64,000 nucleotides of DNA from Methyloversatilis sp. (lineage in GTDB: Bacteria > Pseudomonadota > Gammaproteobacteria > Burkholderiales > Rhodocyclaceae). Positions 1 through 64,000 of the stretch are shown in pieces. Position numbers and translations under genes: made by a program. The stretch's first letter is position 1; every line of letters begins with the position of its first letter. The DNA lies in contig NZ_JAUYRO010000088.1 of assembly GCF_030696805.1 (NCBI RefSeq), forward strand, positions 1 to 64,000. Direction: 5' to 3'. The notes beneath the pieces were generated by a model, which saw only the letters and a program-made list of their open reading frames with translations, was not told where the DNA came from and searched no databases.

Positions 1-111
1 GTAGGTTGGGGTGAGCGCAGCGATGCCCAACAGGCAACGCGATGTCGTTTCCGGCCGCGCCCCGCGGCTCGAGGTAGGTTGGGGTGAGCGCAGCGATGCC
101 CAACAGGCAAC
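1..111. repeat. Two direct copies of a 38-bp REP-like repeat
   Basis: Two identical 38-bp copies start at 1 and 74. Each contains an inverted repeat with arms GTTGGG and CCCAAC around a short GC-rich loop, so each copy can fold into a hairpin. They lie downstream of the leftward murB stop codon, where a palindromic intergenic repeat could act as a transcript end or mRNA-stabilising element. Similar short repeats are common between genes in betaproteobacteria; the family is not identified here. Confidence 0.7.
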
Positions 112-134
112 AGGCGGTCCACCGGACCGCGCGC

Positions 135-1160
135 TCAGCGCAGGATCAGTGGCTCGGGTTCGAGCGTCACGCCGAAGCGCGCGTGTACGCTGGCCCGGAT
201 GTCGGCGGCAAGGTCAAGCAGGTCGGTGGCGGAGGCCTCGCCATGGTTAACCAGTACCAGTGCCTGCCTGTCATGTACGCCGGCCTCGCCGCGGCGCACG
301 CCTTTCCAGCCGCAATGATCGATCAGCCACGCAGCGGCGAATTTCACTGCTCCGTCGGCCGCCGGATGATGCGGCGCGTCGGGGTGGGCGGCGAGCAGCG
401 TTGCAGCGGCATCGGCCGGCAGTACGGGGTTGCGGAAGAAGCTGCCGGCGTTGCCGAGCACGGCGGGGTCGGGCAGCTTGGCGCGGCGCACGGCGCACAC
501 CGCGTCGAACACGTGCTGCGGCGTCACCTGCGTGACGCCGCGCGATGAAAGTTCGCGCTGCAGGTCGGCGTAGTCGCAGCGCACTTCGGGCCGTGTGCCC
601 AGCCGGAAGGCGACGCGCGTGATGACGGCGCGGCCCGCCAACTCGCGCTTGAACACGCTGTCTCGATAGCCGGCCCGGCATTCATCGGCGCCCAGCCGCA
701 GCCATCGGCGGTCGGTCATGTCCCAGGCGTCGACGTGGTCAAGGTAGTCGATCAGTTCGACGCCGTAGGCCCCGATGTTCTGCACGGGTGCGGCGCCGAC
801 AGTGCCCGGAATCAGTGCGAGGTTCTCGAGTCCGTGCCAGCCTTGCGCCAGCGCGTGAGCGACCCAGTCGTGCCAGTTTTCGCCCGCTGCGACTGATACG
901 AGCACGTCGTTGCCTGTGCGACCCAGCACGTCGATGCCGCGCGTGCGCATGTGCAGCACCGTGCCGTCGACATCCCGTCCGAACACAATGTTGCTGCCTC
1001 CGCCGAGCACCAGCACCGGGCCGCCGACGTCAAGCGCCGCGTCGGTCAGCACCGGCAGATCGGCTGCATCGTCGACCGGCTGCAGCCGGGCAGCGCGAGC
1101 CGGCAGGTGCAGGGTATTGAGGTTACGCAGGTCGGCGTCGGTCTGGAGGGGCTGGATCAT
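135..1160 (-). CDS. murB: UDP-N-acetylmuramate dehydrogenase
   Basis: MurB reduces UDP-GlcNAc-enolpyruvate to UDP-MurNAc with NADPH and FAD in cytoplasmic peptidoglycan precursor synthesis. The 341-residue length fits the E. coli-type (type I) enzyme. Visible motifs are the FAD-binding stretch GGGSNIVF, the substrate loop IPGTVGAAPVQNIGAYG, the catalytic serine in GNAGSFFRNP and a C-terminal Glu in LEPEPLIL. The start is the ATG at 1160. It is monocistronic here and divergent from acnB. Confidence 0.96.
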   Translation of the reverse strand: MIQPLQTDADLRNLNTLHLPARAARLQPVDDAADLPVLTDAALDVGGPVLVLGGGSNIVFGRDVDGTVLHMRTRGIDVLGRTGNDVLVSVAAGENWHDWVAHALAQGWHGLENLALIPGTVGAAPVQNIGAYGVELIDYLDHVDAWDMTDRRWLRLGADECRAGYRDSVFKRELAGRAVITRVAFRLGTRPEVRCDYADLQRELSSRGVTQVTPQHVFDAVCAVRRAKLPDPAVLGNAGSFFRNPVLPADAAATLLAAHPDAPHHPAADGAVKFAAAWLIDHCGWKGVRRGEAGVHDRQALVLVNHGEASATDLLDLAADIRASVHARFGVTLEPEPLILR

Positions 1161-1191
1161 GGGGCGCCGGGCGAAAAGGGCAGCGCGAGTA

Positions 1192-1227
1192 TAGCCAAGC
1201 CCGTAGCCAAGCCCGTAGCCAAGCCCC
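1192..1227. repeat. Three tandem 12-bp units between murB and acnB
   Basis: The 12-bp unit TAGCCAAGCCCG is repeated three times with only an end mismatch. It lies 30 bp before the murB start codon and about 25 bp upstream of the proposed acnB -35 element, so it is in the regulatory space of both genes. Slippage could change the copy number. No binding protein is proposed. Confidence 0.75.
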
Positions 1228-1250
1228 GCCGCATGGACTCACGGACCTCC

Positions 1251-1279
1251 TTGGCGGTCAATCGAATAAAAGATATCAT
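1251..1279 (+). promoter_or_regulatory. Candidate sigma-70 promoter of acnB
   Basis: TTGGCG, a 17-bp spacer and TATCAT lie in a locally AT-rich patch, oriented toward acnB. The predicted transcript start near 1286 leaves a leader of about 200 nt before the GTG codon. A second possible -10 (TATGAT, 1451-1456) lies closer to the gene but has no good -35. Based on consensus matching only. Confidence 0.5.
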
Positions 1280-1486
1280 ATATAAGACTTGAACCTCCCG
1301 CTTGCGCGACGCTATTGCAGTGCGCCATGCGGGTTTGCGAATGGCCGCAGCGCACGGTATCGCCGTGTGGCGGCCGGTTCGCATCGGTACAGGCCGCGGA
1401 TTTTCTGTCCGTGTCTTCGTGCGACGCACCATCGAGCCGGTGTGTCGTTCTATGATGCGAAATACCCGTCCACCGGAGGAACCACC

Positions 1487-4072
1487 GTGCTTGAAGCTTA
1501 TCGTGCCCATGTTGCTGAACGCGCCGCGCTCGGCATCCCGCCGCTGCCGCTGACTGCGAAGCAGACTGCCGAACTGATCGAACTGCTGAAGGCGCCGCCC
1601 GCAGGCGAGGAAGCCACGCTGGTCGAACTGATCACCCACCGCGTGCCGGCCGGCGTGGACGACGCCGCCAAGGTGAAGGCGAGCTACCTGGCCGCCGTGG
1701 CGCACGGCATCGAAAAGTGCGCGCTCATTTCGCGTGCCAAGGCGACCGAACTGCTGGGCACGATGCTCGGCGGCTACAACATCAGCCCGATGATCGAATT
1801 GCTGGACGACGCCGAAGTGGGCGCCGTGGCTGCCGAAGGCCTGAAGAAGACGTTGCTGATGTTCGACCAGTTCCACGATGTGAAGGACAAGGCCGATGCC
1901 GGCAACGCCAACGCGGTTGCCGTCATGAAGAGCTGGGCCGACGCCGAATGGTTCACCAGCCGCCCTGAAGTACCGAAGTCGATCACGCTGACCATCCTGA
2001 AGGTGACCGGCGAAACCAACACCGACGACCTGTCGCCGGCACCGGACGCATGGAGCCGCCCGGACATTCCGCTGCACGCGCTCGCCATGCTGAAGAATGC
2101 CCGCCCCGGCATCACGCCGGAAGAAGATGGCAAGCGCGGCCCGGTCAAGTTCATCGAATCACTGCGCGCCCGCGGCAACCTCGTGGCCTACGTCGGCGAC
2201 GTGGTGGGCACCGGCTCCAGCCGCAAGTCGGCCACCAACTCGGTGCTGTGGTTCACCGGCGAAGACATTCCCTTCGTGCCGAACAAGCGTTTCGGCGGCG
2301 TGTGCCTGGGCAGCAAGATCGCACCGATCTTCTACAACACGATGGAAGACGCCGGCGCGCTGCCGATCGAACTCGACGTGAGCCAGATGGACATGGGCGA
2401 CGTGATCGAACTGCGTCCTTATGAAGGCAAGGCACTGAAGGACGGCCAGGTGATTGCCGAATTCACCGTCAAGTCCGACGTGCTGTTCGATGAAGTACGC
2501 GCCGGCGGCCGCATTCCGCTGATCGTCGGGCGCGGCCTGACGGCCAAGGCACGCGAGGCGCTGGGTCTTGCTCCGTCGACACTGTTCCGCCTGCCGCAGG
2601 TGCCGGCCGATACCGGCAAGGGCTATTCGCTGGCGCAGAAGATGGTCGGCCGCGCCTGTGGCCTGCCCGAAGGGAAAGGCATGCGCCCGGGTACCTACTG
2701 CGAACCGAAGATGACCACGGTCGGCAGCCAGGACACCACCGGCCCGATGACGCGCGACGAACTGAAGGATCTGGCCTGCCTCGGCTTCTCGGCCGACCTG
2801 GTGATGCAGTCCTTCTGCCACACCGCCGCCTACCCGAAACCGGTCGACGTGAAGATGCATCGCGAACTGCCGGCCTTCATCAGCACGCGCGGCGGTGTAG
2901 CGCTGCGTCCGGGTGACGGCGTCATCCACTCGTGGCTGAACCGCCTGCTGCTGCCGGACACCGTCGGCACCGGCGGCGACTCGCACACCCGCTTCCCGAT
3001 CGGCATTTCCTTCCCGGCCGGTTCCGGTCTGGTTGCCTTTGCCGCCGCCACCGGCGTCATGCCGCTCGACATGCCGGAATCGGTGCTGGTGCGCTTCAAG
3101 GGCACGATGCAGCCCGGCATCACATTGCGCGATCTGGTGCATGCGATTCCGCTGTACGCGATCAAGGCCGGCCTGCTGACGGTCGAGAAGAAGGGCAAGA
3201 AGAACATCTTCTCCGGCCGCATCCTGGAAATTGAAGGCCTGCCGGACCTGAAGGTGGAACAGGCATTCGAGCTGTCGGACGCGTCCGCCGAACGTTCGGC
3301 CGCCGGCTGCGCGGTCAAGCTCAACAAGGAGCCGATGATCGAGTACATGAATTCGAATATCGTGCTGATGAAGAACATGATTGCCAACGGCTATCAGGAC
3401 GCCCGCACGCTGGCCCGCCGCATCAAGGCGATGGAAGCCTGGCTGGCCGACCCGAAACTGCTGGAAGGTGACGCCGACGCCGAGTACGCCGCCGTGATCG
3501 AAATCGATCTGGCCGACATCAAGGAACCCATCGTCTGCTGCCCGAACGACCCGGACGACGCGAAGTTCCTGTCCGAAGTGCAGGGTCAGGCCATCGACGA
3601 AGTGTTCATCGGCTCGTGCATGACCAATATCGGGCACTTCCGTGCGGCATCCAAGCTGCTCGAAGGCAAGCGCGACATCCCGGTCAAGCTGTGGATCGCT
3701 CCGCCGACCAAGATGGACGCCGCCGAACTGACCAAGGAAGGGCATTACGGTGTGTTCGGCGCCGCAGGTGCACGCACCGAAATGCCCGGCTGCTCGCTGT
3801 GCATGGGCAATCAGGCACAGGTGCGCGAAGGCGCGACCGTCATGTCGACCTCGACCCGCAATTTCCCGAACCGTCTCGGCAAGAACACCAATGTGTATCT
3901 GGGCTCCGCCGAACTGGCCGCGATCTGCTCGAAGCTCGGCCGCATCCCGACCGTCGCCGAGTACCACGCCGACATGGGTGCCATCAACAAGGACGGCGAC
4001 AAGGTGTACCGCTACATGAACTTCGACCAGATCGAGGAATACGCGGAAACCGCGAAGGAAGTGGCTGCCTGA
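1487..4072 (+). CDS. acnB: Aconitate hydratase B
   Basis: This is the bifunctional aconitase/2-methylisocitrate dehydratase of the TCA cycle, cytoplasmic, with a [4Fe-4S] cluster. The ORF track begins further upstream, but the family N-terminus ([20 protein letters not shown]) places the start at GTG 1487, preceded by GGAGGA at 7-nt spacing; this gives 861 residues, the usual AcnB length. Cluster ligands are visible near the C-terminus in [10 protein letters not shown] and [10 protein letters not shown]. The HEAT-like N-terminal domain and the swivel domain precede the catalytic core, the order characteristic of AcnB rather than AcnA. It is followed by a strong terminator and appears monocistronic. 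Confidence 0.97.
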
Positions 4073-4101
4073 TCCTGCGCCCGGCGCAGTGACTGACCGA
4101 A

Positions 4102-4131
4102 GGCCCGCCGGACATCCGGCGGGCCTTTTTC
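4102..4131 (+). terminator. Rho-independent terminator after acnB
   Basis: GGCCCGCCGGA, a short loop and TCCGGCGGGCC form a perfect GC stem followed by TTTTTC, 30 bp after the acnB stop. Confidence 0.9.
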
Positions 4132-4217
4132 ATGGTGCATACGTGCGTGCGGACACGAAGCGGCGCATGCCCGGTCGGCGCGACGCTCATGTTGCACTGC
4201 GACGGAGCCGCTAACGG

Positions 4218-5054
4218 GTGATCGCATTCCTTACGGCTTCGACCGGGCCTGCCATGTCTCCCGATTTCCTGCACCTCGACGTGCTGCTGGTGGAACCTTC
4301 ATCGACGCAGATGAGAATCATCCGTGAACGTGCCGGCGGCCTGGGCATCGTGCAGATCCGCGAAGCCGACGGGCTGCAGTCGGCGCTCGTCGCGATGCAG
4401 CACAAATTGCCCGATGTGGTGATCAGCGCGCTCTATCTGCCCGATGGTGACGGCACGGACCTGGTGCAGACGATGCGCGCGACCGAGGCGCTGCAGCACG
4501 TGGCATTCGTGCTTGTGTCGAGCGAAACACGGCCGCAGGCGCTCGATCCGGTGCGCCAGTCCGGTGTCTGCGGCATCCTGCCAAAGCCGTTCTCCGACGC
4601 CCAGTTGCGGCGCGTACTCGAAGCGACGGTTGATTTCCTTGCCGAGGGCGAAACAGACGATGCCGACATCGATTTCGAGTCGCTGCGCGTGCTGCTGGTC
4701 GACGACAGCGGGAACGCGCGTCGCTTCATGCGCAGGGTGCTCGAGAACATCGGCCTGCGCGACTTCGTCGAGGCGGCGAACGGGCGCGAGGCAGTCGCCC
4801 ATCTCGACCAGACGATGTTCGACCTGATCGTCACCGACTACAACATGCCGGAAATGGATGGCCGCGCGCTGGTCGAGTACGTGCGCCAGCAAAGCTGGCA
4901 GGCGTCCGTGCCTATCCTGATGGTCACCAGCGAATCGGACATGAGCCGGCTCGCTGCCGTCGAGCAAGCAGGCGTGTCGGGCATCTGCGACAAGCCGTTC
5001 GAAGCGTCGTCGATTCGCGCACTGCTGCGGCGCGCTCTGCTGCAGCCAGCCTGA
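4218..5054 (+). CDS. Response regulator with two receiver domains, the first degenerate
   Basis: Two tandem CheY-like receiver domains (about residues 20-135 and 152-275) and no output domain. The second has all signature residues: DD in LLVDDSG, phosphoacceptor Asp in IVTDYNMPEMDG, Thr in MVTSE and Lys in CDKPF. In the first, the DD pair is replaced by EP (LLVEPSS) and the phosphoacceptor position is Ala in ISALYLPDGDG, although the Lys in LPKPF remains, so it is probably a pseudo-receiver. The start is GTG 4218 (GGAG ten bases upstream) or ATG 4254, which begins closer to the domain. No cognate histidine kinase is nearby. It is 25 bp upstream of the next gene and may share its transcript. 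Confidence 0.85.
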   Translation: MIAFLTASTGPAMSPDFLHLDVLLVEPSSTQMRIIRERAGGLGIVQIREADGLQSALVAMQHKLPDVVISALYLPDGDGTDLVQTMRATEALQHVAFVLVSSETRPQALDPVRQSGVCGILPKPFSDAQLRRVLEATVDFLAEGETDDADIDFESLRVLLVDDSGNARRFMRRVLENIGLRDFVEAANGREAVAHLDQTMFDLIVTDYNMPEMDGRALVEYVRQQSWQASVPILMVTSESDMSRLAAVEQAGVSGICDKPFEASSIRALLRRALLQPA

Positions 5055-5079
5055 CGGCACCGTCCTACCGGAGAATTCG

Positions 5080-6567
5080 ATGGAAACCTTGATGTCGGTG
5101 TTCCAGGTCAGCCTGGGCGTAGCCCTGGTGATCGGGCTGGTGCTGTTGCTGCTGTATCGCTACATCCAGGACAGCACGCAGACCCAGCACACCATCCTGC
5201 GCAACTACCCTGTCGTGGGTCACCTGCGCTACTTCTTCGAACAGCTTGGCGAATACTTCCGGCAGTACTTCTTTCTCGGCGACCGGGAAGAGATGCCGTT
5301 CAATCGCGCCACCCGCGGCTGGGTGTACCGGCTGGCGAAGAACGAGGGCGGCATCATCGGCTTCGGCTCGACCTATTCGCTGCACGAGCCCGGCGCGCTG
5401 ATCTTCGTCAATGCGCCGTTTCCGGTGCTCGACGAGGACCGCGAGAACACGCCGCCGCTGATCCTGGGTAACGGGTTCTGCGACAAGCCCTTCACCGCGC
5501 GCTCCATCGTGAACGTCAGCGGCATGAGTTTCGGTGCGATTTCCGCACCTGCCGTGCAGGCACTGTCGCGCGGCGCAGCCCAGGCAGGGTGCTGGATGAG
5601 TACCGGCGAGGGCGGGCTGTCGCCGTATCACCTGGAAGGCAATTGCGACGTCATCCTGCAGATCGGCACCGCCAAGTACGGCGTGCGCGATTCGCAGGGC
5701 CTGCTGTCGGAGGCGCGGCTGCGCGAGCTGGCGGCGATCGAATCGGTGCGCGCGTTCGAGATCAAGCTGTCGCAGGGTGCGAAACCGGGCAAGGGCGGCG
5801 TATTGCCGGCGGCCAAGGTGACCGCGGAGATCGCGCGCATACGCGGCATTCCGCAGGGTGTCGATTCGATCAGCCCGAACCGTCATCCGGAAGTGTCGAA
5901 CGTCGAACAACTGCTCGACCGCATCGCGCTGATCCGTGATGTCACCGGCAAGCCGGTCGGCATCAAGACTGCGCTCGGCGGTTGGCACTTCATGAACGAT
6001 CTGTGCGAGGCGATCCTGCGCCGCGGCATCGCTGCCGCGCCGGATTTCATCGCGATCGACGGCGGCGAGGGCGGTTCAGGGGCGGCGCCGCAGGCGCTGG
6101 CCGATCACGTCGCGCTGTCGATCGACGAAGCACTGCCACGTGCGGTCGATTCACTGATCGAAGCGGGTCTGCGCGAGCGGGTGAAGGTGATTGCCGCCGG
6201 CAAGCTGGTGACCTCGGCCCGCGCCGCATGGGCGCTGTCGGCCGGGGCGGACTTCGTCAACACGGCGCGCGGCTTCATGTTTTCGCTTGGTTGCATCCAG
6301 GCCCTGCGCTGCCATTCGAACAGTTGTCCAACCGGCATCACGACGCACAACCCCAAGCTGCACCGCGGGCTCGACGTCGCGGACAAGGCGGCCCGGGTGG
6401 CCAACTACTGCCTCAACATGAATCAGGAGATCGACATGATTGCCCACTCGTGCGGGCTGCGCCATGCGCGGGAATTCCGTCGCGAGCACACGCGCATCGT
6501 GCAGCCGAACGGCCAGAGCACGGCGCTGAACATGCTGTATCCCTACCCTGTGGCGCGTACCGCCTGA
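5080..6567 (+). CDS. FMN-binding glutamate synthase family protein, membrane-anchored
   Basis: 495 residues. An N-terminal transmembrane helix (about residues 8-30, VALVIGLVLLLLYRYI) precedes a GltB-like FMN-binding TIM barrel. The cluster-type cysteines appear in CHSNSCPTGITTHNP, and glycine-rich phosphate loops occur in SGMSFGAISAPA and DGGEGGSGAAP. True glutamate synthase large subunits also have a glutaminase domain and are far longer, so this is a stand-alone synthase-domain protein whose electron donor and substrate are unknown. The start is ATG 5080 with GGAG upstream. Confidence 0.88.
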   Translation: METLMSVFQVSLGVALVIGLVLLLLYRYIQDSTQTQHTILRNYPVVGHLRYFFEQLGEYFRQYFFLGDREEMPFNRATRGWVYRLAKNEGGIIGFGSTYSLHEPGALIFVNAPFPVLDEDRENTPPLILGNGFCDKPFTARSIVNVSGMSFGAISAPAVQALSRGAAQAGCWMSTGEGGLSPYHLEGNCDVILQIGTAKYGVRDSQGLLSEARLRELAAIESVRAFEIKLSQGAKPGKGGVLPAAKVTAEIARIRGIPQGVDSISPNRHPEVSNVEQLLDRIALIRDVTGKPVGIKTALGGWHFMNDLCEAILRRGIAAAPDFIAIDGGEGGSGAAPQALADHVALSIDEALPRAVDSLIEAGLRERVKVIAAGKLVTSARAAWALSAGADFVNTARGFMFSLGCIQALRCHSNSCPTGITTHNPKLHRGLDVADKAARVANYCLNMNQEIDMIAHSCGLRHAREFRREHTRIVQPNGQSTALNMLYPYPVARTA

Positions 6568-6606
6568 ACACGCGGTGGGCGCATCAGCCCGCCGCGCGCC
6601 TTCGAC

Positions 6607-7104
6607 TTACTTCTTCAGCGTGCTGCCTGCGCGTTCAAGACCGCCTTCGTAGATGCCGCTGATCACCTTCTTCGCTTCTTCGTCGCTGGCGCCGCTGGCG
6701 TCGAAGGTCGATGACCACTTCACCCGCGTCTTGCCTTCGCCGGCCGGGCTCAGCGCCAGCGTCGCCACATAGTTCTTCACCGGCAGCGGGCTGCTCAGGA
6801 TGGTGTAGGTGTAGGTGTGCTTGACGCCGCTGTAGGCGGTCAGTTTTTCCTCGATCTTCCCGCCGTTGCCGAGCGTCAGCGTGCGCGTGGCGCCGGCCTT
6901 GATGCCGGCGCCCTTCATCGTGCTGGAGGCCACCGCCGGGTGCCACACATCGAGCCCGTTGAAATCACCCACCAGTTTCCAGACGGTGTCGGGCGAACCA
7001 TCGACCGTGGCTTCGCGTTCCACTGACAACTTGCCGGCAGCCACGCTGACGGAGGCGATCAGCATCAGGCTGCTGCCGGCGACGAATGTGCGAAAAGCGT
7101 TCAT
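6607..7104 (-). CDS. Exported SRPBCC-family (START/Bet v1-like) protein
   Basis: 165 residues, with a signal peptide (MNAFRTFVAGSSLMLIASVSVAAG) followed by one SRPBCC domain that begins VEREATVDGSPDTVWKLVGDF, the usual opening of polyketide-cyclase/START-like proteins. The ORF track start is 26 codons too early; ATG 7104 has AAAGGA seven bases upstream and begins the signal peptide directly. It probably binds a hydrophobic ligand in the periplasm; the ligand is unknown. Convergent with the preceding synthase gene. Confidence 0.82.
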   Translation of the reverse strand: MNAFRTFVAGSSLMLIASVSVAAGKLSVEREATVDGSPDTVWKLVGDFNGLDVWHPAVASSTMKGAGIKAGATRTLTLGNGGKIEEKLTAYSGVKHTYTYTILSSPLPVKNYVATLALSPAGEGKTRVKWSSTFDASGASDEEAKKVISGIYEGGLERAGSTLKK

Positions 7105-7197
7105 CAGTTGTTCCTTTTTGAAGTTCGGATCGGAGCGCCGCAGGGCGCTGCCGCGGATTATCGGCTGCATCCGCGGTATCACGCCGAACTATTCCGG

Positions 7198-8280
7198 TCA
7201 GGCGGTGAGCCTGCGTCGCTGCAGCGCGTCGGCCGTCGTTGCAGCGAGTTCGCGCAGCATCCGTTCGGTGGTCGCCCAGTCCACGCAGGCGTCTGTGACA
7301 GAGCAGCCGTAGCGCAGTCGCGAAAGATCGGCCGGAATCGGCTGGTTGCCCGCTTCAAGATGGCTTTCGATCATGACGCCGACGATGGAGCGATTGCCAT
7401 CGCGGATCTGTGCGGCGACGTCCGCCAGCACGAGCGGCTGCATTTCGGGCTTCTTGAACGAGTTCGCGTGCGAACAATCGACGACGATGTTGGGCGGCAG
7501 CTCCGCCCGGATCAGCGACTGTTCGGCCAGCTTGATGCTGACCGAGTCGTAGTTCGGCCGCCCGGCACCACCACGCAGCACCAGGTGACCGTGCGGATTG
7601 CCGCGCGTGCGGATGATGCTGGAGCGTCCGTAGCGGCTGATGCCGAGGAAGCTGTGCGGCCGCGACGCCGAAATGATGGCGTTGATCGCCGCATTCACAT
7701 CGCCGTCGGTTGCGTTCTTGAAGCCGACCGGCGTGGACAGGCCGCTGGCCATTTCGCGGTGTGTCTGCGATTCGGAGGTGCGCGCGCCGATCGCCGTCCA
7801 CGACACCAGATCGCCCAGGTACTGCGGCGAAATCGGATCGAGCGCTTCGGTAGCGGCCGGAAGGCCCAGTTCTGCGACGTCGAGCAGGAAGCGGCGAGCG
7901 CGGCGCATGCCCTCCTCGATGCGGAAGCTGTCGTCCATGAAGGGGTCGTTGATGTAGCCCTTCCAGCCGGTCGTGGTGCGCGGCTTTTCGAAATAGACGC
8001 GCATCACCAGCAGCAGGCTGCCGGCCAGATCTGCAGCCAGAACGTGCAGGCGCCGCGCATATTCCATGCAGGCGACCGGATCGTGCATCGAACACGGGCC
8101 CACCACCACCAGCAGCCGCGGATCGCTGCGTTCCAGCACGCCGCGCACGGCGGCGCGCCCCTCGTTGACGCTGTGTGCGGCGGCGGCGCTCAGCGGCAGG
8201 TCGTTCTTGATGTCGACCGGTGCCGCCATCACGCCGAAACTTTCGATGCGCCCGTCTTCCAGTGAGCTGTCGCTGTCCAT
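7198..8280 (-). CDS. aroG: 3-deoxy-7-phosphoheptulonate synthase (class I DAHP synthase)
   Basis: Condenses phosphoenolpyruvate and erythrose 4-phosphate in the first shikimate-pathway step. The 360-residue protein carries the class I signatures VVVGPCSMHDP, YFEKPRTTTGWKGYINDP, GARTSESQTHREMASGLSTPVGFKN, RGGAGRPNYD and VDCSHANS, with metal-ligand Cys, His, Glu and Asp residues in place. The start is ATG 8280, preceded by GAGGAG, not the upstream ATG of the ORF track. The sequence alone does not say which aromatic amino acid inhibits it, so the symbol marks the family. Confidence 0.94.
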   Translation of the reverse strand: MDSDSSLEDGRIESFGVMAAPVDIKNDLPLSAAAAHSVNEGRAAVRGVLERSDPRLLVVVGPCSMHDPVACMEYARRLHVLAADLAGSLLLVMRVYFEKPRTTTGWKGYINDPFMDDSFRIEEGMRRARRFLLDVAELGLPAATEALDPISPQYLGDLVSWTAIGARTSESQTHREMASGLSTPVGFKNATDGDVNAAINAIISASRPHSFLGISRYGRSSIIRTRGNPHGHLVLRGGAGRPNYDSVSIKLAEQSLIRAELPPNIVVDCSHANSFKKPEMQPLVLADVAAQIRDGNRSIVGVMIESHLEAGNQPIPADLSRLRYGCSVTDACVDWATTERMLRELAATTADALQRRRLTA

Positions 8281-8352
8281 GTCCGTTCTCCTCGGTAGCA
8301 CCGGACAGTGAACGCCCGCGCGCGCCTCAAGTCAATCGGCCATGCCGCGGCG

Positions 8353-9480
8353 TCAGTTCAGTGCAGCGTCGCCGGCCGCGGTGCGGGTGCCGTTCCAGCG
8401 TACGCGGTAGATCGCGTTCGCATGATCGTCGGACACCAGAAGGCTGCCGTCGGGCAGTTCCAGCACATCGGCCGGGCGGCCGAACACGGCATCGTTGAGG
8501 CCGAGGAAACCTTCGATGAAAGGGGTGTAGCTCACCACCTTGTTGCCGTCGAGGCGCGCCATCATCACCCGGTAGCCATCCGGCTTGCTGCGGTTCCACG
8601 AGCCGTGCTCGGCGATGAACAAAGCGTTGCGGTATTCGTCCGGAAATTGCTGGCCGCTGTAGAAACGCATGCCGAGCGGTGCCACATGGGCACCCAGGTT
8701 CAGCGCGGGTGCCGTGTAGTCGCCGCACGACTTGCCCTGTCCGAACTCCGGATCGGACACGGTGCCGCCGTGGCAGTAGGGATAGCCGAAGTGCTGGCCT
8801 GCCTTCGCGACGCGGTTCAGTTCGCAAGGCGGCGTGTCGTCGCCCATCCAGTCGCGTCCATTGTCGGTGAACCACAGTTCGCCGCTTTTCGGGTGCCAGT
8901 CGAAGCCGACCGTATTGCGCACGCCGCGCGCAAACACCTCGAGCCCGCTGCCATCCGCATTCATGCGCATGATGTTTGAGTAGCCATCCTTGTCCCGGTC
9001 ACAGATGTTGCACGGCGCGCCGACCGGCACGTACAGCTTGTCATCCGGGCCGAAAGCGATGAATTTCCAGCCGTGCGCCTTGTCCGACGGAAAACGGTCG
9101 CTGACCAGTACCGGTGCCGGCGGCGCGTCGAGCCGCTTGTCGATACCCGGCAGTTTGACGATGCGGTCGACCGCGGACACGTACAGGTCGCCCTTGCGCC
9201 AGGCCACGCCGACCGGCATGTTCAGGCCGCTGGCCACCTTGACTGCAGTGCCTGCTGCCATCGTCGTGCTGTCGTAAGGTATCGCGCTGACGTGACCCTT
9301 GCGCGACCCGACATAAAGCCGGCCCGCCTCGCCGAGCGTCATTGCACGCGGGTTGTCGACCTTGGCCCACAGCTCGATGCCGAAGCCGGGTGGCACGCTG
9401 AGATGCTGCGGAACTTGCTGCGCTTGAGTGACGACCGGGCTTAATGCAATGGCGCAGGCGGTCAGCAGGGTTCGTATCAT
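8353..9480 (-). CDS. Exported PQQ-dependent sugar (sorbosone) dehydrogenase family protein
   Basis: 375 residues with a cleavable signal peptide (MIRTLLTACAIALSPVVTQAQ). The rest is a beta-propeller of the glucose/sorbosone dehydrogenase type, recognised by PPGFGIELWAKVDNPRAM, GSRKGHVSAI, RKGDLYVSAVDRIVKL, VGAPCNICDRDKDGY, RNTVGFDWHPKSGELWFTDNGRD and FIAEHGSWNR. Such proteins are periplasmic PQQ-linked aldose or sorbosone dehydrogenases; substrate and even PQQ binding are inferred from family only. Divergent from the downstream nuclease-type gene. Confidence 0.88.
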   Translation of the reverse strand: MIRTLLTACAIALSPVVTQAQQVPQHLSVPPGFGIELWAKVDNPRAMTLGEAGRLYVGSRKGHVSAIPYDSTTMAAGTAVKVASGLNMPVGVAWRKGDLYVSAVDRIVKLPGIDKRLDAPPAPVLVSDRFPSDKAHGWKFIAFGPDDKLYVPVGAPCNICDRDKDGYSNIMRMNADGSGLEVFARGVRNTVGFDWHPKSGELWFTDNGRDWMGDDTPPCELNRVAKAGQHFGYPYCHGGTVSDPEFGQGKSCGDYTAPALNLGAHVAPLGMRFYSGQQFPDEYRNALFIAEHGSWNRSKPDGYRVMMARLDGNKVVSYTPFIEGFLGLNDAVFGRPADVLELPDGSLLVSDDHANAIYRVRWNGTRTAAGDAALN

Positions 9481-9587
9481 CCGTTTCTCCTGAAACTCAA
9501 TCGGGTCAGTTCAACCGGATCGACCGGTTCGGTCGTCAGGCGTTCCAAACCAGGACGCTGCCGACAACGGAGGCAGAAAGGCAAATC

Positions 9588-10439
9588 ATGAATCTGGTGA
9601 GCTGGAACATCCAGTGGGCGCGCGGTTGCGACGGTCGGGTCAGCACCGCACGCATCGCACGCGCGCTGAACGATTTCGGCGACGCCGACGTGATCTGCCT
9701 GCAGGAAGTCGCGCGCGGCTACGACGATCTGCCCGGTCTTCAGGGTGAAGACCAGGTCGCGCAGTTCACCGCGCTTTTCCCCGATCATGCGCCGATCTTC
9801 GCACCCGGTGCCGACAGTCTGCGCCGGGATGGCACGCGCCGGCAGTTCGGCAATCTCACGCTCAGTCGACTGCCGGTACTTGCCGCCTGGCGACATCTGC
9901 TGCCCTGGCCGGCGGACGGCGCGGTCCCGAGCATGCAGCGCGCGTGCGTGGAAGTCGTGCTGGACGGCCCGGCCGGCGGATTGCGGGTGCTCAACACCCA
10001 CCTCGAGTACTACTCACGCTTGCAGCGCATGGGGCAGATCGAGGCGTTGCGCGCGCTCAATGCAGAGGCGCAGGCCCATGCGGTCGCGCCGCCGGCGGCG
10101 AAGGCGTCGGGCGGTGCGTTCGCCGCCATCCTGCGGCCGGCCGCCGCGCTGCTGTGCGGCGACTTCAACTGCGAGCCGGGCAGCGAAGAATTCGTGCGTC
10201 TGGTTGCGCCCGGTGCGTCGCCAGAAGCGCGCTGGCACGATCTGTGGTCGCACTGTCATGGCGCGGTGGCGCATGCCGACACGGTCGGACTGCATGGCTG
10301 CGACTGGCCCGGGCGTCGCTTCTGCTGTGATTTTGCGTTGGCCACGTCGCCGCTGCTGCCGCGGGTGCAAGCGGTCGAGGTCGATCAATCCACCGCGGCG
10401 TCGGACCACCAGCCGGTCTGGATCACCCTCGCCGACTGA
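9588..10439 (+). CDS. Endonuclease/exonuclease/phosphatase family protein
   Basis: 283 residues beginning MNLVSWNIQWARG, the first strand of the DNase I-like fold. Metal and catalytic residues are visible in ICLQEVARG, LNTHLEYYSRL, LLCGDFNCEPGS and ASDHQPVWITL. The start is ATG 9588 (AAAGG upstream), 48 codons inside the ORF track entry. Family members hydrolyse phosphodiesters in DNA, RNA, lipids or nucleotides, so the substrate is open. There is no signal peptide. Confidence 0.88.
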   Translation: MNLVSWNIQWARGCDGRVSTARIARALNDFGDADVICLQEVARGYDDLPGLQGEDQVAQFTALFPDHAPIFAPGADSLRRDGTRRQFGNLTLSRLPVLAAWRHLLPWPADGAVPSMQRACVEVVLDGPAGGLRVLNTHLEYYSRLQRMGQIEALRALNAEAQAHAVAPPAAKASGGAFAAILRPAAALLCGDFNCEPGSEEFVRLVAPGASPEARWHDLWSHCHGAVAHADTVGLHGCDWPGRRFCCDFALATSPLLPRVQAVEVDQSTAASDHQPVWITLAD

Positions 10440-10454
10440 TTCGCTGAGCCGCGC

Positions 10455-10652
10455 TCAGGCCAGATCGTCCGGTTCAAGCATCCGTTCGATCTGGTCGATG
10501 CGGTCGCGCAACATGAGTTTGCGTTTCTTGAGGCGGCGCAGCAGCAATTCGTCGCCGGCCGGGGCAGCGTGGAGATCGGCGATCGCCTGATCGAGGTCGC
10601 GGTGCTCGATGCGCAGCAGCTCAAGCGATGCGCGCAGTTCGTCATCTTCCAT
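10455..10652 (-). CDS. YdcH-family (DUF465) small coiled-coil protein
   Basis: 65 residues, almost wholly helical, with the family core LLRIEHRDLDQAIADLH and the basic LKKRKLMLRDRIDQIERML. DUF465 proteins are widespread short proteobacterial proteins of unknown role. Convergent with the preceding gene, with 15 bp between stops. Confidence 0.88.
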   Translation of the reverse strand: MEDDELRASLELLRIEHRDLDQAIADLHAAPAGDELLLRRLKKRKLMLRDRIDQIERMLEPDDLA

Positions 10653-10891
10653 GTGCGGGACCGAATCGTGACAACCGGCGCGCGGCCTGCGCCGTTAAGG
10701 GATGGTGGATGTTAGGAGCGTGTTGCAACCGGTGCAAGCTCCCTTCAGCGCCGGGCCATGCGGCCGTTAAATCACTTGAAAGACGGCAGGATTGCCCCAC
10801 CTGCAATACAGGTGCTTGCAGTGCCGTATCGAACAGCCGGACAACCGTCAGGCTGCAAGCTGGTGAGCCGCACAAGCCAAGGAGATACATC

Positions 10892-11137
10892 ATGCACATC
10901 ATGTTCAACAATCCGCTGGTTTACGTGGTCGAGTATGCGGGGCTGGAAGCGGTCGAAGTCATCGACAAGCGGGTCGGGCGCGGCGCGCTGATCCGTGACG
11001 ACGCAGCGAAGCGCTTCCGCGAGGAACTGAAGGCGCTGGTCGACCACGAGGTCGATCATGAAGTCGGCGCGGAAGCGTTCGACGCTTTCATGGTGCCGTG
11101 GGAGGCATTGCTGACCCAACCGGCGATCTATCACTGA
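10892..11137 (+). CDS. DUF3567-family protein
   Basis: 81 residues starting MHIMFNNPLVYVVEYAG and acidic in its second half. It matches the short betaproteobacterial DUF3567 family, whose function is unknown. The start at ATG 10892 has AAGGAG upstream; the longer ORF reading is upstream non-coding sequence. The next gene is greB, 50 bp downstream on the same strand. Confidence 0.85.
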   Translation: MHIMFNNPLVYVVEYAGLEAVEVIDKRVGRGALIRDDAAKRFREELKALVDHEVDHEVGAEAFDAFMVPWEALLTQPAIYH

Positions 11138-11148
11138 TTCGGTAAGAT

Positions 11149-11171
11149 GCGTGCTCGTCCAACGAGCACGC
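11149..11171 (+). promoter_or_regulatory. Perfect 10-bp hairpin ahead of greB
   Basis: GCGTGCTCGT and ACGAGCACGC form a perfect stem with a 3-nt loop. No U-tract follows, so it is not a classical terminator. It lies 17 bp before the greB start codon and just after a possible -10 (TAAGAT), so it could be an operator or a leader structure. Role inferred from position only. Confidence 0.5.
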
Positions 11172-11187
11172 AATCACTGACATCCGG

Positions 11188-11733
11188 ATGAACAAGGCCT
11201 TCACGAAGGAAACCGACACCGAGGAAGAAGACCCCGAAGTCGTCACCGCGCTGCCGCCTGGCAGCAAGAACTACATGACGCTCGCCGGCTACGGCCGACT
11301 GCGGGCCGAGCTTGACCAACTGGTGCGCGACGAGCGCCCGCGCATCGTGGAAACAGTCGCCTGGGCCGCCTCGAATGGCGACCGCTCGGAAAACGGCGAC
11401 TATATATATGGCAAGAAGCGCTTGCGCGAAATCGATCGGCGCATCCGTTTCCTGATCAAGCGCCTCGAATCCGCCACCGTTGTCGATCCGCAGGACCAGC
11501 AGAGTGCCGACCAGGTGTTCTTTGGCGCCACCGTGCGCTACGAGGACGAAGATGGCAGCGAACAGATGGTGCAGATCGTCGGTGTCGACGAAGCCAATGC
11601 GTCGGAAGGACGCATTTCATGGATATCGCCGCTCGCCCGCGCCTTGCTCAAGGCGCGTGAAGGCGACACGGTCCGCGTGCAAAGCCCGTCCGGGTTGCGC
11701 GAGATCGAAGTCACCGCGATTTCCTACCGCTAA
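11188..11733 (+). CDS. greB: Transcription elongation factor GreB
   Basis: 181 residues. The N-terminal coiled coil carries the GreA/GreB signature TVAWAASNGDRSENGDYIYGK, whose acidic tip stimulates RNA polymerase transcript cleavage. The C-terminal FKBP-like domain ends with ISPLARALLKAREGDTVRVQSPSG. The form YIYGKKRLREIDRRI is typical of GreB rather than GreA. An acidic extension of about 28 residues precedes the core. Confidence 0.93.
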   Translation: MNKAFTKETDTEEEDPEVVTALPPGSKNYMTLAGYGRLRAELDQLVRDERPRIVETVAWAASNGDRSENGDYIYGKKRLREIDRRIRFLIKRLESATVVDPQDQQSADQVFFGATVRYEDEDGSEQMVQIVGVDEANASEGRISWISPLARALLKAREGDTVRVQSPSGLREIEVTAISYR

Positions 11734-11803
11734 GCTCCTCCACGAACGTTGCCGCACCGCTCACTTCACAACCGCCCCCCTTTTTCAAACACAGGAAATC
11801 ATC

Positions 11804-12256
11804 ATGCGTCGCTTAATGACTGCCGCACTGCTTGCCTTGATCACCGCACCGGCCATGGCCGAACTCACCGTCAAGGATGCCTGGGTCCGCGCCACCGTGC
11901 CGCAGCAGAAGGCCACCGGCGCCTTCATGCAGATCACCGCGCCGAAAGCCGCCCGACTGGTCGAAGCCAGTTCTCCGGTGGCCGGCGTGACCGAAATCCA
12001 CGAGATGACGATGGACAAGGACATCATGCGCATGCGCGCCATCCCGGGTATCGACCTGCCGGCCGGCAAGGCGGTGGAGCTCAAGCCGGGCGGCTATCAC
12101 GTCATGCTGATGGACCTGAAGGCCCCGATCACCGAAGGGCAGGACGTGCCCGTGACACTGGTCATCGAAGGTGCGGACAAGAAGCGCGAAACCATCGTGA
12201 TCAAGGCGACCGCGCGCGCCCTTGGCGCCAGCGGTGCGATGGATCACAAGCACTGA
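11804..12256 (+). CDS. Periplasmic copper chaperone PCu(A)C
   Basis: 150 residues with a signal peptide (MRRLMTAALLALITAPAMA) and one PCu(A)C domain. The Cu(I) ligands are seen as HEM...M...HVM in EIHEMTMDKDIMRMR and GGYHVMLMDL. A short C-terminal MDHKH may add a metal site. Such proteins deliver copper to the CuA or CuB centre of cytochrome c oxidase. The start is ATG 11804, preceded by CAGGAA. Confidence 0.92.
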   Translation: MRRLMTAALLALITAPAMAELTVKDAWVRATVPQQKATGAFMQITAPKAARLVEASSPVAGVTEIHEMTMDKDIMRMRAIPGIDLPAGKAVELKPGGYHVMLMDLKAPITEGQDVPVTLVIEGADKKRETIVIKATARALGASGAMDHKH

Positions 12257-12332
12257 GCGAGGCGTCGCAGATCGCGCGGCGCCCGAGCGAGGCCGGCTAT
12301 AGTCCGGCTTTCCGAACCGGATCGCGCATCGC

Positions 12333-13853
12333 ATGCCCGTCAGCCTGACCGACCCCGCCATCCTGATCGCGCTTCTGGCGGCCGCACTGCTCGGCGGTGT
12401 GCTGAGCGCCATCTGGCTGCGCAGCCGCAACGAGCTGGTGGCCGAACGTGCGCAGGCCGAGCGTGCGGCGCAGCTGCTGATGGCGCAGGAACGGCTGCGC
12501 GCCGCATCGCTCGACATCGATCGCCTGCGCGCCGAACTGAAAGTGAGCGGTGCCGACCGCGCCACGCTCGACCTTCAGCTGCAGCAGGAGAAGGCTGCGC
12601 GCGTGCGTGCCGAAACGCAGGCACAGCGGCTGCCGGCGCTCGAACAGACGCTGGCCGACTCCCGGCTCGCCCACGACAGGGCGCTGGCCGAAGGCGCGGC
12701 GCAACGCCAGGCGCTGGCCGAGGCCGTGGCCGGATTGCGCACCCAGCTCGACGCCGAACGCAGCCAGACGACCCAAAAGCTCGCGCTGCTCGACGCGGCG
12801 CGCGAGCAGATGGCTCTGCAGTTCCAGGAGGTGGCGAACCGCATCCTGGAAGAGAAGAGCCAGCGCTTCACCCAGCAGAACCACGACAATCTCGGGCTGC
12901 TGCTCAATCCGCTGAACGAGAAGATCAAGGCCTTCCAGGATCAGGTGGCACAGACCTACGACCGGGAATCGAAGGAGCGGCTGACGCTGAAGAACGAAAT
13001 CGAGCGGCTCGCGCTGCTCAATACCCGGATCAGCGAAGACGCGGTCAGTCTCACCCAGGCGCTCAAGGGCAGCAACAAGTCGCAGGGCATCTGGGGCGAA
13101 ATGGTGCTGGAAAAGGTGCTTGAATCGTCCGGCCTGCGTCGCGGACACGAATATGTCGCCGAAGAGAGCTATGCCGCCGACGACGGCAACCGGCGCCGAC
13201 CGGACGTGGTCATCCAGCTGCCTGAAGGCCGCCACATGATCATCGACGCCAAGATGTCGCTGCTCGGCTACGAGCGCTATTGCAGTGCCGACAACGACGC
13301 CGCACGCGCCCTGGCGCAGCGCGAGCACGTGCAGTCGATCCGCGCCCACATCAAGGGGCTGTCGGACAAGAACTATCCGATGCTCGACGGACTGAAAGCG
13401 CCCGATTTCGTGCTGATGTTCGTGCCGGTTGAACCGGCGTTCATGCTGGCTGCCACCAGCGACAACACATTGTTCGAGGACGCGTTCTCGCGCAATGTGT
13501 TGCTGGTCAGTCCGAGCACGCTGCTGGCGGTACTGCGCATGGTGGCCAATGTCTGGCGGCAGGAAAGCCAGGGCCGCAACGCCCAGCAGATCGCCGAACA
13601 GGGAGCACGGTTGTACGACAAGTTCGTCGGCTTCGTCGAAGACCTCGAAGAGATCGGCAAGCGCATCGACCAGACGCAGAAGGCCTATCAGGATGCACAC
13701 GGCAAGCTCGCGTCAGGGCGTGGAAACCTGGTGCGGCAGGTCGAGAACCTGCGCCGGCTGGGCGTAAAGCCGGCCCGGCAACTGCGCGCTGGCTTGTTGC
13801 CCGATGAGGTGGCTCTCGAAGAACCGCCGCCGGATCTGGAACATCCGGGCTGA
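12333..13853 (+). CDS. rmuC: DNA recombination protein RmuC
   Basis: 506 residues. An N-terminal membrane helix (IALLAAALLGGVLSAIWL) is followed by about 170 residues of coiled coil and the RmuC nuclease-like core, recognised by KGSNKSQGIWGEMVLEKVLESSGL, RRPDVVIQLPEGRHMIIDAKMSL and FVPVEPAFM. RmuC limits DNA inversions at short inverted repeats; the mechanism is not settled. A possible -10 (TATAGT, 12298-12303) lies 30 bp upstream. Confidence 0.93.
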   Translation: MPVSLTDPAILIALLAAALLGGVLSAIWLRSRNELVAERAQAERAAQLLMAQERLRAASLDIDRLRAELKVSGADRATLDLQLQQEKAARVRAETQAQRLPALEQTLADSRLAHDRALAEGAAQRQALAEAVAGLRTQLDAERSQTTQKLALLDAAREQMALQFQEVANRILEEKSQRFTQQNHDNLGLLLNPLNEKIKAFQDQVAQTYDRESKERLTLKNEIERLALLNTRISEDAVSLTQALKGSNKSQGIWGEMVLEKVLESSGLRRGHEYVAEESYAADDGNRRRPDVVIQLPEGRHMIIDAKMSLLGYERYCSADNDAARALAQREHVQSIRAHIKGLSDKNYPMLDGLKAPDFVLMFVPVEPAFMLAATSDNTLFEDAFSRNVLLVSPSTLLAVLRMVANVWRQESQGRNAQQIAEQGARLYDKFVGFVEDLEEIGKRIDQTQKAYQDAHGKLASGRGNLVRQVENLRRLGVKPARQLRAGLLPDEVALEEPPPDLEHPG

Positions 13854-14053
13854 CGCGCGCGGGCGCCATCCATTATCTGGGCACGCGCGAAACCTGAAGC
13901 GCCATTCGCGGCCAAAGCAGCAGCGGCATGCCTTGAGTGGTTTGTTCGGACAGCGTCCGCAGACCTGCGCGGCCGAGGTCTGCAGCATGGCGGGCAGACC
14001 GCAGGACGCCCCTTCGGCGCGTTCGCCATGCGCGACAGATCAGGAGATCCCCG

Positions 14054-14491
14054 ATGAAGTACCGGATGTTTGCCCTCATCGCCGCGACCGCTGTGCTCGC
14101 TGGTTGCGCCGCCGTCCCGCAGTATCGAACCGACGCCGGTACGCCGCCCGGCGTGGCCGAGGTCAGCCCGGGCAAGGCGGGCGTCTATGTGTTCCGTACC
14201 AGCTACAGCGCTCCGGCGCTGCCGATCGACGTGCTGCTCGATGGTGAGCCGATCGGCTCGACCGTGTCGCAAACCCATCTGTTCAAGGAAATCGAACCTG
14301 GCCGGCACACCCTGGGCTCACGGCTTCAATTCACGTCGAAGCTCGAGTTCGACGCCAAGCCGGGCCAGATCGTGTACGTGCGGCAGGACCTTTGGCTGGG
14401 CTACCTTCAGGTGCACACCCGGCTGCGCAAGGTGCACCCGGACGACGGCGCACGTGCGGTGCGCACCACGAAGCTCGCTGTCTCCCGCTGA
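14054..14491 (+). CDS. DUF2846-type lipoprotein
   Basis: 145 residues with a lipoprotein signal peptide and lipobox (VLAGC at residues 15-19). The mature part (KAGVYVFRTSYSAPALPIDVLLDG, FTSKLEFDAKPGQIVYVRQD) resembles DUF2846 proteins. Function unknown, presumably at the inner face of the outer membrane. The start is ATG 14054, preceded by CAGGAGA. The 200 bp upstream of it hold no recognisable gene. Confidence 0.75.
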   Translation: MKYRMFALIAATAVLAGCAAVPQYRTDAGTPPGVAEVSPGKAGVYVFRTSYSAPALPIDVLLDGEPIGSTVSQTHLFKEIEPGRHTLGSRLQFTSKLEFDAKPGQIVYVRQDLWLGYLQVHTRLRKVHPDDGARAVRTTKLAVSR

Positions 14492-14732
14492 GGGGTCGCA
14501 CGGTGTCGGAAGTCGCTGCAGTCTTACAGCGGCTTGCCCGGACGGCATGGACAGGATCCGCGTCGGCGCGCCTCTGAGCTGTCTGTGCGGGCACCCTGGA
14601 GGATTGGGCCGATCGTTCTCCGTCGCGGGTCCTACAGGCTGTGGGCGCCCGACTACAGTGAACCTGTTCGCAAGCACTAGGCTGCAGTCATGGGCATCCA
14701 TTTGATGCCTGCCACCCAGATGGAGGTCCACC

Positions 14733-15029
14733 ATGACTTTAGCCCGTACAGCCCTTGCAATTGCGGTAGCCGCATTTTCCGTGTCGCTCAGCGCTCAGCC
14801 GACGTATCCGAGCAAGCACCAGAAGGAGGTGATGCCGGAGGCGCAGCAATCCGAAAGTCAGAAGAAGTACCAGCCGGAACAGGATCAGGCTCGCAAGTCG
14901 ACGCAGTATCCGAGCGAGCACGCCAATGAAGTGGTGCGCGACCGCGACACCAAGCAGAAGGCGTCCGACCGTGCGGATGAACGCGAACGCCGCCCGGAAG
15001 GCCAGACCACCCCCGAGCCCCGCAACTGA
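14733..15029 (+). CDS. Small exported highly charged protein
   Basis: 98 residues: a signal peptide ending near SLSAQ, then a low-complexity charged region with two similar segments (YPSKHQKEVMPE and YPSEHANEVVRD). No domain recognised. AGGTCCACC precedes the ATG. The 241 bp upstream show no gene or clear promoter. Confidence 0.6.
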   Translation: MTLARTALAIAVAAFSVSLSAQPTYPSKHQKEVMPEAQQSESQKKYQPEQDQARKSTQYPSEHANEVVRDRDTKQKASDRADERERRPEGQTTPEPRN

Positions 15030-15046
15030 CGGTTGAGGGTTCGCGC

Positions 15047-15080
15047 GGGCCGCCCGCCGCCACCGGCGGTTGGGCGGCCC
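15047..15080 (+). terminator. GC-rich hairpin after the small charged gene
   Basis: GGGCCGCC and GGGCGGCCC flank an internal CGCCG/CGGCG stem. No good U-tract follows, so this may be a weak or Rho-assisted terminator. The rest of the 15030-15336 interval shows no gene. Confidence 0.45.
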
Positions 15081-15336
15081 GTCGCCGTTTACCTTCATAT
15101 CCACGCGGGTTCGGACTACGCCGATTGACGCCGGCGATGCACGTCGTGCAGCAAGTCTTGCCGCAATGCTGGGAACGCCGCCGCGCACGGATCGGCCGGA
15201 CAGGTCTGTGCGGCGCAGTTCTGTGTCGGAGCAGGGCAGCAGCTCGATGAACTGATCGCCCGATGAACATCGACGGACCATCGACGCGGGCCGCATTCTT
15301 GCCACAACAGGCTTTCCCGTTCGACGGAGCAACGAG

Positions 15337-15549
15337 ATGGCCAAGGTAGGCAACAAAAGCTCACGCAAAGTGGAACTCGTGATGCACGAGTTCAAAGAGG
15401 GCAAGCTCAAGAACGGCAGCACCGGCAAGCCGGTGAAGGACCCGAAGCAGGCGGTGGCGATCGGCTCGGCAGAAGCGCGCAAGGCAGACAGAAATCCCGC
15501 AAGCGCACCTGACCCGAGTGGTTCAGTCCCATCGGGCCCTGGAGGGTGA
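15337..15549 (+). CDS. Small basic protein of the DUF6496 type
   Basis: 70 residues, lysine-rich, starting MAKVGNKSSRKVELVMHEFK and containing KQAVAIGSAEARKA. This pattern fits short proteins annotated DUF6496, of unknown function. A disordered Pro/Ser tail ends the protein. No signal peptide. Confidence 0.65.
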   Translation: MAKVGNKSSRKVELVMHEFKEGKLKNGSTGKPVKDPKQAVAIGSAEARKADRNPASAPDPSGSVPSGPGG

Positions 15550-15646
15550 TGACCCGCAGAGCTCTTTCGTCGCGGGCGCCGCTGTGCGTCTTTCCAGTCG
15601 CCTGCGCATCCTGGGCGTACGCGACGCCGCGCACCGAACCGGGTGC

Positions 15647-16171
15647 TCAGGGCCGCGCGCGCCGCTTCCATATCCAGCACACAACGCCCACCACCACCAG
15701 CAGGGTGCCCGCCTTGCGTGCCGCCGCCGCCGGCCGATGGCGCAGTTCCGCGCGGCCGCCCGTCTCGGCATAGATGCGCGGCAGATGGCTGCGCATCAGG
15801 TCGCCAGCCAGACCTTCCACCATGTCGACGCGGTCCGCCGCCAGCAGCATGTGCCAATGGCGCAGATCGTTCTCGCTGTGCTGAGAGGCCTGCCGCCGGA
15901 TCGCGCCGCTCAGTCCCTTGGGCGGCAGGGTGCTGCCGAACAGCGGGGTGATGCCGGGGCGTTCGTTGGAGTGCTGGATTTCGACCAGCACCGCCTGCTG
16001 ACTGGGGGGGTGCGGCTGGAAGTCGAGACGGGGCGGTTGGCGCTCCATCGGCACGGCCGGCCGGCGCGAGCGCGGCAGATCGATGCCCCAGCCGGGGATG
16101 TGCGCAAATCGTGCGCGGTCGAGCGGCCGGTGTTGGTCTGCCATCGGGTGTTCATCCAGGTCGTTGTTCAT
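15647..16171 (-). CDS. Hypothetical protein with a C-terminal membrane anchor
   Basis: 174 residues. The core (IRRQASQHSENDLRHWHMLLAADRVDMVEGLAGDLMRSHLP) looks conserved rather than random, and the protein ends in one hydrophobic helix (AGTLLVVVGVVCWIW) followed by basic residues, the topology of a tail-anchored inner-membrane protein. GAGGGAG lies before ATG 16171. Family not identified. It follows the stop codon of the alcohol dehydrogenase fragment by 15 bp on the same strand. Confidence 0.6.
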   Translation of the reverse strand: MNNDLDEHPMADQHRPLDRARFAHIPGWGIDLPRSRRPAVPMERQPPRLDFQPHPPSQQAVLVEIQHSNERPGITPLFGSTLPPKGLSGAIRRQASQHSENDLRHWHMLLAADRVDMVEGLAGDLMRSHLPRIYAETGGRAELRHRPAAAARKAGTLLVVVGVVCWIWKRRARP

Positions 16172-16186
16172 GACGTCTCCCTCGGG

Positions 16187-16378
16187 CTAGACCGTGACAC
16201 CCGGCGGGATCAGCACCGTCTTGATGCAGCCGTCGAGCTTGTTGGCAAACAGGTAGCAGGCGTCGGACACTTCTTCCAGCGGAATGCGGTGCGTGATGAT
16301 CCGGCGCGGTTCGATGCGGCCCGCCTGGATGTGTTCGATCAGACGCGGCAGCTGGCGCTTGACGCTGGCCTGGCAGAG
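16187..16378 (-). pseudogene. C-terminal fragment of a zinc-type alcohol dehydrogenase
   Basis: Reading the minus strand gives an uninterrupted 63-codon tail (QASVKRQLPRLIEHIQAGRI, then HRIPLEEVSDACYLFANKLD and a stop at 16187). This is the C-terminus of an MDR zinc-dependent alcohol/formaldehyde dehydrogenase; about 300 N-terminal residues with the catalytic and cofactor domains are missing. Similarity stops abruptly near 16377, where unrelated sequence begins. It has no usable start. Not in the ORF track because it lacks an ATG. Confidence 0.75.
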
Positions 16379-16600
16379 CTATCGGCTCAAGCACCAACGC
16401 GAGGCCGGCATGGTGCAGATCGGCGCCGCCGCGCCCGGCAAAGGAATGGGTGACGCTCGTTGATCGCGCCCCTGCGTTCTGGCCTTCGGCCCTCACTGCG
16501 GGGCGCGATCCACGAGCATGCAAATGTAATGTGGGTGTATCAGTCTTAAATCGGCAAACAGGTGAAAAGCGTGTCAGTTTTTATCGGCATTGACAGGCCC
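16375..16600. mobile_element. Probable IS21-family remnant (IstB tail plus element end)
   Basis: On the plus strand 16376-16462 reads SYRLKHQREAGMVQIG and then stops, resembling the C-terminal tail of IstB-type helper ATPases. It is followed by an inverted repeat GATCGCGCCCC/GGGGCGCGATC (16463-16511) and two similar direct repeats beginning ATCGGCA (16551 and 16584), as in the multiple terminal repeats of IS21-type elements. The transposase body is absent. Assigned from short motifs only. Confidence 0.4.
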
Positions 16601-16765
16601 GACACAGTGGCCCTGGCGATACTCCTGCTGACAGACCACCACGCATCGGACCGGGGGCAGACCTGAACTATGGGCACACGCCGCCAGGTCACAGCTTGAA
16701 AACGCGCTCCACGAGGCTGGCCCGAGTGGCCAGCCACCGACGCCGAAGGGCGGTTCAGCACGCCA

Positions 16766-17026
16766 TCACTGGCAGTGCCCGCAACAGGATCCGCGCTCCG
16801 GCGCGGCAACTTCGCCGTGCCCCGTCGCAACCGACACGGGCGTGTAGCCAGCATCCCTAATCGCTTCCGCGATGTCGTCCGCGTCCGCCGACACCGGCTC
16901 GACGTGCACGCGTTTCGTGGCCAGGTCGATCCGAACCCCGGCGTCCTTGTCGGTCGCCTTCAGCGCGCGGGTGATGATGCTGACGCAGTGGCCGCAGGTC
17001 ATGTCTTTGACTTCGAAAGCAATCAT
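16766..17026 (-). CDS. copZ: Heavy-metal-associated domain protein, CopZ-type copper chaperone
   Basis: 86 residues with one HMA domain. The metal site GHCVSI follows DMT in place of the usual MTCxxC: here it reads MTCGHC. The C-terminus ends GSCCGHCQ, an additional Cys/His cluster. Such chaperones carry Cu(I) in the cytoplasm to the P-type ATPase. It is divergent from copA with a shared 170-bp regulatory region, which supports the copper role. Confidence 0.88.
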   Translation of the reverse strand: MIAFEVKDMTCGHCVSIITRALKATDKDAGVRIDLATKRVHVEPVSADADDIAEAIRDAGYTPVSVATGHGEVAAPERGSCCGHCQ

Positions 17027-17056
17027 TTTCTACTCCATCGGGTTGTTGGTGAGTTG

Positions 17057-17087
17057 ACTGTCCGCCCTCCCACTGTTGCAAGGTCAA
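17057..17087 (-). promoter_or_regulatory. MerR-type (CueR-like) promoter for copZ
   Basis: On the minus strand TTGACC is followed by a 19-bp spacer holding an imperfect dyad (CCTTGCAACAGTGGGAGG) and then GACAGT. An overlong spacer containing the operator is the signature of MerR/CueR-activated promoters. The -10 match is poor. Confidence 0.55.
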
Positions 17088-17134
17088 GCAATCCGGGCAG
17101 AAATCCATGAGGCCTCCAGGCGCAACTGCCGGTG

Positions 17135-17165
17135 TTGACATTGCCATCGTCGGAACCTTGACGAT
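17135..17165 (+). promoter_or_regulatory. MerR-type (CueR-like) promoter for copA
   Basis: TTGACA, a 19-bp spacer (TTGCCATCGTCGGAACCTT) and GACGAT, 31 bp before the copA ATG. The left half CATTGCCA resembles the CueR/HmrR half-site CCTTGCCA; the right half is degenerate. Regulation by the downstream CueR-like protein is inferred. Confidence 0.55.
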
Positions 17166-17196
17166 GTGCAACTTCGAACAACGCTCCGAGGTATCC

Positions 17197-19650
17197 ATGA
17201 ACGCCAACGCACTGTCCGATATCACGCTGCAGGTCACGGGCATGACCTGTGCATCCTGTGCCATGCGCGTCGAAAAGTCGCTCAAGGCTGTCCCCGGTGT
17301 CAGGCGGGCCCGCATCAACCTGGTGACCGAACAGGCCTCGGTGAGCGCCGGGACTGCAGTGACTGCAGACACTCTGGCCGCCGCTGTGCGCAAGGCGGGC
17401 TACGACGTCGCGACGACCGACATCACGCTGCGGGTCGAAGGCATGACCTGCGCTTCTTGCGCAGGGCGTGTCGAGAAGGCTCTGCTCAGGGTGGCCGGCG
17501 TTTCCGCAGCCACCGTCAATCTGGCGACCGAGAAGGTGAGCATCCATGCGCTGTCTGCGGTGCCGGTCACGGCACTGAAGTCCGCCATCGAGAAGGCCGG
17601 CTATGTCGCGAAGGAGCTCCAGGATGTAAAGCCGCAGTCCGCGCCTCGTCTTCCTGCCTGGTGGCCCGTCGCCGTGGGCGGCGCGTTGACGCTGCCCCTG
17701 GTGATGCCGATGCTGCTGCAGCTCTTTGGCATCGACTGGATGCCGGACGGCTGGCTGCAACTGGCCCTGGCGACCCCGGTGCAATTCTGGCTCGGCTGGC
17801 GCTTCTACCGTGCCGGCTGGAAGGCCGTGCTGGCCAAGACCGGCAACATGGACCTGCTGGTGGCCCTGGGCACCTCGGCGGCTTACGGGCTGTCGGCCTA
17901 CCTGCTGTTCGGGCATGCCGACCATGGCATGCCGCACCTGTACTTCGAGGCCTCCGCGGCGGTGATCACGCTGGTGCTGCTGGGCAAGTGGCTCGAGCAA
18001 CGTGCGAAGCGGCAGACGGCCGACGCCATCCGGGCACTGAATGCGCTGCGCCCAGGCACCGCCCGCGTGCGTCGAGAGGGCGTTGAGGCGGATGTTCCGG
18101 TGGATCAGGTGCAGGTGGGTGACCTCGTGATCGTGCGTCCTGGCGACCGCGTAGCCGTCGATGGCGACATCGTGGAAGGCCGCAGCCATGTCGACGAATC
18201 GCTCATCACGGGCGAGAGCCTGCCGGTGGCCAAGGGGGGCGGCGACAAGGTGACCGGCGGCGCCATCAATGCCGAAGGTGCGCTGACAGTCCGCACGACC
18301 GCCATCGGCGCCGAGACGACGCTGGCCCGAATCATCCGCATGGTCGAGTCGGCGCAGGCCGCGAAGGCGCCCATCCAGCGCATCGTCGACCGCGTGAGTG
18401 CGGTGTTCGTGCCGGTGGTGCTGCTCATTGCGCTGGCAACTTTCGCTGGATGGTTCGGCTTAACGGGGGATTGGGAGCAGGCGCTCATCAACGCGGTGGC
18501 CGTGCTGGTCATCGCCTGCCCCTGTGCGCTCGGGCTGGCCACGCCGACCGCCATCATGGCCGGTACCGGTGTCGCGGCGCGCCACGGCATCCTGATCAGG
18601 GATGCCGAAGCGCTTGAGGTCGCGCACGCTGTCACCGTCGTCGCGTTCGACAAGACCGGCACGCTCACGGAAGGCAAGCCTTCGCTCGCTGCCGTGCGGG
18701 CGGCCGAGGGCTACACCCGGAACGAGGTGCTATGCCTGGCCGCCGCGCTGCAGAAGTCGAGCAGCCATCCATTGGCCGTGGCCGTGATGGACCTGGCGCG
18801 GCACGAGGGCCTGCCGGTGCCCGAGGCGCACACGGCCGAGGCGCTACCGGGGCGTGGGGTCCAGGGTGTCGTGGGTGGCCAGACGCTGACCCTGGGCAGC
18901 ACGCGCCTGCTGCACGAACTGGGTCTTGTGGAAGGCGATTTGCACGCCGAAGCGCATCAGCTGGAGCGGCAGGGCAGGAGCGTGTCCTGGCTGGTCCGGT
19001 CCGATCCGGGCCAGCGTCGTCTGCTGGGCCTGCTGGCCTTCGGCGACACGGTGAAACCAACAGCGGCGGAGGCGGTGTCGCGGCTGCACCAACTTGGCAT
19101 CCGGACCGTCATGCTGACGGGTGACAACCGTGGTGCGGCCGATGCGGTCGCGAAGGAAGTGGGCATCACCGACCTGCGTGCCGGGCTGCTGCCGGGCGAC
19201 AAGGCCGCCATCGTCAAGGAACTGCGCGACGCTGGCGAGGTGGTCGCCTTCGTCGGCGACGGCTTGAACGACGGGCCGGCACTGGCAGCCGCTTCGGTGT
19301 CCTATGCGATGGCGGGCGGCGCCGACGTGGCCACCGAGACCGCCGGCATCACGCTGATGCGCGGTGATCCGCGCCTGGTGGCCGACTCGCTTGATGTATC
19401 CCGCCGCACGTACTCCAAAATCAAGCAGGGCCTTTTCTGGGCCTTCGGCTATAACGTGCTGGGTATTCCGCTGGCGGCGCTGGGTCTGCTGAACCCGATC
19501 ATTGCCGGTGCCGCAATGGCCTTCAGCAGCGTCAGCGTGGTGCTGAACGCGTTGACGCTGCGCAGGTGGCAGGGTGTTGCCGACGGACGCGCGGTGAAGT
19601 CTGCAAACCGGCAGATCCGAAGCGGGGCCGTCAAGGGAGAGCAGCGATGA
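17197..19650 (+). CDS. copA: Copper-exporting P1B-type ATPase
   Basis: 817 residues. Two N-terminal HMA domains each carry GMTCASC (about residues 13 and 83). Six to eight membrane helices follow, with the actuator motif LITGESLPV, the transmembrane CPC in [13 protein letters not shown], the phosphorylation motif [12 protein letters not shown], the P1B HP dipeptide in SSSHPLAV and the hinge [12 protein letters not shown]. The CPC motif plus the C-terminal [16 protein letters not shown] indicate P1B-1 Cu(I) export. The start is ATG 17197 with GAGG six bases upstream; the track start is 30 codons early. It overlaps cueR by ATGA. Confidence 0.95.
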
Positions 19651-20126
19651 GCATGAACATCGGTGAAGCCGCAAAGGCCTCCGGGGTGTCGACAAAGATG
19701 ATTCGCCACTACGAGAGCGTCGGACTTTTCCCGGAGACGGCGCGAACGGCGTCCGGCTACCGGCAGTACACCGCCAGAGAAGTCAGCACGCTACGCTTTG
19801 TTCGGCAGTCGCGCGACCTGGGCTTCTCAATCGAACAGATTCGCGCGTTGCTCGGCCTGTGGCAGGACCGCAAGCGGCCAAGCCGGACGGTGCGCGCGCT
19901 GGCGCAGGCGCATATCGCGGAACTCGAAGAAAAGTTGAAGGAACTGCACGCGATGAAGGCCACGCTGGAGCATCTCGTTCACTGCTGCCACGGAGACGAT
20001 CGTCCTGACTGCCCCATCATCGAAACACTCGCTCACGAAGGAATCGCACCGGCCGCTGCGGAACATCGCGCGCGCGGAAGGACCGCCGGGCTCCAGCCGG
20101 GCCGGGCGCGACGAAGGGAGGGCTGA
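19647..20126 (+). CDS. cueR: MerR-family copper-responsive regulator
   Basis: 159 residues. The N-terminal winged helix ([25 protein letters not shown]) is followed by the dimerisation helix and a metal loop with two cysteines, [12 protein letters not shown], the CueR pattern for Cu(I)/Ag(I)/Au(I). A basic tail of about 25 residues follows. It is translationally coupled to copA (ATGA overlap) and is expected to act on the two long-spacer promoters upstream. Confidence 0.9.
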
Positions 20127-20248
20127 CATAAACAGGTGATGAGTGCGGACGGGACGCGCCAGCGCGAGCAGGCCCAGCGCGCTTTGTGGTGCCATCTGCA
20201 TCAGGCGTCGCGTTTCGCCAAGGGGCCTCATTTGACGAGTACACGAAA

Positions 20249-20270
20249 AAGGCCTTCTTTCGAAGGCCTT
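20249..20270 (-). terminator. Original tRNA-Asn terminator, displaced by the prophage
   Basis: GGCCTTC and GAAGGCC form a stem with a short loop and a T-run on the minus strand. It sits just beyond the left copy of the tRNA 3' end, which is where the terminator of an uninterrupted leftward tRNA-Asn gene would be. Confidence 0.75.
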
Positions 20271-20289
20271 GATTTTCAACGCGGTTCTT

Positions 20290-20338
20290 TGGCTCCCCGA
20301 CCTGGGCTCGAACCAGGGACCTACGGATTAACAGTCCG
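20290..20338. repeat. Left prophage attachment site (49-bp core)
   Basis: A 49-bp segment identical to 60342-60390, matching the 3' part of tRNA-Asn from the anticodon loop through the encoded CCA. Identity ends sharply on both sides. The tRNA 5' half is missing here, so this copy is the original chromosomal tRNA end displaced by integration. Confidence 0.95.
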
Positions 20339-20454
20339 TTGTCGGACTGACCGGAAACCCGCGTCTGGCAAGGGATAGGGCATCGCGGTGTCTAATATTT
20401 CACCGCTGGAACGTGTCCGGAAAGGCGCATCTGGCCGTGGTTCAGGCGGCTCTA

Positions 20455-21522
20455 TTAGACGGCGGCCTTGACCTGATTCGGCTGAACAACGCCGCGCCAG
20501 CGTTGCTTCACGTAGCGCTCGGTTGTTGTGATGGAATCGTGGCCGCACAGCACCTGAATCTTCTCGAGCTGGACGCCTGACTGCCACATGTCGGTTGCGC
20601 CTTTGCCCTTCAGGTCGTAGTACCCGAAGCTGGGCACCTTCGCGGCGGCCTGGCGGCGCTTGAGCATCGCGCACAGGCCGTCGTAGGTGTAGGGCTGGCC
20701 ATCGCGACGATGCAGCAGCGTCATGCCGCGCAGCTTGCCGGCGCCGGCCTTCAGGCGATCGAGGATATCGTCGACTTCCTGTGTCACCTCAATGTCGACC
20801 ACGGCGCCCGTCTTGGCCTGGTCGTTTCGTATCACGCGCACCTCGCGGCCGTCAGGCAGGCGGCGCTTCACGATGTCGCGCTCGGTCCAGGTGATGATGT
20901 CTTCCGGCCGCTGCAGCGTGCGATACACGAGGTGCGCCAGCGCCCACACCATCAGCGGAGCGCTGGCCAGCGCGCGCTGCATTTCGTCGTCCTCGACATA
21001 GCGATCGCGCTTCGTTTCCGTGTTGCGGCGAACACCGATGCAGGGGTTCGTCTTCACGCCGGCGTGGCCCTTACGGATCAGCCACGTGAACATCGACGAC
21101 AAGCAGGCTTTCTCGCGGTTCGCCCGCACGGCGCGCTTCGACTCCAGATTGGTGTCCAGATAGTCGCCGACGTCGTTCGGCCCTACGCCGAGCGGGTACA
21201 TGTCACCGAAGTAATCCTTCAGTTTTTTTGCATTGGCCGTGTAGTCCTCAAGCGTGCGCGGCGCCATGTCACCGACAGCCACTCTCTTCTTGCACCAAAC
21301 AAGAAACTCGTCCAGCCAATAAGCCACCGTCCCGAATCCGTCGTCTTGGTGCTGCCGGATCCGCCGCGCGCGTTCCTTCACCTGTGCGACGTCTGTACCC
21401 AGGTGCTCCCATCGGCCGGACGGGTAGTCAGCTGTCGGGCGATGGAAAAAGTAGAACGCGCCGTGCTTCGCATAGACGCGGTCGGGAAGGTCCAGCGGGT
21501 TGTTCTTGCGGCGTCGGCCCAT
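20455..21522 (-). CDS. int: Phage tyrosine recombinase (integrase)
   Basis: 355 residues. The N-terminal DNA-binding part and SAM-like core (TLEDYTANAKKLKDYFG) are followed by the catalytic domain: Arg in TLQRPEDI, the motif GHDSITTTERYV with the nucleophilic Tyr near the C-terminus. The usual HxxR box is altered to YDLK in GYYDLKGKGATDMW, so His and Arg are replaced. It lies 117 bp from the left attachment site and is the last gene of the leftward early operon. The start ATG 21522 is two bases before the DUF4224 stop codon. Confidence 0.9.
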   Translation of the reverse strand: MGRRRKNNPLDLPDRVYAKHGAFYFFHRPTADYPSGRWEHLGTDVAQVKERARRIRQHQDDGFGTVAYWLDEFLVWCKKRVAVGDMAPRTLEDYTANAKKLKDYFGDMYPLGVGPNDVGDYLDTNLESKRAVRANREKACLSSMFTWLIRKGHAGVKTNPCIGVRRNTETKRDRYVEDDEMQRALASAPLMVWALAHLVYRTLQRPEDIITWTERDIVKRRLPDGREVRVIRNDQAKTGAVVDIEVTQEVDDILDRLKAGAGKLRGMTLLHRRDGQPYTYDGLCAMLKRRQAAAKVPSFGYYDLKGKGATDMWQSGVQLEKIQVLCGHDSITTTERYVKQRWRGVVQPNQVKAAV

Positions 21523-21523
21523 G

Positions 21524-21790
21524 TCATGCGGCCCGGTCCCGGGCGATAGAAGCAAGAAAACGCTCCCGGTTGGGGCCGGGGGACTTCCGTTCGACGTCGA
21601 ATGCAGGCAATTGGTCGATCGGTCGGCCGGACAATACCGCTTCCGCATGGCTGCGCACAACCAGCGGCCGGCCGTTTGGCTTCGTCGTCACCGTCAGGCC
21701 AAGTTCGCGCAGGTAGCGAACCTGTGCCGCGGCCTGCACCAGCGGCTCGCAGATCCGCGATATCTCGGCGTCGGTCAGGAACATGTCCAT
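21524..21790 (-). CDS. DUF4224-family protein
   Basis: 88 residues. The opening MFLTDAEISRICEPLVQAAAQVRYLRELGL and the later GRPLVVRSHAE match small DUF4224 proteins usually encoded directly beside phage integrases. A role as recombination directionality factor is plausible by position but unproven. The start overlaps the ASCH gene stop codon (ATGA). Confidence 0.75.
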   Translation of the reverse strand: MDMFLTDAEISRICEPLVQAAAQVRYLRELGLTVTTKPNGRPLVVRSHAEAVLSGRPIDQLPAFDVERKSPGPNRERFLASIARDRAA

Positions 21791-22167
21791 CAGTCGTACT
21801 CCGGCACGTTGAAGAACTGCAGCCGGCCCTTGTAGGGCTGGAAGGGTATTGGCCGTGGCCGCTCCAGCAGGAAGCCATGCTCACCCACGAACCATTGCGA
21901 GCTGCTCGCCGTCACGCACCCGGTGATGGTGACAATGCCGCACAGACCACCTTTCGGAAGATCGTCGAAGCTGGGCAGACCGAAGTCTGTACCGAACTCG
22001 GCGATCAGGCTGTCGCGGATCTGCTCGACGTCGGCGCGGGTGGCCGACTTGCTGGCGTGGATCAGGCAATCGCCGCGAAAAGTGGTTGGCCAGTCGCGGT
22101 TCTCGATGTCTTTGTGGCCGGCGACGATGAGCCAGGCCCACGGTTGGCGGATAGACAGGGCGATCAT
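21790..22167 (-). CDS. ASCH-domain protein
   Basis: 125 residues with the ASCH signature MIALSIRQPWAWLIVAGHKDIENRDW and later GGLCGIVTI. ASCH folds resemble PUA domains and bind RNA or modified nucleotides. It overlaps the upstream DndC-like gene by 4 bp, so the two are probably translated together, and it may recognise a modification made or used by that enzyme; this link is inference. Confidence 0.85.
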   Translation of the reverse strand: MIALSIRQPWAWLIVAGHKDIENRDWPTTFRGDCLIHASKSATRADVEQIRDSLIAEFGTDFGLPSFDDLPKGGLCGIVTITGCVTASSSQWFVGEHGFLLERPRPIPFQPYKGRLQFFNVPEYD

Positions 22168-23402
22168 GAAGCCTCCTCGAGCCCGAAGAGATCGTGCTGT
22201 TCTGCACCGTTACCGTAGATGGTCACCGGCAACCATTCATCGGCGTGAGGCTCATCCCCGTTCCAGCCATCTGGCCACGTTTCGGTGGCGATCAGAGCAC
22301 GGATGCGGGCCTCTTCTTCAGCGTTGATCAGCTCGAACACGTCGCCCTTCCACCCGTTGCCTATGGCGCCAAGATTCACCCGATGTTGAATATCCAGAAT
22401 CTGATCGAGAGCAGAAAGCCTCGCCTCGAACGTGAGTGGTCCCATGCGCTGCGGGTTCTTGCCGATTGAGCCATCCTTCAGGCGCTCAATGCCAGACTTG
22501 CGCAGGCGCTGGGCTGGTTCCCGAAGCCAGCGGTAGATCGGTTTGAGTTCATGCAGTGGGGCCAAGTGACGCCAGCGCGGCATCGCAAGGATGCTGTTGA
22601 GGGCCTTTTCCTCCTGCGCCAGCGGGCATGCGATGCACCCGGTGCGCGCGTTCGTTTCCTCGGCTTCGTCCCCACCGTAGGCGTCGGCGATCAGCTCGCT
22701 TGACCATCCACCGAACTCCTCGCGCGGCGCCCAGTGGCGGAGCCATTCCCAGACGTGGCAGACACGCCAGTGCAAGAGTGGCGCCAACGTGGCGATGCGG
22801 CCGCGCACGCTCCGGCTCTCTGGCAGAACTTGCTGATACCAACCCTGTCCACACTCGGCACCATCCTTTCCGCAGCTCATTTCGATTCGTCGGTCGCGAA
22901 TCGCGCTCTCTCCCTGACGGACGCCGGTGATGGTCAATGCTGTGCCGTCGCCGATCGACTCAGCGATGGCGGCGGCCATCGGATCAACCTTGATCTGTCG
23001 AGTGCACCAGCGCAGCGTGTTGTTGTTCGGCGGCGGCACGCCGCGGCCGAGGATATAGACCAGGAAGCGCTTATCGAGCGGCGCGCGGACGATCCGGCAT
23101 TCGATATCGCGTTCGGCCAGCTCGTCCATGATCGCCTCGGCAGCGATGGCCAGCGGCGGCAGTTCCTGACGCGTGTCAGCGTAGAGCACGGTCAGGCGCT
23201 TCGGCGCCCGAATCTTGCCGGTGTTGATCAGCCACACGATCAGCGTCAGCGTGGCTGTGCTGTCCTTTCCACCGGACCACGCAACGACCCAATGCTCGTG
23301 TGCAGGGCCGTAGGCCTGCAGGCTCTGCATGGTCAGTTCGATGGACTCGTTCATCTGCAGGCGTGCTCCGCCTTCGAAGAGATGCAGGTCGCGTATGGTC
23401 AT
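22164..23402 (-). CDS. PAPS reductase/DndC-like ATP pyrophosphatase
   Basis: 412 residues from ATG 23402 (ATGA overlap with the preceding stop). The PP-loop SGGKDS is at residues 43-48, followed by RWCTRQIK (Cys133) and GVRQGES. Further cysteines are Cys177 and Cys184 (SCGKDGAECG) and the pair GCIACP (Cys256, Cys259), which could ligate an Fe-S cluster as in DndC of DNA phosphorothioation. It lacks dndB, dndD and dndE partners. True PAPS reductases for sulfate assimilation are shorter and lack this cysteine set, so a nucleic-acid sulfur or nucleotide-modification role is more likely. Confidence 0.75.
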   Translation of the reverse strand: MTIRDLHLFEGGARLQMNESIELTMQSLQAYGPAHEHWVVAWSGGKDSTATLTLIVWLINTGKIRAPKRLTVLYADTRQELPPLAIAAEAIMDELAERDIECRIVRAPLDKRFLVYILGRGVPPPNNNTLRWCTRQIKVDPMAAAIAESIGDGTALTITGVRQGESAIRDRRIEMSCGKDGAECGQGWYQQVLPESRSVRGRIATLAPLLHWRVCHVWEWLRHWAPREEFGGWSSELIADAYGGDEAEETNARTGCIACPLAQEEKALNSILAMPRWRHLAPLHELKPIYRWLREPAQRLRKSGIERLKDGSIGKNPQRMGPLTFEARLSALDQILDIQHRVNLGAIGNGWKGDVFELINAEEEARIRALIATETWPDGWNGDEPHADEWLPVTIYGNGAEQHDLFGLEEAS

Positions 23403-23692
23403 GGCTTTCTCCACCGCAGTGCGCCGGCTGATGATTCACGCACTACGTAGCTTCTCTTCAGCGCATGCCAGCCATGCTTGCAGGATGCCTCGCACGATTT
23501 ATATCCGGGGCCGCCCTTGTCACCGTAATCAACGGCCCCACAGCGCGCACACTCGAAAACGGGCTGCGAGCAGTTGTCTGTGAAGTCGTGCGGACAATGC
23601 CGCCCGCCTATGGATACCAAGGCGTGCCCGGCTGCGCAAAGGTCCGCCCCACCGAGCGCAGCGGCCTCCGCGATCAGGAATTTCAGATTCAT
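23399..23692 (-). CDS. Small phage protein with Cys/His metal-binding motifs
   Basis: 97 residues. Cysteines and histidines are arranged as HCPHDF, FECARCG and YKSCEASCKHGWH, suggesting one or two zinc sites. No family recognised. Coupled to both neighbours by 4-bp overlaps. Confidence 0.6.
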   Translation of the reverse strand: MNLKFLIAEAAALGGADLCAAGHALVSIGGRHCPHDFTDNCSQPVFECARCGAVDYGDKGGPGYKSCEASCKHGWHALKRSYVVRESSAGALRWRKP

Positions 23693-24012
23693 GGACTCAC
23701 CTCGAACATATCCACGGTGTGGGCGTCACGCGTGGCGCAGCTCGGGCCGTCCGGCGCGTCGACAGGCTCGAACGCGGTGCAGACCGGGTCGCCGTCATCG
23801 TCGTAGCGCCACTCTCGTGGGTATTCCGGGTGGGTGACGTCGTACGCGTAGGTGGCGCCGATGATCGGGCAGCAGTCCTGTTCGCTGGCCATGTCCGCAT
23901 CTACATCGCCGTTCATGACCCGGTCGCGCTTGCAGCGTCCGCACCAGCCGGCGATGAAGCTCTCGCCCTGTGTGCCGTTCGATGGGCGGAAAAGAGGGAT
24001 TTCTGTGCTCAT
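23689..24012 (-). CDS. Small acidic phage protein with a Cys pair
   Basis: 107 residues from ATG 24012, overlapping the preceding stop codon. It contains WCGRCKRDRVMNGD, DCCPI and an acidic middle (YDDDGDP). No recognised family; the CxxC suggests metal binding. The track start 49 codons upstream lies inside the neighbour. Confidence 0.6.
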   Translation of the reverse strand: MSTEIPLFRPSNGTQGESFIAGWCGRCKRDRVMNGDVDADMASEQDCCPIIGATYAYDVTHPEYPREWRYDDDGDPVCTAFEPVDAPDGPSCATRDAHTVDMFEVSP

Positions 24013-24713
24013 GCGCCTTGCTCCCCTGCCTTCGGCGATGGTTTCGTCGCGCGCCAATCGTCGTACCGCTTCCAGGCGTGTTCGGCGAGGTTGTTGTAGG
24101 TACTGTTGGCGATGCCCCAGTGCTTTTGTACGTCCTTCCACTCGCCGCCTTTCTTCCATCGCCGCTGGGCGCCGATCTCGATCAGCGGCGTGTTCCTGAG
24201 TGGGTGTTCTTCCGGCAGAAGGTGAAGGTGTTCGGAAATCTCATCGCCATCTGTCTCGACTTGATGTGATGCCGAACTGATCTGCGCCAGCTCGCGCAGG
24301 TCGGCGTCAGGCATGCCCGTCTTGAAGCACCACGCCGCGGCGAGCAGGTCGAAGGCTTGCGTGCCTTCACCGATCAGACTCGCAACGCGCGGCTCGGTGC
24401 GGATGCGCGTGATGAGGTAGGACACGGCGCGGTGAGCTGCGAAGGCGGTCATGCCGGGCGAACTGGCCGGGTCCCTGAGCCATTCCGGCTCGTGGAAAAG
24501 TTCGGCCAGCTCGGCTTCGTTGAGCACCAGGTCGTTGCAGGCGTCCGTCCAGATCTGGGCGGAGGTGCCCTTGCAGGTGGACATCACCTGCAGCACGACG
24601 GCGTTGCCGATCCGCCGGCCATCGCGGGTGCAAAGCTGGGCGCCGACTTCTAGGTAGCCGCGGGCGACGCCAGTGGCCCAGGGCGGTTGATGGGTGTTGT
24701 AGGTATCAGACAT
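24009..24713 (-). CDS. Phage protein of unknown function
   Basis: 234 residues. The N-terminal part (LEVGAQLCTRDGRRIGNAVV) looks like a small beta barrel; the C-terminal part (KKGGEWKDVQKHWGIANSTYNNLAEHAWKRYDDWRA) resembles a helix-turn-helix. No catalytic motif. It overlaps the methyltransferase stop codon by 8 bp. Confidence 0.6.
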   Translation of the reverse strand: MSDTYNTHQPPWATGVARGYLEVGAQLCTRDGRRIGNAVVLQVMSTCKGTSAQIWTDACNDLVLNEAELAELFHEPEWLRDPASSPGMTAFAAHRAVSYLITRIRTEPRVASLIGEGTQAFDLLAAAWCFKTGMPDADLRELAQISSASHQVETDGDEISEHLHLLPEEHPLRNTPLIEIGAQRRWKKGGEWKDVQKHWGIANSTYNNLAEHAWKRYDDWRATKPSPKAGEQGA

Positions 24714-26637
24714 TGAGGTCTCCCTGCGCCACAGTCAGCGCAGCCAGCGCCGGCTGCACCCAGATTGGCGCGGATGAAAGGGTGAAGGTCTCGCCCGACC
24801 ACGCCAGCAGCAGCGTGCGGCCCATTTCGCTGGCGATGGCCTGAGAAGCGTCCGGCGGGACAGCGTTGCCGATGCGCTCGCGCCAGTCGCTGTCGCTCAG
24901 ACCGTCCAGTTCCAGCTGCTCTTCCGGATCGACCAGCGACTGCAGCGCGGCGAGTTCGAGTGTCGTGAAGGGCCTGTGCCACGTGCCGTCCTCGGCTCGG
25001 ATTACTGCAACGACGCGGTCATTAGATCCAGGAATCTGGGGGGTCTGAAAGGCCCCTGGACCCATCCCGAAAACCGCATCTGGACGCCATTCTTGAAAAT
25101 CGTAAGGGGTGGTTTTTGCCCCCGTGGGCTCTAATCTCGGATCCGCCACCGACCACGGCCCGTTGTCGTGGCACGCGGACGCAGACACAGCGCCGGAGCT
25201 GCTCGACCACGGCACGACGCCGTAGTGACCGCCGGTCAGGTAGTGATCGCCGCGCTGGCGCTGCATGCCTGGGCGCGGGTCGGCCACGGCATAGGCACCC
25301 TGCCCTGTGGTGCTGCCGCTGATCACGGTTCCGGCCGCGTCGGTCCAGTCGGTGACCGCGTACTTGCCGAACAGCTCGCCGGCCGGGCGCGGGTCGCTCA
25401 CCGCCATCGCGCCGCTGCCGATCTGCTGCGAGCCGGTGACGCAGTTCGACGGGTGGCGCCAGTCAATGACGCGGAACATGTTGTAGTGCCGAGTATCACT
25501 CGGCGGCATGCGCGGGTCGGACACCGCGAATGCACCTTGCCCAGGCATCGTCTTGCCGCTGACCGTCCCGGTGTGCGCGTCCCACTTGCGCACGCCGTAA
25601 GCCTGGCCGTCCGACCACTTCGCGGACTGTTCGAAGCGCGGATCGGCGACCGAGAAGGCACCGTTCATCGGCAGTGACTCGCCGGCGACGGCGCCGGTTG
25701 TTTCGTCCCACCGGCGCACGCCGAGGGCGCCTCGGAACATCTCCGGCACGATCAGGTAATCGCGCAGGTTGCCGCCCTCGATCGCCAGCCGGTTCAGGCT
25801 GCGCCAGTCGCTACCGGCCTCGACGAACGCCAGCCGCACCCATGTTTTCCACATCAACGCCGGCACGCGGTGCATCGGACCGCCTGCGGCATCGCCCGGG
25901 AGCGGCATACGGCCCAGCACCGTGCCGACACCCTGCAGCCGCTTCATCGCCGGCTCGTACAGGAAGGGCGGCACCTTGGCCATGTGGCGCGCCACCAGCA
26001 GGAAGCGCTTGCGGCTCTGCGCGAGACCGCCGAGCTGGCCGCAGTCATGCGTGGTCTCGGCCACCGCGTAGCCGTACTGCCGCAGCAGTGCCGTGATCTG
26101 GTCGAGCAGGTGCCTGCCGCGCGTGGCGATGCGCGGCACGTTTTCGAACAGGATCAGCTCAGGCGGGTCGTCCGACCACGCTTCGAGCATCAGCCACACG
26201 CCGCGCAAGGTGAGGCGGTTGAGCGCCTGGTACTTGTCGGTGCGGCTCTTGCCCTCGGCGAGCAGGCCGCTGAATCCCTTGCACGGCGCGCTCAGGAACA
26301 CGATGTGCGGGCGCTCGCCTCCGGCCGCGCGGTGGATGTCAGCCGTCGTCGACTCGCGCCAGCCGGCCGGCGGTTCGGCGCCGTGGAAGGCGCAGTACTG
26401 ATCTCGATCGAACAGATCCAGCACCGTGCCCGGTACGCCGGCGAGCCTGCCGAAGTCTCTGATCGATGCCGGGTCGACGTCGATGCCGCCTATGCACCGG
26501 AACCGGCCGGTCATTGAGCCGACACGGGCGCTGGCCGCGTTGAAGCCGCGCGCGCCCCCGCCGAGGCCACAGAACAGGTGAAAGTGACGGATATCGCGCA
26601 CGTCGTCGGGCGCGGTGGTGAAGGCATCGCGTTTCAT
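24706..26637 (-). CDS. C5 cytosine DNA methyltransferase with internal repeats
   Basis: 643 residues from ATG 26637. Motif I is FCGLGGGARGF, motif IV has the catalytic Cys119 in SAPCKGFSG, motif VI is ENVPRI, motif VIII QSRKRFLLV, and motifs IX-X include RIGNAVPPDASQAI at the C-terminus. Between motifs VIII and IX, where the target recognition domain lies, five degenerate repeats each end in a variant of GAFSVADPR (residues about 305-503). It probably protects phage DNA from restriction; no endonuclease is adjacent. Target sequence unknown. Part of the ATGA-coupled early operon. Confidence 0.9.
   Translation of the reverse strand: MKRDAFTTAPDDVRDIRHFHLFCGLGGGARGFNAASARVGSMTGRFRCIGGIDVDPASIRDFGRLAGVPGTVLDLFDRDQYCAFHGAEPPAGWRESTTADIHRAAGGERPHIVFLSAPCKGFSGLLAEGKSRTDKYQALNRLTLRGVWLMLEAWSDDPPELILFENVPRIATRGRHLLDQITALLRQYGYAVAETTHDCGQLGGLAQSRKRFLLVARHMAKVPPFLYEPAMKRLQGVGTVLGRMPLPGDAAGGPMHRVPALMWKTWVRLAFVEAGSDWRSLNRLAIEGGNLRDYLIVPEMFRGALGVRRWDETTGAVAGESLPMNGAFSVADPRFEQSAKWSDGQAYGVRKWDAHTGTVSGKTMPGQGAFAVSDPRMPPSDTRHYNMFRVIDWRHPSNCVTGSQQIGSGAMAVSDPRPAGELFGKYAVTDWTDAAGTVISGSTTGQGAYAVADPRPGMQRQRGDHYLTGGHYGVVPWSSSSGAVSASACHDNGPWSVADPRLEPTGAKTTPYDFQEWRPDAVFGMGPGAFQTPQIPGSNDRVVAVIRAEDGTWHRPFTTLELAALQSLVDPEEQLELDGLSDSDWRERIGNAVPPDASQAIASEMGRTLLLAWSGETFTLSSAPIWVQPALAALTVAQGDLNV
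25129..25725 (-). repeat. Five tandem coding repeats in the C5 methyltransferase
   Basis: Repeats of roughly 35-45 codons read YGVRRWDETTGAVAGESLP, YGVRKWDAHTGTVSGKTMP, then three more diverged copies (starting YNMFRV, YAVTDW, YGVVPW), each closing with G-A-x-x-V-[AS]-D-P-R. They occupy the expected target recognition region. Confidence 0.85.
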
Positions 26638-27056
26638 GTTGTCTGTCCTTCCCTGATGTACCGCGCCTGCAGCGCCTTGACGGCGAGTGCGGCGCGGGCG
26701 ATGTCGAGATTGCTGGCGGCGGCCAGCGCGTTGAAGACGGGTGGTGCGCTGGCGCAAATGGCGGCCTGTTCGTAGGTGGCCACTTCAATGCGGCCGATCT
26801 GCTCGGCGCGGGTGATGACAACGTTGAGCACCCGGATCAGCGCATCGGCGTGGCGCAGCACGTTGGGCGGGGTGCCGGGCATGGCGCGCACCATGTGCGC
26901 CGGCGTCGCCAGCTCGCACAGGTGGTGCTGCTTGAAGTTGGGCGTGCCGAGCAGCTGCAGCGCCATCCAGTGGCCGGTCTGAAGTTGCACCGTGTTGCGC
27001 GCCCGTCCGGGCAGCACGGCGAAATGGCGAACGTAGGCGCCGCGCTTGCGGGTCAT
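26634..27056 (-). CDS. Phage protein of unknown function
   Basis: 140 residues, mostly helical, with no recognised motif (VLNVVITRAEQIGRIEVATYEQAA). Overlaps both the methyltransferase and the next upstream gene by 4 bp, so co-translation is likely. Confidence 0.6.
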   Translation of the reverse strand: MTRKRGAYVRHFAVLPGRARNTVQLQTGHWMALQLLGTPNFKQHHLCELATPAHMVRAMPGTPPNVLRHADALIRVLNVVITRAEQIGRIEVATYEQAAICASAPPVFNALAAASNLDIARAALAVKALQARYIREGQTT

Positions 27057-27556
27057 GATTTCACCTCATCGGAAAGTCGCAGGTAGCGCCGGTAATCCAC
27101 CTTGTGGCCGTCGACCAGGAATCCCCACGTGTGCCGGCGCCGACCGCAGATGAACATCGTCCAGACGCCGCCGGGGCTCACCTCTGCTATCCGGTGGAAG
27201 GTTTGCGCCCGGGCGCTGACCATGTCGCCCGCCTTCCGGAAGTGGCGCACACCGAACACGTCCTGTTCGACGTACCACCCGCGCAGGATCACCGTGCAGT
27301 AGTCGAAAGGGTGGTCGTGCAGATGTCGGTCGTTGTCCGGGCGCACGATCCAGTGGATGCGCACGGCGATCGGTAGCCAGCGCAGCCACCAGGGGCACTG
27401 GTCCTCCGCCACGCGGCCGCGTAGAAGCCACCAGCGGCCCATGTAAAGAGAGCCGTCGCGGCCGTGGATGTGGAAATAGGGCGTGCGCTGTGCGAAACCG
27501 AGCAATGCGCCCACCAGCCAGCCGCGGCTGGCGATGAAGGCCGCCAGCCGCATCAT
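27053..27556 (-). CDS. Cupin-like phage protein
   Basis: 167 residues. HLHDHPFDYCTVILRGWYVEQ and FHRIAEVSPGGVWTMFICG resemble the two histidine motifs of a cupin barrel, which may bind a metal. The N-terminus is hydrophobic (LAAFIASRGWLVGALLGFA). Function unknown. ATGA-coupled to neighbours. Confidence 0.6.
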   Translation of the reverse strand: MMRLAAFIASRGWLVGALLGFAQRTPYFHIHGRDGSLYMGRWWLLRGRVAEDQCPWWLRWLPIAVRIHWIVRPDNDRHLHDHPFDYCTVILRGWYVEQDVFGVRHFRKAGDMVSARAQTFHRIAEVSPGGVWTMFICGRRRHTWGFLVDGHKVDYRRYLRLSDEVKS

Positions 27557-28026
27557 GACCGCACCCCCTTACGCTTCTTCTCCAGCCCCCAGCGCCGGAT
27601 GATCTCTTCGAAAGCGGCGCCGCCGTTGTTGAAGAACTGGTGCGGCTCGCGATTGTTTTCGGTGCACAGCCGGATGGCGTTCATGCAGTGCTCGAACAGC
27701 GTCACGTCCATGCAGCGCAGGTCGCTCGCGTCGAACTTCACCCGGTTGCCGTTGTACATGCTGGCCAGCAGGGTGGCGACGCGCCGGCCGCCGCTGGTGC
27801 CGCAGTGGCTGAGTGCGATGTGCACCAGCTCGGCGAGCGAATCGATCTGCGTGTGCATGTTCGCCTTGCGAAGCTGCTCGGCTTCTTCGATGGTGGCCAG
27901 GTCCATGAACTGATACAGGCGCGGCACGTCGCGCCGGCGTACCGTCATCGACACGGTCTGCATCGCGTCAGGATCCTCGATCGAGGTCATGAACTGCTCG
28001 GGGGGCAGGGGGGCGAGCGCTTCCAT
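27553..28026 (-). CDS. Phage protein of unknown function
   Basis: 157 residues, predicted mainly helical. Segments such as LAELVHIALSHCGTSGGRRVATLLASMYNGN and QFFNNGGAAFEEIIRRWGL look conserved but match no domain I can name. Start overlaps the preceding stop by one base. Confidence 0.6.
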   Translation of the reverse strand: MEALAPLPPEQFMTSIEDPDAMQTVSMTVRRRDVPRLYQFMDLATIEEAEQLRKANMHTQIDSLAELVHIALSHCGTSGGRRVATLLASMYNGNRVKFDASDLRCMDVTLFEHCMNAIRLCTENNREPHQFFNNGGAAFEEIIRRWGLEKKRKGVRS

Positions 28027-28427
28027 CAGGCGGCCCTCCTGTCAGCGGTTTCGCCGATCGGCTCGATGTAGAGACTGTCGTCGAGCTGCAGGCCCTGCCA
28101 GCAGGCTACGATGGTGATGCCATCGCGGCCATCCATCGCCGGCCAGCCCTCGATGCCGTCTTTGTAGTTGCCGCGAAAGTCCTCCCACGCGAAGGCATAG
28201 ACCACGCCGCACAAGGTGCGCGGGCGAGCGCTCTGCAGGTTGCGGACCGTGTTGAACAACTGGTCCAGCACAGCGCGGCTCACATCGCCGCCGTGGCGCA
28301 TCAACCGGTAGTCGGCGTCGCCCCAGAACTGATTGATCTCGTGAAGCTTCTCTTCCGTAATGAGGTCGGTGTCGATCTCGACCGTCATTTCGTAGTCTTG
28401 CGTGCTCAGCTTGTAGGTGCGCAGCAT
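28026..28427 (-). CDS. DUF2528-type phage protein
   Basis: 133 residues. The opening TYKLSTQDYEMTVEIDTDLITEEKLHEINQFWG and later CGVVYAFAWEDF and GWPAMDGRDGITI fit the DUF2528 family found in prophages and mobile islands. Function unknown. Confidence 0.65.
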   Translation of the reverse strand: MLRTYKLSTQDYEMTVEIDTDLITEEKLHEINQFWGDADYRLMRHGGDVSRAVLDQLFNTVRNLQSARPRTLCGVVYAFAWEDFRGNYKDGIEGWPAMDGRDGITIVACWQGLQLDDSLYIEPIGETADRRAA

Positions 28428-28429
28428 GA

Positions 28430-28864
28430 TCAGTCCTCCGGATTGAAGGGGGATAAGGCAGTGACGTGCACGGTCTGGTCACCGCCCGGCGCGCCCACGT
28501 CGACGCCGATGAACCGCATGCGCTCGTGTGCGGGCATCTGCTGCAGCGCGCCCTTGAGGGACCACATCGAAACCGGCTCGCTGCGAATGTCGCGCGCGGC
28601 CATGGTTGCAGTGGCCTGGTCGACGAACGTGATCCCGTAGATCGCGGCTGCGCCGAATAACCGGGTATGAGGCGCGATGTGAATGGAGTCGCTCTTGACC
28701 TCGGGAATGTCGAGCCGGACGAACGAACTGCCGCCGATCTGCTGTTCGCTCAGCCGTCCGGCCACTTTGGTGTGGCCGAACAGATCGACGATCGCCCACG
28801 TCTCGGCGCTGGGCTCGGGTGCGGCCGCCGGTGCGGCCGTGGTTGCGGGTGCTGTGGTCTGCAT
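28430..28864 (-). CDS. Phage/island protein of unknown function
   Basis: 144 residues from ATG 28864 (GAGAGGAGAG upstream); the track start lies in non-coding sequence. After an Ala/Pro-rich leader comes WAIVDLFGHTKVAGRLSEQQIGGSSFVRLDIPE, a pattern recurring in mobile-element proteins of unknown role. Confidence 0.65.
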   Translation of the reverse strand: MQTTAPATTAAPAAAPEPSAETWAIVDLFGHTKVAGRLSEQQIGGSSFVRLDIPEVKSDSIHIAPHTRLFGAAAIYGITFVDQATATMAARDIRSEPVSMWSLKGALQQMPAHERMRFIGVDVGAPGGDQTVHVTALSPFNPED

Positions 28865-28911
28865 GCTTCTCTCCTCTCGGTTGAGGTGGTGGGTGAAAAC
28901 GGTTGTGCCGG

Positions 28912-29475
28912 TCAGCCGTGGCGGGCCGGGAAGATGCCGAGGCCATCGACGACCGGCTTGGCGGCGCGGCGAGGCAGCATCGAGAGCAGGCGGTCGAGCA
29001 CGGTGGGCGAGGGCGCGGGTTCGGCGGCGGCGCGGGCGGATTCGGCGGCCAGTAGTTCGGCGTGAATGCTTTCGCCCAGGCGCTGGAAGTAGGCGTCGTT
29101 CGGGCCGCGGCGGGCGTACCACTCCATCAGCTCGACGGCGATCAAGGCCGTTTTGCCGGTGCTGGCCCACAGCAGGGCGTCGAGGTCGACCGCCCAGCGC
29201 GAGGTGTAGAGGTGGGCCACCAGCATGGTCAGCGGCTCGCTGAGCGCGATGTCGAGCTGGTAGCGCATGAAGGGCGAGAGGCTCACCGTGGTGAGGTGAA
29301 ACTTGTCGGCTTCAAGGCGGGCGGCGTCGAGTTCGTCGAAGGCCTCGACCACGCCGGGGCGGGCGGGATCTACGCGCAGCAGCAGGCGGCCGGCGTCGAG
29401 CAGTTGCTGCACCGTGGCCGCGGCACGGATGAGCCGGCGGCTGTGCGGGTTGAGCAGGGGGGCGGGCAAGGGCAT
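28912..29475 (-). CDS. Helical phage protein of unknown function
   Basis: 187 residues from ATG 29475 with GGAGGAGA upstream. Ala/Leu-rich helices dominate (LIRAAATVQQLLDAGRLLLRV, LLAAESARAAAEPAPSP). No catalytic motif recognised. Confidence 0.6.
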   Translation of the reverse strand: MPLPAPLLNPHSRRLIRAAATVQQLLDAGRLLLRVDPARPGVVEAFDELDAARLEADKFHLTTVSLSPFMRYQLDIALSEPLTMLVAHLYTSRWAVDLDALLWASTGKTALIAVELMEWYARRGPNDAYFQRLGESIHAELLAAESARAAAEPAPSPTVLDRLLSMLPRRAAKPVVDGLGIFPARHG

Positions 29476-29494
29476 GGCGATCTCCTCCGGTGGG

Positions 29495-29725
29495 TCAGCA
29501 AGGGGTGCAGCAGCGAGCCGAGGCGGCGGCCTCGGGGTGGGAAAGCTCGACGCGCGTGCGCATGCCTGCCCAGCGGGCGGCACGGCGGCGGCGCATGAGG
29601 GCGCCCAGGCACAGCAGGGCGTGAAGGTCGGGCGCGGCGAGCGCGTCTTCAAAGCTGCAGCGCCAGCCGGTGGTTGCGTAGGCGGCCTGCAGTTCGTCGC
29701 GGGTGATGGGGGCGCGGGCGGTCAT
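29495..29725 (-). CDS. Small phage protein of unknown function
   Basis: 76 residues from ATG 29725, overlapping the Dam stop codon (ATGA). It opens MTARAPITRDELQAAYATTGW and ends Cys-rich (SARCCTPC). No family recognised. Confidence 0.55.
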   Translation of the reverse strand: MTARAPITRDELQAAYATTGWRCSFEDALAAPDLHALLCLGALMRRRRAARWAGMRTRVELSHPEAAASARCCTPC

Positions 29726-30582
29726 GCGAAAAGCCCCGCCGGGTGAGTCGAAAGTGCGTTCAGTACTTTCGGGTTGATCCACACGCACTCGGTGCGGCGT
29801 GCCGTGCCGCGATGTGCAGATGCGCGGGCGTGGGTCGAGCAGTGCGTCCAGTCGCCGAGCGCCTCTTCGTACATCGGCGACGGGTAGCCCGACAGCACTA
29901 CGTAACCGCGCAGGGTGCGCAGCACTTCCAGCAGCGCGCCGTGGTCGGCGTCGGTCATTTCGTGCCGGTAGCAGCCGTTCGAGCCCCTGAGTTGTCGGGT
30001 ACCGAAGACGTAGGGCGGATCAACGAAGTGCAGCGCGTCGTCGCCGTCGTGTTGCTGCAGCACCTCGATCGCCGGGCGGTTCTCGATGAGCACGCCGCAC
30101 AGCCGCTGGCCAGCGATCGCAATGGTCTGCGGATAGCGTGCCCAGACGTGCTGCGCGGTGGAGTTCAGGCGCTTAGTGTCGATGCGAAACCCGGTGCTGC
30201 TCTTCGTGGCGCCGCCACTGCCAAAGCCCATGAAGGCGCGCACCGCTGTGCGCCGTGCCTGCTCGACCGGGTCAGCGCACCGCACCCACGACAGTTCGAA
30301 CTCGGCCCGCGCGTACGGCGTGAGGGTGATCTGTTCAATCAGCCGGGCGCGCATATCCGGATCTCGTAGCACGCGGAAGAAACTGACGATTTCGCCGTCC
30401 AGGTCGTTGTAGACCTCGGCATAGGCGCGCGGCTTTTGCAGCAGCACGCCAGCGCCACCGCCGAATGCCTCGGTGTAGGTCTGATGCGCCGGGAAGAACT
30501 GCATCACCCACTGCGCGAGCCGGAACTTGCTGCCGTGGTAGCGAAGCGCCGGGCTGGTGATGGTCGGCAGCGGGGCGTTCAT
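29722..30582 (-). CDS. D12-class DNA adenine methylase
   Basis: 286 residues from ATG 30582, coupled to the upstream gene by ATGA. RYHGSKFRLAQW is the AdoMet-side N-terminal motif, EAFGGGAGVLLQKP motif I, EVYNDLDGEIVSFFRVLR follows, and VDPPYVFG is the catalytic DPPY motif. It modifies adenine N6, most likely in a short site such as GATC, but specificity cannot be read directly. It is one of two such genes in the prophage and is part of the early operon. Confidence 0.9.
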   Translation of the reverse strand: MNAPLPTITSPALRYHGSKFRLAQWVMQFFPAHQTYTEAFGGGAGVLLQKPRAYAEVYNDLDGEIVSFFRVLRDPDMRARLIEQITLTPYARAEFELSWVRCADPVEQARRTAVRAFMGFGSGGATKSSTGFRIDTKRLNSTAQHVWARYPQTIAIAGQRLCGVLIENRPAIEVLQQHDGDDALHFVDPPYVFGTRQLRGSNGCYRHEMTDADHGALLEVLRTLRGYVVLSGYPSPMYEEALGDWTHCSTHARASAHRGTARRTECVWINPKVLNALSTHPAGLFA

Positions 30583-30872
30583 GCGCGCACCCTTCTGGCG
30601 GCCGGCGCTGCCTTCCGTGCGACCTTCTCTGCCGCCGATTTCGCCTCTGCCAGTGTCTGGAAGCCGCGCTCGGTGCCGATGCACGCGTTGTCGCTGCACC
30701 ACGGCTGGCACGGGTTCTTCGGTGGCGTGGTTGAGCGGTAGGCGCAGTACTTGCCGCGATGCACGCCGGGCACGGCCGGGAAGTGGGCGACCCAGACCGG
30801 CGCGTGAAGGTGGCGCCAGATGCGCAGGCCGTAGTGCTGCTCGGGGGCGTTGAAGGTGTTTGCCATCGCCAT
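30579..30872 (-). CDS. Small phage protein of unknown function
   Basis: 97 residues from ATG 30872 (ATG 30866 also possible). Contains YGLRIWRHLHAPVWVAHFPAVPG and Cys-bearing PCQPWCSDNAC, then a basic Ala/Lys-rich tail. No family recognised. Overlaps genes on both sides. Confidence 0.55.
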   Translation of the reverse strand: MAMANTFNAPEQHYGLRIWRHLHAPVWVAHFPAVPGVHRGKYCAYRSTTPPKNPCQPWCSDNACIGTERGFQTLAEAKSAAEKVARKAAPAARRVRA

Positions 30873-33568
30873 CAAGCCTCGAAACACCAGCACTTGACCG
30901 ACTGCGGCTTGGTCACCGGGTTGCTGCTGTTCACATGCACGCGCTTGTTGTAGGCCTCATGCAGGCGCGAATTCACCGTGCGCACGTCGATGAACTTGTG
31001 CTGCCGGCTGGTGCGCAGCACGCGCTTCAAGTCAGGGATCGGCGGGAACTTCAGCTTGCGGTCGCCGCACACCTGCTCGAAGTGCGGCAGGCTGATGGCG
31101 ATCACGCTGGTGTCGCGGCTGTGGTTGAGCAGGCCGTCGCTAAATTCGCCGCCGTCTTCGAGGTAATCGAAGATTTCCCAGAATTCGGCGACCAACGGGT
31201 GGTCGGCGCTGATCGCCTCTTGGCGTGCCTTGGCGCACTCGATCAACTGGTTCCAGCCGGCGGCGGCGTAGTGCTTCGGCAGGATGCCGATGCGCACCAG
31301 GCACAACACCAGCGCCATGATTTGTGCGTGGTTCTTGATCACGCGCACGTTGCGTATCTCGCGCACGGCCGACAGGGCTTTCTCGGCCTCGGCAACCTTC
31401 TCCACGAAGCACTTGAGCACCTCTTCTTCACGCTGCGCCGCGCGCAAAATGAAGCCGCTCACGCTTTCCATTTCGGTGCGTTCGAGCTGCTCGGCGGCAG
31501 CGCGTGACTGCGGCGTCTGGGCGCTGCGGTCGAAGTGCAGATGCACGATGCGACTGAGGATGGCCTCGCTCGCATTCACATCTGCGTTTTGGCTGATCAC
31601 CACCGCGCCTCGGAACGGCGGCTCGTAGGTCGCGTTGCCGCCGTCTTTCACGCCGCGCGCGCGCACGCTGCGGCCGTTGTAGGCGGTTTTCAGTTCATCC
31701 CAGTCGAAGCCGCCCTTCTTCGAGTCGTCGCCGCGGTCGGCTTCGATGAGCACCACCGGCAGGTTGCTCACCTGGGCGAAGTTGCGCGCCCGCGCGGCCA
31801 GCGTCGATTTCGAGGGGTCGAAGCCTTCGTAGTCGAGCCGGCCGCAGAGCTTCCACAGAAACTCGATCAGCGTTGATTTGCCGGCGCCCGGCTCGCCCAC
31901 CACCTCGAGGAAGGGGTAGCTCTTGGCCAGCGCGCGGATCTGCTCGGCGTACAGCGCACCGAACCAGAAGGCCAGCGCCACCACGCCCTTGGCGCCGAAG
32001 GCCTCCCATATGGCGTCGACCCACTCGGTGGTGAAGCGCTTCGCGTCGGGGTTGATCTGCAGACCGACCGAGCCGTTGAGGCTCTTGACCGAGAGGCGGC
32101 CGATCTCGAAGTAATCGTCGTCGTTCAGCTCATAGGTGCGGCCCTTCGACACCGCCACGTTGCCAAAGACGTAGCAGGTGTGCTCGCGGCTGTAGCCGAT
32201 GAAGTCGATCGTTTCAACGCTGGTGATGAACCTGAGCTGTTGCTTCCACAGCGCATCGAGCATGCCGGTGCTGCCGGTGTAGATGGCGCCCTGCGCCATG
32301 CCGAGCAGCCGCTTCTTGAACTCGGCACCGCTGGCCAGCTGCGCCGACGTGAAGGTGTTTTTCACCGGCGCCGTGTCGTTCGGGAAGCTGACGCGCAGGT
32401 AGTACCAGCTGTCATCGGTGACGCTGTCGCGCTGGTAGTAGAGCGCCTGCGGGTAGCAGGTCGCGATCTCGTTCACCGCGTGCGCGTTGGCCAGCGCGCG
32501 TTCGCGCACCTCTTGCTTCGAGAGTTTCTTTTCGCCGTCTTCCTCCTCGATCGCATTGGAGGCGGCGGTGTACTTCTCGAGGTCGAGCTTGAACCAGTAG
32601 AGCCGGTTGCCGAACTCGAACGGGAAGCTGCTGCCGGCGCCGCGCTGGTACATCAGCAGCGCCTTGTCGCCCGCCGATTGCGCGGTGAGCAGCGCGCCGT
32701 GGTACAGGTAGGTGTCGATGTCGCTGGGCTTGAGCCGGTCGCGCTGGAACATGTCGTTCCAGTCGAGCTTTGCCCGGCCGGTCTGCGGGATCTGCGCGGC
32801 GATGGTTGTCCAGCCCGCCTCCTGCGATGCCTTGACCCACTTGCGCGTGAAGCTGCGCCCCGCCTTGTCGGCGTCGAGCGCCCATATCACCTTCGGCCGA
32901 TCGACCTTTGCTGCCGCGCAGGCCTCGGCCAGCGCGGCCAGGCTGGCGGCGCAATCGTTGTTGCAGCTCAGGGCTGACACCGCAGTGATGCCGACATGCA
33001 GCAGCGCGATGGCGTCGAAGATGCCCTCGACGATCCACAGCTCGCGGTTGCCCTTGATGTCGGTCAGGTCAATGCCCGGCGGCGCCCACCAAGTGTGCGC
33101 GTAGCTGCCGCGGAATGTGGCCTTGCGGCTCCCGAAGCGGCCGGGCTGGTCGATGATGCGTTCCCAGTAGCCGCCACCCTGCAGCGCGAAGCGCACCGTT
33201 GAGCTGCCCGCCTTGATCGAGGGGTCGAAGTAGGTCTCTTGTGTGTACCAGCCCTTGATGCGCGCCAGATCGAAGCCGCGCGCCATCTTGAGATACGCGT
33301 CGGCGGCGGCGTACGGGTTTTCAGGGGTGACCGGGTGGCGCTCGGTCCAGCGCTCGAACAGGTCGGGGTACAGCTCTTTCACGTGGTACTCGGCGCCGCA
33401 CTTCGAGAGGCGGTCGCACTTCAACACCCACGGCGATTCCTGCCATGTCCAGAGGCTCTTTTTTCCGCACTGGGGGCACACACCCTCGCGCAGGTGCTTG
33501 TCGCGTGGCTTGAACGCGTAGTCCCTGTCGAGGCGGGCGGTGATGTCGGCGTGCAGCCTGGAATCCAT
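30872..33568 (-). CDS. Toprim primase/helicase-like replication protein
   Basis: 898 residues. The N-terminal zinc ribbon (CPQCGKKSLW...LSKCGAEYH) and Toprim domain (LWIVEGIFDAIALL with the catalytic Glu, then WALDADKAG with the DxD) indicate a DnaG-like primase. A central linker is followed by an ATPase with Walker A VVGEPGAGKSTLIEF and Walker B VVLIEADRG, as in DUF927/helicase-type proteins. The layout resembles the P4 alpha protein in logic (primase plus helicase) rather than P2 GpA. It is the only obvious replication initiator candidate in the prophage. Confidence 0.87.
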   Translation of the reverse strand: MDSRLHADITARLDRDYAFKPRDKHLREGVCPQCGKKSLWTWQESPWVLKCDRLSKCGAEYHVKELYPDLFERWTERHPVTPENPYAAADAYLKMARGFDLARIKGWYTQETYFDPSIKAGSSTVRFALQGGGYWERIIDQPGRFGSRKATFRGSYAHTWWAPPGIDLTDIKGNRELWIVEGIFDAIALLHVGITAVSALSCNNDCAASLAALAEACAAAKVDRPKVIWALDADKAGRSFTRKWVKASQEAGWTTIAAQIPQTGRAKLDWNDMFQRDRLKPSDIDTYLYHGALLTAQSAGDKALLMYQRGAGSSFPFEFGNRLYWFKLDLEKYTAASNAIEEEDGEKKLSKQEVRERALANAHAVNEIATCYPQALYYQRDSVTDDSWYYLRVSFPNDTAPVKNTFTSAQLASGAEFKKRLLGMAQGAIYTGSTGMLDALWKQQLRFITSVETIDFIGYSREHTCYVFGNVAVSKGRTYELNDDDYFEIGRLSVKSLNGSVGLQINPDAKRFTTEWVDAIWEAFGAKGVVALAFWFGALYAEQIRALAKSYPFLEVVGEPGAGKSTLIEFLWKLCGRLDYEGFDPSKSTLAARARNFAQVSNLPVVLIEADRGDDSKKGGFDWDELKTAYNGRSVRARGVKDGGNATYEPPFRGAVVISQNADVNASEAILSRIVHLHFDRSAQTPQSRAAAEQLERTEMESVSGFILRAAQREEEVLKCFVEKVAEAEKALSAVREIRNVRVIKNHAQIMALVLCLVRIGILPKHYAAAGWNQLIECAKARQEAISADHPLVAEFWEIFDYLEDGGEFSDGLLNHSRDTSVIAISLPHFEQVCGDRKLKFPPIPDLKRVLRTSRQHKFIDVRTVNSRLHEAYNKRVHVNSSNPVTKPQSVKCWCFEA

Positions 33569-33660
33569 GTCTTTGTATTTCTTTTGGCAAAAAGGGTCCC
33601 TGCGCGCGGCGAAATGGCCGAGCGGCGGGTGGTGTTTTCAGGGGTTTCGGGCGGCGGCTG

Positions 33661-33948
33661 TCAGCCGCTCGGAGGGCCGGTTTCGATCAGTGAAAGCTGC
33701 AGTTCATCGCATGGCGCGTTCTGCAATTTCTTGCTTCGGGTGATCGCGTAGTTGAACGGCCAGCCCGACTGCTTTTCTTTGGGCAGCAGGCTGTCGCCTA
33801 CGGTGCGAACGATGCTGATCATCGCCACGAATATGTGGCTGCACCGGCCATTGGTGCAGTGGTAGTACTGCTCGCGGCTCACGTCGGACATCGGGCGTGA
33901 AGTGCGGATGTGCGCGGTGTGGCCGCAGATCGGGCAGGGCATGCTCAC
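33661..33948 (-). CDS. ogr: Ogr/Delta-type zinc finger late activator
   Basis: 95 residues. CPICGHTAHIRTSRPMSDVSR and YYHCTNGRCSHIFVAMIS form the Cys4 finger of the Ogr/Delta family (CPxC, 20-odd residues, CxxxxC). These proteins activate P2 late promoters. Unlike P2, where ogr lies between D and att, this copy sits in the early operon directly after the CII-like gene, with which it overlaps by 4 bp. Confidence 0.88.
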   Translation of the reverse strand: MSMPCPICGHTAHIRTSRPMSDVSREQYYHCTNGRCSHIFVAMISIVRTVGDSLLPKEKQSGWPFNYAITRSKKLQNAPCDELQLSLIETGPPSG

Positions 33949-34427
33949 GGCCGTCTCCGTCCGCGTGAGGGCTGCACCAGCGCCTTGAGCCGAGCCTTCA
34001 GCGCGTGCAGCGCCTGCTCATGGCGGTAGATCGCCTGGTCGATCTCGGCCATTTCCGAGTGCTCGATGTGCTGGTCGGCAAGGGCGGCGTCGATCGCCGC
34101 GCCCACTTGGCCGTGGCTGAGCCAGACGTGCGTGATCATTTCGAGCACCGCCAGATCGCTGGGCTGCACGTCGGCGTCGACGCGTATCGCGACATGGCTG
34201 TGGTTTGCGCACAGCGCATGGAGCACGGCGTAGTCGCTCGTGACGGCCATGGTGGCGTCGGCATCGGCGAGAGAGGCCGAGTTGCCGGGAAACTCCGGGT
34301 TGGCCTTGTTGCGCAGCACGCCGCCCTTGATCGGGTGACCGAACTGGGTAAGCACCACGGCAAGGGCGTCTGCCCCGCCGGGGTAGCGGTGCACGGTGCC
34401 GTGGAAGGCGCGGAGCACGCTGTTCAT
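33945..34427 (-). CDS. CII-like (CP76-type) phage regulatory protein
   Basis: 160 residues from ATG 34427 (AGGGG upstream). The N-terminus MNSVLRAFHGTVHRYPGGADALA and GGVLRNKANPEF match phage regulatory CII/CP76 proteins, which have a helix-turn-helix. The rest is helical. Second gene of the early operon. Confidence 0.82.
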   Translation of the reverse strand: MNSVLRAFHGTVHRYPGGADALAVVLTQFGHPIKGGVLRNKANPEFPGNSASLADADATMAVTSDYAVLHALCANHSHVAIRVDADVQPSDLAVLEMITHVWLSHGQVGAAIDAALADQHIEHSEMAEIDQAIYRHEQALHALKARLKALVQPSRGRRRP

Positions 34428-34482
34428 GCGCGGCCCCTGCATTCGCATGGTGTATGCAACTGGATGTGCCCCGAGAATGACA

Positions 34483-34668
34483 TCAGGCGGCCTCACTCAT
34501 CGCGTTGATGAGCAGCGTGCGGGCCATGTTGGCCAGGCTGCGCCCTTCGCGCTGCGCCAGCTCTGACAACTGGCGTTTTTCTTCAGCCTGCAGCACCACG
34601 GCCACGCGGGGTTGCGTGCCCTTGCCCTTGGGCGTGCGCGCGGCTGATGGTTTTGCGGCGGCGTTCAT
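34483..34668 (-). CDS. Small ribbon-helix-helix-like protein (candidate Cox/excisionase analogue)
   Basis: 61 residues from ATG 34668. A basic disordered start is followed by TQPRVAVVLQAEEKRQLSELAQREGRSLANMARTLL, the strand-helix-helix of RHH DNA-binding proteins. First gene of the leftward early operon and divergent from the repressor, the position of cox in P2. That function is inferred. Confidence 0.7.
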   Translation of the reverse strand: MNAAAKPSAARTPKGKGTQPRVAVVLQAEEKRQLSELAQREGRSLANMARTLLINAMSEAA

Positions 34669-34697
34669 GTCGTCTATGCTCCGAAGTACGTTAAAGC

Positions 34698-34739
34698 ACA
34701 CTATGACCACACTATTGTATGAAAAAGCGTACATGTCAA
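34698..34739 (-). promoter_or_regulatory. Early promoter with tandem operator half-sites
   Basis: On the minus strand TTGACA (34734-34739), a 17-bp spacer and AATAGT (34711-34716) make a strong sigma-70 promoter for the early operon. Two direct repeats ACACTAT (34698-34704 and 34709-34715) are 11 bp apart, one helical turn, and overlap the -10. The -35 overlaps the repressor start codon. Direct-repeat operators are typical of P2-type C repressors. Confidence 0.65.
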
Positions 34740-35233
34740 GCAACAGATGTTCGGTAGAGCAAACATTTTCTGAACGGCTGGAGGAAGAGCGGAAGCGCCT
34801 TGAGCTGAATCAGGACGACGCGGCGCTCATCGTGAACCGCAGGCGGCAGGCGTGGGCGGCTTGGGAACGCGGCGAAACCAGCCCTGACGCCCGCGAGCTG
34901 GATCTACTCGCAGCGCGCGGCTTCGACGTCGTGTTTCTGCTCACCGGCGATCGTTCGCCAGAGTTGCTCAGTCGTGACGAATCGCAGCTGCTGGATGATG
35001 TGCGCGGCATGGACGATCGCGCCCGCCGCATGTTGCGGGCCATGGTCGACGCGTGGCACGGCTGGGCGCCGCGTGCCATGCCGACCGGTAGTGCGACGGC
35101 CGTCTATGACGCACGGCCCGAGTCCGCCTCCGCGGCCACACTGCATGACGTGGCACTCGACCGTAAGCAGGCCTTGCCTGGCGAGCGTGTAAAGCTCGGG
35201 CGTACCAGCGCGGGGCGCAAGCGCACGGTCTAG
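34733..35233 (+). CDS. Phage repressor (helix-turn-helix, C-type)
   Basis: 166 residues from ATG 34733 (ATG 34703 is an alternative). FSERLEEERKRLELNQDDAALIVNRRRQAWAAWERGETSPDARELDLLAARGFDVVFLLTG is an XRE-type helix-turn-helix domain. The C-terminal half is Ala-rich without a LexA-like protease motif, so induction would not be by RecA-assisted self-cleavage. It is the only gene of the immunity switch on the plus strand. Confidence 0.82.
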   Translation: MSSNRCSVEQTFSERLEEERKRLELNQDDAALIVNRRRQAWAAWERGETSPDARELDLLAARGFDVVFLLTGDRSPELLSRDESQLLDDVRGMDDRARRMLRAMVDAWHGWAPRAMPTGSATAVYDARPESASAATLHDVALDRKQALPGERVKLGRTSAGRKRTV

Positions 35234-35487
35234 CGCGAATGCTCTTCGTCAGGCCACAGCAGCATCTGGGCCAGCTGCTGCACGCCGTAGTAGGTCAGCG
35301 CCGGGTGTGCGTTCGCGGCGCCGAACCATCCCTGTCGGGTGAGCATTTCCGGGGTGATCACGGTGTAAGCCGCCCCGATGATCTCGCCGCGCTCGGCTGC
35401 TTTGGCAAGCAGTTCAAATCCGCGCTCGGTCTCGCGTGCGGCGGGCGAGGAAAAGGGAAGAACGATCCGCTGTGAAGTGCCGCGCAT
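35230..35487 (-). CDS. Small phage protein of unknown function
   Basis: 85 residues from ATG 35487 (GAGG eight bases upstream); ATGs at 35493 and 35520 are alternatives. GFELLAKAAERGEIIGAAYTVITPEML and HPALTYYGVQQLAQMLL look like a family recurring in prophages. Convergent with the repressor, with overlapping ends. Confidence 0.55.
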   Translation of the reverse strand: MRGTSQRIVLPFSSPAARETERGFELLAKAAERGEIIGAAYTVITPEMLTRQGWFGAANAHPALTYYGVQQLAQMLLWPDEEHSR

Positions 35488-35637
35488 TGCCATTGCCTCG
35501 TGACGTTGTCGTTGAGGCATTCTTTAGGCTCAGATGCTCGTAGATTGCAAATCGCTGTTAAACGGGCGTGTAGGCGTCACGTTTAGTCCAAAAGGACTAT
35601 GCACAAAGACATACGACCAGGACATGGAGGGCAGGCA

Positions 35638-35883
35638 ATGCCAGAGTTCAGCGTTTCAGTGATCACCCTGATCGGCTTCTGGCATGCGGGCGCGGTGCGC
35701 GGCGCGCAGCAAGGCCGAGGTTTCTTTGTTCGAAACGTGCTCGCCGGCGTGGTTGCCTCGATCGCGGCGATTGTGGCGTTCGGCACCGCCGTGGCGGGCG
35801 GGGGCTGGTGGGTGATAGCGGTAGTGCTCGCTGCCCTGGGCGCGGCCGCGGCCTCGCAAGCGCACCGAATGCCTAAGCCATGA
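35638..35883 (+). CDS. Small membrane protein, candidate moron gene
   Basis: 81 residues from ATG 35638 with GGAGGG seven bases upstream, better than the track start. Two hydrophobic helices ([20 protein letters not shown] and [16 protein letters not shown]). It is on the plus strand, opposite to the flanking phage operons, between gene D and the immunity region; this suggests lysogenic expression. Confidence 0.65.
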
Positions 35884-36116
35884 GGTTACTGTTGTTCGCC
35901 GTCGCGCTGGCAATCGCTACCCCTACGGTGCTCTCGCGGGGCAACGGCCGTCAGCCGTGCGACCGCGGTGCAGGCGGTATTTCGCACTGTCATGGCGATC
36001 GTTTCGTGTGCAAGAACGGACGCTTGAGCGGCTCGCAGAAAGTGTGTAACCCCGCGGAGCATGGCACTGATTCCGGTGGCAAAAACGGTACCCGGGCGGA
36101 TTCAGTCCGCCGCTGA
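35880..36116 (+). CDS. Small exported Cys-rich protein, candidate moron gene
   Basis: 78 residues with a signal peptide ([19 protein letters not shown]) and a short mature domain [31 protein letters not shown] with four cysteines likely to form two disulfides. Similar mini-domains occur in small secreted proteins of other phages and bacteria. It overlaps the previous gene by 4 bp, so both form one operon. Its 3' end overlaps the end of gene D on the other strand. Confidence 0.65.
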
Positions 36117-37367
36117 CACCCCGACCGCCGGCTTTATTTCCAGATCTACCGAGGTGACGAATCCGCTGTTGTCGAGCGTGTGGCGGCAGCGGGTGATGAT
36201 CCAGCCGGTGCTGTCGATCTCGGGCTTGAAGCCGCGCACGGTGACCGGCAGCTCGGGGAAGAGGTCCGCGCGGCCTTCGGCGAGGGTGAGCGTGAAGGTC
36301 GCCATGCCGCGCTTGAGGCGCTTCCATTCGGCGTCGGCGCCGCGCAGGGCGTTGGTGCGGTTGGCGTACACGTGCCGCAGCACCTTGTTGTTTTCGCCGC
36401 TGGGCTCGGTGGGCGGCGGGGCGGCGGGCTTGGGTGAATCGACGCCTGCCAGCACGCTGGCCTTCTTGGTGCGGGCCTTGTCTTTCCAGTACTGCGCGCG
36501 CACGCCGGTGTAGTCCTGCCGGTTGCCCTGGCGCTGTATTTTCTGCCACTCCTCGCGCGCGGCGCGCTCGGCGTTCTTCTTCGATACGTAGGTGTGGCTC
36601 AGGGTTTTCACGCCGCCCACCGGGCCGCTGCCGTCGCCTGGCAGGTAGGGCGCATCGTCGCTGACGAACACGTGCGATCGCTCGGCGGCGCGCACGTCGT
36701 GGTAGTGGGCGACGACGCCGGTGTAGCCGGCGCGGTCGGCCACGGCGAAGCGGTGGCTGTCGCCGCTCGATCGCTGAATGATCACGGTGGGCAGCGTCTG
36801 ACCGCTGGCCGTGGTGGCCTGGCCGGCACGCATGAAGATCAGCCGGCCGGCCTTCACGGTGGCAATGACGTCGAGGTCGCGCGCCATGCGCGTGAGCAGG
36901 TTCACATCGCTCTCATGGGTCTGGTCGGTGTGCTCGATCGCGAGTGTGTCGAGATCGCCGCTGATGGCCGGCGTGAGGCCATTGCGCTCGGCGATGGTGC
37001 GCACCACGTCGCCGCACGTCACGTCGAAGTAGCTGCATTCGCGCTTGGTGGATAACCCGGTGCGCAGATCTGCGCTGCGCGCGCGCAGGGTGAGCACGTC
37101 GGGCGGGCCGTTGTGTTCCAGCTCATCGACCAGGTAGCTGCCCTTGTCGGTCAGCGCCTCGCCCTTCCAGCCGATCCACAGTTCAACGCGTGCGCCGCGC
37201 GGCGGCAGGGCGAGCAGGCCATCGGTGTCGTCGAGGTCGATTTCGAGCGTGTCGGCTTCGAAGCCGCGGTTGTCGGTGAGGGTGAGGCTGGCCAGCCGTG
37301 GGCGGATGCGGTCGGTGATGTCTTCGCCATCGACGCGCAGGCGGTATGCGGGCTGGCGCGCCGTCAT
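36102..37367 (-). CDS. D: Late control protein D (baseplate hub, VgrG-like)
   Basis: 421 residues. [45 protein letters not shown] is the standard opening of P2 GpD, a homologue of the T4 gp27 baseplate hub. [31 protein letters not shown] is also conserved. Last structural gene of the FI operon, overlapping U by ATGA. Confidence 0.92.
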
Positions 37368-38077
37368 GCCGGGCGCACCAGCAGGTCAAGGATGTTGCGC
37401 AGCTCGGGCGCCGGCATGCTGGCCAGGTCTTCGAACTGCGCGAGGTTGGGCAGGCCGAGGGCGGTGAGATCGGGGAAGGTGGCTACGGCGGTGATGAGGT
37501 CGCCCATGGCCGAAAGGTCGGGTAGCGGCGGCAGCTGCAGGTCGGTGAGGTCGGGCAGCGTGGGCAGGGTGAGGCCTACGCGCTCGGCGAGGTCGGTGAG
37601 GCCGCCGAAGCCGTCGATCAGGTCAGCGCCGATCACCGTGCCGAGCTTGTCGAGCAGTGTATCGGCGACGGATTGGGCCTGATCGATCATCAGCCCCAAG
37701 GGCACGTCGGCGCGCTTGAGCGATATCGAAAATTCGATGCGGCGCGCGGCGCCGTCGTCGAAAAACAGGGTGCGCGTGGTCTGCAGCGATTCAACGACGA
37801 ACATGCCGTGTATCCAGCCCGAGCCCTCTACCAGCGGCAGCGCTTCGCCTTGGTCGGCCATGGTTTCGAGCATGTCGATCGAGAGCCGGCCGCCGGTGAG
37901 TTCCGGGTGCAGCACGCCGGTGAGGGTGATGGTGTCGGCATCGGGGCCGGTGAATTGCAGCGCCGGGCGCTCGCCCACACGCGATTGCTCGGCGTGGCGC
38001 CACGACATGGCGCGCTGCATCTCCTGAAAGGGCAGGGTGCGCAGCTCGAAAACGAAGAGGCCGAGGGCGAGCATCAT
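37364..38077 (-). CDS. U: Phage tail protein U with a C-terminal extension
   Basis: 237 residues. The first 140 or so (LFVFELRTLPFQEMQRAMSWRHAEQSRVG, LTGVLHPELTGGRLSIDMLETM, WIHGMFVVESLQTTRTLFF) are P2 GpU-like; P2 GpU itself is about 159 residues. The remaining part is a Leu/Pro/Asp-rich extension with repeated LPDL-type units. It probably caps or terminates the tail tube. Confidence 0.88.
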   Translation of the reverse strand: MMLALGLFVFELRTLPFQEMQRAMSWRHAEQSRVGERPALQFTGPDADTITLTGVLHPELTGGRLSIDMLETMADQGEALPLVEGSGWIHGMFVVESLQTTRTLFFDDGAARRIEFSISLKRADVPLGLMIDQAQSVADTLLDKLGTVIGADLIDGFGGLTDLAERVGLTLPTLPDLTDLQLPPLPDLSAMGDLITAVATFPDLTALGLPNLAQFEDLASMPAPELRNILDLLVRPA

Positions 38078-38083
38078 GATGGG

Positions 38084-40279
38084 CTACTCCATATCGGTGA
38101 GGCGGCTGCGGCCGCGCGCGGCGGTGGCGCGCTCACGCTGTTCGAGCTGGCGCTGCACTTCGGCCGCCATGTCCTGCGGCGACTGGCCGGGCTGCTGCAC
38201 AAGGGTGATGGGCGCGCTGGTGGCGTAGGTGACGCTGCCGCCACCGCCGGCCATCAGCGGCGCGGCAGCGGCGGATGATGCACCGCTGCCGATGCCGAAC
38301 TTCGCCGCCAGCTCTTGCGCGGCGCGCACCTTATCGAGCACCCACGTGATCTTCGAGACGAAAAACCGCTCGATGCCATCGGCGATGAAGCGGAACACGT
38401 CGACGAAGGCGCTCTTGATGCGGTCCCAGTTGTTGTAGATCGTGAAGGCGGCGATGCCGATGGCCGTCAGCACAGCGAGCATCGGCCCGGCCGCGCCGAC
38501 CACTGCGACCACAACCGGCGCTACCAGCGCGAGGCCCAGCTTGACCAGCGCCAGAGGGCCAAGTACTGCGGCAATGCCCAGTGCGAGAGCGCTCACGCCG
38601 GTCACCAGCGCGGCGATGGCCGCTGCACCCGTGACGATGCCTTGGGTGAGGCCCGGATTCGCCTGCATCCACCGGTGAAGGCCGTCGAGCATGGTGTCGA
38701 CGGTGTCGAGCAGCGAAAAGAGCACGCTCTTGAGCACACTGCCGCCCTGCGCGCTGTCTGCAAACAGGCGGTTGAGCGTCATCTGCCAGCGAGCCGACAA
38801 GGTCGTGTTGCGGGCGTCCGCTTCGCGCGCCATCGAGCCGCGCGCCTGCTCATCATTCACCAGCGCGAGCTGGCGGCGGTACTCGCCCATGTTCTCGGCG
38901 ATCTTGGCGACGTCGTCGCCGTATTCCTTGCCGAAGAGGCCGACCGCCGCGCCCAGCTGCTGCTCGCGCGGCAGGGCCTTGATGGCTTCGAGCACGCGCA
39001 GGATGGTGCCGGTGCTGTCCTTGATCATGCCGGTCTGCACGGCGTCGGGCGACAGGCCGATCGAGTGCAGCGCGGCTTGAAACTTCGCCGGCTGATTGCC
39101 GGCGATGGCCAGCTCACGGATCAGCGCGTTGGCGCCGGTGGCGGCCACCTCGGCCGAGGCGCCCAGGCTGAGGAACGTCGAGCCAAGCGCCGCGGCATCC
39201 TTGAACGACATGCCCACCGTCTGGCTGATGCCGGCGATGCGCTGCATCACCTCGATGATGTCCGCACCCTTCGACTGCGCGTTGTCGTCGAGCCAGTTGA
39301 TGGTGTCGCCGAGCTGGCTGATGCTGGCGATCGGGATCTTGTAGAGGTTGGCAATGCGGGCGATGTTTTCGCCGATCTCGCCGGCGGCGGCATCGAACGC
39401 CGTGGCGGCCATGGCGGCGGTGTCGGCAAAGGCGAGCAGATCGGCCTTGCCCTGTATGCCCATGCGCGCGCCAGCCTCCACCAGCGCTGCAATCTCGGTG
39501 GTCGCCATCGGGATGCGGCGCGACATGGCCACAATCGCGTCGGCCATGTCGTAGTAGGTCTGGGTGTAGCGGCCGTTGGCGTCGCGCGCGCCCTCGACCT
39601 GCCGCGCCACGCCGAGCATGGCGTCTTCGAACGTGGCGTAGTTCTTGACCATGTTGAGTATCGGCAGGCCCATGGCCACACCGGCTGCTGCACCGCTGGC
39701 GCCAGCGCCGGCCAGCGCGTTGCGCCGGCTCATGGCCTGGTCGTAACGTTCGTGCGCCGCGCGGGCGCGGGCCATCTGCTCGCCGTGAGTCTTGAGCCGG
39801 GCCGTCTGCTGTGCAAGGGCCTGGTTGGCGGCGTCAATGCGGCCCTTCAGTTCGCGCTGGTGCGTGGCGAGCTTGGCCGTGGGCATGCCGGCACGCTCCA
39901 GCTCGAGCCGGGTGCGCTGCTGGCGCTCGGCCAGCGTGGCGTGCGCATCTTTCAGCCGTGCGGCTTCTCGGCGCGCGGCTTCGAAGGCGCGGGTCTGCGC
40001 CTTGGTCGGTGCCTCGGTCGCCTTCATGGCCGTGGCCAGTTCTTTCACCTTCGCCTGGGCGTTGGCCAGCGCGCCAGCGGTGGCGTGAAAGTCGCGTGTG
40101 GTGGTGCGGAACGATTCAAGCTTCTTCTGCTGCTGCTCAAGTTCGCGCAGCCGGTCGCGCGCGCCCTTCACCGCCTTCGAGAGCCCGTTTGACGATTCGA
40201 GCACCCGCTTGAGCGGCGCGGTGGCGCGGTCGACCGCGTCGAGAATGACCTGCAGGCGAAGGGAACGGTCAGATGACAT
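38084..40279 (-). CDS. T: Tail tape measure protein
   Basis: 731 residues. Long N-terminal coiled coil (residues about 25-180), the TP901-type core (YYDMADAIVAMSRRIPMATTEIAALVEAGARMG), and hydrophobic helices near residues 560-640 (ITGAAAIAALVTGVSALALGIAAVLGPLALV). It sets tail length and exits during DNA injection. Sits directly downstream of the E/E' tail chaperones, as in P2. Confidence 0.92.
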   Translation of the reverse strand: MSSDRSLRLQVILDAVDRATAPLKRVLESSNGLSKAVKGARDRLRELEQQQKKLESFRTTTRDFHATAGALANAQAKVKELATAMKATEAPTKAQTRAFEAARREAARLKDAHATLAERQQRTRLELERAGMPTAKLATHQRELKGRIDAANQALAQQTARLKTHGEQMARARAAHERYDQAMSRRNALAGAGASGAAAGVAMGLPILNMVKNYATFEDAMLGVARQVEGARDANGRYTQTYYDMADAIVAMSRRIPMATTEIAALVEAGARMGIQGKADLLAFADTAAMAATAFDAAAGEIGENIARIANLYKIPIASISQLGDTINWLDDNAQSKGADIIEVMQRIAGISQTVGMSFKDAAALGSTFLSLGASAEVAATGANALIRELAIAGNQPAKFQAALHSIGLSPDAVQTGMIKDSTGTILRVLEAIKALPREQQLGAAVGLFGKEYGDDVAKIAENMGEYRRQLALVNDEQARGSMAREADARNTTLSARWQMTLNRLFADSAQGGSVLKSVLFSLLDTVDTMLDGLHRWMQANPGLTQGIVTGAAAIAALVTGVSALALGIAAVLGPLALVKLGLALVAPVVVAVVGAAGPMLAVLTAIGIAAFTIYNNWDRIKSAFVDVFRFIADGIERFFVSKITWVLDKVRAAQELAAKFGIGSGASSAAAAPLMAGGGGSVTYATSAPITLVQQPGQSPQDMAAEVQRQLEQRERATAARGRSRLTDME

Positions 40280-40325
40280 GGTGGCACCTCAAAGCATGCG
40301 GGGCGGCCGAAGCCGCCCCGCGTGA

Positions 40326-40442
40326 TCACTGATCCGGCTGCGTCCGGACCCTCGCGCGCTCACGCCAGGCGAGCAGCTCGGCCAGGCTGAGCGCGCACAT
40401 GTCCGACAGCGGCCAGTGGAACACCACGGCAATGTCGGCCAT
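40326..40442 (-). CDS. GpE'-type tail chaperone segment (38 aa), missed by the ORF track
   Basis: Reads MADIAVVFHWPLSDMCALSLAE and continues to a stop at 40326, the short P2 GpE family sequence with the H-W-P/E-L-x-x-W pattern. It is in the -1 frame relative to E, so it is probably made mainly as the C-terminal part of a frameshifted E-E' protein, although the ATG at 40442 could also be used. Confidence 0.82.
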   Translation of the reverse strand: MADIAVVFHWPLSDMCALSLAELLAWRERARVRTQPDQ

Positions 40443-40450
40443 GGCGTCTT

Positions 40451-40771
40451 CTAGCCGGGCGGGGCAACCAATCCCGTCGTCGTCGCTGCTGCGCCCGGCG
40501 AGTCGGCCGGCAGCAGCGACTTCGGCAGTAAAAAACTGCTGATCTCCATCGCGCAGGCCATGAGGTCAGCCGGGTCCATGTTCGCCACCTCAGGCGCAGT
40601 GAGCGCAGGCTCGGTGATGCGCGGCAGCACCGCCATGACCGCGCCGACTTCCATGCGCAGCAGGTCAGAGAGCACCAGGCCGCGCAGCTCGCCGGCAGCG
40701 GGCTTGCGCAGGGTGATGGCGGTGATGCGGGTGTCACCGCGGGGGATGGGGGTTTCGAGGGCGATGTTCAT
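40451..40771 (-). CDS. E: Tail assembly chaperone E
   Basis: 106 residues from ATG 40771. LETPIPRGDTRITAITLRKPAAGELRGLVLSDLLRMEVGAVMAVLPRITEPALTAPEVANMDPADL is the P2/Mu-type tail assembly protein. A slippery heptamer at 40529-40535 would let a fraction of ribosomes shift to the -1 frame and continue to 40326, giving a 148-residue E-E' fusion. Lies between the glycosidase cassette and the tape measure gene. Confidence 0.88.
   Translation of the reverse strand: MNIALETPIPRGDTRITAITLRKPAAGELRGLVLSDLLRMEVGAVMAVLPRITEPALTAPEVANMDPADLMACAMEISSFLLPKSLLPADSPGAAATTTGLVAPPG
40529..40535 (-). promoter_or_regulatory. -1 ribosomal frameshift slippery site T TTT TTA
   Basis: On the minus strand the E frame reads AGT TTT TTA CTG, a canonical X XXY YYZ heptamer. 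Slipping back one base gives an open frame of 67 codons running through the GpE' sequence to the stop at 40326. P2 uses the closely related T TTT TTG at the same place. GC-rich sequence downstream could provide a stimulatory structure. Confidence 0.8.
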
Positions 40772-40778
40772 GAGGTGC

Positions 40779-41873
40779 TCACGCGTAAATGAAACCTTTG
40801 GATGTTCTGACCACGTATTGCCCGTCGACGAGACGAACTTCCAGCATGTTCGTACCGCACAGCTTGTTGATCGCGTCCCACGCCTGCGAGATAACGGGCG
40901 AAGTGACCGGGTTTCCCGACAGCGCAAGGGGCCCGTCGTAATCGTAGAGCAGCATCGCACTCACACCCTCGATGATGCAGCCCAGCGCCTGTCTAAAAGC
41001 CCACTTTGCATACAACTGATCTTTGTTTGGGCTGCTGGAAATCGCGATGTGTTCGGGCGATGAGGGTGACGATGCATAACCTGTTTCGCCCCAGATGATC
41101 GGCTTGCCGGAAACACCGGCGGCCGCGAGGTTGGTACGAAGAGCACGCATGTAAACGCCGACGTTTGTACCCTGACCTGTCCGCAGGAACGGGTCATCGT
41201 CCCACCACCGGTAGTACGGGTGAACACACACCGCATCCAGCCAATCCTTTCCCGTGCCGCCGGCCCCGTCACTGGCCGCGAACAGACCGGCTAAGTGGCC
41301 CGCGGCACTCCAGTCGCTGGGTGTGGTGACCACGATTTCAGGATCCACTGCTTTCGCCGCGATGTAGACGGCGCGGCAGATCGCCGCCATCTGAGCCGCG
41401 GTTCCCTTATAGAAACCGCTGCTGCCGTCCCATGCGGGTTCGTTCCAAGGTTCGATGTACCGAAAGAAACGACGTCCGCCCGCGTTGTAGCGTTGTAGCA
41501 GCGCTGTGACGAATGCAGTCACGAAAGCCGGATCAGCAGGCGATGCGCCACTTGGGTTGCCGTACGGATCGGAAAAAGCACCTCCGAGACGTGCAAAGGC
41601 AGGGGTGCCGCTCAATACATACCAGCCTTGAATACCGCGAGCTTCGAGTTCGGCAACGATGATGTCGAGTTGAGTCCAGTCGTACACGCCCGCTGAAGGG
41701 TTCTGGGTGACCCACAGCAGATATTTGTTGTCCGCCGTCTTGTGATCCCAGATGCGGTAGGTCTTATAGCCGAACGATGGCTCGGCGGTGTCCGTGGGAT
41801 AGCCGTTCGGCCACCGATGAACGTTGATACCGAAAAAGTCCTCGGGTACGGCGACGAATCCGGACCACTTCAA
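40779..41873 (-). CDS. Clan GH-A-type glycoside hydrolase within the tail operon
   Basis: 364 residues. A TIM-barrel glycosidase: acid/base Asn144-Glu145 in EPWNEPAW (end of strand 4) and nucleophile Glu263 in IIWGETGYAS (strand 7), with barrel strands FFGINVHRW, GWYVLSGTPAFA, VVTTPSDWS and LDAVCVHPYY between. Overall style is GH39/GH5-like. It has no signal peptide, so it would reach its substrate in the virion. It sits between FII and E, a junction normally occupied by nothing in P2. Base composition is visibly lower in G+C than the flanking genes. Substrate unknown; a capsular or O-antigen polysaccharide is likely. Confidence 0.82.
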   Translation of the reverse strand: MKWSGFVAVPEDFFGINVHRWPNGYPTDTAEPSFGYKTYRIWDHKTADNKYLLWVTQNPSAGVYDWTQLDIIVAELEARGIQGWYVLSGTPAFARLGGAFSDPYGNPSGASPADPAFVTAFVTALLQRYNAGGRRFFRYIEPWNEPAWDGSSGFYKGTAAQMAAICRAVYIAAKAVDPEIVVTTPSDWSAAGHLAGLFAASDGAGGTGKDWLDAVCVHPYYRWWDDDPFLRTGQGTNVGVYMRALRTNLAAAGVSGKPIIWGETGYASSPSSPEHIAISSSPNKDQLYAKWAFRQALGCIIEGVSAMLLYDYDGPLALSGNPVTSPVISQAWDAINKLCGTNMLEVRLVDGQYVVRTSKGFIYA

Positions 41874-41881
41874 TTCGCCGC

Positions 41882-42481
41882 CTACCGAAAAGGGCGCTTT
41901 TCGACCTCGAACGAGGTGATGGTTGCGATCTCTGCCGAAGCAACACCGCCCGCCGTCGCTGTGTAGGCACCGAGCGTGAGGAACAGGTCGTTCTGATTCA
42001 TGTTCGGGACAGTGAAATCGGCGGGGATGTCCGGAGCGCCGTTCCCGGACAATGTGTTCAGCAGGGTGCCGTTGCCGAGCCGGCGGATACTGGTTGCGCT
42101 GACCCGCATGAAGTCAAGGGTGCCAGAGCCTGCATCCGTCGCTCCGCTCAGTGCCGTGGTCGCAGAACTGTTGACAGCCACGTCGGTGGCGATCTCGCCG
42201 GTCGTTCCAAAATAAAAAAGAGCGAAAGCGTTGTCAGTGACGCCGTTCTTTTTTATGCCGAAGTGAACTCGAATCACATCGCCGTCTCTGGCCAACAGCT
42301 TTTTATCCACAAGAACCTGTGCAACCTTTCTCGGCGTTGTGGTGTTTCCGAGCGTCGAAAATGCGGGACCGAAAGTCACCTGTCGATGCACGTTGCTGTT
42401 GGCGGATTGGTTCTTTGCTTCAGGCTTCCAGTTCGGGAGCTTGTCCGGGGTGACACCGGTGCGCGCACGTGAATTACTCAT
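41882..42481 (-). CDS. Putative virion protein in the glycosidase cassette
   Basis: 199 residues, beta-rich (VIRVHFGIKKNGVTDNAFALFYFGTTGEIATDV, DFTVPNMNQNDLFLTLGAYTATAGG). It looks like a beta-sandwich adhesin or carbohydrate-binding protein. No family recognised. Only 8 bp separate it from the glycosidase and it shares its lower G+C, so both likely arrived together; it could be the attachment partner of the enzyme. Confidence 0.6.
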   Translation of the reverse strand: MSNSRARTGVTPDKLPNWKPEAKNQSANSNVHRQVTFGPAFSTLGNTTTPRKVAQVLVDKKLLARDGDVIRVHFGIKKNGVTDNAFALFYFGTTGEIATDVAVNSSATTALSGATDAGSGTLDFMRVSATSIRRLGNGTLLNTLSGNGAPDIPADFTVPNMNQNDLFLTLGAYTATAGGVASAEIATITSFEVEKRPFR

Positions 42482-42505
42482 CTCAATCTCCTGTTGTGAC
42501 GACCG

Positions 42506-43012
42506 TCAAACGCCGATGGCCTTGCGCTGCTCGGCGAGCCGATCAACGCCGTCAATGGTTTCGATGAAGTTCAGCAGGTCGATTTCGATCTCGACGCGGC
42601 CGTTGATGGTGAGCCGGTAGTAGGTCAGCGGCACCGTGGTTTTCATGCCTGCGTCTTCGCCGGCCTTTGCATTGCCGGGGTCGATCTCGGTGAAGCGGCC
42701 GCGCGCGCTGACTTCAACGGCATCGACCACGCCGGTGTCGTCGCGCTGGTAGGCGCCGACCCAGCGCAGTTGCCGGCCGGAGATGTTGGCGCTGCCGAAG
42801 CTGCGGTAGATCTCCGGCATGAAGCCGGTGGTGATCTCCATGGACATGCCCTGCATGCCCTGGTCGATGGTGACGTCGCCGTTCATGCCGCCGCCGCGGT
42901 ACTCCTCGGTCTTTCGCATGAGCTTGGGCAGCACGACCTCGGGGCAGATACCGACGTAGCTGTTGCCGTCGTTGAAGAAGTTGAAGTTCTTGAGCTTGCT
43001 GGGCAGTCCCAT
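42506..43012 (-). CDS. FII: Major tail tube protein FII
   Basis: 168 residues. MGLPSKLKNFNFFNDGNSYVGICPEVVLPKL is the standard opening of P2 GpFII, followed by ITTGFMPEIYRSFG and PLTYYRLTINGRVEIEIDLLNF. It polymerises to form the inner tail tube. Follows the sheath gene by 46 bp. Confidence 0.95.
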   Translation of the reverse strand: MGLPSKLKNFNFFNDGNSYVGICPEVVLPKLMRKTEEYRGGGMNGDVTIDQGMQGMSMEITTGFMPEIYRSFGSANISGRQLRWVGAYQRDDTGVVDAVEVSARGRFTEIDPGNAKAGEDAGMKTTVPLTYYRLTINGRVEIEIDLLNFIETIDGVDRLAEQRKAIGV

Positions 43013-43058
43013 GGTGGTGGTCTCCGGTCAGTGCGGGCGCGGGCGGTCAGGCGCTCAA

Positions 43059-44231
43059 TCAGGCGTTGACCCGAGCGGCGAAGTCGATGAGGTAACGGTC
43101 TGTGATGCGCTGCTGGAAGAGCAGCGTTTCGAGCGGCGGGACGGGGGTGTAGTCGTAGTCGATGTACAGCTTCCCGCTCTTCAGGGTGACCGGGTCGTTG
43201 ATCTCTTCGTTGTACCAAGCCTCCGCGCCGATGATGTAGCCCAGCCCCTTCAGCTCGCGGAACTTGGCGTTCACGCCGTCGATGATGTCGCGCACGAGTT
43301 GCGGGTGCATCGGCTTGTCGACGGCCCACATGTGGGCTTCGGCGATGGTGTCGGCCAGCACCTGGGCGGTGCGGGTGTAGGGCTCAAACGCGAACAGCGG
43401 ATCGTCGCTGCAGGTGCGCGAACCCCAGAAGCGGAAGCCATCGCGGCGGATGAGGCAGGTGACGTCGCTGCCGTTCAGGAAGTTGGCGTCGGTCGCGGTT
43501 TCCTGCAGGTCGAAGTAGACATCTTTCGTGAGGCCGGTGACGCCCTGCACGGCGACGTTCGACAGCGACTTGTGCCAGCCCACCGTGTGGTCGATGTAGG
43601 CGCGCAGGCCGACCGCGCGGGCGGTGGCGAGCGCCGTGGCGTTGGCTTCGGTGACGGTGTCGAACGCCTGAAAGTCGCCGTAGATGAGCATGAGTTCGCG
43701 GGCGGCGAAGGTGTCGCGGTAGGTGACGGCCTCTTCCTTCGTGTCGCAGTCGTGGGCGGCGATGTAGGCGAAGCCGCGCAGCTTCTGAGCGATGATCGCC
43801 AGCTCGGCGGCCACGGCTGGGGTATCGAGCCCGGGCGCGGCGAGGATGCGCGGGCGCACACCCACTTTGCCTTCGGCCGCGAGCAGCGCCTTGAGGCCCG
43901 TGTATTGGCCCCCGACCGTGACAGTGCCGATGGCGTTCGCGGTGGTGGCCGCGGCATCGACGCCGGGCTCGATGCGCACGACGACGACGAAGGCGTTGCC
44001 GTGGTCGGCGATGGCGTCGAGCACCTTGGCGAGCGTGCCGGTTGCACCGGCCGCGCCGATGGCGGTGAGCACGCTGGTGACGAGCACCGGGGTGTTGATC
44101 GGGAAGACGTCGTCGTCGGCGTCGGGTGCGGTTGCGACGATGCCGATCACCGAGGTGGCGATGGTGCGGATGGGGCGGATGCCCTCGTTGATCTCGATGA
44201 CGCGTACGCCGTGGTGGTAGGTGTCGGGCAT
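43059..44231 (-). CDS. FI: Contractile tail sheath protein FI
   Basis: 390 residues. [31 protein letters not shown] and [36 protein letters not shown] are typical of P2-type sheath proteins; FRFWGSRTC is the conserved C-terminal motif. First gene of the PF late operon. Confidence 0.95.
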
Positions 44232-44308
44232 GTCGGGCTCCTGGTGGGCGGGGGTGCCGGCTGATGTGGGTGGAGCATGCCGCGCGCGCGCGGCTGCGTG
44301 GTGCTCAG

Positions 44309-44333
44309 CGGGTTGTCTGCGGCCGCGTTACAT
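44309..44333 (-). promoter_or_regulatory. Ogr-type box of late promoter PF
   Basis: GGTTGT-N13-ACATCA on the plus strand, 78 bp upstream of the FI ATG. Eighteen base pairs toward FI lies a run of alternating CG. Same layout as the boxes ahead of V and between O and P. Confidence 0.6.
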
Positions 44334-44357
44334 CACGGCGCGTTGATCCACCCGAAT

Positions 44358-44879
44358 TCACCACTCGATCGCGGCAATCTGCGCCTCGGTGGTGGCGGCC
44401 AGCACGGCGTCTTTCAACGCGCGGGCTTTGAATATCTGCTGCGCCTCATGCTCGCCCGCGGCCTGCCCGAGGCCGCGCAGCGCCTCGGCATCGAGGGTGA
44501 CCACGCTGTTGTCTTCGGTGATCCACGGGGTTTCGAAGGTCGGGTCCAGCAGGCTCAGCGTGACGGCGCCGTTGATGCGCTGGATCGATTGTGTGTCGCT
44601 GTCGTAGCGCACCCCGGCATACAGAAAGCCGCCGCGTGCAGCGGCGTCGCGGGCGGCGTCGATCTCGCGGATCTTCGACTCGCGCAATTCGGTCATGGTG
44701 ACGTGCTGGGCCTGGGCGGACGGAAACCCGCCGACACCCGGCACGATTCGCTGCCCCTGCGCTTGCGCCTGCAAGAGCGAGGTGTGTTGCTGCGGCGTGA
44801 TCTCGACCACGTCGCTCGGCACGTTCGCGCCATGGATCGCGCGGCTGTAGAAGCCACCGGTTTGAGCGGAATACAGCAT
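44358..44879 (-). CDS. Tail fiber assembly-type protein (DUF4376-like)
   Basis: 173 residues at the position of P2 G. The N-terminal part MLYSAQTGGFYSRAIHGANVPSDVVEIT and the helical part MTELRESKIREIDAARDAAARGGFLYAGVRYD fit tail-fiber chaperone-like proteins with a DUF4376 domain. It probably helps fold the H fiber. Confidence 0.72.
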   Translation of the reverse strand: MLYSAQTGGFYSRAIHGANVPSDVVEITPQQHTSLLQAQAQGQRIVPGVGGFPSAQAQHVTMTELRESKIREIDAARDAAARGGFLYAGVRYDSDTQSIQRINGAVTLSLLDPTFETPWITEDNSVVTLDAEALRGLGQAAGEHEAQQIFKARALKDAVLAATTEAQIAAIEW

Positions 44880-44892
44880 GTGAATACCCTCC

Positions 44893-45780
44893 CTAGAAAC
44901 CGAGCGCGATCCACAGGAACGCAGTGGCGGAACTGCGCACCCACGGAATCTGGCTCGTGGTGGCGGCGCGGAACACGACCGAATCGGTCGGCGTGCCGAC
45001 AGTGATTTGATTGGCCGCGGCGATGGCCATCATGCTGTTGGGCCACGCGATCGGGAATGTGATGGTGCCGCTGGTGCCGGCAGTGGTGCCGCCCCACTGG
45101 ATGATCAATCCGCTGGGCAGACGCTGATAGCCCGAACTGCCCAGCGCGGAAACAAAGTTGCCATCGAACGGTAGCCGCGCGGAACCGTCGACGGCCCAGC
45201 TGTTCACGTTCGGACCTTTGGTGAAGGTCGCAGTTGTATTCGCGGGGAGCGTGATAGAGGTCTGTCCGCCCCCGTTCGCAAAGATCGTGTCGCTGCCTGT
45301 GCGCTGAACGACGATGGGTACCGCTGTCTGGATGGTGTAAGTGGCGCCCGCCGGCACAGATGACACGGACGGCAGATTCACGACAGACGCCGCACTCGAT
45401 CCGTAAAAGAACTTCCCGGCATCGGCTGGCAGCAGGTTGTAGGGCGTTGTTTCGATGCCGATCAGCCCGGCCCGGTTGCCCAGCGCGCGTTGAACAAACG
45501 CGGTTGTTGCGATCGACGTGTCTGAATCGAACTGTGTGGGGGTCGGCGCAAGCGGGTTGCCGGTGAGCGCGGGCGAATCCTTAGGTGCGAAGAGCCCGAA
45601 GTCGATCGCCGAAAACGCATCGGCAAGCGCGTCGTAACTGGCTTTCAGCCATTTGGTGCGGTTCGCAAGCTGCTTGGTTGGCAGGTTGTCGATGCCGCCG
45701 GGGCCACCTTGCACCGGGTCGGTCTCTTCGAACTGATAGATGCCTTCGGTGTATTCCTCGACTTCGGTCAGATTTGCCAT
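44893..45780 (-). CDS. H: Tail fiber protein H
   Basis: 295 residues from ATG 45780. The N-terminal baseplate-binding part (MANLTEVEEYTEGIYQFEETDPVQGGPGGIDNLPTKQLANRTKWL) and TPTQFDSDTSIATTAFVQRALG are typical of P2-like fibers; the C-terminal SGLIIQWGGTTAGTSGTITFPIAWPNSM is the gp53-like receptor-binding tip. Much shorter than P2 GpH (about 669 residues). Track reading upstream of 45780 is out-of-frame with gene I. Confidence 0.88.
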   Translation of the reverse strand: MANLTEVEEYTEGIYQFEETDPVQGGPGGIDNLPTKQLANRTKWLKASYDALADAFSAIDFGLFAPKDSPALTGNPLAPTPTQFDSDTSIATTAFVQRALGNRAGLIGIETTPYNLLPADAGKFFYGSSAASVVNLPSVSSVPAGATYTIQTAVPIVVQRTGSDTIFANGGGQTSITLPANTTATFTKGPNVNSWAVDGSARLPFDGNFVSALGSSGYQRLPSGLIIQWGGTTAGTSGTITFPIAWPNSMMAIAAANQITVGTPTDSVVFRAATTSQIPWVRSSATAFLWIALGF

Positions 45781-45781
45781 G

Positions 45782-46363
45782 TCAGGTTGCTCCGTAGCTG
45801 ATGGTGGCGTCGCGCAGGCGTGAGCCGTCGCGCGTGAATGCGGTTTCAGAGAAGTCGAGCAGGGCCAGGGTGCAGCGAGCGGGCGCGGTGGCTTCGAGCA
45901 CCCGGCGAGCGCTCTGGCCTTGAGCGATGGTGATGGGGCGGTTGAGCAACACCTCGTAGGTGGCCCAGCTCGATGTTTCGCCACGCGATCGGGTGCCGTC
46001 GCGCACGGCCGTGGCGTCGCGACGCAGCGCGGTGATGCCCTCGACAATATGTGCTTCGTAGCCGAGCAACTCGTTGATGAGGCCGACCGATCGCAGGGCG
46101 CGAACGACCGATGCGCGGGTGCCTCGGCGTCGGTGCAGGTAGATGGCGTCGCGACAGACCTTGCGCCGCACGTCTTCGGGCCACGCGTCAGACCATTCAT
46201 CGACCCGGAGGCACCAGGCTAAGGCCGGCAGGCACTGCGCTGGGCAGGTGTCCGGGTGCCACAGGCGAGCGACCTGGTCAGCCGCCGCGCCCAGCGCCGA
46301 GAGGGCGAGCGCGGCCGAAAGGCGGCGCTCGGTTTCGGTGGTGCTGGGCGGCAGCAGGCTCAC
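45782..46363 (-). CDS. I: Baseplate/tail protein I
   Basis: 193 residues. LLPPSTTETERRLSAALALSALG, LWHPDTCPAQCLPALAWCLRVDEWSDAWPEDVRRKVC is the standard P2 GpI opening. It is a wedge component that links fibers to the baseplate. Overlaps J by 4 bp. Confidence 0.93.
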   Translation of the reverse strand: MSLLPPSTTETERRLSAALALSALGAAADQVARLWHPDTCPAQCLPALAWCLRVDEWSDAWPEDVRRKVCRDAIYLHRRRGTRASVVRALRSVGLINELLGYEAHIVEGITALRRDATAVRDGTRSRGETSSWATYEVLLNRPITIAQGQSARRVLEATAPARCTLALLDFSETAFTRDGSRLRDATISYGAT

Positions 46364-47271
46364 AGGCCGATGCTCCCGAGGGTGACGGTGACGGTGGTGC
46401 AGTAGCCGGCTTCGTCGTCGGCGATATCGATGTCGGCGGCCGGGCTGGTGAGGCTCACGCCCTGCGCGCCGGGCTGGTGCAGGGCGGCGAACAATGCGCT
46501 GCGGGTGATATTGCGACCGAGGTTATGCAGATCGGCGAGGGTCGCGGTGAGCGCTGCGGTGGCAGCTTCGAGCACGGCGGCCGGGCTGGGGCCGGGCAGC
46601 ACATCGATGACGGCCTCAACGGTGTAGTCGACGATGGTGGCGCTCTGCACGACCAGGCTGTCGCAGAGGGCGCGAACGTCGTCAGCGTTCAGCCGGGCAT
46701 AGACCACGCCCTGCAGGTCAAGCGACGCGGCGCCATCGCCCTCGCGGGAGAGCACAGTCACGAGCACTTCGCCGGGCTCTGGGTTTGCGACATGGGCGCC
46801 CTTCACCTCGCCATCGGCCGACAGGGCGTGGAACAGATAGGCATCGCGCGTGCCGGCGTTGGTCATGGCGGCGGGGGCGAGCTGGATGCGACGGCGAAAG
46901 TCGGCGTCGGATTCGAGCACCGCCGGCACGGGTGGGATGGCGTCGGGGTCGGCCGGGGTTATGACCAGGCGCGGTACGTCGTAGAACGCGGCGAGGTTGT
47001 CCAGATCTGTGCCGGTGGACCACGGCAGCATGACGGCGCGGGCGGCGTCGTTGATGCGGGCGCGCAGCAGCAGCTCGGTGTAGGCCGACTCTTCGAGCAG
47101 CTTGACGATGGGCTCGGATTCGAGCGCGAGCGCCAGCGCGATCGAAGGACGCTCGGCTTCGCTGTAGAGCGCGAGCAGGCGCGCCTTGCGTGCCAGAAGA
47201 ATGGCCTCGAAGTCGGCCGGCGCGACGACGGCCGGCGCGGGCAACAGCGACATGTCGATCAGTGCGGGCAT
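46360..47271 (-). CDS. J: Baseplate assembly protein J
   Basis: 303 residues. LIDMSLLPAPAVVAPADFEAILLARKARLLALY, PWSTGTDLDNLAAFYDVPRLVI and LSADGEVKGAHVANPEPGEVLVTVLSREGDG are conserved in P2 GpJ (T4 gp6-like). Confidence 0.94.
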   Translation of the reverse strand: MPALIDMSLLPAPAVVAPADFEAILLARKARLLALYSEAERPSIALALALESEPIVKLLEESAYTELLLRARINDAARAVMLPWSTGTDLDNLAAFYDVPRLVITPADPDAIPPVPAVLESDADFRRRIQLAPAAMTNAGTRDAYLFHALSADGEVKGAHVANPEPGEVLVTVLSREGDGAASLDLQGVVYARLNADDVRALCDSLVVQSATIVDYTVEAVIDVLPGPSPAAVLEAATAALTATLADLHNLGRNITRSALFAALHQPGAQGVSLTSPAADIDIADDEAGYCTTVTVTLGSIGL

Positions 47272-47274
47272 GCG

Positions 47275-47637
47275 TCAGGCTCCGGTGAGCGGCAGGGTGA
47301 GGGCGACTTGCGTGGTGTTGCCGTCGCTCATGGCGTAGCTGCCCTGCAGGTCGATGGTGAGCCGGCCGTGTTGAGCGGTATCGGGCAGCACGGCGATGCG
47401 GGTGACCTTGAGGCGCGGCTCCCAGCGCATCAGCGCGAGGTAGCTGGCGGCGGCCAGGCGCAGCAGGGTTGCGCGGTGCATGGGCTGGTCGATCAGCTCG
47501 GGCAGTTCGGAGCCGTAGTCGCGGCGCATGACGCGGGTGCCCATGGGGGTGCTCAGAATGTCGCGGATGCTCTGGCGCACGTGGTCGATGCCGCCGAGCG
47601 AGCGACCGGTTGTGGCGCTCATTCCGGTCGCGTTCAT
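47275..47637 (-). CDS. W: Baseplate wedge protein W (gp25-like)
   Basis: 120 residues from ATG 47637, overlapping the V stop (ATGA). SLGGIDHVRQSIRDILSTPMGTRVMRRDYGSELPELID is the GPW/gp25 signature. The longer track ORF upstream is a different frame inside V. Confidence 0.94.
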   Translation of the reverse strand: MNATGMSATTGRSLGGIDHVRQSIRDILSTPMGTRVMRRDYGSELPELIDQPMHRATLLRLAAASYLALMRWEPRLKVTRIAVLPDTAQHGRLTIDLQGSYAMSDGNTTQVALTLPLTGA

Positions 47638-48269
47638 CAGGTCGGCCCGCCCGTGTTGCCGCTGCCGGGCTGCACGCCGGTGTGGGTGTGGGTGTGCAGC
47701 ACGATGCCGTTGCTGCTCAGCGTGCCGCCAGCGTGGCTGAAGGTGCCGTTGATCAGGTTGTCGTTTTCGCCACCGTCGCCCGCGATGCCGTTGTGGTAGC
47801 TCAGCAGGTCGTCGACCGTCAGGGTGCCGGTGACGTGGGTGTGCGGGGCGTCGATGGTGACTTGCACCTCGGCCTGAATCACTGCGGTTTGCACGCCTGT
47901 GACCGACAGGGCGCCGGTGCTGTGGTTGTAGCGCACGGCCGCGCCGTCCGGATAGATGGTGAGGTGTTCGCTCGCACTGTCGCTGGGGGCGGGCCGGGCG
48001 TCGCTGTAGGCGGCGGGCAGCACCCAGGCTGCGCCGGGGTCGCCGCTGGGGCAGAGCAGCAGCACCTGTTCGCCGACCGTGGGCGGCGACCACTCGCGGG
48101 TGGTGCCGGCGCGCGGGGCCAGCCACGGCAGCCAGTCGCTCACCAGTTCGCCGGACTGCACGCGGCAGCGCGCCTCGGCGTGGTTCACGGAATGGACGGT
48201 GCCGGGCCGGATCAGGTTGTCGAGCCGGCGGGCGAGTTCAACGACGTCGGGAGTGGGCGCGGTGTGCAT
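47637..48269 (-). CDS. V: Baseplate spike protein V
   Basis: 210 residues. VVELARRLDNLIRPGTVHSVNHAEARCRVQSGELVSDWLPWLAPRAG is the OB-fold part; GEQVLLLCPSGDPGAAWVLP follows, and the C-terminal beta helix ends with HTHTGVQPGSGNTGGP, the His pattern that coordinates iron in P2-type spike tips. Confidence 0.94.
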   Translation of the reverse strand: MHTAPTPDVVELARRLDNLIRPGTVHSVNHAEARCRVQSGELVSDWLPWLAPRAGTTREWSPPTVGEQVLLLCPSGDPGAAWVLPAAYSDARPAPSDSASEHLTIYPDGAAVRYNHSTGALSVTGVQTAVIQAEVQVTIDAPHTHVTGTLTVDDLLSYHNGIAGDGGENDNLINGTFSHAGGTLSSNGIVLHTHTHTGVQPGSGNTGGPT

Positions 48270-48313
48270 GCCCGGCAGAGTGCCGCGCGCGCGCGGGTGT
48301 TGGGATGTGGCGG

Positions 48314-48338
48314 GTTGTGCGGTAGGGGATTACTACAT
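48314..48338 (-). promoter_or_regulatory. Ogr-type box of late promoter PV
   Basis: GGTTGT-N13-ACTACA on the plus strand, 45 bp upstream of the V ATG and overlapping the S stop codon. A CG alternating run lies 18 bp toward V. Confidence 0.6.
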
Positions 48339-48796
48339 CAAGCCGGGTCGATGTGGTCGAGCACGGCTGCGGCGATCTGCTCGACGTCGTCGCGGGCGAA
48401 GCCGAGTATTTCCCGGATGGGGTATCGCACGCGCAGGCCTCGGCGATTGACGCCATCTTCAAGGCCCTCTTGATGCACGCGGGCGATGCGTGCCGCGCGG
48501 CCCTTGATCTCGACGGTGGCGGCGGCCGGCGTGGCGCTGATGCGCATATGTTTGGCCGTGGCCATGCGCGCGAACATGAGCCGGCGCACCCGGCCTTTCT
48601 TGTCGCGGAAGGCGGGCGGTTGAGGCTTTCGCGGCTCGAAAGGCGTGCCGTCAGGGTTCTGCTGCGCGCGGACACGGTCGATCTGTGCTTTGCGCAGCTG
48701 CTGCGCCACGCGCCAGGCCAACTGGCGGCGGGCCTCGGGCCGGGTGTTGGCGACCAGCGCCTGCAGCCAGGTTTCAAGCGGGGCGGTGTAGCTCAC
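48338..48796 (-). CDS. S: Tail completion / virion morphogenesis protein S
   Basis: 152 residues. LETWLQALVANTRPEARRQLAWRVAQQLRKAQIDRVRAQQNPDGTPFEPRK is the P2 GpS opening; RLMFARMATAKHMRISATPAAATVEIKG and RIARVHQEGLED continue the family. Last gene of the PO operon. Confidence 0.93.
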   Translation of the reverse strand: MSYTAPLETWLQALVANTRPEARRQLAWRVAQQLRKAQIDRVRAQQNPDGTPFEPRKPQPPAFRDKKGRVRRLMFARMATAKHMRISATPAAATVEIKGRAARIARVHQEGLEDGVNRRGLRVRYPIREILGFARDDVEQIAAAVLDHIDPA

Positions 48797-49002
48797 TCGT
48801 AGGGCACCAACGTGAGGGTGCGACCGATAGCGTCTTCGGGCCGGGCGTCGCGCCAGCGTGTGCGTTCGCCAACCTGCTTGAAGTACCGATACACCACGAC
48901 GGTGACTTCGACCTGCAGGACGAGACGACGCCGGAAGCCCATGCGGACGCGCGCGCGGCCGGTGAGAGCCTTGTCGGAACAGATGTCGATCGGCGCAACC
49001 AT
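48793..49002 (-). CDS. Small phage protein of unknown function
   Basis: 69 residues between R and S. MVAPIDICSDKALTGRARVRMGFRRRLVLQVEVTVVVYRYF is basic and beta-rich. Coupled to S by a 4-bp overlap; its conserved position suggests a tail-completion partner, but no family is recognised. Confidence 0.6.
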   Translation of the reverse strand: MVAPIDICSDKALTGRARVRMGFRRRLVLQVEVTVVVYRYFKQVGERTRWRDARPEDAIGRTLTLVPYE

Positions 49003-49004
49003 GG

Positions 49005-49499
49005 TTAGACCGGTGTGGGGATCGGCACCGTCCAGTCCGGCGCGGTGTTGGGCTGGGTGTTGATCAACTCCCAGGTGTCGACCACGCCTTCATATGGATC
49101 CAGCGCAGGTTCATCGGCGTGGGTGGCGCGCATGGCGCCGTCGACGGTGCTGACGATGACGCGCTCGGTGAGCTGCAGCTTGATGGAGAGGTCCATCGTC
49201 TGGTGGGTGAGGATGTCGGCCTCGAAGGCGAAGCCGGCGCGCATGAGTTCGGGGTTCTGCAGCATTTCGGGCTGATGCCGGCGCAGCCACAGCAAGATGG
49301 GCACGATGAGGGTGTCGGCATGGCCTTCAAAGTCGGTGGCGATGAGGTTGAGGGTGTAGCGGTACTCGAAGCTCAGGCCCGCGCGCAGCGTGCTGCGGAC
49401 GTCGCCTTCGTCGATGAAGGTGAGCAGGCGGTCGGGGTGGGCGGCGACCCACGGCGCGGTGGCTTCGAGGTGGCGGCGCAGCGATTCGGGTTTCAGCAT
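49005..49499 (-). CDS. R: Tail completion protein R
   Basis: 164 residues. MLKPESLRRHLEATAPWVAAHPDRLLTFIDEGDVRST, FEYRYTLNLIATDFEGHADTLIVPILLWLRRHQPEML fits P2 GpR. Acts at the tail end where head and tail join. Confidence 0.93.
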   Translation of the reverse strand: MLKPESLRRHLEATAPWVAAHPDRLLTFIDEGDVRSTLRAGLSFEYRYTLNLIATDFEGHADTLIVPILLWLRRHQPEMLQNPELMRAGFAFEADILTHQTMDLSIKLQLTERVIVSTVDGAMRATHADEPALDPYEGVVDTWELINTQPNTAPDWTVPIPTPV

Positions 49500-49690
49500 T
49501 TGCGTTTTTTCTCTTCGATGAGCATGCGTCGATAGATGGCCCGATCGGCTCGCACACGCTCGTTGTCGCGGCGCAGGCGGCGCACTTCGGCGGCGAGGAT
49601 GAGGATGACTTCGGCGATGCGGTCTCGCGTACCCGACCAGTGCAGGGCGACGGCGAACACCATGGCGCGGTGGAGCTGGGTGCGCTTCAC
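49493..49690 (-). CDS. Small basic coiled-coil protein in the lysis region
   Basis: 65 residues. An N-terminal moderately hydrophobic stretch (MVFAVALHWSGTRDRIAEVILILAAEVRRLRRDNERVRADRA) leads into a charged coiled coil. It may be LysC/Rz1-like by position only. Overlaps both neighbours. Confidence 0.5.
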   Translation of the reverse strand: MKRTQLHRAMVFAVALHWSGTRDRIAEVILILAAEVRRLRRDNERVRADRAIYRRMLIEEKKRKC

Positions 49691-50262
49691 CAGCTCACCC
49701 AGGCGCCCAGACCGACGAAGGCGTCGAGGTCTGACCCGCCCGGGCGGCTGTGCAGCGGTACGTCGAGGCTGGCCAGCGCGCCCAGCTTCAGGGCTTTGAC
49801 CTGCACCAGCTGTTGGCGCGCTTGGGCGCGCAGCACGGGTTCGCCGCGCTTGATGCCGAGGTAGAGGCCGGCGTCACCGCGCTGGGTGGTGTCGATCCAC
49901 GGCAAGGGCTCGGCGACCGTGTAGATCTGGGTTTCGCCGGTGACCTGGTCGATGACCGGGATGACGGTGACGGGCCGCTCGCCGGCCGGCACCGTGGTGG
50001 CGTCGATGACGTGCTTGGTCGGATCGGCCGCGATGGCGGGCGGCAGCTTGAGCTTGGGCTTGGTCGCGGCAGGGCGGGCCTTCACGGGCTCGGTGATGAC
50101 GATGAACTCGTAACCGGCGTTTTTGACCTGTGCGGCGGGTGCTGCAGGCGCAGCGACAGTCGTTGGCTGCGATGGGTTGCCGCCTGCAGTCACCCACCAG
50201 GTGAAGGCGCCGTAGCTGACAGCACAGAGCAGCAGGATGATGACCAGTGCGCGCACGCTCAT
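49687..50262 (-). CDS. Membrane-anchored periplasmic protein in the lysis region
   Basis: 191 residues. One N-terminal helix (ALVIILLLCAVSYGAFTWWV), a Pro/Ala-rich linker (AAPAAPAAQ, KPKLKLPPAIAADP) and a beta-rich C-terminus ending VGLGAWVSW. An inner-membrane anchor with a periplasm-spanning part would suit a spanin role, and it lies in the LysB position, but sequence does not prove it. Confidence 0.5.
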   Translation of the reverse strand: MSVRALVIILLLCAVSYGAFTWWVTAGGNPSQPTTVAAPAAPAAQVKNAGYEFIVITEPVKARPAATKPKLKLPPAIAADPTKHVIDATTVPAGERPVTVIPVIDQVTGETQIYTVAEPLPWIDTTQRGDAGLYLGIKRGEPVLRAQARQQLVQVKALKLGALASLDVPLHSRPGGSDLDAFVGLGAWVSW

Positions 50263-50495
50263 GGGTGGCTCCGGATCTGACGCGGCCGTGGAATGGGCTG
50301 CATCGGGGTTTCGGGCTGTGGGGTGAGGTCGTACTTGCCGCTCAATGACGCGGCGACGCGGTCGGCCGCGATGGCACCGTAGTGGCTGCGCCAGTGCGCG
50401 AGCTGGCGGCGGATGTAGCTGCTGCCACGCGAGCGGCCCAGCACCTTGAGCTGATCTTCGCAGTTGTAAATCAGGTGCGGGACCACGTCGGTCAT
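50259..50495 (-). CDS. Small phage protein of unknown function
   Basis: 78 residues. LGRSRGSSYIRRQLAHWRSHYGAIAADRVAASL is helical and basic, with a Pro-rich tail. Coupled to genes on both sides by 4-bp overlaps. No family recognised. Confidence 0.5.
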   Translation of the reverse strand: MTDVVPHLIYNCEDQLKVLGRSRGSSYIRRQLAHWRSHYGAIAADRVAASLSGKYDLTPQPETPMQPIPRPRQIRSHP

Positions 50496-50998
50496 GGCCG
50501 CAGAACCTTCTCGAAAGGAAGGCGCTCGCGCGATGCGCCAGGCGTGGTTCGAATACTAAGGACGTGGTTTCCGGTGCCCAGAATGGAGCGCATGTCCTTG
50601 AGCGCGATCTGGCTGGAGATCACCGCATGCTCGCCTTCCATCGAGCCGTGCTTGAGCCCGACCGCGATGCAGCCGATCACGTCTCGCACACGGTTTCCGG
50701 CGTGAATGAGCACGGCCGATCGACCCGTCTTTTGGTCTTTGGGTATTTCGCCGGGCATGCCCCAGACACCCAGATCCGGATTGCTCAGTATCCAGACGTC
50801 GGGAAACTTCTGCGAAGAGTGCTTCGAGACCTGATAGTCGCCGTCCGGGATGCACGACTCGCGGCGTACTCCACCGATGCCGTCCGGATCGGGCAACCAT
50901 GGCCGTTCGATCGTCGCGAAGGCCGCATCACCGGCGTAAAGCGTGCCCAGAACGCAGGTGCTCAGGTAGGCCGTGCGCACGAGCTGAAGTTTGATCAC
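50492..50998 (-). CDS. DUF5675-family protein, candidate lysis enzyme
   Basis: 168 residues. The family features are GIGGVRRESCIPDGDYQVSKHSSQKFPDVWIL and VLIHAGNRVRDVIGCIAVG. The latter resembles the His-then-Gly-Cys active site of L,D-transpeptidase (YkuD) folds. It holds the slot of endolysin K in the P2 lysis cassette, and no muramidase or other endolysin is present nearby. Confidence 0.7.
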   Translation of the reverse strand: MIKLQLVRTAYLSTCVLGTLYAGDAAFATIERPWLPDPDGIGGVRRESCIPDGDYQVSKHSSQKFPDVWILSNPDLGVWGMPGEIPKDQKTGRSAVLIHAGNRVRDVIGCIAVGLKHGSMEGEHAVISSQIALKDMRSILGTGNHVLSIRTTPGASRERLPFEKVLRP

Positions 50999-51339
50999 TG
51001 GTGGCTCCTTGATGCGTCATGTGTGGCGCGGTGTTGAGTGGATCGCCGGTGCTCGCGTGGCGGTGGCCAGCGCAGATCGTCGATGTGCGACATGCCAGGC
51101 GGTACCCGCCCACGAGCTGCGATGAAGATGAGCAGGGCGGCAGCGGCCAGCCAGAAGGCGAGGTGCAGCACGGTGTCGGCCGGCTGGTGCAAGCCGAGTA
51201 GGGCTGCGATGGCAAGACAGCCCAGGGCGAGGGTCGCAATGCTGCCGGTGCGCAGCCTTGGGTTGAGCTGGCACCAGACGGACAGGGCGAAAACGATGAT
51301 CTGGCAGAGGATCACCAGCAGGGCGGTGGGCGTGATCAT
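50995..51339 (-). CDS. Membrane protein in the lysis cassette (holin-like)
   Basis: 114 residues with an N-terminal helix (ALLVILCQIIVFALSVWC) and two more (GSIATLALGCLAIAALLGL and VLHLAFWLAAAALLIFIAA), then a basic polar tail. Size and topology fit a class I holin or antiholin. ATGA-coupled with both neighbours. Confidence 0.62.
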   Translation of the reverse strand: MITPTALLVILCQIIVFALSVWCQLNPRLRTGSIATLALGCLAIAALLGLHQPADTVLHLAFWLAAAALLIFIAARGRVPPGMSHIDDLRWPPPREHRRSTQHRATHDASRSHQ

Positions 51340-51659
51340 TGGGGGGTATCTCCGAAGATGCGACGTCGCGCAGCGGCGATCAGGGAGGGAAGTTCGGCCA
51401 TGACGTTGGCGACCAGCGCCAGACCGAAGAGGCCGGAGGCGACACGCATGGCGTCAGCCAGCACGCCGTCGACGCCGTACCAGTGGGCGAGCGCACCGCC
51501 GCCGTAGTGCCCGAGGGCCACGCCACCCATGAAGGCCAGCAGGCGATCGAGGGCGCGGGCGTCGGTGGTGTTGAAGCGCAGCGCGATGGCCGAACCCACT
51601 GCGCCCGGCAGCAGTGCGCCGAGCAGCTTGACGATGGAGGCGGTGGTCGGTTCTGTCAT
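51336..51659 (-). CDS. Phage holin-like protein
   Basis: 107 residues from ATG 51659; the track ORF begins far upstream in another gene. Helices KLLGALLPGAVGSAIALRF, LLAFMGGVALGHYGGGALAHW and VASGLFGLALVANVM with a basic C-terminus. It lies directly after X, the place of holin Y in P2. Confidence 0.7.
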   Translation of the reverse strand: MTEPTTASIVKLLGALLPGAVGSAIALRFNTTDARALDRLLAFMGGVALGHYGGGALAHWYGVDGVLADAMRVASGLFGLALVANVMAELPSLIAAARRRIFGDTPQ

Positions 51660-51664
51660 GGGCT

Positions 51665-51889
51665 TCAGTTCCAGAGCTGCAGGCGCTGCTGCGTTTCGGG
51701 TGCGACGGCGATCGAGGGCATGACCACAGCGGTGCCGGCGGGCAGCACCGGCCCGAGCTGTGCGAGGCCGCGATTGGCTTCGAGCACCTGCTCGGTGACG
51801 CCGGTGGTGCGGCCGTAGAAGCGCCAGCACACAAGGTCGACGGTGTCGCCCTGCATGGTGCGAACGGTGGATGAGGCGCGGGCGGCCAT
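51665..51889 (-). CDS. X: Tail protein X (LysM-like)
   Basis: 74 residues. TMQGDTVDLVCWRFYGRTTGVTEQVLEANRGLAQLGPVLPAGTAVVMPSI is the P2 GpX family, a LysM-related peptidoglycan-binding tail protein. Confidence 0.93.
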   Translation of the reverse strand: MAARASSTVRTMQGDTVDLVCWRFYGRTTGVTEQVLEANRGLAQLGPVLPAGTAVVMPSIAVAPETQQRLQLWN

Positions 51890-52356
51890 CAGATGAGATC
51901 AACCGTGGTGCGCTGCTCGCCGCGGATGTCTCTGAGTGCCCAGTGCGCGGCGCGGCGCAGGTCGCCGATGGGGGTTTCGAGCTTGTCGGCGTACTGGTGG
52001 CCGGCGTCGGTGGCGTCAAAGCTGCGGTACTGCTCGGTGAGATCGGCGGCGGCCAGGCAATAGACGGCGCGGCGGTAGCGATGGACGTGGATGGATTCGT
52101 CGTCCACCACCGGGGCGGGCACCTCGGCGAGGGTGTCGAAGCCGAGGGCGATCTGAGCAGCCATCCAGCCGGCGAGGTCGTGATTGACGGTGGCGATCGC
52201 GTCGATGAGCGCCGCGCGCAGGCGGGGCGGGGTGACGGTGCCGTCGATGCGCTTGTCTTTGAGCGCGTCGTCAGGATCGACCGCGGGCCAGAACGCACCG
52301 CTGGTGATGGGCGCTTGATCGGTCGGCGTGGCGCCGATGGCGACGAATCCGTTCAT
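51889..52356 (-). CDS. L: Head completion protein L
   Basis: 155 residues. ITSGAFWPAVDPDDALKDKRIDGTVTPPRLRAALIDAIATVNHDL and YRRAVYCLAAADLTEQYRSFDATDAG fit P2 GpL, which stabilises filled heads. Confidence 0.93.
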   Translation of the reverse strand: MNGFVAIGATPTDQAPITSGAFWPAVDPDDALKDKRIDGTVTPPRLRAALIDAIATVNHDLAGWMAAQIALGFDTLAEVPAPVVDDESIHVHRYRRAVYCLAAADLTEQYRSFDATDAGHQYADKLETPIGDLRRAAHWALRDIRGEQRTTVDLI

Positions 52357-52365
52357 GGTTGCGGC

Positions 52366-52563
52366 TCAGCGCGGGTTGTTGAGCACGTAGCGCTGCAGCG
52401 CGCGGTAGAGCGGGTGGTCGGCAAGGTCGATCCGCACCGATTCGTCGACATCGACAATGTCTGCCTCGATGGTGACCTTCACGCCCTTGATGTAGCCGGC
52501 GCTGTTCTTCGAATCGAACTCAATGAGGAAGGTGTTGGTCGGCGGCAGGGCGTTATTGCTCAT
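52366..52563 (-). CDS. Small phage protein of unknown function
   Basis: 65 residues between M and L. TFLIEFDSKNSAGYIKGVKVTIEADIVDVDESVRIDLADHPLYRALQRYV is beta-rich and acidic. Not present at this place in P2. A head decoration or DNA-packaging accessory is conceivable. The 100 bp upstream, before M, are non-coding and G-rich. Confidence 0.6.
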   Translation of the reverse strand: MSNNALPPTNTFLIEFDSKNSAGYIKGVKVTIEADIVDVDESVRIDLADHPLYRALQRYVLNNPR

Positions 52564-52667
52564 CGCTGGTGCTCCTGTGGTGGCGGTGGGGGCGCGGTGT
52601 TGCAGTCCGAGAGGAGGAGTACTCCGCTGCGCGACCGCGCCCGCCGCCAGTGCGGGGTCCGCCCGGT

Positions 52668-53444
52668 TCAGCCGGCGCCGTCTTGCGACGCTGCCGGCGG
52701 TTTGGTCTGGCCTTTTTCGGTGCTGTCGGCCGGGGTGAGCGCCTTGATCTTGGTGTCCATTCGCTCGATGTCTTTCTTCACGCCAGCGCCGGCATGCAGC
52801 GCGAGCGCGGTCGTGAGGTGACTGCGGATCTGCTGGAGCTGCTCGAGCGTTGCCGGCTCGGCCTGCAGCTCGGCGTGGTCGCGCAGGGTGTAGGCGATGG
52901 CCTTGTGCAGCTTGGCGCGCACCTCATCCGGCATGTCTCGCTCGGCGGTGAGCTGCAGGCCGGCGAGCAACACGCCGGTGTCAAACGCAGTACCGCTCGA
53001 GCGGCTCTTGAAGGCGGCTTCGGCCAGCTCTTCGGCGATGAGCGTGGGCAGGTCGCGCTTGTACTGGTCGGGCAGGGTGAGGCCGTGGCGCAGGGCGTAC
53101 TCGGCGATGTGCAGCGCGCCGGTGTAGTCGGCAACGTCCAGGCGCCAGACCATGATGGTCATGATCACGTCGTCTTGCCCGCCCCGGTCCGCCTGCAGGG
53201 CGCCGCCCACGTAGGCGGCGTATTCGGGCAGGAAGCGGCGCTTGGCCTCGGCCTTGTTTGCGATGCTCTGGATCTGCTTGAGCTGCCGGCGATGTTCGTC
53301 GAGCTGGGCCAGCACGAGCTCGTAGCCGGTGACCAGCGAGGGGTCGATGTGCGTGCCGTTGGCGATTGCCTGCGCGCTGGCGACGGTCGCGACCGCGGCG
53401 GCGATGCAGCGCATGCGGTGAGCACGGGCGGGGCTGAGGGTCAT
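52668..53444 (-). CDS. M: Terminase small (endonuclease) subunit M
   Basis: 258 residues from ATG 53444. SPARAHRMRCIAAAVAT, GYELVLAQLDEHRRQLKQIQSIANKAEAKRRFLPEYAAYV and GGQDDVIMTIMVWRLDVADYTGALHIAEYALRHGL fit P2 GpM. It cuts at cos together with P. Confidence 0.92.
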   Translation of the reverse strand: MTLSPARAHRMRCIAAAVATVASAQAIANGTHIDPSLVTGYELVLAQLDEHRRQLKQIQSIANKAEAKRRFLPEYAAYVGGALQADRGGQDDVIMTIMVWRLDVADYTGALHIAEYALRHGLTLPDQYKRDLPTLIAEELAEAAFKSRSSGTAFDTGVLLAGLQLTAERDMPDEVRAKLHKAIAYTLRDHAELQAEPATLEQLQQIRSHLTTALALHAGAGVKKDIERMDTKIKALTPADSTEKGQTKPPAASQDGAG

Positions 53445-53521
53445 GGTCGGTCTTTCGTTCAGTCTGTTCGGGTACCGAGAGGCGGGCGCGTACTGGCGCC
53501 CGCCGCCTGAATCACCAGGGC

Positions 53522-54538
53522 TTATGACCAACTGAAGGTGATGTTTTCGGCCATGCAGCCACGGCCGTAGTCTTCGACGACGTAGGCGTCGTTCGAGCTG
53601 TCGTACGTCTCGATGCGGTCGCGCTTGGCGTTATCGACGATCGTGCGGCGGCGGCCGCCCTCCTGCCAGTAGAGCGAGAGGTTGTCGAGCGTGGTGACCA
53701 TCACGCCGTCATCGATCATGAAGGGCACCTGCACGCCGGGCAGGCCGCCGATGCGCTTCTGGCTGATGACGAGATCGGTCGCGATCTGCTCGGTTGCGGG
53801 CTGCGTCGAATTGATCAGCGGGAAGTACTTGTCGGCCATCATCGAGCGGCCGACGACGGCAACGAGACCCGGATCTTCGCGGTACCAGGGCTCGATCAGG
53901 TTGTTGACCAGATCGAACACGAGGGCGTCGAGCGTGGCGTAGTCGGCCCCCGCTGCGGAGCCGATGCGGATCTGGCCGGCCGTGCCGCCACCGGTCATGA
54001 CAGAGGCGGGCTTGTTGGCGCGGTATTGCTGCAGCCAGCCGATGTTCACGTCTTGGCGCAGCGGGTTGGCGACCGGGTCGGTCGCGGCGGCGGCGCTGAC
54101 GCCGTTGAAGCCGACCATGATGCGGTCAAGCGCCTGACGCTGCAGGATGACGTCGCGAATCATGGTCTGGAAGTTCGGGAACTTGGCCCAGGCGTCCATC
54201 TTGGCGTAGGTCAAGTGGGTGTCGAAGTTGGTCTGCTTGCAGAAGTAGACATCGTCGTCGAGCGCGGTGGGGTCGGTGGTGCCGCGATCAGTGGTGGTGG
54301 TGTTGGTGCGCGACGCAATCGGCCCGCCGATGCCCAGACCGAGCTTGGCGCCCTGCTGTTCGGTGACGCCCATCATGTTGATGCGGCCCAGAAAGCTGCT
54401 GGTCTCCTGCATGCGCTGTTCAAGGCGCTGCTGAACGCTGGGATCGACCGCGAATTTTTCGAGGGCGCTGGTTACGCCGTTGATTTGGGCCATCTGTTGC
54501 AGGTAGGCGTTGAACGCCTGGCGGGTTTGGGTGCGCAT
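53522..54538 (-). CDS. N: Major capsid protein N
   Basis: 338 residues. MRTQTRQAFNAYLQQMAQINGV, GRINMMGVTEQQGAKLGLGIGGPIASRTNT and VVGRSMMADKYFPLINS are conserved in P2 GpN (HK97 fold). The N-terminus is expected to be trimmed by the O protease. Confidence 0.95.
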   Translation of the reverse strand: MRTQTRQAFNAYLQQMAQINGVTSALEKFAVDPSVQQRLEQRMQETSSFLGRINMMGVTEQQGAKLGLGIGGPIASRTNTTTTDRGTTDPTALDDDVYFCKQTNFDTHLTYAKMDAWAKFPNFQTMIRDVILQRQALDRIMVGFNGVSAAAATDPVANPLRQDVNIGWLQQYRANKPASVMTGGGTAGQIRIGSAAGADYATLDALVFDLVNNLIEPWYREDPGLVAVVGRSMMADKYFPLINSTQPATEQIATDLVISQKRIGGLPGVQVPFMIDDGVMVTTLDNLSLYWQEGGRRRTIVDNAKRDRIETYDSSNDAYVVEDYGRGCMAENITFSWS

Positions 54539-54574
54539 GGTGTGCTCCGATAGGTGGTGGCGGGGAAGGTGCGA

Positions 54575-55468
54575 TCAGCAGTCGGCGAGCTGCTTTTCAG
54601 TGCCGTCGCCACCGGTGGCGGGCGGGCGCTTGCTGTGTTGGCCGGGGGTCTGGTCAAGCTTGGCGGTGAGGGCGGCGAATTTTTCGGAGAGCTTCTTGAG
54701 GTCTGCCGACAGTTCTTCAACCTTTGTGGCCTGTGCGTCGCCCTGCGTTTTCGCCGCGGCGCTGAACTCGGCGAGGGCCTTGGCGGTTTCGGCCTGGTGC
54801 TTGGCGACTTCAGTCAGCGCGGCGGCGAAGTCGTCGGAGGGCTGCGCGGTGACTTCGTCGCCCTTCTTTTCGGCAGGCTTGAGCATGCCGATGATGGCGT
54901 TGAGCAGGGTCTTCGTTTCGCCATCGGCCTTCGGGGCATCGACGGGCTTGTTCGCTGTGGTCATTTCGGTGTCCTCGAATTCGAGCGTGATGGGTGTGGC
55001 GGCGGTGAAAACGTTGTCGGGCGACTGCTTGCGCTGCGAGAGCGGGTTGCTCTTGGCCTGTGCGGCGAACTGCAGCATTTCGGTGCCGAGGCTGGCGGGG
55101 CTGTCGGTGACGGCAAGTCCGACCAGGTAGGCCTCGCCGCTGCGGGCGAAATTCGAGTCGACCTCGGCGCTGGTGTAGATCTTCTGGCGCGCCTTGTTCA
55201 TTTCGATCAGGTCGGGCGTGGGGTCGAGCTGGACGAACAGGGCGAGCTTGCCGTCTTCGACCACTTCGGCCTTGACGGCGACGACATCGCCATAGGCGCG
55301 GAAGGTGCTGTCCGGGTACAGGCCGCGCAGGTGTTCAAGCCAGATGCGGGCGCCGTACCGGATGGGGTTGTAGGTGCGCGCCATCTGCTCGATCCAGCCG
55401 CGCTCGATGGTGCGACCGTCGCTGGTGGCGCCTTCGGTCATCACGCGTATGAACTTGGTCTTTGCCAT
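54575..55468 (-). CDS. O: Capsid scaffold and protease O
   Basis: 297 residues from ATG 55468. The N-terminal serine protease domain shows WLEHLRGLYPDS (His) and VTDSPASLGTEML (Ser); the C-terminal half is the scaffold, a coiled coil (AKHQAETAKALAEFSAAAKTQ, SADLKKLSEKFAALTAKLDQ). First gene of the PO operon. Confidence 0.93.
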   Translation of the reverse strand: MAKTKFIRVMTEGATSDGRTIERGWIEQMARTYNPIRYGARIWLEHLRGLYPDSTFRAYGDVVAVKAEVVEDGKLALFVQLDPTPDLIEMNKARQKIYTSAEVDSNFARSGEAYLVGLAVTDSPASLGTEMLQFAAQAKSNPLSQRKQSPDNVFTAATPITLEFEDTEMTTANKPVDAPKADGETKTLLNAIIGMLKPAEKKGDEVTAQPSDDFAAALTEVAKHQAETAKALAEFSAAAKTQGDAQATKVEELSADLKKLSEKFAALTAKLDQTPGQHSKRPPATGGDGTEKQLADC

Positions 55469-55531
55469 GGAGGCCGCCTCGGGTTGAGTTGCGGCCATGT
55501 TCGGCGGCGCGCGCAGGGCGGGCAACGACGG

Positions 55532-55556
55532 GCGGTTGTTCGGCGGCTTGATACAA
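55532..55556. promoter_or_regulatory. Shared Ogr-type box of divergent late promoters PP and PO
   Basis: GGTTGT-N13-ACAACA, the best dyad of the three boxes, lies between divergent O and P. Alternating GC tracts lie 16 bp to the right (toward P) and about 18 bp to the left (toward O). P2 likewise has divergent late promoters PP and PO here. Confidence 0.65.
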
Positions 55557-55602
55557 CAGGAGGTGACAGAGTCGCGCGCGCGCGGCGGGCAAAGTGGCGC
55601 CC

Positions 55603-57444
55603 ATGACTGCCGCTACTGCACCACTCGCCGATGCTGAATTGACCGCGGCGGCGAACCAGATCAACGCTGAAGCGCTGGCGCCGCCACGGTTCGAGCCCAC
55701 GGATGTGAGCCCGCGACGGCGCGCGCGCGCCCTCTACTGGCAGGGCTGGAGCTTGAGCGCGATTGCGGAAGAGCTTCTCCTCAGCCCGAACACGGTACAG
55801 AGCTGGAAGCGCCGTGACAATTGGGACAAGTCGAGCGCGGTGCAACGGATCGAGTCATCGATCGAGATGCGCATGCAGGTGCTGGTGGCGAAGGAAAAGA
55901 AGACCGGCGGCGACATGAAGGAAATCGATCTGCTGGGCCGCCAGATCGAGCGCATGGCACGCGTGCGCCGCTTTACCGAGGGCGGTGGCAACGAGGCAGA
56001 CCTGAACCCGAAGGTGGCAAACCGGAACAGCGGGCCGCGCAAGGCACCCGAGAAGAACGCGATCAGCGAAGAGCAGGCCGCAACGCTGCATGAGGCGTTC
56101 GTTGATTCGCTGTTTGGCTACCAGCAGGTGTGGCGTGAAGCGGGCGAGCTGGCTCGCATTCGCAACATTCTGAAGTCGCGGCAGATCGGGGCGACCTGGT
56201 ACTTCGCCCGCGAGGCGATCGACGACGCGATACAGACCGGTCGTAACCAGATCTTCCTGTCGGCTTCGAAGGCTCAGGCCCACGTGTTCAAGCAGTACAT
56301 CTTGGAGTTCGTGCGCGAGGCGATCGGCGTTGAATTGAGGGGCGACCCGATCATTCTGCCGAATGGGGCGACGCTGTACTTCCTGGGCACGAACGCGCGC
56401 ACGGCGCAGAGCTACCACGGCAACCTGTATTTCGACGAGTACTTCTGGACCGCGCGCTTCCAGGAACTGCGCAAGGTTGCATCGGGCATGGCGATGCACA
56501 AGAAGTGGCGCCAGACCTACTTTTCGACGCCGAGCAGCGTGACACACGAGGCGTATCCGTTCTGGACGGGTGCGCTTTACAACCGCGGCAGGCCGCGCGA
56601 CCAGCGGGTTGAGATCGACACCAGCCACTACGCGCTGAAAAACGGCGTGCTGTGCCCTGACGGGCAGTGGCGGCAGATCGTGACTGTGGAAGACGCGCTG
56701 GCGGGCGGGTGCAACCTGTTCGACATCGAGCAGCTGCGAAACGAGTACGGGCCGGCCGAGTTCGCGAACCTGCTGATGTGCATGTTCATGGACGACTCGG
56801 AGAGCGCCTTCCCGTTGACCATGATGATGCGTTGCATGGTCGATAGCTGGGATGCGTGGACGGACCTCAAGCCGTTCGCCGCGCGACCCTTCGGCAATCG
56901 GCCGGTCTGGGTCGGCTATGACCCGAGCGACACGGGCGACAGCGCGGGGCTGGTGGTGCTGGCGCCGCCCATGGTGCCGGGCGGCAAGTTCCGCGTGCTT
57001 GAGCGCTTGCAGCTGCGCGGGAACGACTTCGAGGAGCAGGCCGGGCACATCTTGCAGGTCACCAAGCGCTACAACGTGCAGCGGATCAGCATCGACGTCA
57101 CCGGCATGGGCTCAGCGGTGATTCAGCTGGTGCGCAAGTTCTTCCCGGGTGCCCAGGCGATCAATTACAGCGTGGAAGCGAAGGTGCGCATGGTGCTCAA
57201 GGCGCAGCACGTGATCACGCGCGGCCGGCTGGAGTTCGACGCCGGCTGGGCTGATCTAGCGGCCAGCTTCATGCAGATCCGCAAGGTGATGACGGCGAGC
57301 GGCCGGCAGATGACGTACGAGGCGAGCCGCAGCGAAGAGGCCAGCCACGCCGACCTTGCGTGGGCAACGATGCACGCGCTGATCAATGAACCGATCGAAG
57401 GCGCCAGCGAAACCAACGGCAGCATTCTGGAGATGACCGAATGA
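55603..57444 (+). CDS. P: Terminase large (ATPase) subunit P
   Basis: 613 residues from ATG 55603 (the track counts from GTG 55594). An N-terminal helix-turn-helix (ALYWQGWSLSAIAEELLLSPNTVQSWKRRDNWD) precedes the ATPase with ILKSRQIGATWYFAREA, LYFDEYFWT (Walker B) and the nuclease domain VGYDPSDTGDSAGLVVL. It drives DNA packaging. Overlaps Q by ATGA. Confidence 0.95.
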   Translation: MTAATAPLADAELTAAANQINAEALAPPRFEPTDVSPRRRARALYWQGWSLSAIAEELLLSPNTVQSWKRRDNWDKSSAVQRIESSIEMRMQVLVAKEKKTGGDMKEIDLLGRQIERMARVRRFTEGGGNEADLNPKVANRNSGPRKAPEKNAISEEQAATLHEAFVDSLFGYQQVWREAGELARIRNILKSRQIGATWYFAREAIDDAIQTGRNQIFLSASKAQAHVFKQYILEFVREAIGVELRGDPIILPNGATLYFLGTNARTAQSYHGNLYFDEYFWTARFQELRKVASGMAMHKKWRQTYFSTPSSVTHEAYPFWTGALYNRGRPRDQRVEIDTSHYALKNGVLCPDGQWRQIVTVEDALAGGCNLFDIEQLRNEYGPAEFANLLMCMFMDDSESAFPLTMMMRCMVDSWDAWTDLKPFAARPFGNRPVWVGYDPSDTGDSAGLVVLAPPMVPGGKFRVLERLQLRGNDFEEQAGHILQVTKRYNVQRISIDVTGMGSAVIQLVRKFFPGAQAINYSVEAKVRMVLKAQHVITRGRLEFDAGWADLAASFMQIRKVMTASGRQMTYEASRSEEASHADLAWATMHALINEPIEGASETNGSILEMTE

Positions 57445-58460
57445 GCGAAAACACCACGCCGGCACAGCCGGTACCCATCGAGGCCTTCACGTTCGGAGAT
57501 CCGGTGCCGGTGATGGATGGCCGGGAAATACTCGACTATCTGGAGTCGGCGAACATGGGGCGGTGGTACGAAACGCCGATCAGCTTCGAGGGGCTGGCGC
57601 GCAGCGCGCGATCGGCCCCGCACCACAGCAGCCCGATGTACGTGAAGCGCAACGCGCTGGTGAGCACGTTCGAGCCTCACTCGATGCTCAAGCGCGAGCA
57701 CTTTTCGCGGCTGGCGCTGGACTTCATCATCTTCGGCAACACTTATGTCGAACGCGCAAACTCGCGCACCGGGCGGGCGTTGTCGCTGACCCCGTCGCCT
57801 GCGAAGTACACACGACGCGGTGTGGATCTGGACACCTACTTCTTCGTGCGCGGGTTTCGACAGGAGCATGAGTTCGCGCGCGGCTCGGTGTTCCACATGA
57901 TGGAGCCGGACATCAATCAGGAGGTGTATGGCCTGCCGGAGTACTTGAGCGCGCTCAACAGCGCCTGGCTCAACGAGGCCTCGACGCTGTTTCGACGGCG
58001 GTACTACCTGAACGGGTCGCACGCCGGATTCATTTTGTACATGACGGACGCGGCCCAGAACCCGGACGACATCGACAAGCTGCGCGAGGCGATGCGCCAG
58101 GCGAAGGGGCCGGGCAATTTCCGTAACCTGTTCATGTACGCGCCGAACGGCAAGGAGAAGGGCCTGCAGATCATTCCGGTGGGCGAGGTGGCCGCGAAAG
58201 ACGAGTTTTTCAACATCAAGAATGTCACGCGCGACGATCTGCTTGCGGCGCACCGCGTGCCGCCGCAGCTGATGTCGATCATCCCGAACAACACCGGCGG
58301 CTTCGGCGACATCCGTGACGCGGCCGAGGTGTTCTGGATCAACGAAATCCAGCCGCTGCAGGAGCGGTTCAAGGAACTGAACGAATGGGTAGGTGAAGAG
58401 GTGGTGCGGTTCAAGCCATACAGCCTGGTCGCCCAGCCGGGTGCCGCGATGGTGCCCTGA
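57441..58460 (+). CDS. Q: Portal protein Q
   Basis: 339 residues. EAFTFGDPVPVMDGREILDYLE, YETPISFEGLARSARSAPHHSSPMYVKRN and FLMYAPN-type segments plus RDDLLAAHRVPPQLMSIIPNNTGGFGDI are the P2 GpQ/PBSX portal family. It forms the dodecameric vertex through which DNA enters. Confidence 0.95.
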   Translation: MSENTTPAQPVPIEAFTFGDPVPVMDGREILDYLESANMGRWYETPISFEGLARSARSAPHHSSPMYVKRNALVSTFEPHSMLKREHFSRLALDFIIFGNTYVERANSRTGRALSLTPSPAKYTRRGVDLDTYFFVRGFRQEHEFARGSVFHMMEPDINQEVYGLPEYLSALNSAWLNEASTLFRRRYYLNGSHAGFILYMTDAAQNPDDIDKLREAMRQAKGPGNFRNLFMYAPNGKEKGLQIIPVGEVAAKDEFFNIKNVTRDDLLAAHRVPPQLMSIIPNNTGGFGDIRDAAEVFWINEIQPLQERFKELNEWVGEEVVRFKPYSLVAQPGAAMVP

Positions 58461-58600
58461 TCGAAAAGAGAGACGGTGCGACAAGCAGGGTGCGGGAACA
58501 CCCGGCCGGCCACCTCCAGCAGCTACAGCCTGCCTTCAGCCAAGGCACCGCCACCGTGCACACGGCGAGCCAAAGCTATCACGCGAAGTGAGGAGCTGCT

Positions 58601-58834
58601 GTGCAATCCATCCGCTGCAAGAAGTGCAACAAGAAACTCGGCGAAGGCCGATACATCGACATGCAGATCAAGTGCCCGCGCTGCGGTGACTTGAATCACC
58701 TGAAGGCCACGAGCCTCCATCCCGCGCGCCGCGAGCGCCCGACACATGGAGCCCATGAACGTGGCAAAACCCATCATCCCGTGGATCGGCGGAAAACGCC
58801 GCCTGGCAAAGCAGATCCTCCCGCTCTTCCCTGA
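58601..58834 (+). CDS. com: Com-like zinc finger regulator
   Basis: 77 residues from GTG 58601 (GAGG eight bases upstream). QSIRCKKCNKKLGEGRYIDMQIKCPRCGDLNHLKATS contains two CxxC pairs, as in Mu Com, which binds mRNA and opens the mom start site. The basic tail overlaps the methylase gene by about 90 bp in another frame, as com and mom overlap in Mu. Here the controlled gene would be a Dam-type methylase instead of mom. Confidence 0.85.
   Translation: MQSIRCKKCNKKLGEGRYIDMQIKCPRCGDLNHLKATSLHPARRERPTHGAHERGKTHHPVDRRKTPPGKADPPALP
58715..58751 (+). promoter_or_regulatory. Possible start-codon-masking hairpin in the com/methylase overlap
   Basis: CTCCAT (58715-58720) can pair with ATGGAG (58746-58751), which includes the methylase start ATG; the GC-rich loop can pair further within itself. 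This would be the analogue of the mom translation-inhibitor stem that Com relieves in Mu. No folding energy was computed. Confidence 0.4.
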
Positions 58835-59525
58835 ACACACCTGCTACGTCGAGCCGTTCTGCGGCGGCGCTGCACTCTTCTTCATGAAGGTGCCGTCGAA
58901 GGTGGAGGTGCTGAACGACCTGAACGGTGACGTCATCAACCTATACAGGGTGGTGACCCATCATCTGGATGAGTTCGTGCGGCAGTTCCGCTGGGCGCTG
59001 TCGAGCCGGGAATCGTTCCTTCATCACCAGCTGGCCGACGTTCGCACGCTGACCGATATCCAGCGCGCAGCGCGCTTCTTCTACCTGCAGAAGATGTGCT
59101 TCGGCGCGAAGGTCGAGGGGCAGAGGTTCGGCACCGGTATCACCGGGCCGAAGCGCATCAACCTCACCCGCCTCGAGGAGGATCTGTCGGCCGCGCATCT
59201 GCGCCTGGGCCAAGCTGTGATCGAGCACCTCGACTGGCAGGCGTGCGCCGCACGGTACGACCGGCAGGGCACGCTGTTCTTCATCGATCCGCCCTACTGG
59301 CAGACCGAGGGCTATGGCGTGCCCTTCGGCTTCGAACAGTACGAAGCGCTGGCCAGCTTGGCCAGGTCGGCCAAGGGCAGCGTGATCATCACGGTGAATG
59401 ATCACCCGGACATGCGCCGTGTGTTCGCCGGCCTCGACATCCGGACCGCGTCCATCAACTACACGGTCGGCGGCTCAGGCCGATCCAGCAGCGCCACCGA
59501 GCTGATCATCACCGCCCTGCGCTGA
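58746..59525 (+). CDS. D12-class DNA adenine methylase controlled by Com
   Basis: 259 residues from ATG 58746; ATG 58755 (three codons later) is an alternative. IIPWIGGKRRLAKQILPLFP, YVEPFCGGAALFF (motif I), EVLNDLNGDVINLYRVV and FIDPPYWQTEGYG (catalytic DPPY) are all present. It is the second adenine methylase in the prophage and is transcribed with the late P-Q operon or from its own signal. A possible hairpin in the com 3' end masks its start codon. Confidence 0.9.
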   Translation: MEPMNVAKPIIPWIGGKRRLAKQILPLFPEHTCYVEPFCGGAALFFMKVPSKVEVLNDLNGDVINLYRVVTHHLDEFVRQFRWALSSRESFLHHQLADVRTLTDIQRAARFFYLQKMCFGAKVEGQRFGTGITGPKRINLTRLEEDLSAAHLRLGQAVIEHLDWQACAARYDRQGTLFFIDPPYWQTEGYGVPFGFEQYEALASLARSAKGSVIITVNDHPDMRRVFAGLDIRTASINYTVGGSGRSSSATELIITALR

Positions 59526-59879
59526 CGTCGACCGGCCACCAGCGCCGCGCGAACCCCAGCCTGCCCACACGGCCCCGCCCGCGCCCCAGCGCGGCCGCGG
59601 GCGCCGCCGCTCGCCCAAATGCACCAAACCAGTGCGAAAAACGACCCTCAGACCGAAAACCCGTCCATCACCACCCACCGCGCGCGGTCGAGACCCCGCC
59701 CCGCCCGCTCGCTTCATCGACTTCGAATCGTGCGCCGGTGCCTCCTGGTGTATCCGCAGCCAGGACGCATCGAAAAGACAGATCGTCACCCGCTTCCACC
59801 GGTGCGCACCGGTGCACAAAGGGGTGCATGGCCACAACCAGCCTCATCGGCCACTGAAATCGTCAGCGACGTCGCAAAA
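59526..59879. other. GC-rich non-coding stretch, possible cos region
   Basis: No convincing gene; the small ORFs here have no start signals or domains. The first half is very G+C-rich, with runs such as GGGCGGGGCGGGG on the minus strand. In P2 the cos site lies next to Q on this side, so cos is expected in or near this interval; the exact site was not identified. Confidence 0.35.
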
Positions 59880-60153
59880 AGGTAACTTCGGTAATCGTTT
59901 CTTTTTATTCAACCTAAGCGATTGATTTAAATAGGATGTTTTGGTTACCTTCGAAAGGTGATTTTAGGTAATCAAAAAGGTAACTATTTCTAATTCATTG
60001 AAATAAAAGGGGTTTTAATTCGAGAATGTGACCTTGTAATTAGGTAATTTGATTACTTTAAAGTTACCTATAAATCACCTTCTGATTATTCGATAGAACG
60101 GCTTTCAGCAAGGCTTTGAAGCTGTTTTCGAAAACAAGTTACCTTAGTTACCT
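59880..60153. repeat. AT-rich array of about eleven AGGTRAY motifs
   Basis: Within 274 bp of strikingly AT-rich sequence, the motif AGGTAAC/AGGTAAT (or AGGTGAT) occurs on the plus strand at about 59880, 59889, 59956, 59966, 59978 and 60042 and on the minus strand at 59943, 60062, 60073, 60137 and 60146. No ORF. The layout is that of an iteron-type replication origin or a multi-site operator. Confidence 0.8.
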
Positions 60154-60311
60154 TTTTCCGAAGACGCCAAAAATCAGAGCCTTCACGCGTGCGGCGTTGA
60201 CGCCTGCCTGTCGCGTGCGTGCTGGTGTTCGAGGGATGTGATCAGGCGAGGAAATGGCGCCGATATTAGACAGCTGTCTAATATCCAGACCCATTTCGGG
60301 TAAAAGAAAAA

Positions 60312-60335
60312 GGCCCGCATCGCTGCGGGCCTTTT
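60312..60335 (-). terminator. Phage-supplied terminator for tRNA-Asn
   Basis: GGCCCGCA and TGCGGGCC with a 4-nt loop; T-runs lie on both sides, so it may work in both directions. It is just downstream of the leftward tRNA, replacing the original terminator now at the left end of the prophage. Confidence 0.82.
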
Positions 60336-60341
60336 GTGTTC

Positions 60342-60390
60342 TGGCTCCCCGACCTGGGCTCGAACCAGGGACCTACGGATTAACAGTCCG
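60342..60390. repeat. Right prophage attachment site (49-bp core)
   Basis: Identical to 20290-20338. Lies within the intact tRNA-Asn gene, covering the encoded CCA through the anticodon loop, so the phage restored the tRNA 3' end on insertion. Confidence 0.95.
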
Positions 60391-60417
60391 GCGCTCTACC
60401 GACTGAGCTATCGGGGA
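60342..60417 (-). tRNA. tRNA-Asn (anticodon GTT)
   Basis: 76 nt including encoded CCA. The minus strand folds as a cloverleaf: acceptor TCCCCGA/TCGGGGA, anticodon loop CTGTTAA with GTT, T-loop GGTTCGAGCCC. This is the integration target and stays functional because the prophage supplies an identical 3' part. Confidence 0.97.
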
Positions 60418-60431
60418 ACAAAGAGGGCGCG

Positions 60432-60460
60432 ATAATAGGTTGTGATCCTGCGCGCGTCAA
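60432..60460 (-). promoter_or_regulatory. Promoter of tRNA-Asn
   Basis: On the minus strand TTGACG, a 17-bp spacer and TATTAT, followed by a GC-rich discriminator (CGCGCCC) typical of stable-RNA promoters under stringent control. The transcript would start about 10 nt before the mature tRNA. Confidence 0.85.
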
Positions 60461-60614
60461 GCGATTGATACGTGACTTTCTTCGCGCTGACTGGCCGCCA
60501 CTTCGGCCCGCTATCGATTTATGATCACGTCACCTGAAGGTCACAACAGCCTTCGCCGTAGCTCCGACTTACCGCTCGCCCCAGGGCACGAGGCCAGCCT
60601 GCCAGCGCAGATCA

Positions 60615-62408
60615 ATGAACGAAAACGCGGTATTCATCAAGACTGAAGCGGGCGAGGATGCGGTGTCGAAGCGCACCATCGTTCAACGCAACCTGCGTTC
60701 GGTGCTCATCATGATCGACGGGCGCACGCCCGTCGGCAATCTGGCTCAGCAGTTCGGTGATCCGCTGATCGTCGAAGGCCTGGTCGGCGAGCTTGAACAT
60801 CGGGGACTGGTGCGCCGGGTGGATAACGCCAGTAACGAAGAAGACGCCGACCGCTCGGAACTGTCGTCCATCATGGTCGATATCGAAGATCTGGTCAGTC
60901 AGCCGATCACACCGGTAGCCGATGACATCCGTCGGGCGCACGACCGGTCTTCGGCAAAGGAATCGCCGGTGCTGGACGAGTTCGCGATGGCCATCCCCGA
61001 ACTGAATGCTCCGGCGGCGGCTGTCGCGGTCGCGTCGCCGCCGCCGGCCGACAGCGATGACGTCCGCGGTGCAATAAGACGCGCGATGATGACCAGCTCA
61101 GCGGATGCCGGCGTCGAGCACAGCGCTCCCGGACCGTTGAGGCGTGTGTTTGATCTGTTCGCGGGGCGTGTCAGCGGTGCTGATCGCAAAGGGCCGCCGA
61201 GTTCGCTTGCAAAGCGGCTTGTGGTCGGGAGCTTCGTGCTTAGCGCGCTGGTGATCGGCACGTTTTTCCTTTATCCCTACAGCCGGCACCTGCCGCAGAT
61301 GGAACAACTGGCGAGCGAACTGCTCGGTCAACCGGTGCGCATCGCATCGGTATCGCCCAGCATCTTTCCCGAGCCGTCCATTGCACTGGAGGGCTTGCGC
61401 GTCGGGGAGGGCGGGCAACTGGACGTCGCCACCGTCAAGCTCATTCCCCGCGTGTCGACGCTGCTGTCGGAGCGGACGGTCATGCGCGAAGTGCGCATCG
61501 AACGTGCAGGACTGAATATTGCCTTTCTGCCCGAGCTGTCGAAGCGGCAGGACATCAACTGGGCATCGCGCTGGCTCAAGGTCGAACGCATCAGCGTCGT
61601 CGATTCGAGCCTGCTGCTGCTGGACGGATCGATCGGCAATCTGAATGGCACGCTGGACATCAACGAGGACGGCGCGCTGACGCGGCTGTCGCTGGCCAGC
61701 ACGGATGGCGGACTGAAGCTGCAGGGCAGCATCGAATCCGGTGTGTGGAATGTCGCGCTCACGGCGCTGGGCTGGCGCACGCCCGGCCAGCCGTCACTGC
61801 TGCTCGACGTTCTTGAGGCAACCGGTACGCTGAACAGCCAGCGCCTGCAGTTCGACAAGGTGGACGTAAAGCTTTATGGCGGTTATGCGGTGGGCAATCT
61901 GTCTGTCGGGCTCGTCAGCCCGGCGACCGTCGAAGGCGAAATGACCACGTCGCGTCTTGCCATTGCAGATTTGCTCAAGGTGTTTGCGCCCACGCTGCTG
62001 CTGACCGGTGACCTGTCTGCGGCGATCGCCATCCGCGGCGATGGGGAAACGCTGGAGGCGCTGCGGCGCACGCTGCGTGCGTCGGGCAAGCTTGGCGTTC
62101 AGCGAGGGCAGATCGAACGCGTCGATCTTGTGCAGGCGGTGCGCATTCCGCGTCCGGATGGCGTGCGCGGCGGCAGCACGCGTTTCGATCGGCTCGAAGG
62201 CGATGTACTGGCTGACGCCTCCGGGCTCAGCCTGACCGGTGCGACGATGTCGTCCGGACTGGTCGGCGCGCAGGGAGACATCCGGCTGGCCGACGGCCTC
62301 ATCAATGGTCGTCTCGACGTAAGCCTGCGCGGCAGCGCAACCACGGTACTCGCACCGGTCAGCATCGAAGGCAAGTACGCCGATCCGGTCGTGCGCCTGC
62401 GGCGTTGA
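60615..62408 (+). CDS. AsmA-like membrane protein with an N-terminal helical domain
   Basis: 597 residues. Residues about 15-75 form a winged-helix-like domain (TIVQRNLRSVLIMIDGRTPVGNLAQQFGDPLIVEGLVGELEHRGLV). A low-complexity linker leads to one transmembrane helix (about residues 205-225, LVVGSFVLSALVIGTFFLYPY) and a long periplasmic beta-rich part (LGQPVRIASVSPSIFPEPSIALEGLRVGEG, TLDINEDGALTRLSLASTDGGLKL) like AsmA/TamB-type lipid-transfer proteins. The combination puts a cytoplasmic domain on an AsmA-like protein. The start has only a weak ribosome site. Confidence 0.7.
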   Translation: MNENAVFIKTEAGEDAVSKRTIVQRNLRSVLIMIDGRTPVGNLAQQFGDPLIVEGLVGELEHRGLVRRVDNASNEEDADRSELSSIMVDIEDLVSQPITPVADDIRRAHDRSSAKESPVLDEFAMAIPELNAPAAAVAVASPPPADSDDVRGAIRRAMMTSSADAGVEHSAPGPLRRVFDLFAGRVSGADRKGPPSSLAKRLVVGSFVLSALVIGTFFLYPYSRHLPQMEQLASELLGQPVRIASVSPSIFPEPSIALEGLRVGEGGQLDVATVKLIPRVSTLLSERTVMREVRIERAGLNIAFLPELSKRQDINWASRWLKVERISVVDSSLLLLDGSIGNLNGTLDINEDGALTRLSLASTDGGLKLQGSIESGVWNVALTALGWRTPGQPSLLLDVLEATGTLNSQRLQFDKVDVKLYGGYAVGNLSVGLVSPATVEGEMTTSRLAIADLLKVFAPTLLLTGDLSAAIAIRGDGETLEALRRTLRASGKLGVQRGQIERVDLVQAVRIPRPDGVRGGSTRFDRLEGDVLADASGLSLTGATMSSGLVGAQGDIRLADGLINGRLDVSLRGSATTVLAPVSIEGKYADPVVRLRR

Positions 62409-62565
62409 AGAGCCCAGCCGCCTGTTCTGGTCTCGCGTCGGCCCGGCTTTCCGCCAGTCGGGTTCCGGCATACGTCTGTTTGACGCCTCGCCGGGGTTGC
62501 ATTCGATCAATTGACGCCAGCGCCAGCGCCACAACTTGCGCGCCGGCTGCTATGGTATGCAGGTG

Positions 62566-62943
62566 ATGTCCCGTTTCAGCCGATTCCTGATAACCATCCT
62601 GCTCGTGATTGCGCTGCCGCTGCAAGGCGGTGTCGCCGCGGCGATGATGTGCTGCGTGCCAGGGCAGCCGCCTGCGATGGCGGGCGGGCACGACAGTGCG
62701 ACCGAGGCGCCGCTGTTATCGGAGCACTGTGCCGAATCGGCCGCGCGCGATGAAAGCGCTGTGCAATCCCCCCAGTCGTGTGCGAGCTCTGCGGCCTGCT
62801 GCATTGCAGGCGCGCTGACACCGGCCACGCTCCCGGCGTTTGCCGACAAGGCGTTCCACGAACGACCGTTCGCCGACCTCGGTGGCCCGCCGTCCTTCAT
62901 CGCCGATAGCGCGGAACACCCCCCCAGATCCGCCTCCGTCTGA
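62566..62943 (+). CDS. Exported Cys-rich protein of the CopL/DUF2946 kind
   Basis: 125 residues from ATG 62566. A signal peptide (MSRFSRFLITILLVIALPLQGGVAAA) precedes MMCCVPGQ, SEHCAES and SCASSAACC, all possible Cu(I) ligands. The family has been linked to copper resistance loci (copL). It is the first gene of a likely metal-efflux operon with the next two genes. Function inferred from context. Confidence 0.65.
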   Translation: MSRFSRFLITILLVIALPLQGGVAAAMMCCVPGQPPAMAGGHDSATEAPLLSEHCAESAARDESAVQSPQSCASSAACCIAGALTPATLPAFADKAFHERPFADLGGPPSFIADSAEHPPRSASV

Positions 62944-63002
62944 CGAAACCCTGACGCCCGCACCCGCTGCGGGCATCGATTCACGTCCTGCGCGAGGCCA
63001 AC

Positions 63003-63494
63003 ATGTTTCACCTCCTTCCGAAAACGCTGCTCGTCTGTGCAGCGCTTGTTCCGACGTCCGCGTGGCCGGCCGATCCCGCCGATCCGGCCGCACCTGTGCC
63101 GTCGGCCGACTATCGCTCGATGATCGACGGCTATCGCAGTCATGCGGCAGAGCCCGTAGGTCCATGGCGTGATGCCAACGACCGGGTCGGCCGGCAGACC
63201 GGCGCGCACGCTGCGCATGCGGATCATCCGGAGCCGGCAAACCCGCAGCTCGAAGACCCGCATGCAGGACACTCGGCGCCAGCCGGGGCCCGCGCAGAGG
63301 GCTCGTCGGCGCACGACCACGGCGCCGGCAACCCCGCCGCCCACGATCACCGAATGCATCACGGCAAGCCTGCCGCCGATGCCGGGAACGTTCCGCATCA
63401 CTGCATGCACCACGACAACGCTGCGGGCGGCGGCATGAAGCACAAGCACGACGCCTGCCCGATGAAGAAGGAGGGCGGCCATGCGCACCACTGA
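63003..63494 (+). CDS. Exported histidine-rich metal-binding protein
   Basis: 163 residues: a signal peptide (MFHLLPKTLLVCAALVPTSAWPA), then a conserved-looking SADYRSMIDGYRSHAAEPVGPWRDANDRVGR segment common in proteins next to CusC-type genes, then a His-rich tail (AHDHRMHHGK, HHCMHHDN, KHKHDACPMKK) that likely binds copper or silver. Overlaps the next gene by 14 bp. Confidence 0.75.
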   Translation: MFHLLPKTLLVCAALVPTSAWPADPADPAAPVPSADYRSMIDGYRSHAAEPVGPWRDANDRVGRQTGAHAAHADHPEPANPQLEDPHAGHSAPAGARAEGSSAHDHGAGNPAAHDHRMHHGKPAADAGNVPHHCMHHDNAAGGGMKHKHDACPMKKEGGHAHH

Positions 63495-64000
63495 TCCATC
63501 GCGTTTGCGGCTTCTGCCGCTCGCGGCTTCGCTGACGCTGCTGGCCGGTTGCGCCAGCTTCAGTCCCGACGGCGGCTTTGGCGCGGTCGAGCAGACCACG
63601 CGAGAGCGGCTCGGCAAGGAGGTGAAGTGGGCGCGCAGCGACGAAGACCGTGCGGCGGTCGCCGAACGAGTGGCCAGCCTGCTCGGCCAGCCGCTGACCG
63701 CCGACGATGCGGTGCAGCTTGCCTTGCTGAACAATCGCGGCCTGCAGGCGGGCTTCCACGATCTGGGCATCAGCGAAGCCGAGCTGGTGCGCGCCGGCAA
63801 CCTGCCGAACCCTCACTTCTCCATGTTCCACGCCAGCAAGAAGGAAAACGGCGTGCGTGACTACAAGATCGAACAGGCGATCACCTTCAACGTGTTTTCG
63901 CTGCTGACCCTGCCGCAGGCGATCGAGGTCAACAAGCGGCAGTTTGCTCAGACCCAGCGCGCGGTATCGCTGCAGGTGCTGCGACTGGCGGCCGATGTGC
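63481..64000 (+). CDS. TolC-family outer membrane efflux lipoprotein (5' part)
   Basis: ATG 63481, open to the end of the window (about 173 codons seen), so absent from the ORF track. A lipoprotein signal peptide (LLPLAASLTLLAGCAS) is followed by PLTADDAVQLALLNNRGLQAGFHDLGISEAELVRAGNLPNPHFSMFHASK, the CusC/CzcC-type N-terminal repeat of TolC channels. The rest of a tripartite heavy-metal RND pump is expected to the right. Confidence 0.88.
   Translation, partial: MRTTDPSRLRLLPLAASLTLLAGCASFSPDGGFGAVEQTTRERLGKEVKWARSDEDRAAVAERVASLLGQPLTADDAVQLALLNNRGLQAGFHDLGISEAELVRAGNLPNPHFSMFHASKKENGVRDYKIEQAITFNVFSLLTLPQAIEVNKRQFAQTQRAVSLQVLRLAADV

Follow-up and report, generated by a model that had tools for sequence, protein, structure and literature searches.

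A dyad-symmetric array of short repeats as the putative replication origin of P2-like phages with a Toprim primase-helicase

Prophage setting of the array

The window analyzed here, a 64,000-nt stretch of Methyloversatilis sp. DNA with a G+C content of 65%, contains a prophage delimited by a 49-bp att core at positions 20290 to 20338 (attL) and an identical copy at 60342 to 60390 (attR), the latter located in the 3' part of a tRNA-Asn gene (60342 to 60417, minus strand). The prophage is P2-like: its integrase, Ogr, CII, tail, capsid, terminase, and portal genes match PHROGs and Pfam families, and it has the virion gene set of phage P2 and belongs to the same family (Peduoviridae). However, P2-type phages replicate by the rolling-circle mode, with gpA (as annotated) nicking at the origin, whereas the phage in the window has a Toprim primase, and the repeat array described below is absent from the gpA phages examined. 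No gpA-type nicking protein was detected among the main ORFs and the subset of small ORFs scanned, and the replication region is filled by the gene for an 898-aa Toprim primase/AAA+ helicase of PHROG 1139 (30872 to 33568, minus strand), here proposed to be the initiator. The tyrosine integrase gene, identified by PHROG and Pfam matches, lies at 20455 to 21660 (minus strand), and the gene for the P2 gpQ-type portal protein, which sets the handedness of the array, lies at 57441 to 58460 (plus strand). A gene for a PAPS reductase-like protein (22164 to 23414), which also occurs in relatives such as Dobby, Acica, and Mae-JY29, adjoins DNA methyltransferase genes; together these are perhaps a DNA modification module.

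Between the end of a D12 methyltransferase gene (59525) and attR, a cos-like stretch, the array (59880 to 60153), and a pair of TATTAGAC repeats (60264 to 60283) follow one another in this order. The candidate cos core, GGCGGGGCGGGGTCTCGAC (59687 to 59705, minus strand), was compared with the cos sequences of P2 (GGCGAGGCGGGGAAAGCAC) and Smp131 (GGCGTGGCGGGGAGACGAG) (PMC3931495). The cos-like stretch is common to the window and Acidovorax phage Acica, and its 45-bp match in Acica was the sole blastn match of the array region; none was obtained in plasmids. The region has no further blastn relatives because arrays of this kind have words and spacing, rather than alignable sequence, in common. 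A first-pass annotation of this DNA had placed the array between Q and the early genes of the circular phage. The candidate cos and the portal gene do lie on one side of it, but on the other side it faces attP and not the early genes.

Layout of the GGTRAY array

The 274 bp at 59880 to 60153 are the most AT-rich part of the window (G+C content, 0.318) and contain 11 copies of GGTRAY, six of which start on the plus strand (59881, 59890, 59957, 59967, 59979, and 60043) and five on the minus strand (59949, 60068, 60079, 60143, and 60152). AGGTRAY accounts for 10 of them, the exception being CGGTAAT at 59890. Dinucleotide shuffling of this stretch yielded means of 0.40 GGTRAY (maximum, 4) and 0.16 AGGTRAY (maximum, 2), and none of the 5,000 shuffles matched the observed counts. 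Nine of the 15 GGTAAY copies in the whole 64 kb fall within the array. No ORF of at least 70 aa lies wholly within the region; two spurious ORFs enter it from the left and end by 59925. Repeats of one word are thus found above chance in an AT-rich noncoding stretch, as would be expected of an iteron-type origin. The counts, the GC scan, and the ORF list bear out the first-pass annotation, which had described about 11 motif copies in both orientations in a strongly AT-rich, ORF-free region, had pointed out a close pair 9 bp apart (AGTTACCT at 60137 and 60146), and had proposed the comparison with shuffled sequence of the same composition. The cumulative GC skew of the circularized phage, a signal dominated by gene orientation, does not point to the array.

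The sites form a dyad, which had been missed previously, with its center at ~60017 and the order doublet-triplet-triplet-doublet. In the general layout, inward-facing doublets with sites 9 bp apart stand at about ±137 and ±128, and inward-facing triplets with sites 11 bp apart stand at about ±62, ±51, and ±40. The left outer doublet of the window (59881 to 59895, plus strand) consists of GGTAAC at 59881 to 59886 and GGTAAT at 59890 to 59895, and the right outer doublet (60138 to 60152, minus strand) consists of GGTAAC at 60143 to 60138 and again at 60152 to 60147, both in the 9-bp register. The left triplet (59957 to 59984, plus strand) has GGTGAT at 59957, GGTAAT at 59967, and GGTAAC at 59979 in a register of 10 to 12 bp, and the right triplet (60052 to 60079, minus strand) has a degenerate AGTAAT at 60057 to 60052, followed by GGTAAC at 60068 to 60063 and GGTGAT at 60079 to 60074. 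Measured from the dyad center, the intact sites are at -136/-126, -60/-50/-38, +52/+62, and +126/+136, and 9 of the 10 template positions are met exactly.

Two additional sites are handed: one beside the portal-proximal triplet (59944 to 59949, minus strand; -69 class) and one at 60043 to 60048 (plus strand; +26 class). A consensus scan revealed an exact match to the IHF consensus WATCARNNNNTTR at 59915 to 59927 (minus strand), ~96 bp to the left of the center. The AT-rich central spacer (59985 to 60042), a candidate melting region, has an IHF-like site with one mismatch near -20. At the right border, TCGGAAAAA (60153 to 60161, minus strand) is the consensus border of such arrays, as determined from the border composition of 97 of them. 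The terminal inverted repeats also raised the question of a mobile inverted-repeat element, a candidate that was rejected on the basis of a genome copy number of one and a constant array position in most phages.

Clustered, cooperatively bound sites could also be an operator at which a repressor or activator controls transcription, as the first-pass annotation had offered as its alternative, and CII-like and repressor genes are present in the prophage. However, the region contains only a single weak promoter-like match, the same as in shuffles, and none of the genes begins at the array. An operator does not need a symmetric 274-bp layout with fixed inner spacing either, and the repeated word follows the lineage of the primase (see below), as judged by comparison with the primase tree alone. 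Transcriptional control is accordingly a highly improbable role for the array.

Related arrays and their linkage to the primase

A search for the outer doublet recovered 84 viral contigs, and the genome stretches recovered numbered at least 118. In total, the loci compared, from other phages and prophages, include 97 distinct arrays in which both doublets are present, each with a span of 270 to 277 bp, a mean G+C content of 0.37, sites at ±137, ±128, ±62, ±51, and ±40, and the border TCGGAAAAA. The arrays were collected partly by a pattern and a filter that requires the doublets and a span of 250 to 310 bp, so the doublets are given, while the triplets, the narrowness of the span, the extra sites, and the second-side borders are independent of the collection pattern. 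The two extra sites provide the array with handedness, and where a portal gene was in reach, the orientation of the handed arrays tracked the portal side in 30 of 30 and 36 of 37 cases. There were 108 matches to the IHF consensus WATCARNNNNTTR, distributed over 77 of the 97 arrays, compared to a mean of 3.4 matches in shuffles (~30-fold), and the IHF-type matches occupy fixed positions near -96, ±20, and +84/+96, i.e., in the spacers. A decayed prophage of Halomonas QHL1 (9674 to 9814) has lost the middle of its array, and the outer doublets stand 141 bp apart.

Position in these relatives bears on two further roles. The array could represent arm-type sites of the integrase and thus a part of attP, since arm sites likewise are short repeated words, often paired, and the array is located 190 to 460 bp from the attR core. 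Such a role is, however, fitted by the four TATTAGAC repeats, which are the only copies in the 64 kb and lie two on each side of attP (20390 to 20397 and 20453 to 20460 on the left; the pair at 60264 to 60283 on the right). This is the pattern expected of integrase arm sites, which on sequence grounds they probably are. GGTAAY, which should occur in both arms, is absent from the integrase side of attP, near attL. The array of Smp131 is located ~2.4 kb from attP, that of phi3 comes after the primase gene, beyond the integrase, and the integrases of array-bearing phages mostly have little or no detectable similarity to each other. We consider an arm-site function very improbable. The other role is that of a cosB-like packaging accessory bound by the terminase. 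It would be favored by the short distance, a few hundred bases, that separates the array from the portal gene and the candidate cos, both in the window and in many of its relatives. Yet the distance between the array and the portal gene is ~8 kb in ESSI2, where the array lies past the integrase, ~8.5 kb in PfPro, and ~3 kb in phi3, and the gpA phage Acica has the cos-like stretch without an array. A part in packaging is just as remote a prospect as one in integration.

The gene that does accompany the array is the Toprim primase. PHROG 1139 is rare, being present in 21 of 50,697 phage records and in 14 of 300 genomes from the order (~5 of them with full-length, high-scoring matches), but every one of the 27 viral records that bear an array and reach 30 kb or more encodes it. 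There are 46 array-bearing viral records in all, and the 14 without PHROG 1139 are fragments of less than 30 kb. Among 50 array-bearing genomes, 40 have a PHROG 1139 match (E ≤ 1e-20). Two of the remaining 10 (Dyadobacter and Schaedlerella) are probably chance pattern matches. We also sought among these 10 genomes satellites that borrow the origin, but those inspected are mainly prophage remnants, and in one case the contig probably breaks off short of the replication region. Conversely, when the whole records of the named phages with PHROG 1139 were read, the array was present in every one except ZY1, whose array region is missing because the record starts and stops in coding sequence. A GGTRAY or GYRATA array was seen in 18 of 40 primase-bearing viral contigs and not in the other 22; many of these are provirus predictions, and cut ends may account for a part of them. 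In the gpA phages (one record was left out), a generic template scan with exact 5-mers, a coarse control, gave scores no higher than the background of 4 to 6. The array is thus constantly linked to one replication gene family, as an iteron-type origin would be, and it is conserved in relatives with the same replication genes, the comparison that the first-pass annotation had recommended. The phage-plasmid p2 of Azospirillum sp. TSH100, whose structural genes are of the HK97 type, also encodes a primase of the PHROG 1139 family (45%) beside RepA and ParA; no GGTRAY array was seen in it.

Two complete circular "plasmid" records of P. aeruginosa are such phages, with the primase and an array meeting 10 of 10 template positions; they may be either induced phage DNA or stable plasmids. 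Together with a ParB-domain gene in D14A and a partition ATPase gene in phi3, these two deposited relatives would be consistent with a centromere-like partition site serving a plasmid-like prophage state. However, neither the scanned genes of the window nor most relatives showed a ParA/ParB pair. The primase, by contrast, is constant, and it is the primase family that the geometry tracks. The chance that the array is a partition site is accordingly slight.

Diverged primases are accompanied by other words in the same geometry: GYRATA-type words, GGTTAC (2F_1), CRTCACA (ESSI2), TGTCA(G) (PfPro), GGWAYAT (Mae-JY29), and GGAACA (phi3). On the 10-position template, the arrays of phages with diverged primases meet 6 to 10 positions, compared to at most 3 in the rest of the same loci. 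The exception is phi3, with only 4 of 10 positions in register, because its triplets stand closer together. The phi3 array (7402 to 7720) lies directly 3' of the primase gene, and its triplets are nearer to each other than those of any other array. On the primase tree, in which long branches leave some joins uncertain, the seven word classes need six changes, which is the minimum, and the six GYRATA phages form one clade. In this comparison, which includes few independent switches, the word is specific to the primase lineage, as would be expected of an origin and its cognate initiator. Likewise with few independent switches, 28 primase columns, spread along the whole protein, are class specific, their residues switching with the word. 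Residue 857 (window positions ~30998 to 31000) is H or R throughout the compared primases of the GGTRAY class and P in 6 of 6 of the GYRATA class, which makes it a weakly indicated candidate for a specificity position.

Primase model and putative origin function

An AlphaFold2 model of the primase, based on 51 window and viral sequences, has a mean pLDDT of 87. Its fold matches in the PDB are Cch of SCCmec (5dgk; E, 1e-14), which is the best, SaPIbov1 Rep (8tch; E, 3e-11), PriRep1 (7pds), and DnaG polymerase domains; as modeled, the protein is similar to Cch and SaPI Rep, both self-loading initiator helicases, and, in addition, to DnaG. The C-terminal 113 residues (786 to 898; 30875 to 31213, minus strand) are predicted with confidence (pLDDT, 91) to form a small domain. 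Its fold matches are weak (best E, 0.42), some of them being winged-helix proteins, and we propose it as the iteron reader. The helicase model also weakly matches SV40 large T antigen (1svl; E, 6e-4). The SV40 large T origin is a dyad-symmetric initiator site, like the array here, but the virus is eukaryotic, its origin-binding domain is N-terminal, and both the word and the layout differ from those of the window.

Several known systems combine similar elements. SaPI and PICI origins have two sets of short iterons around an AT-rich region, as here (PMC6092414; PMC7581432), and their initiator is a helicase that loads itself and in some cases is fused to a primase; its fold, of the Rep/Cch type, is also predicted for the window primase. 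However, the carrier is here a complete P2-like phage, the primase part is of the Toprim (DnaG) type, and the fixed inward-facing doublet-triplet-triplet-doublet arrangement over 270 to 277 bp with IHF-type sites differs from the SaPI/PICI origins. These origins also adjoin rep, 3' of the initiator gene. In the window, the array is at 60 kb and the primase gene at 31 to 34 kb (~26 kb apart, or ~10 to 13 kb across the circle), and the two are adjacent only in phi3. We do not classify the array as a SaPI/PICI origin because it is not 3' of the initiator gene. Cch2 uses its C-terminal domain to bind short direct repeats of an intergenic putative origin (PMC7581432), but that site has only three 5-nt repeats and belongs to a staphylococcal cassette, whereas the array has 11 sites and belongs to a phage. 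In P4, the alpha protein unites a Toprim primase and a helicase with a winged-helix domain, through which it binds the origin repeats (PMC4234260). The window primase may be likened to alpha with its ori and crr by this description; unlike the phage in the window, P4 is a satellite.

The array is very likely the replication origin of this P2-like phage, presumably bound by the primase-helicase. The proposal of an origin with initiator iterons, in a phage that replicates otherwise than P2, made in the first-pass annotation has thereby gained support from the linkage to the primase, the lack of the array in the gpA phages examined, the joint change of word and primase, and the IHF-type sites. 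By analogy, the best reading of the mechanism is that of the SaPI/PICI origins, and a working mode with two head-to-head helicase assemblies and IHF appears reasonably probable. Replication would be preceded by excision and circularization of the phage. The Toprim primase-helicase would then use its C-terminal domain to bind the inward-facing sites, and each half-array would seed one helicase assembly, resulting in two assemblies loaded head to head, possibly as a double hexamer. IHF may bend the spacers and so fold the doublets onto the triplets, after which the AT-rich center would melt. Self-loading of the AAA+ helicase domains onto the single strands would follow, with priming of synthesis by the Toprim domain as the last step. 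The outcome would be theta-type replication in place of the nicking by P2 gpA.

More broadly, a widespread branch of the P2-like phages seems, on balance, to have an origin type with a frozen geometry of about ten sites, fixed spacing, and IHF bends, in which word and initiator change together. This type would be previously undescribed; no description of the origin was found in the open literature searched. If so, natural origin-specificity groups would arise among P2-like phages. The array offers a located, testable origin for the many P2-like phages that have a Toprim primase-helicase instead of gpA, and it is an easy diagnostic signature of carriers, which occur in Pseudomonas, Halomonas, Stenotrophomonas, Burkholderiales, and others. 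The fixed spacing and changing word also provide a natural data set on how an initiator and the specificity of its multiple sites change together, and they bear on the compatibility of coresident prophages and satellites.

A separate observation was made in plasmid p3 (NZ_CP077991.1), a P2-like phage circle that has an extra 10 kb (31110 to 41194). This segment carries a P2-type capsid gene of its own, together with ogr, genes for DUF927 and Toprim proteins, and an integrase gene, and is possibly a satellite integrated in the phage.
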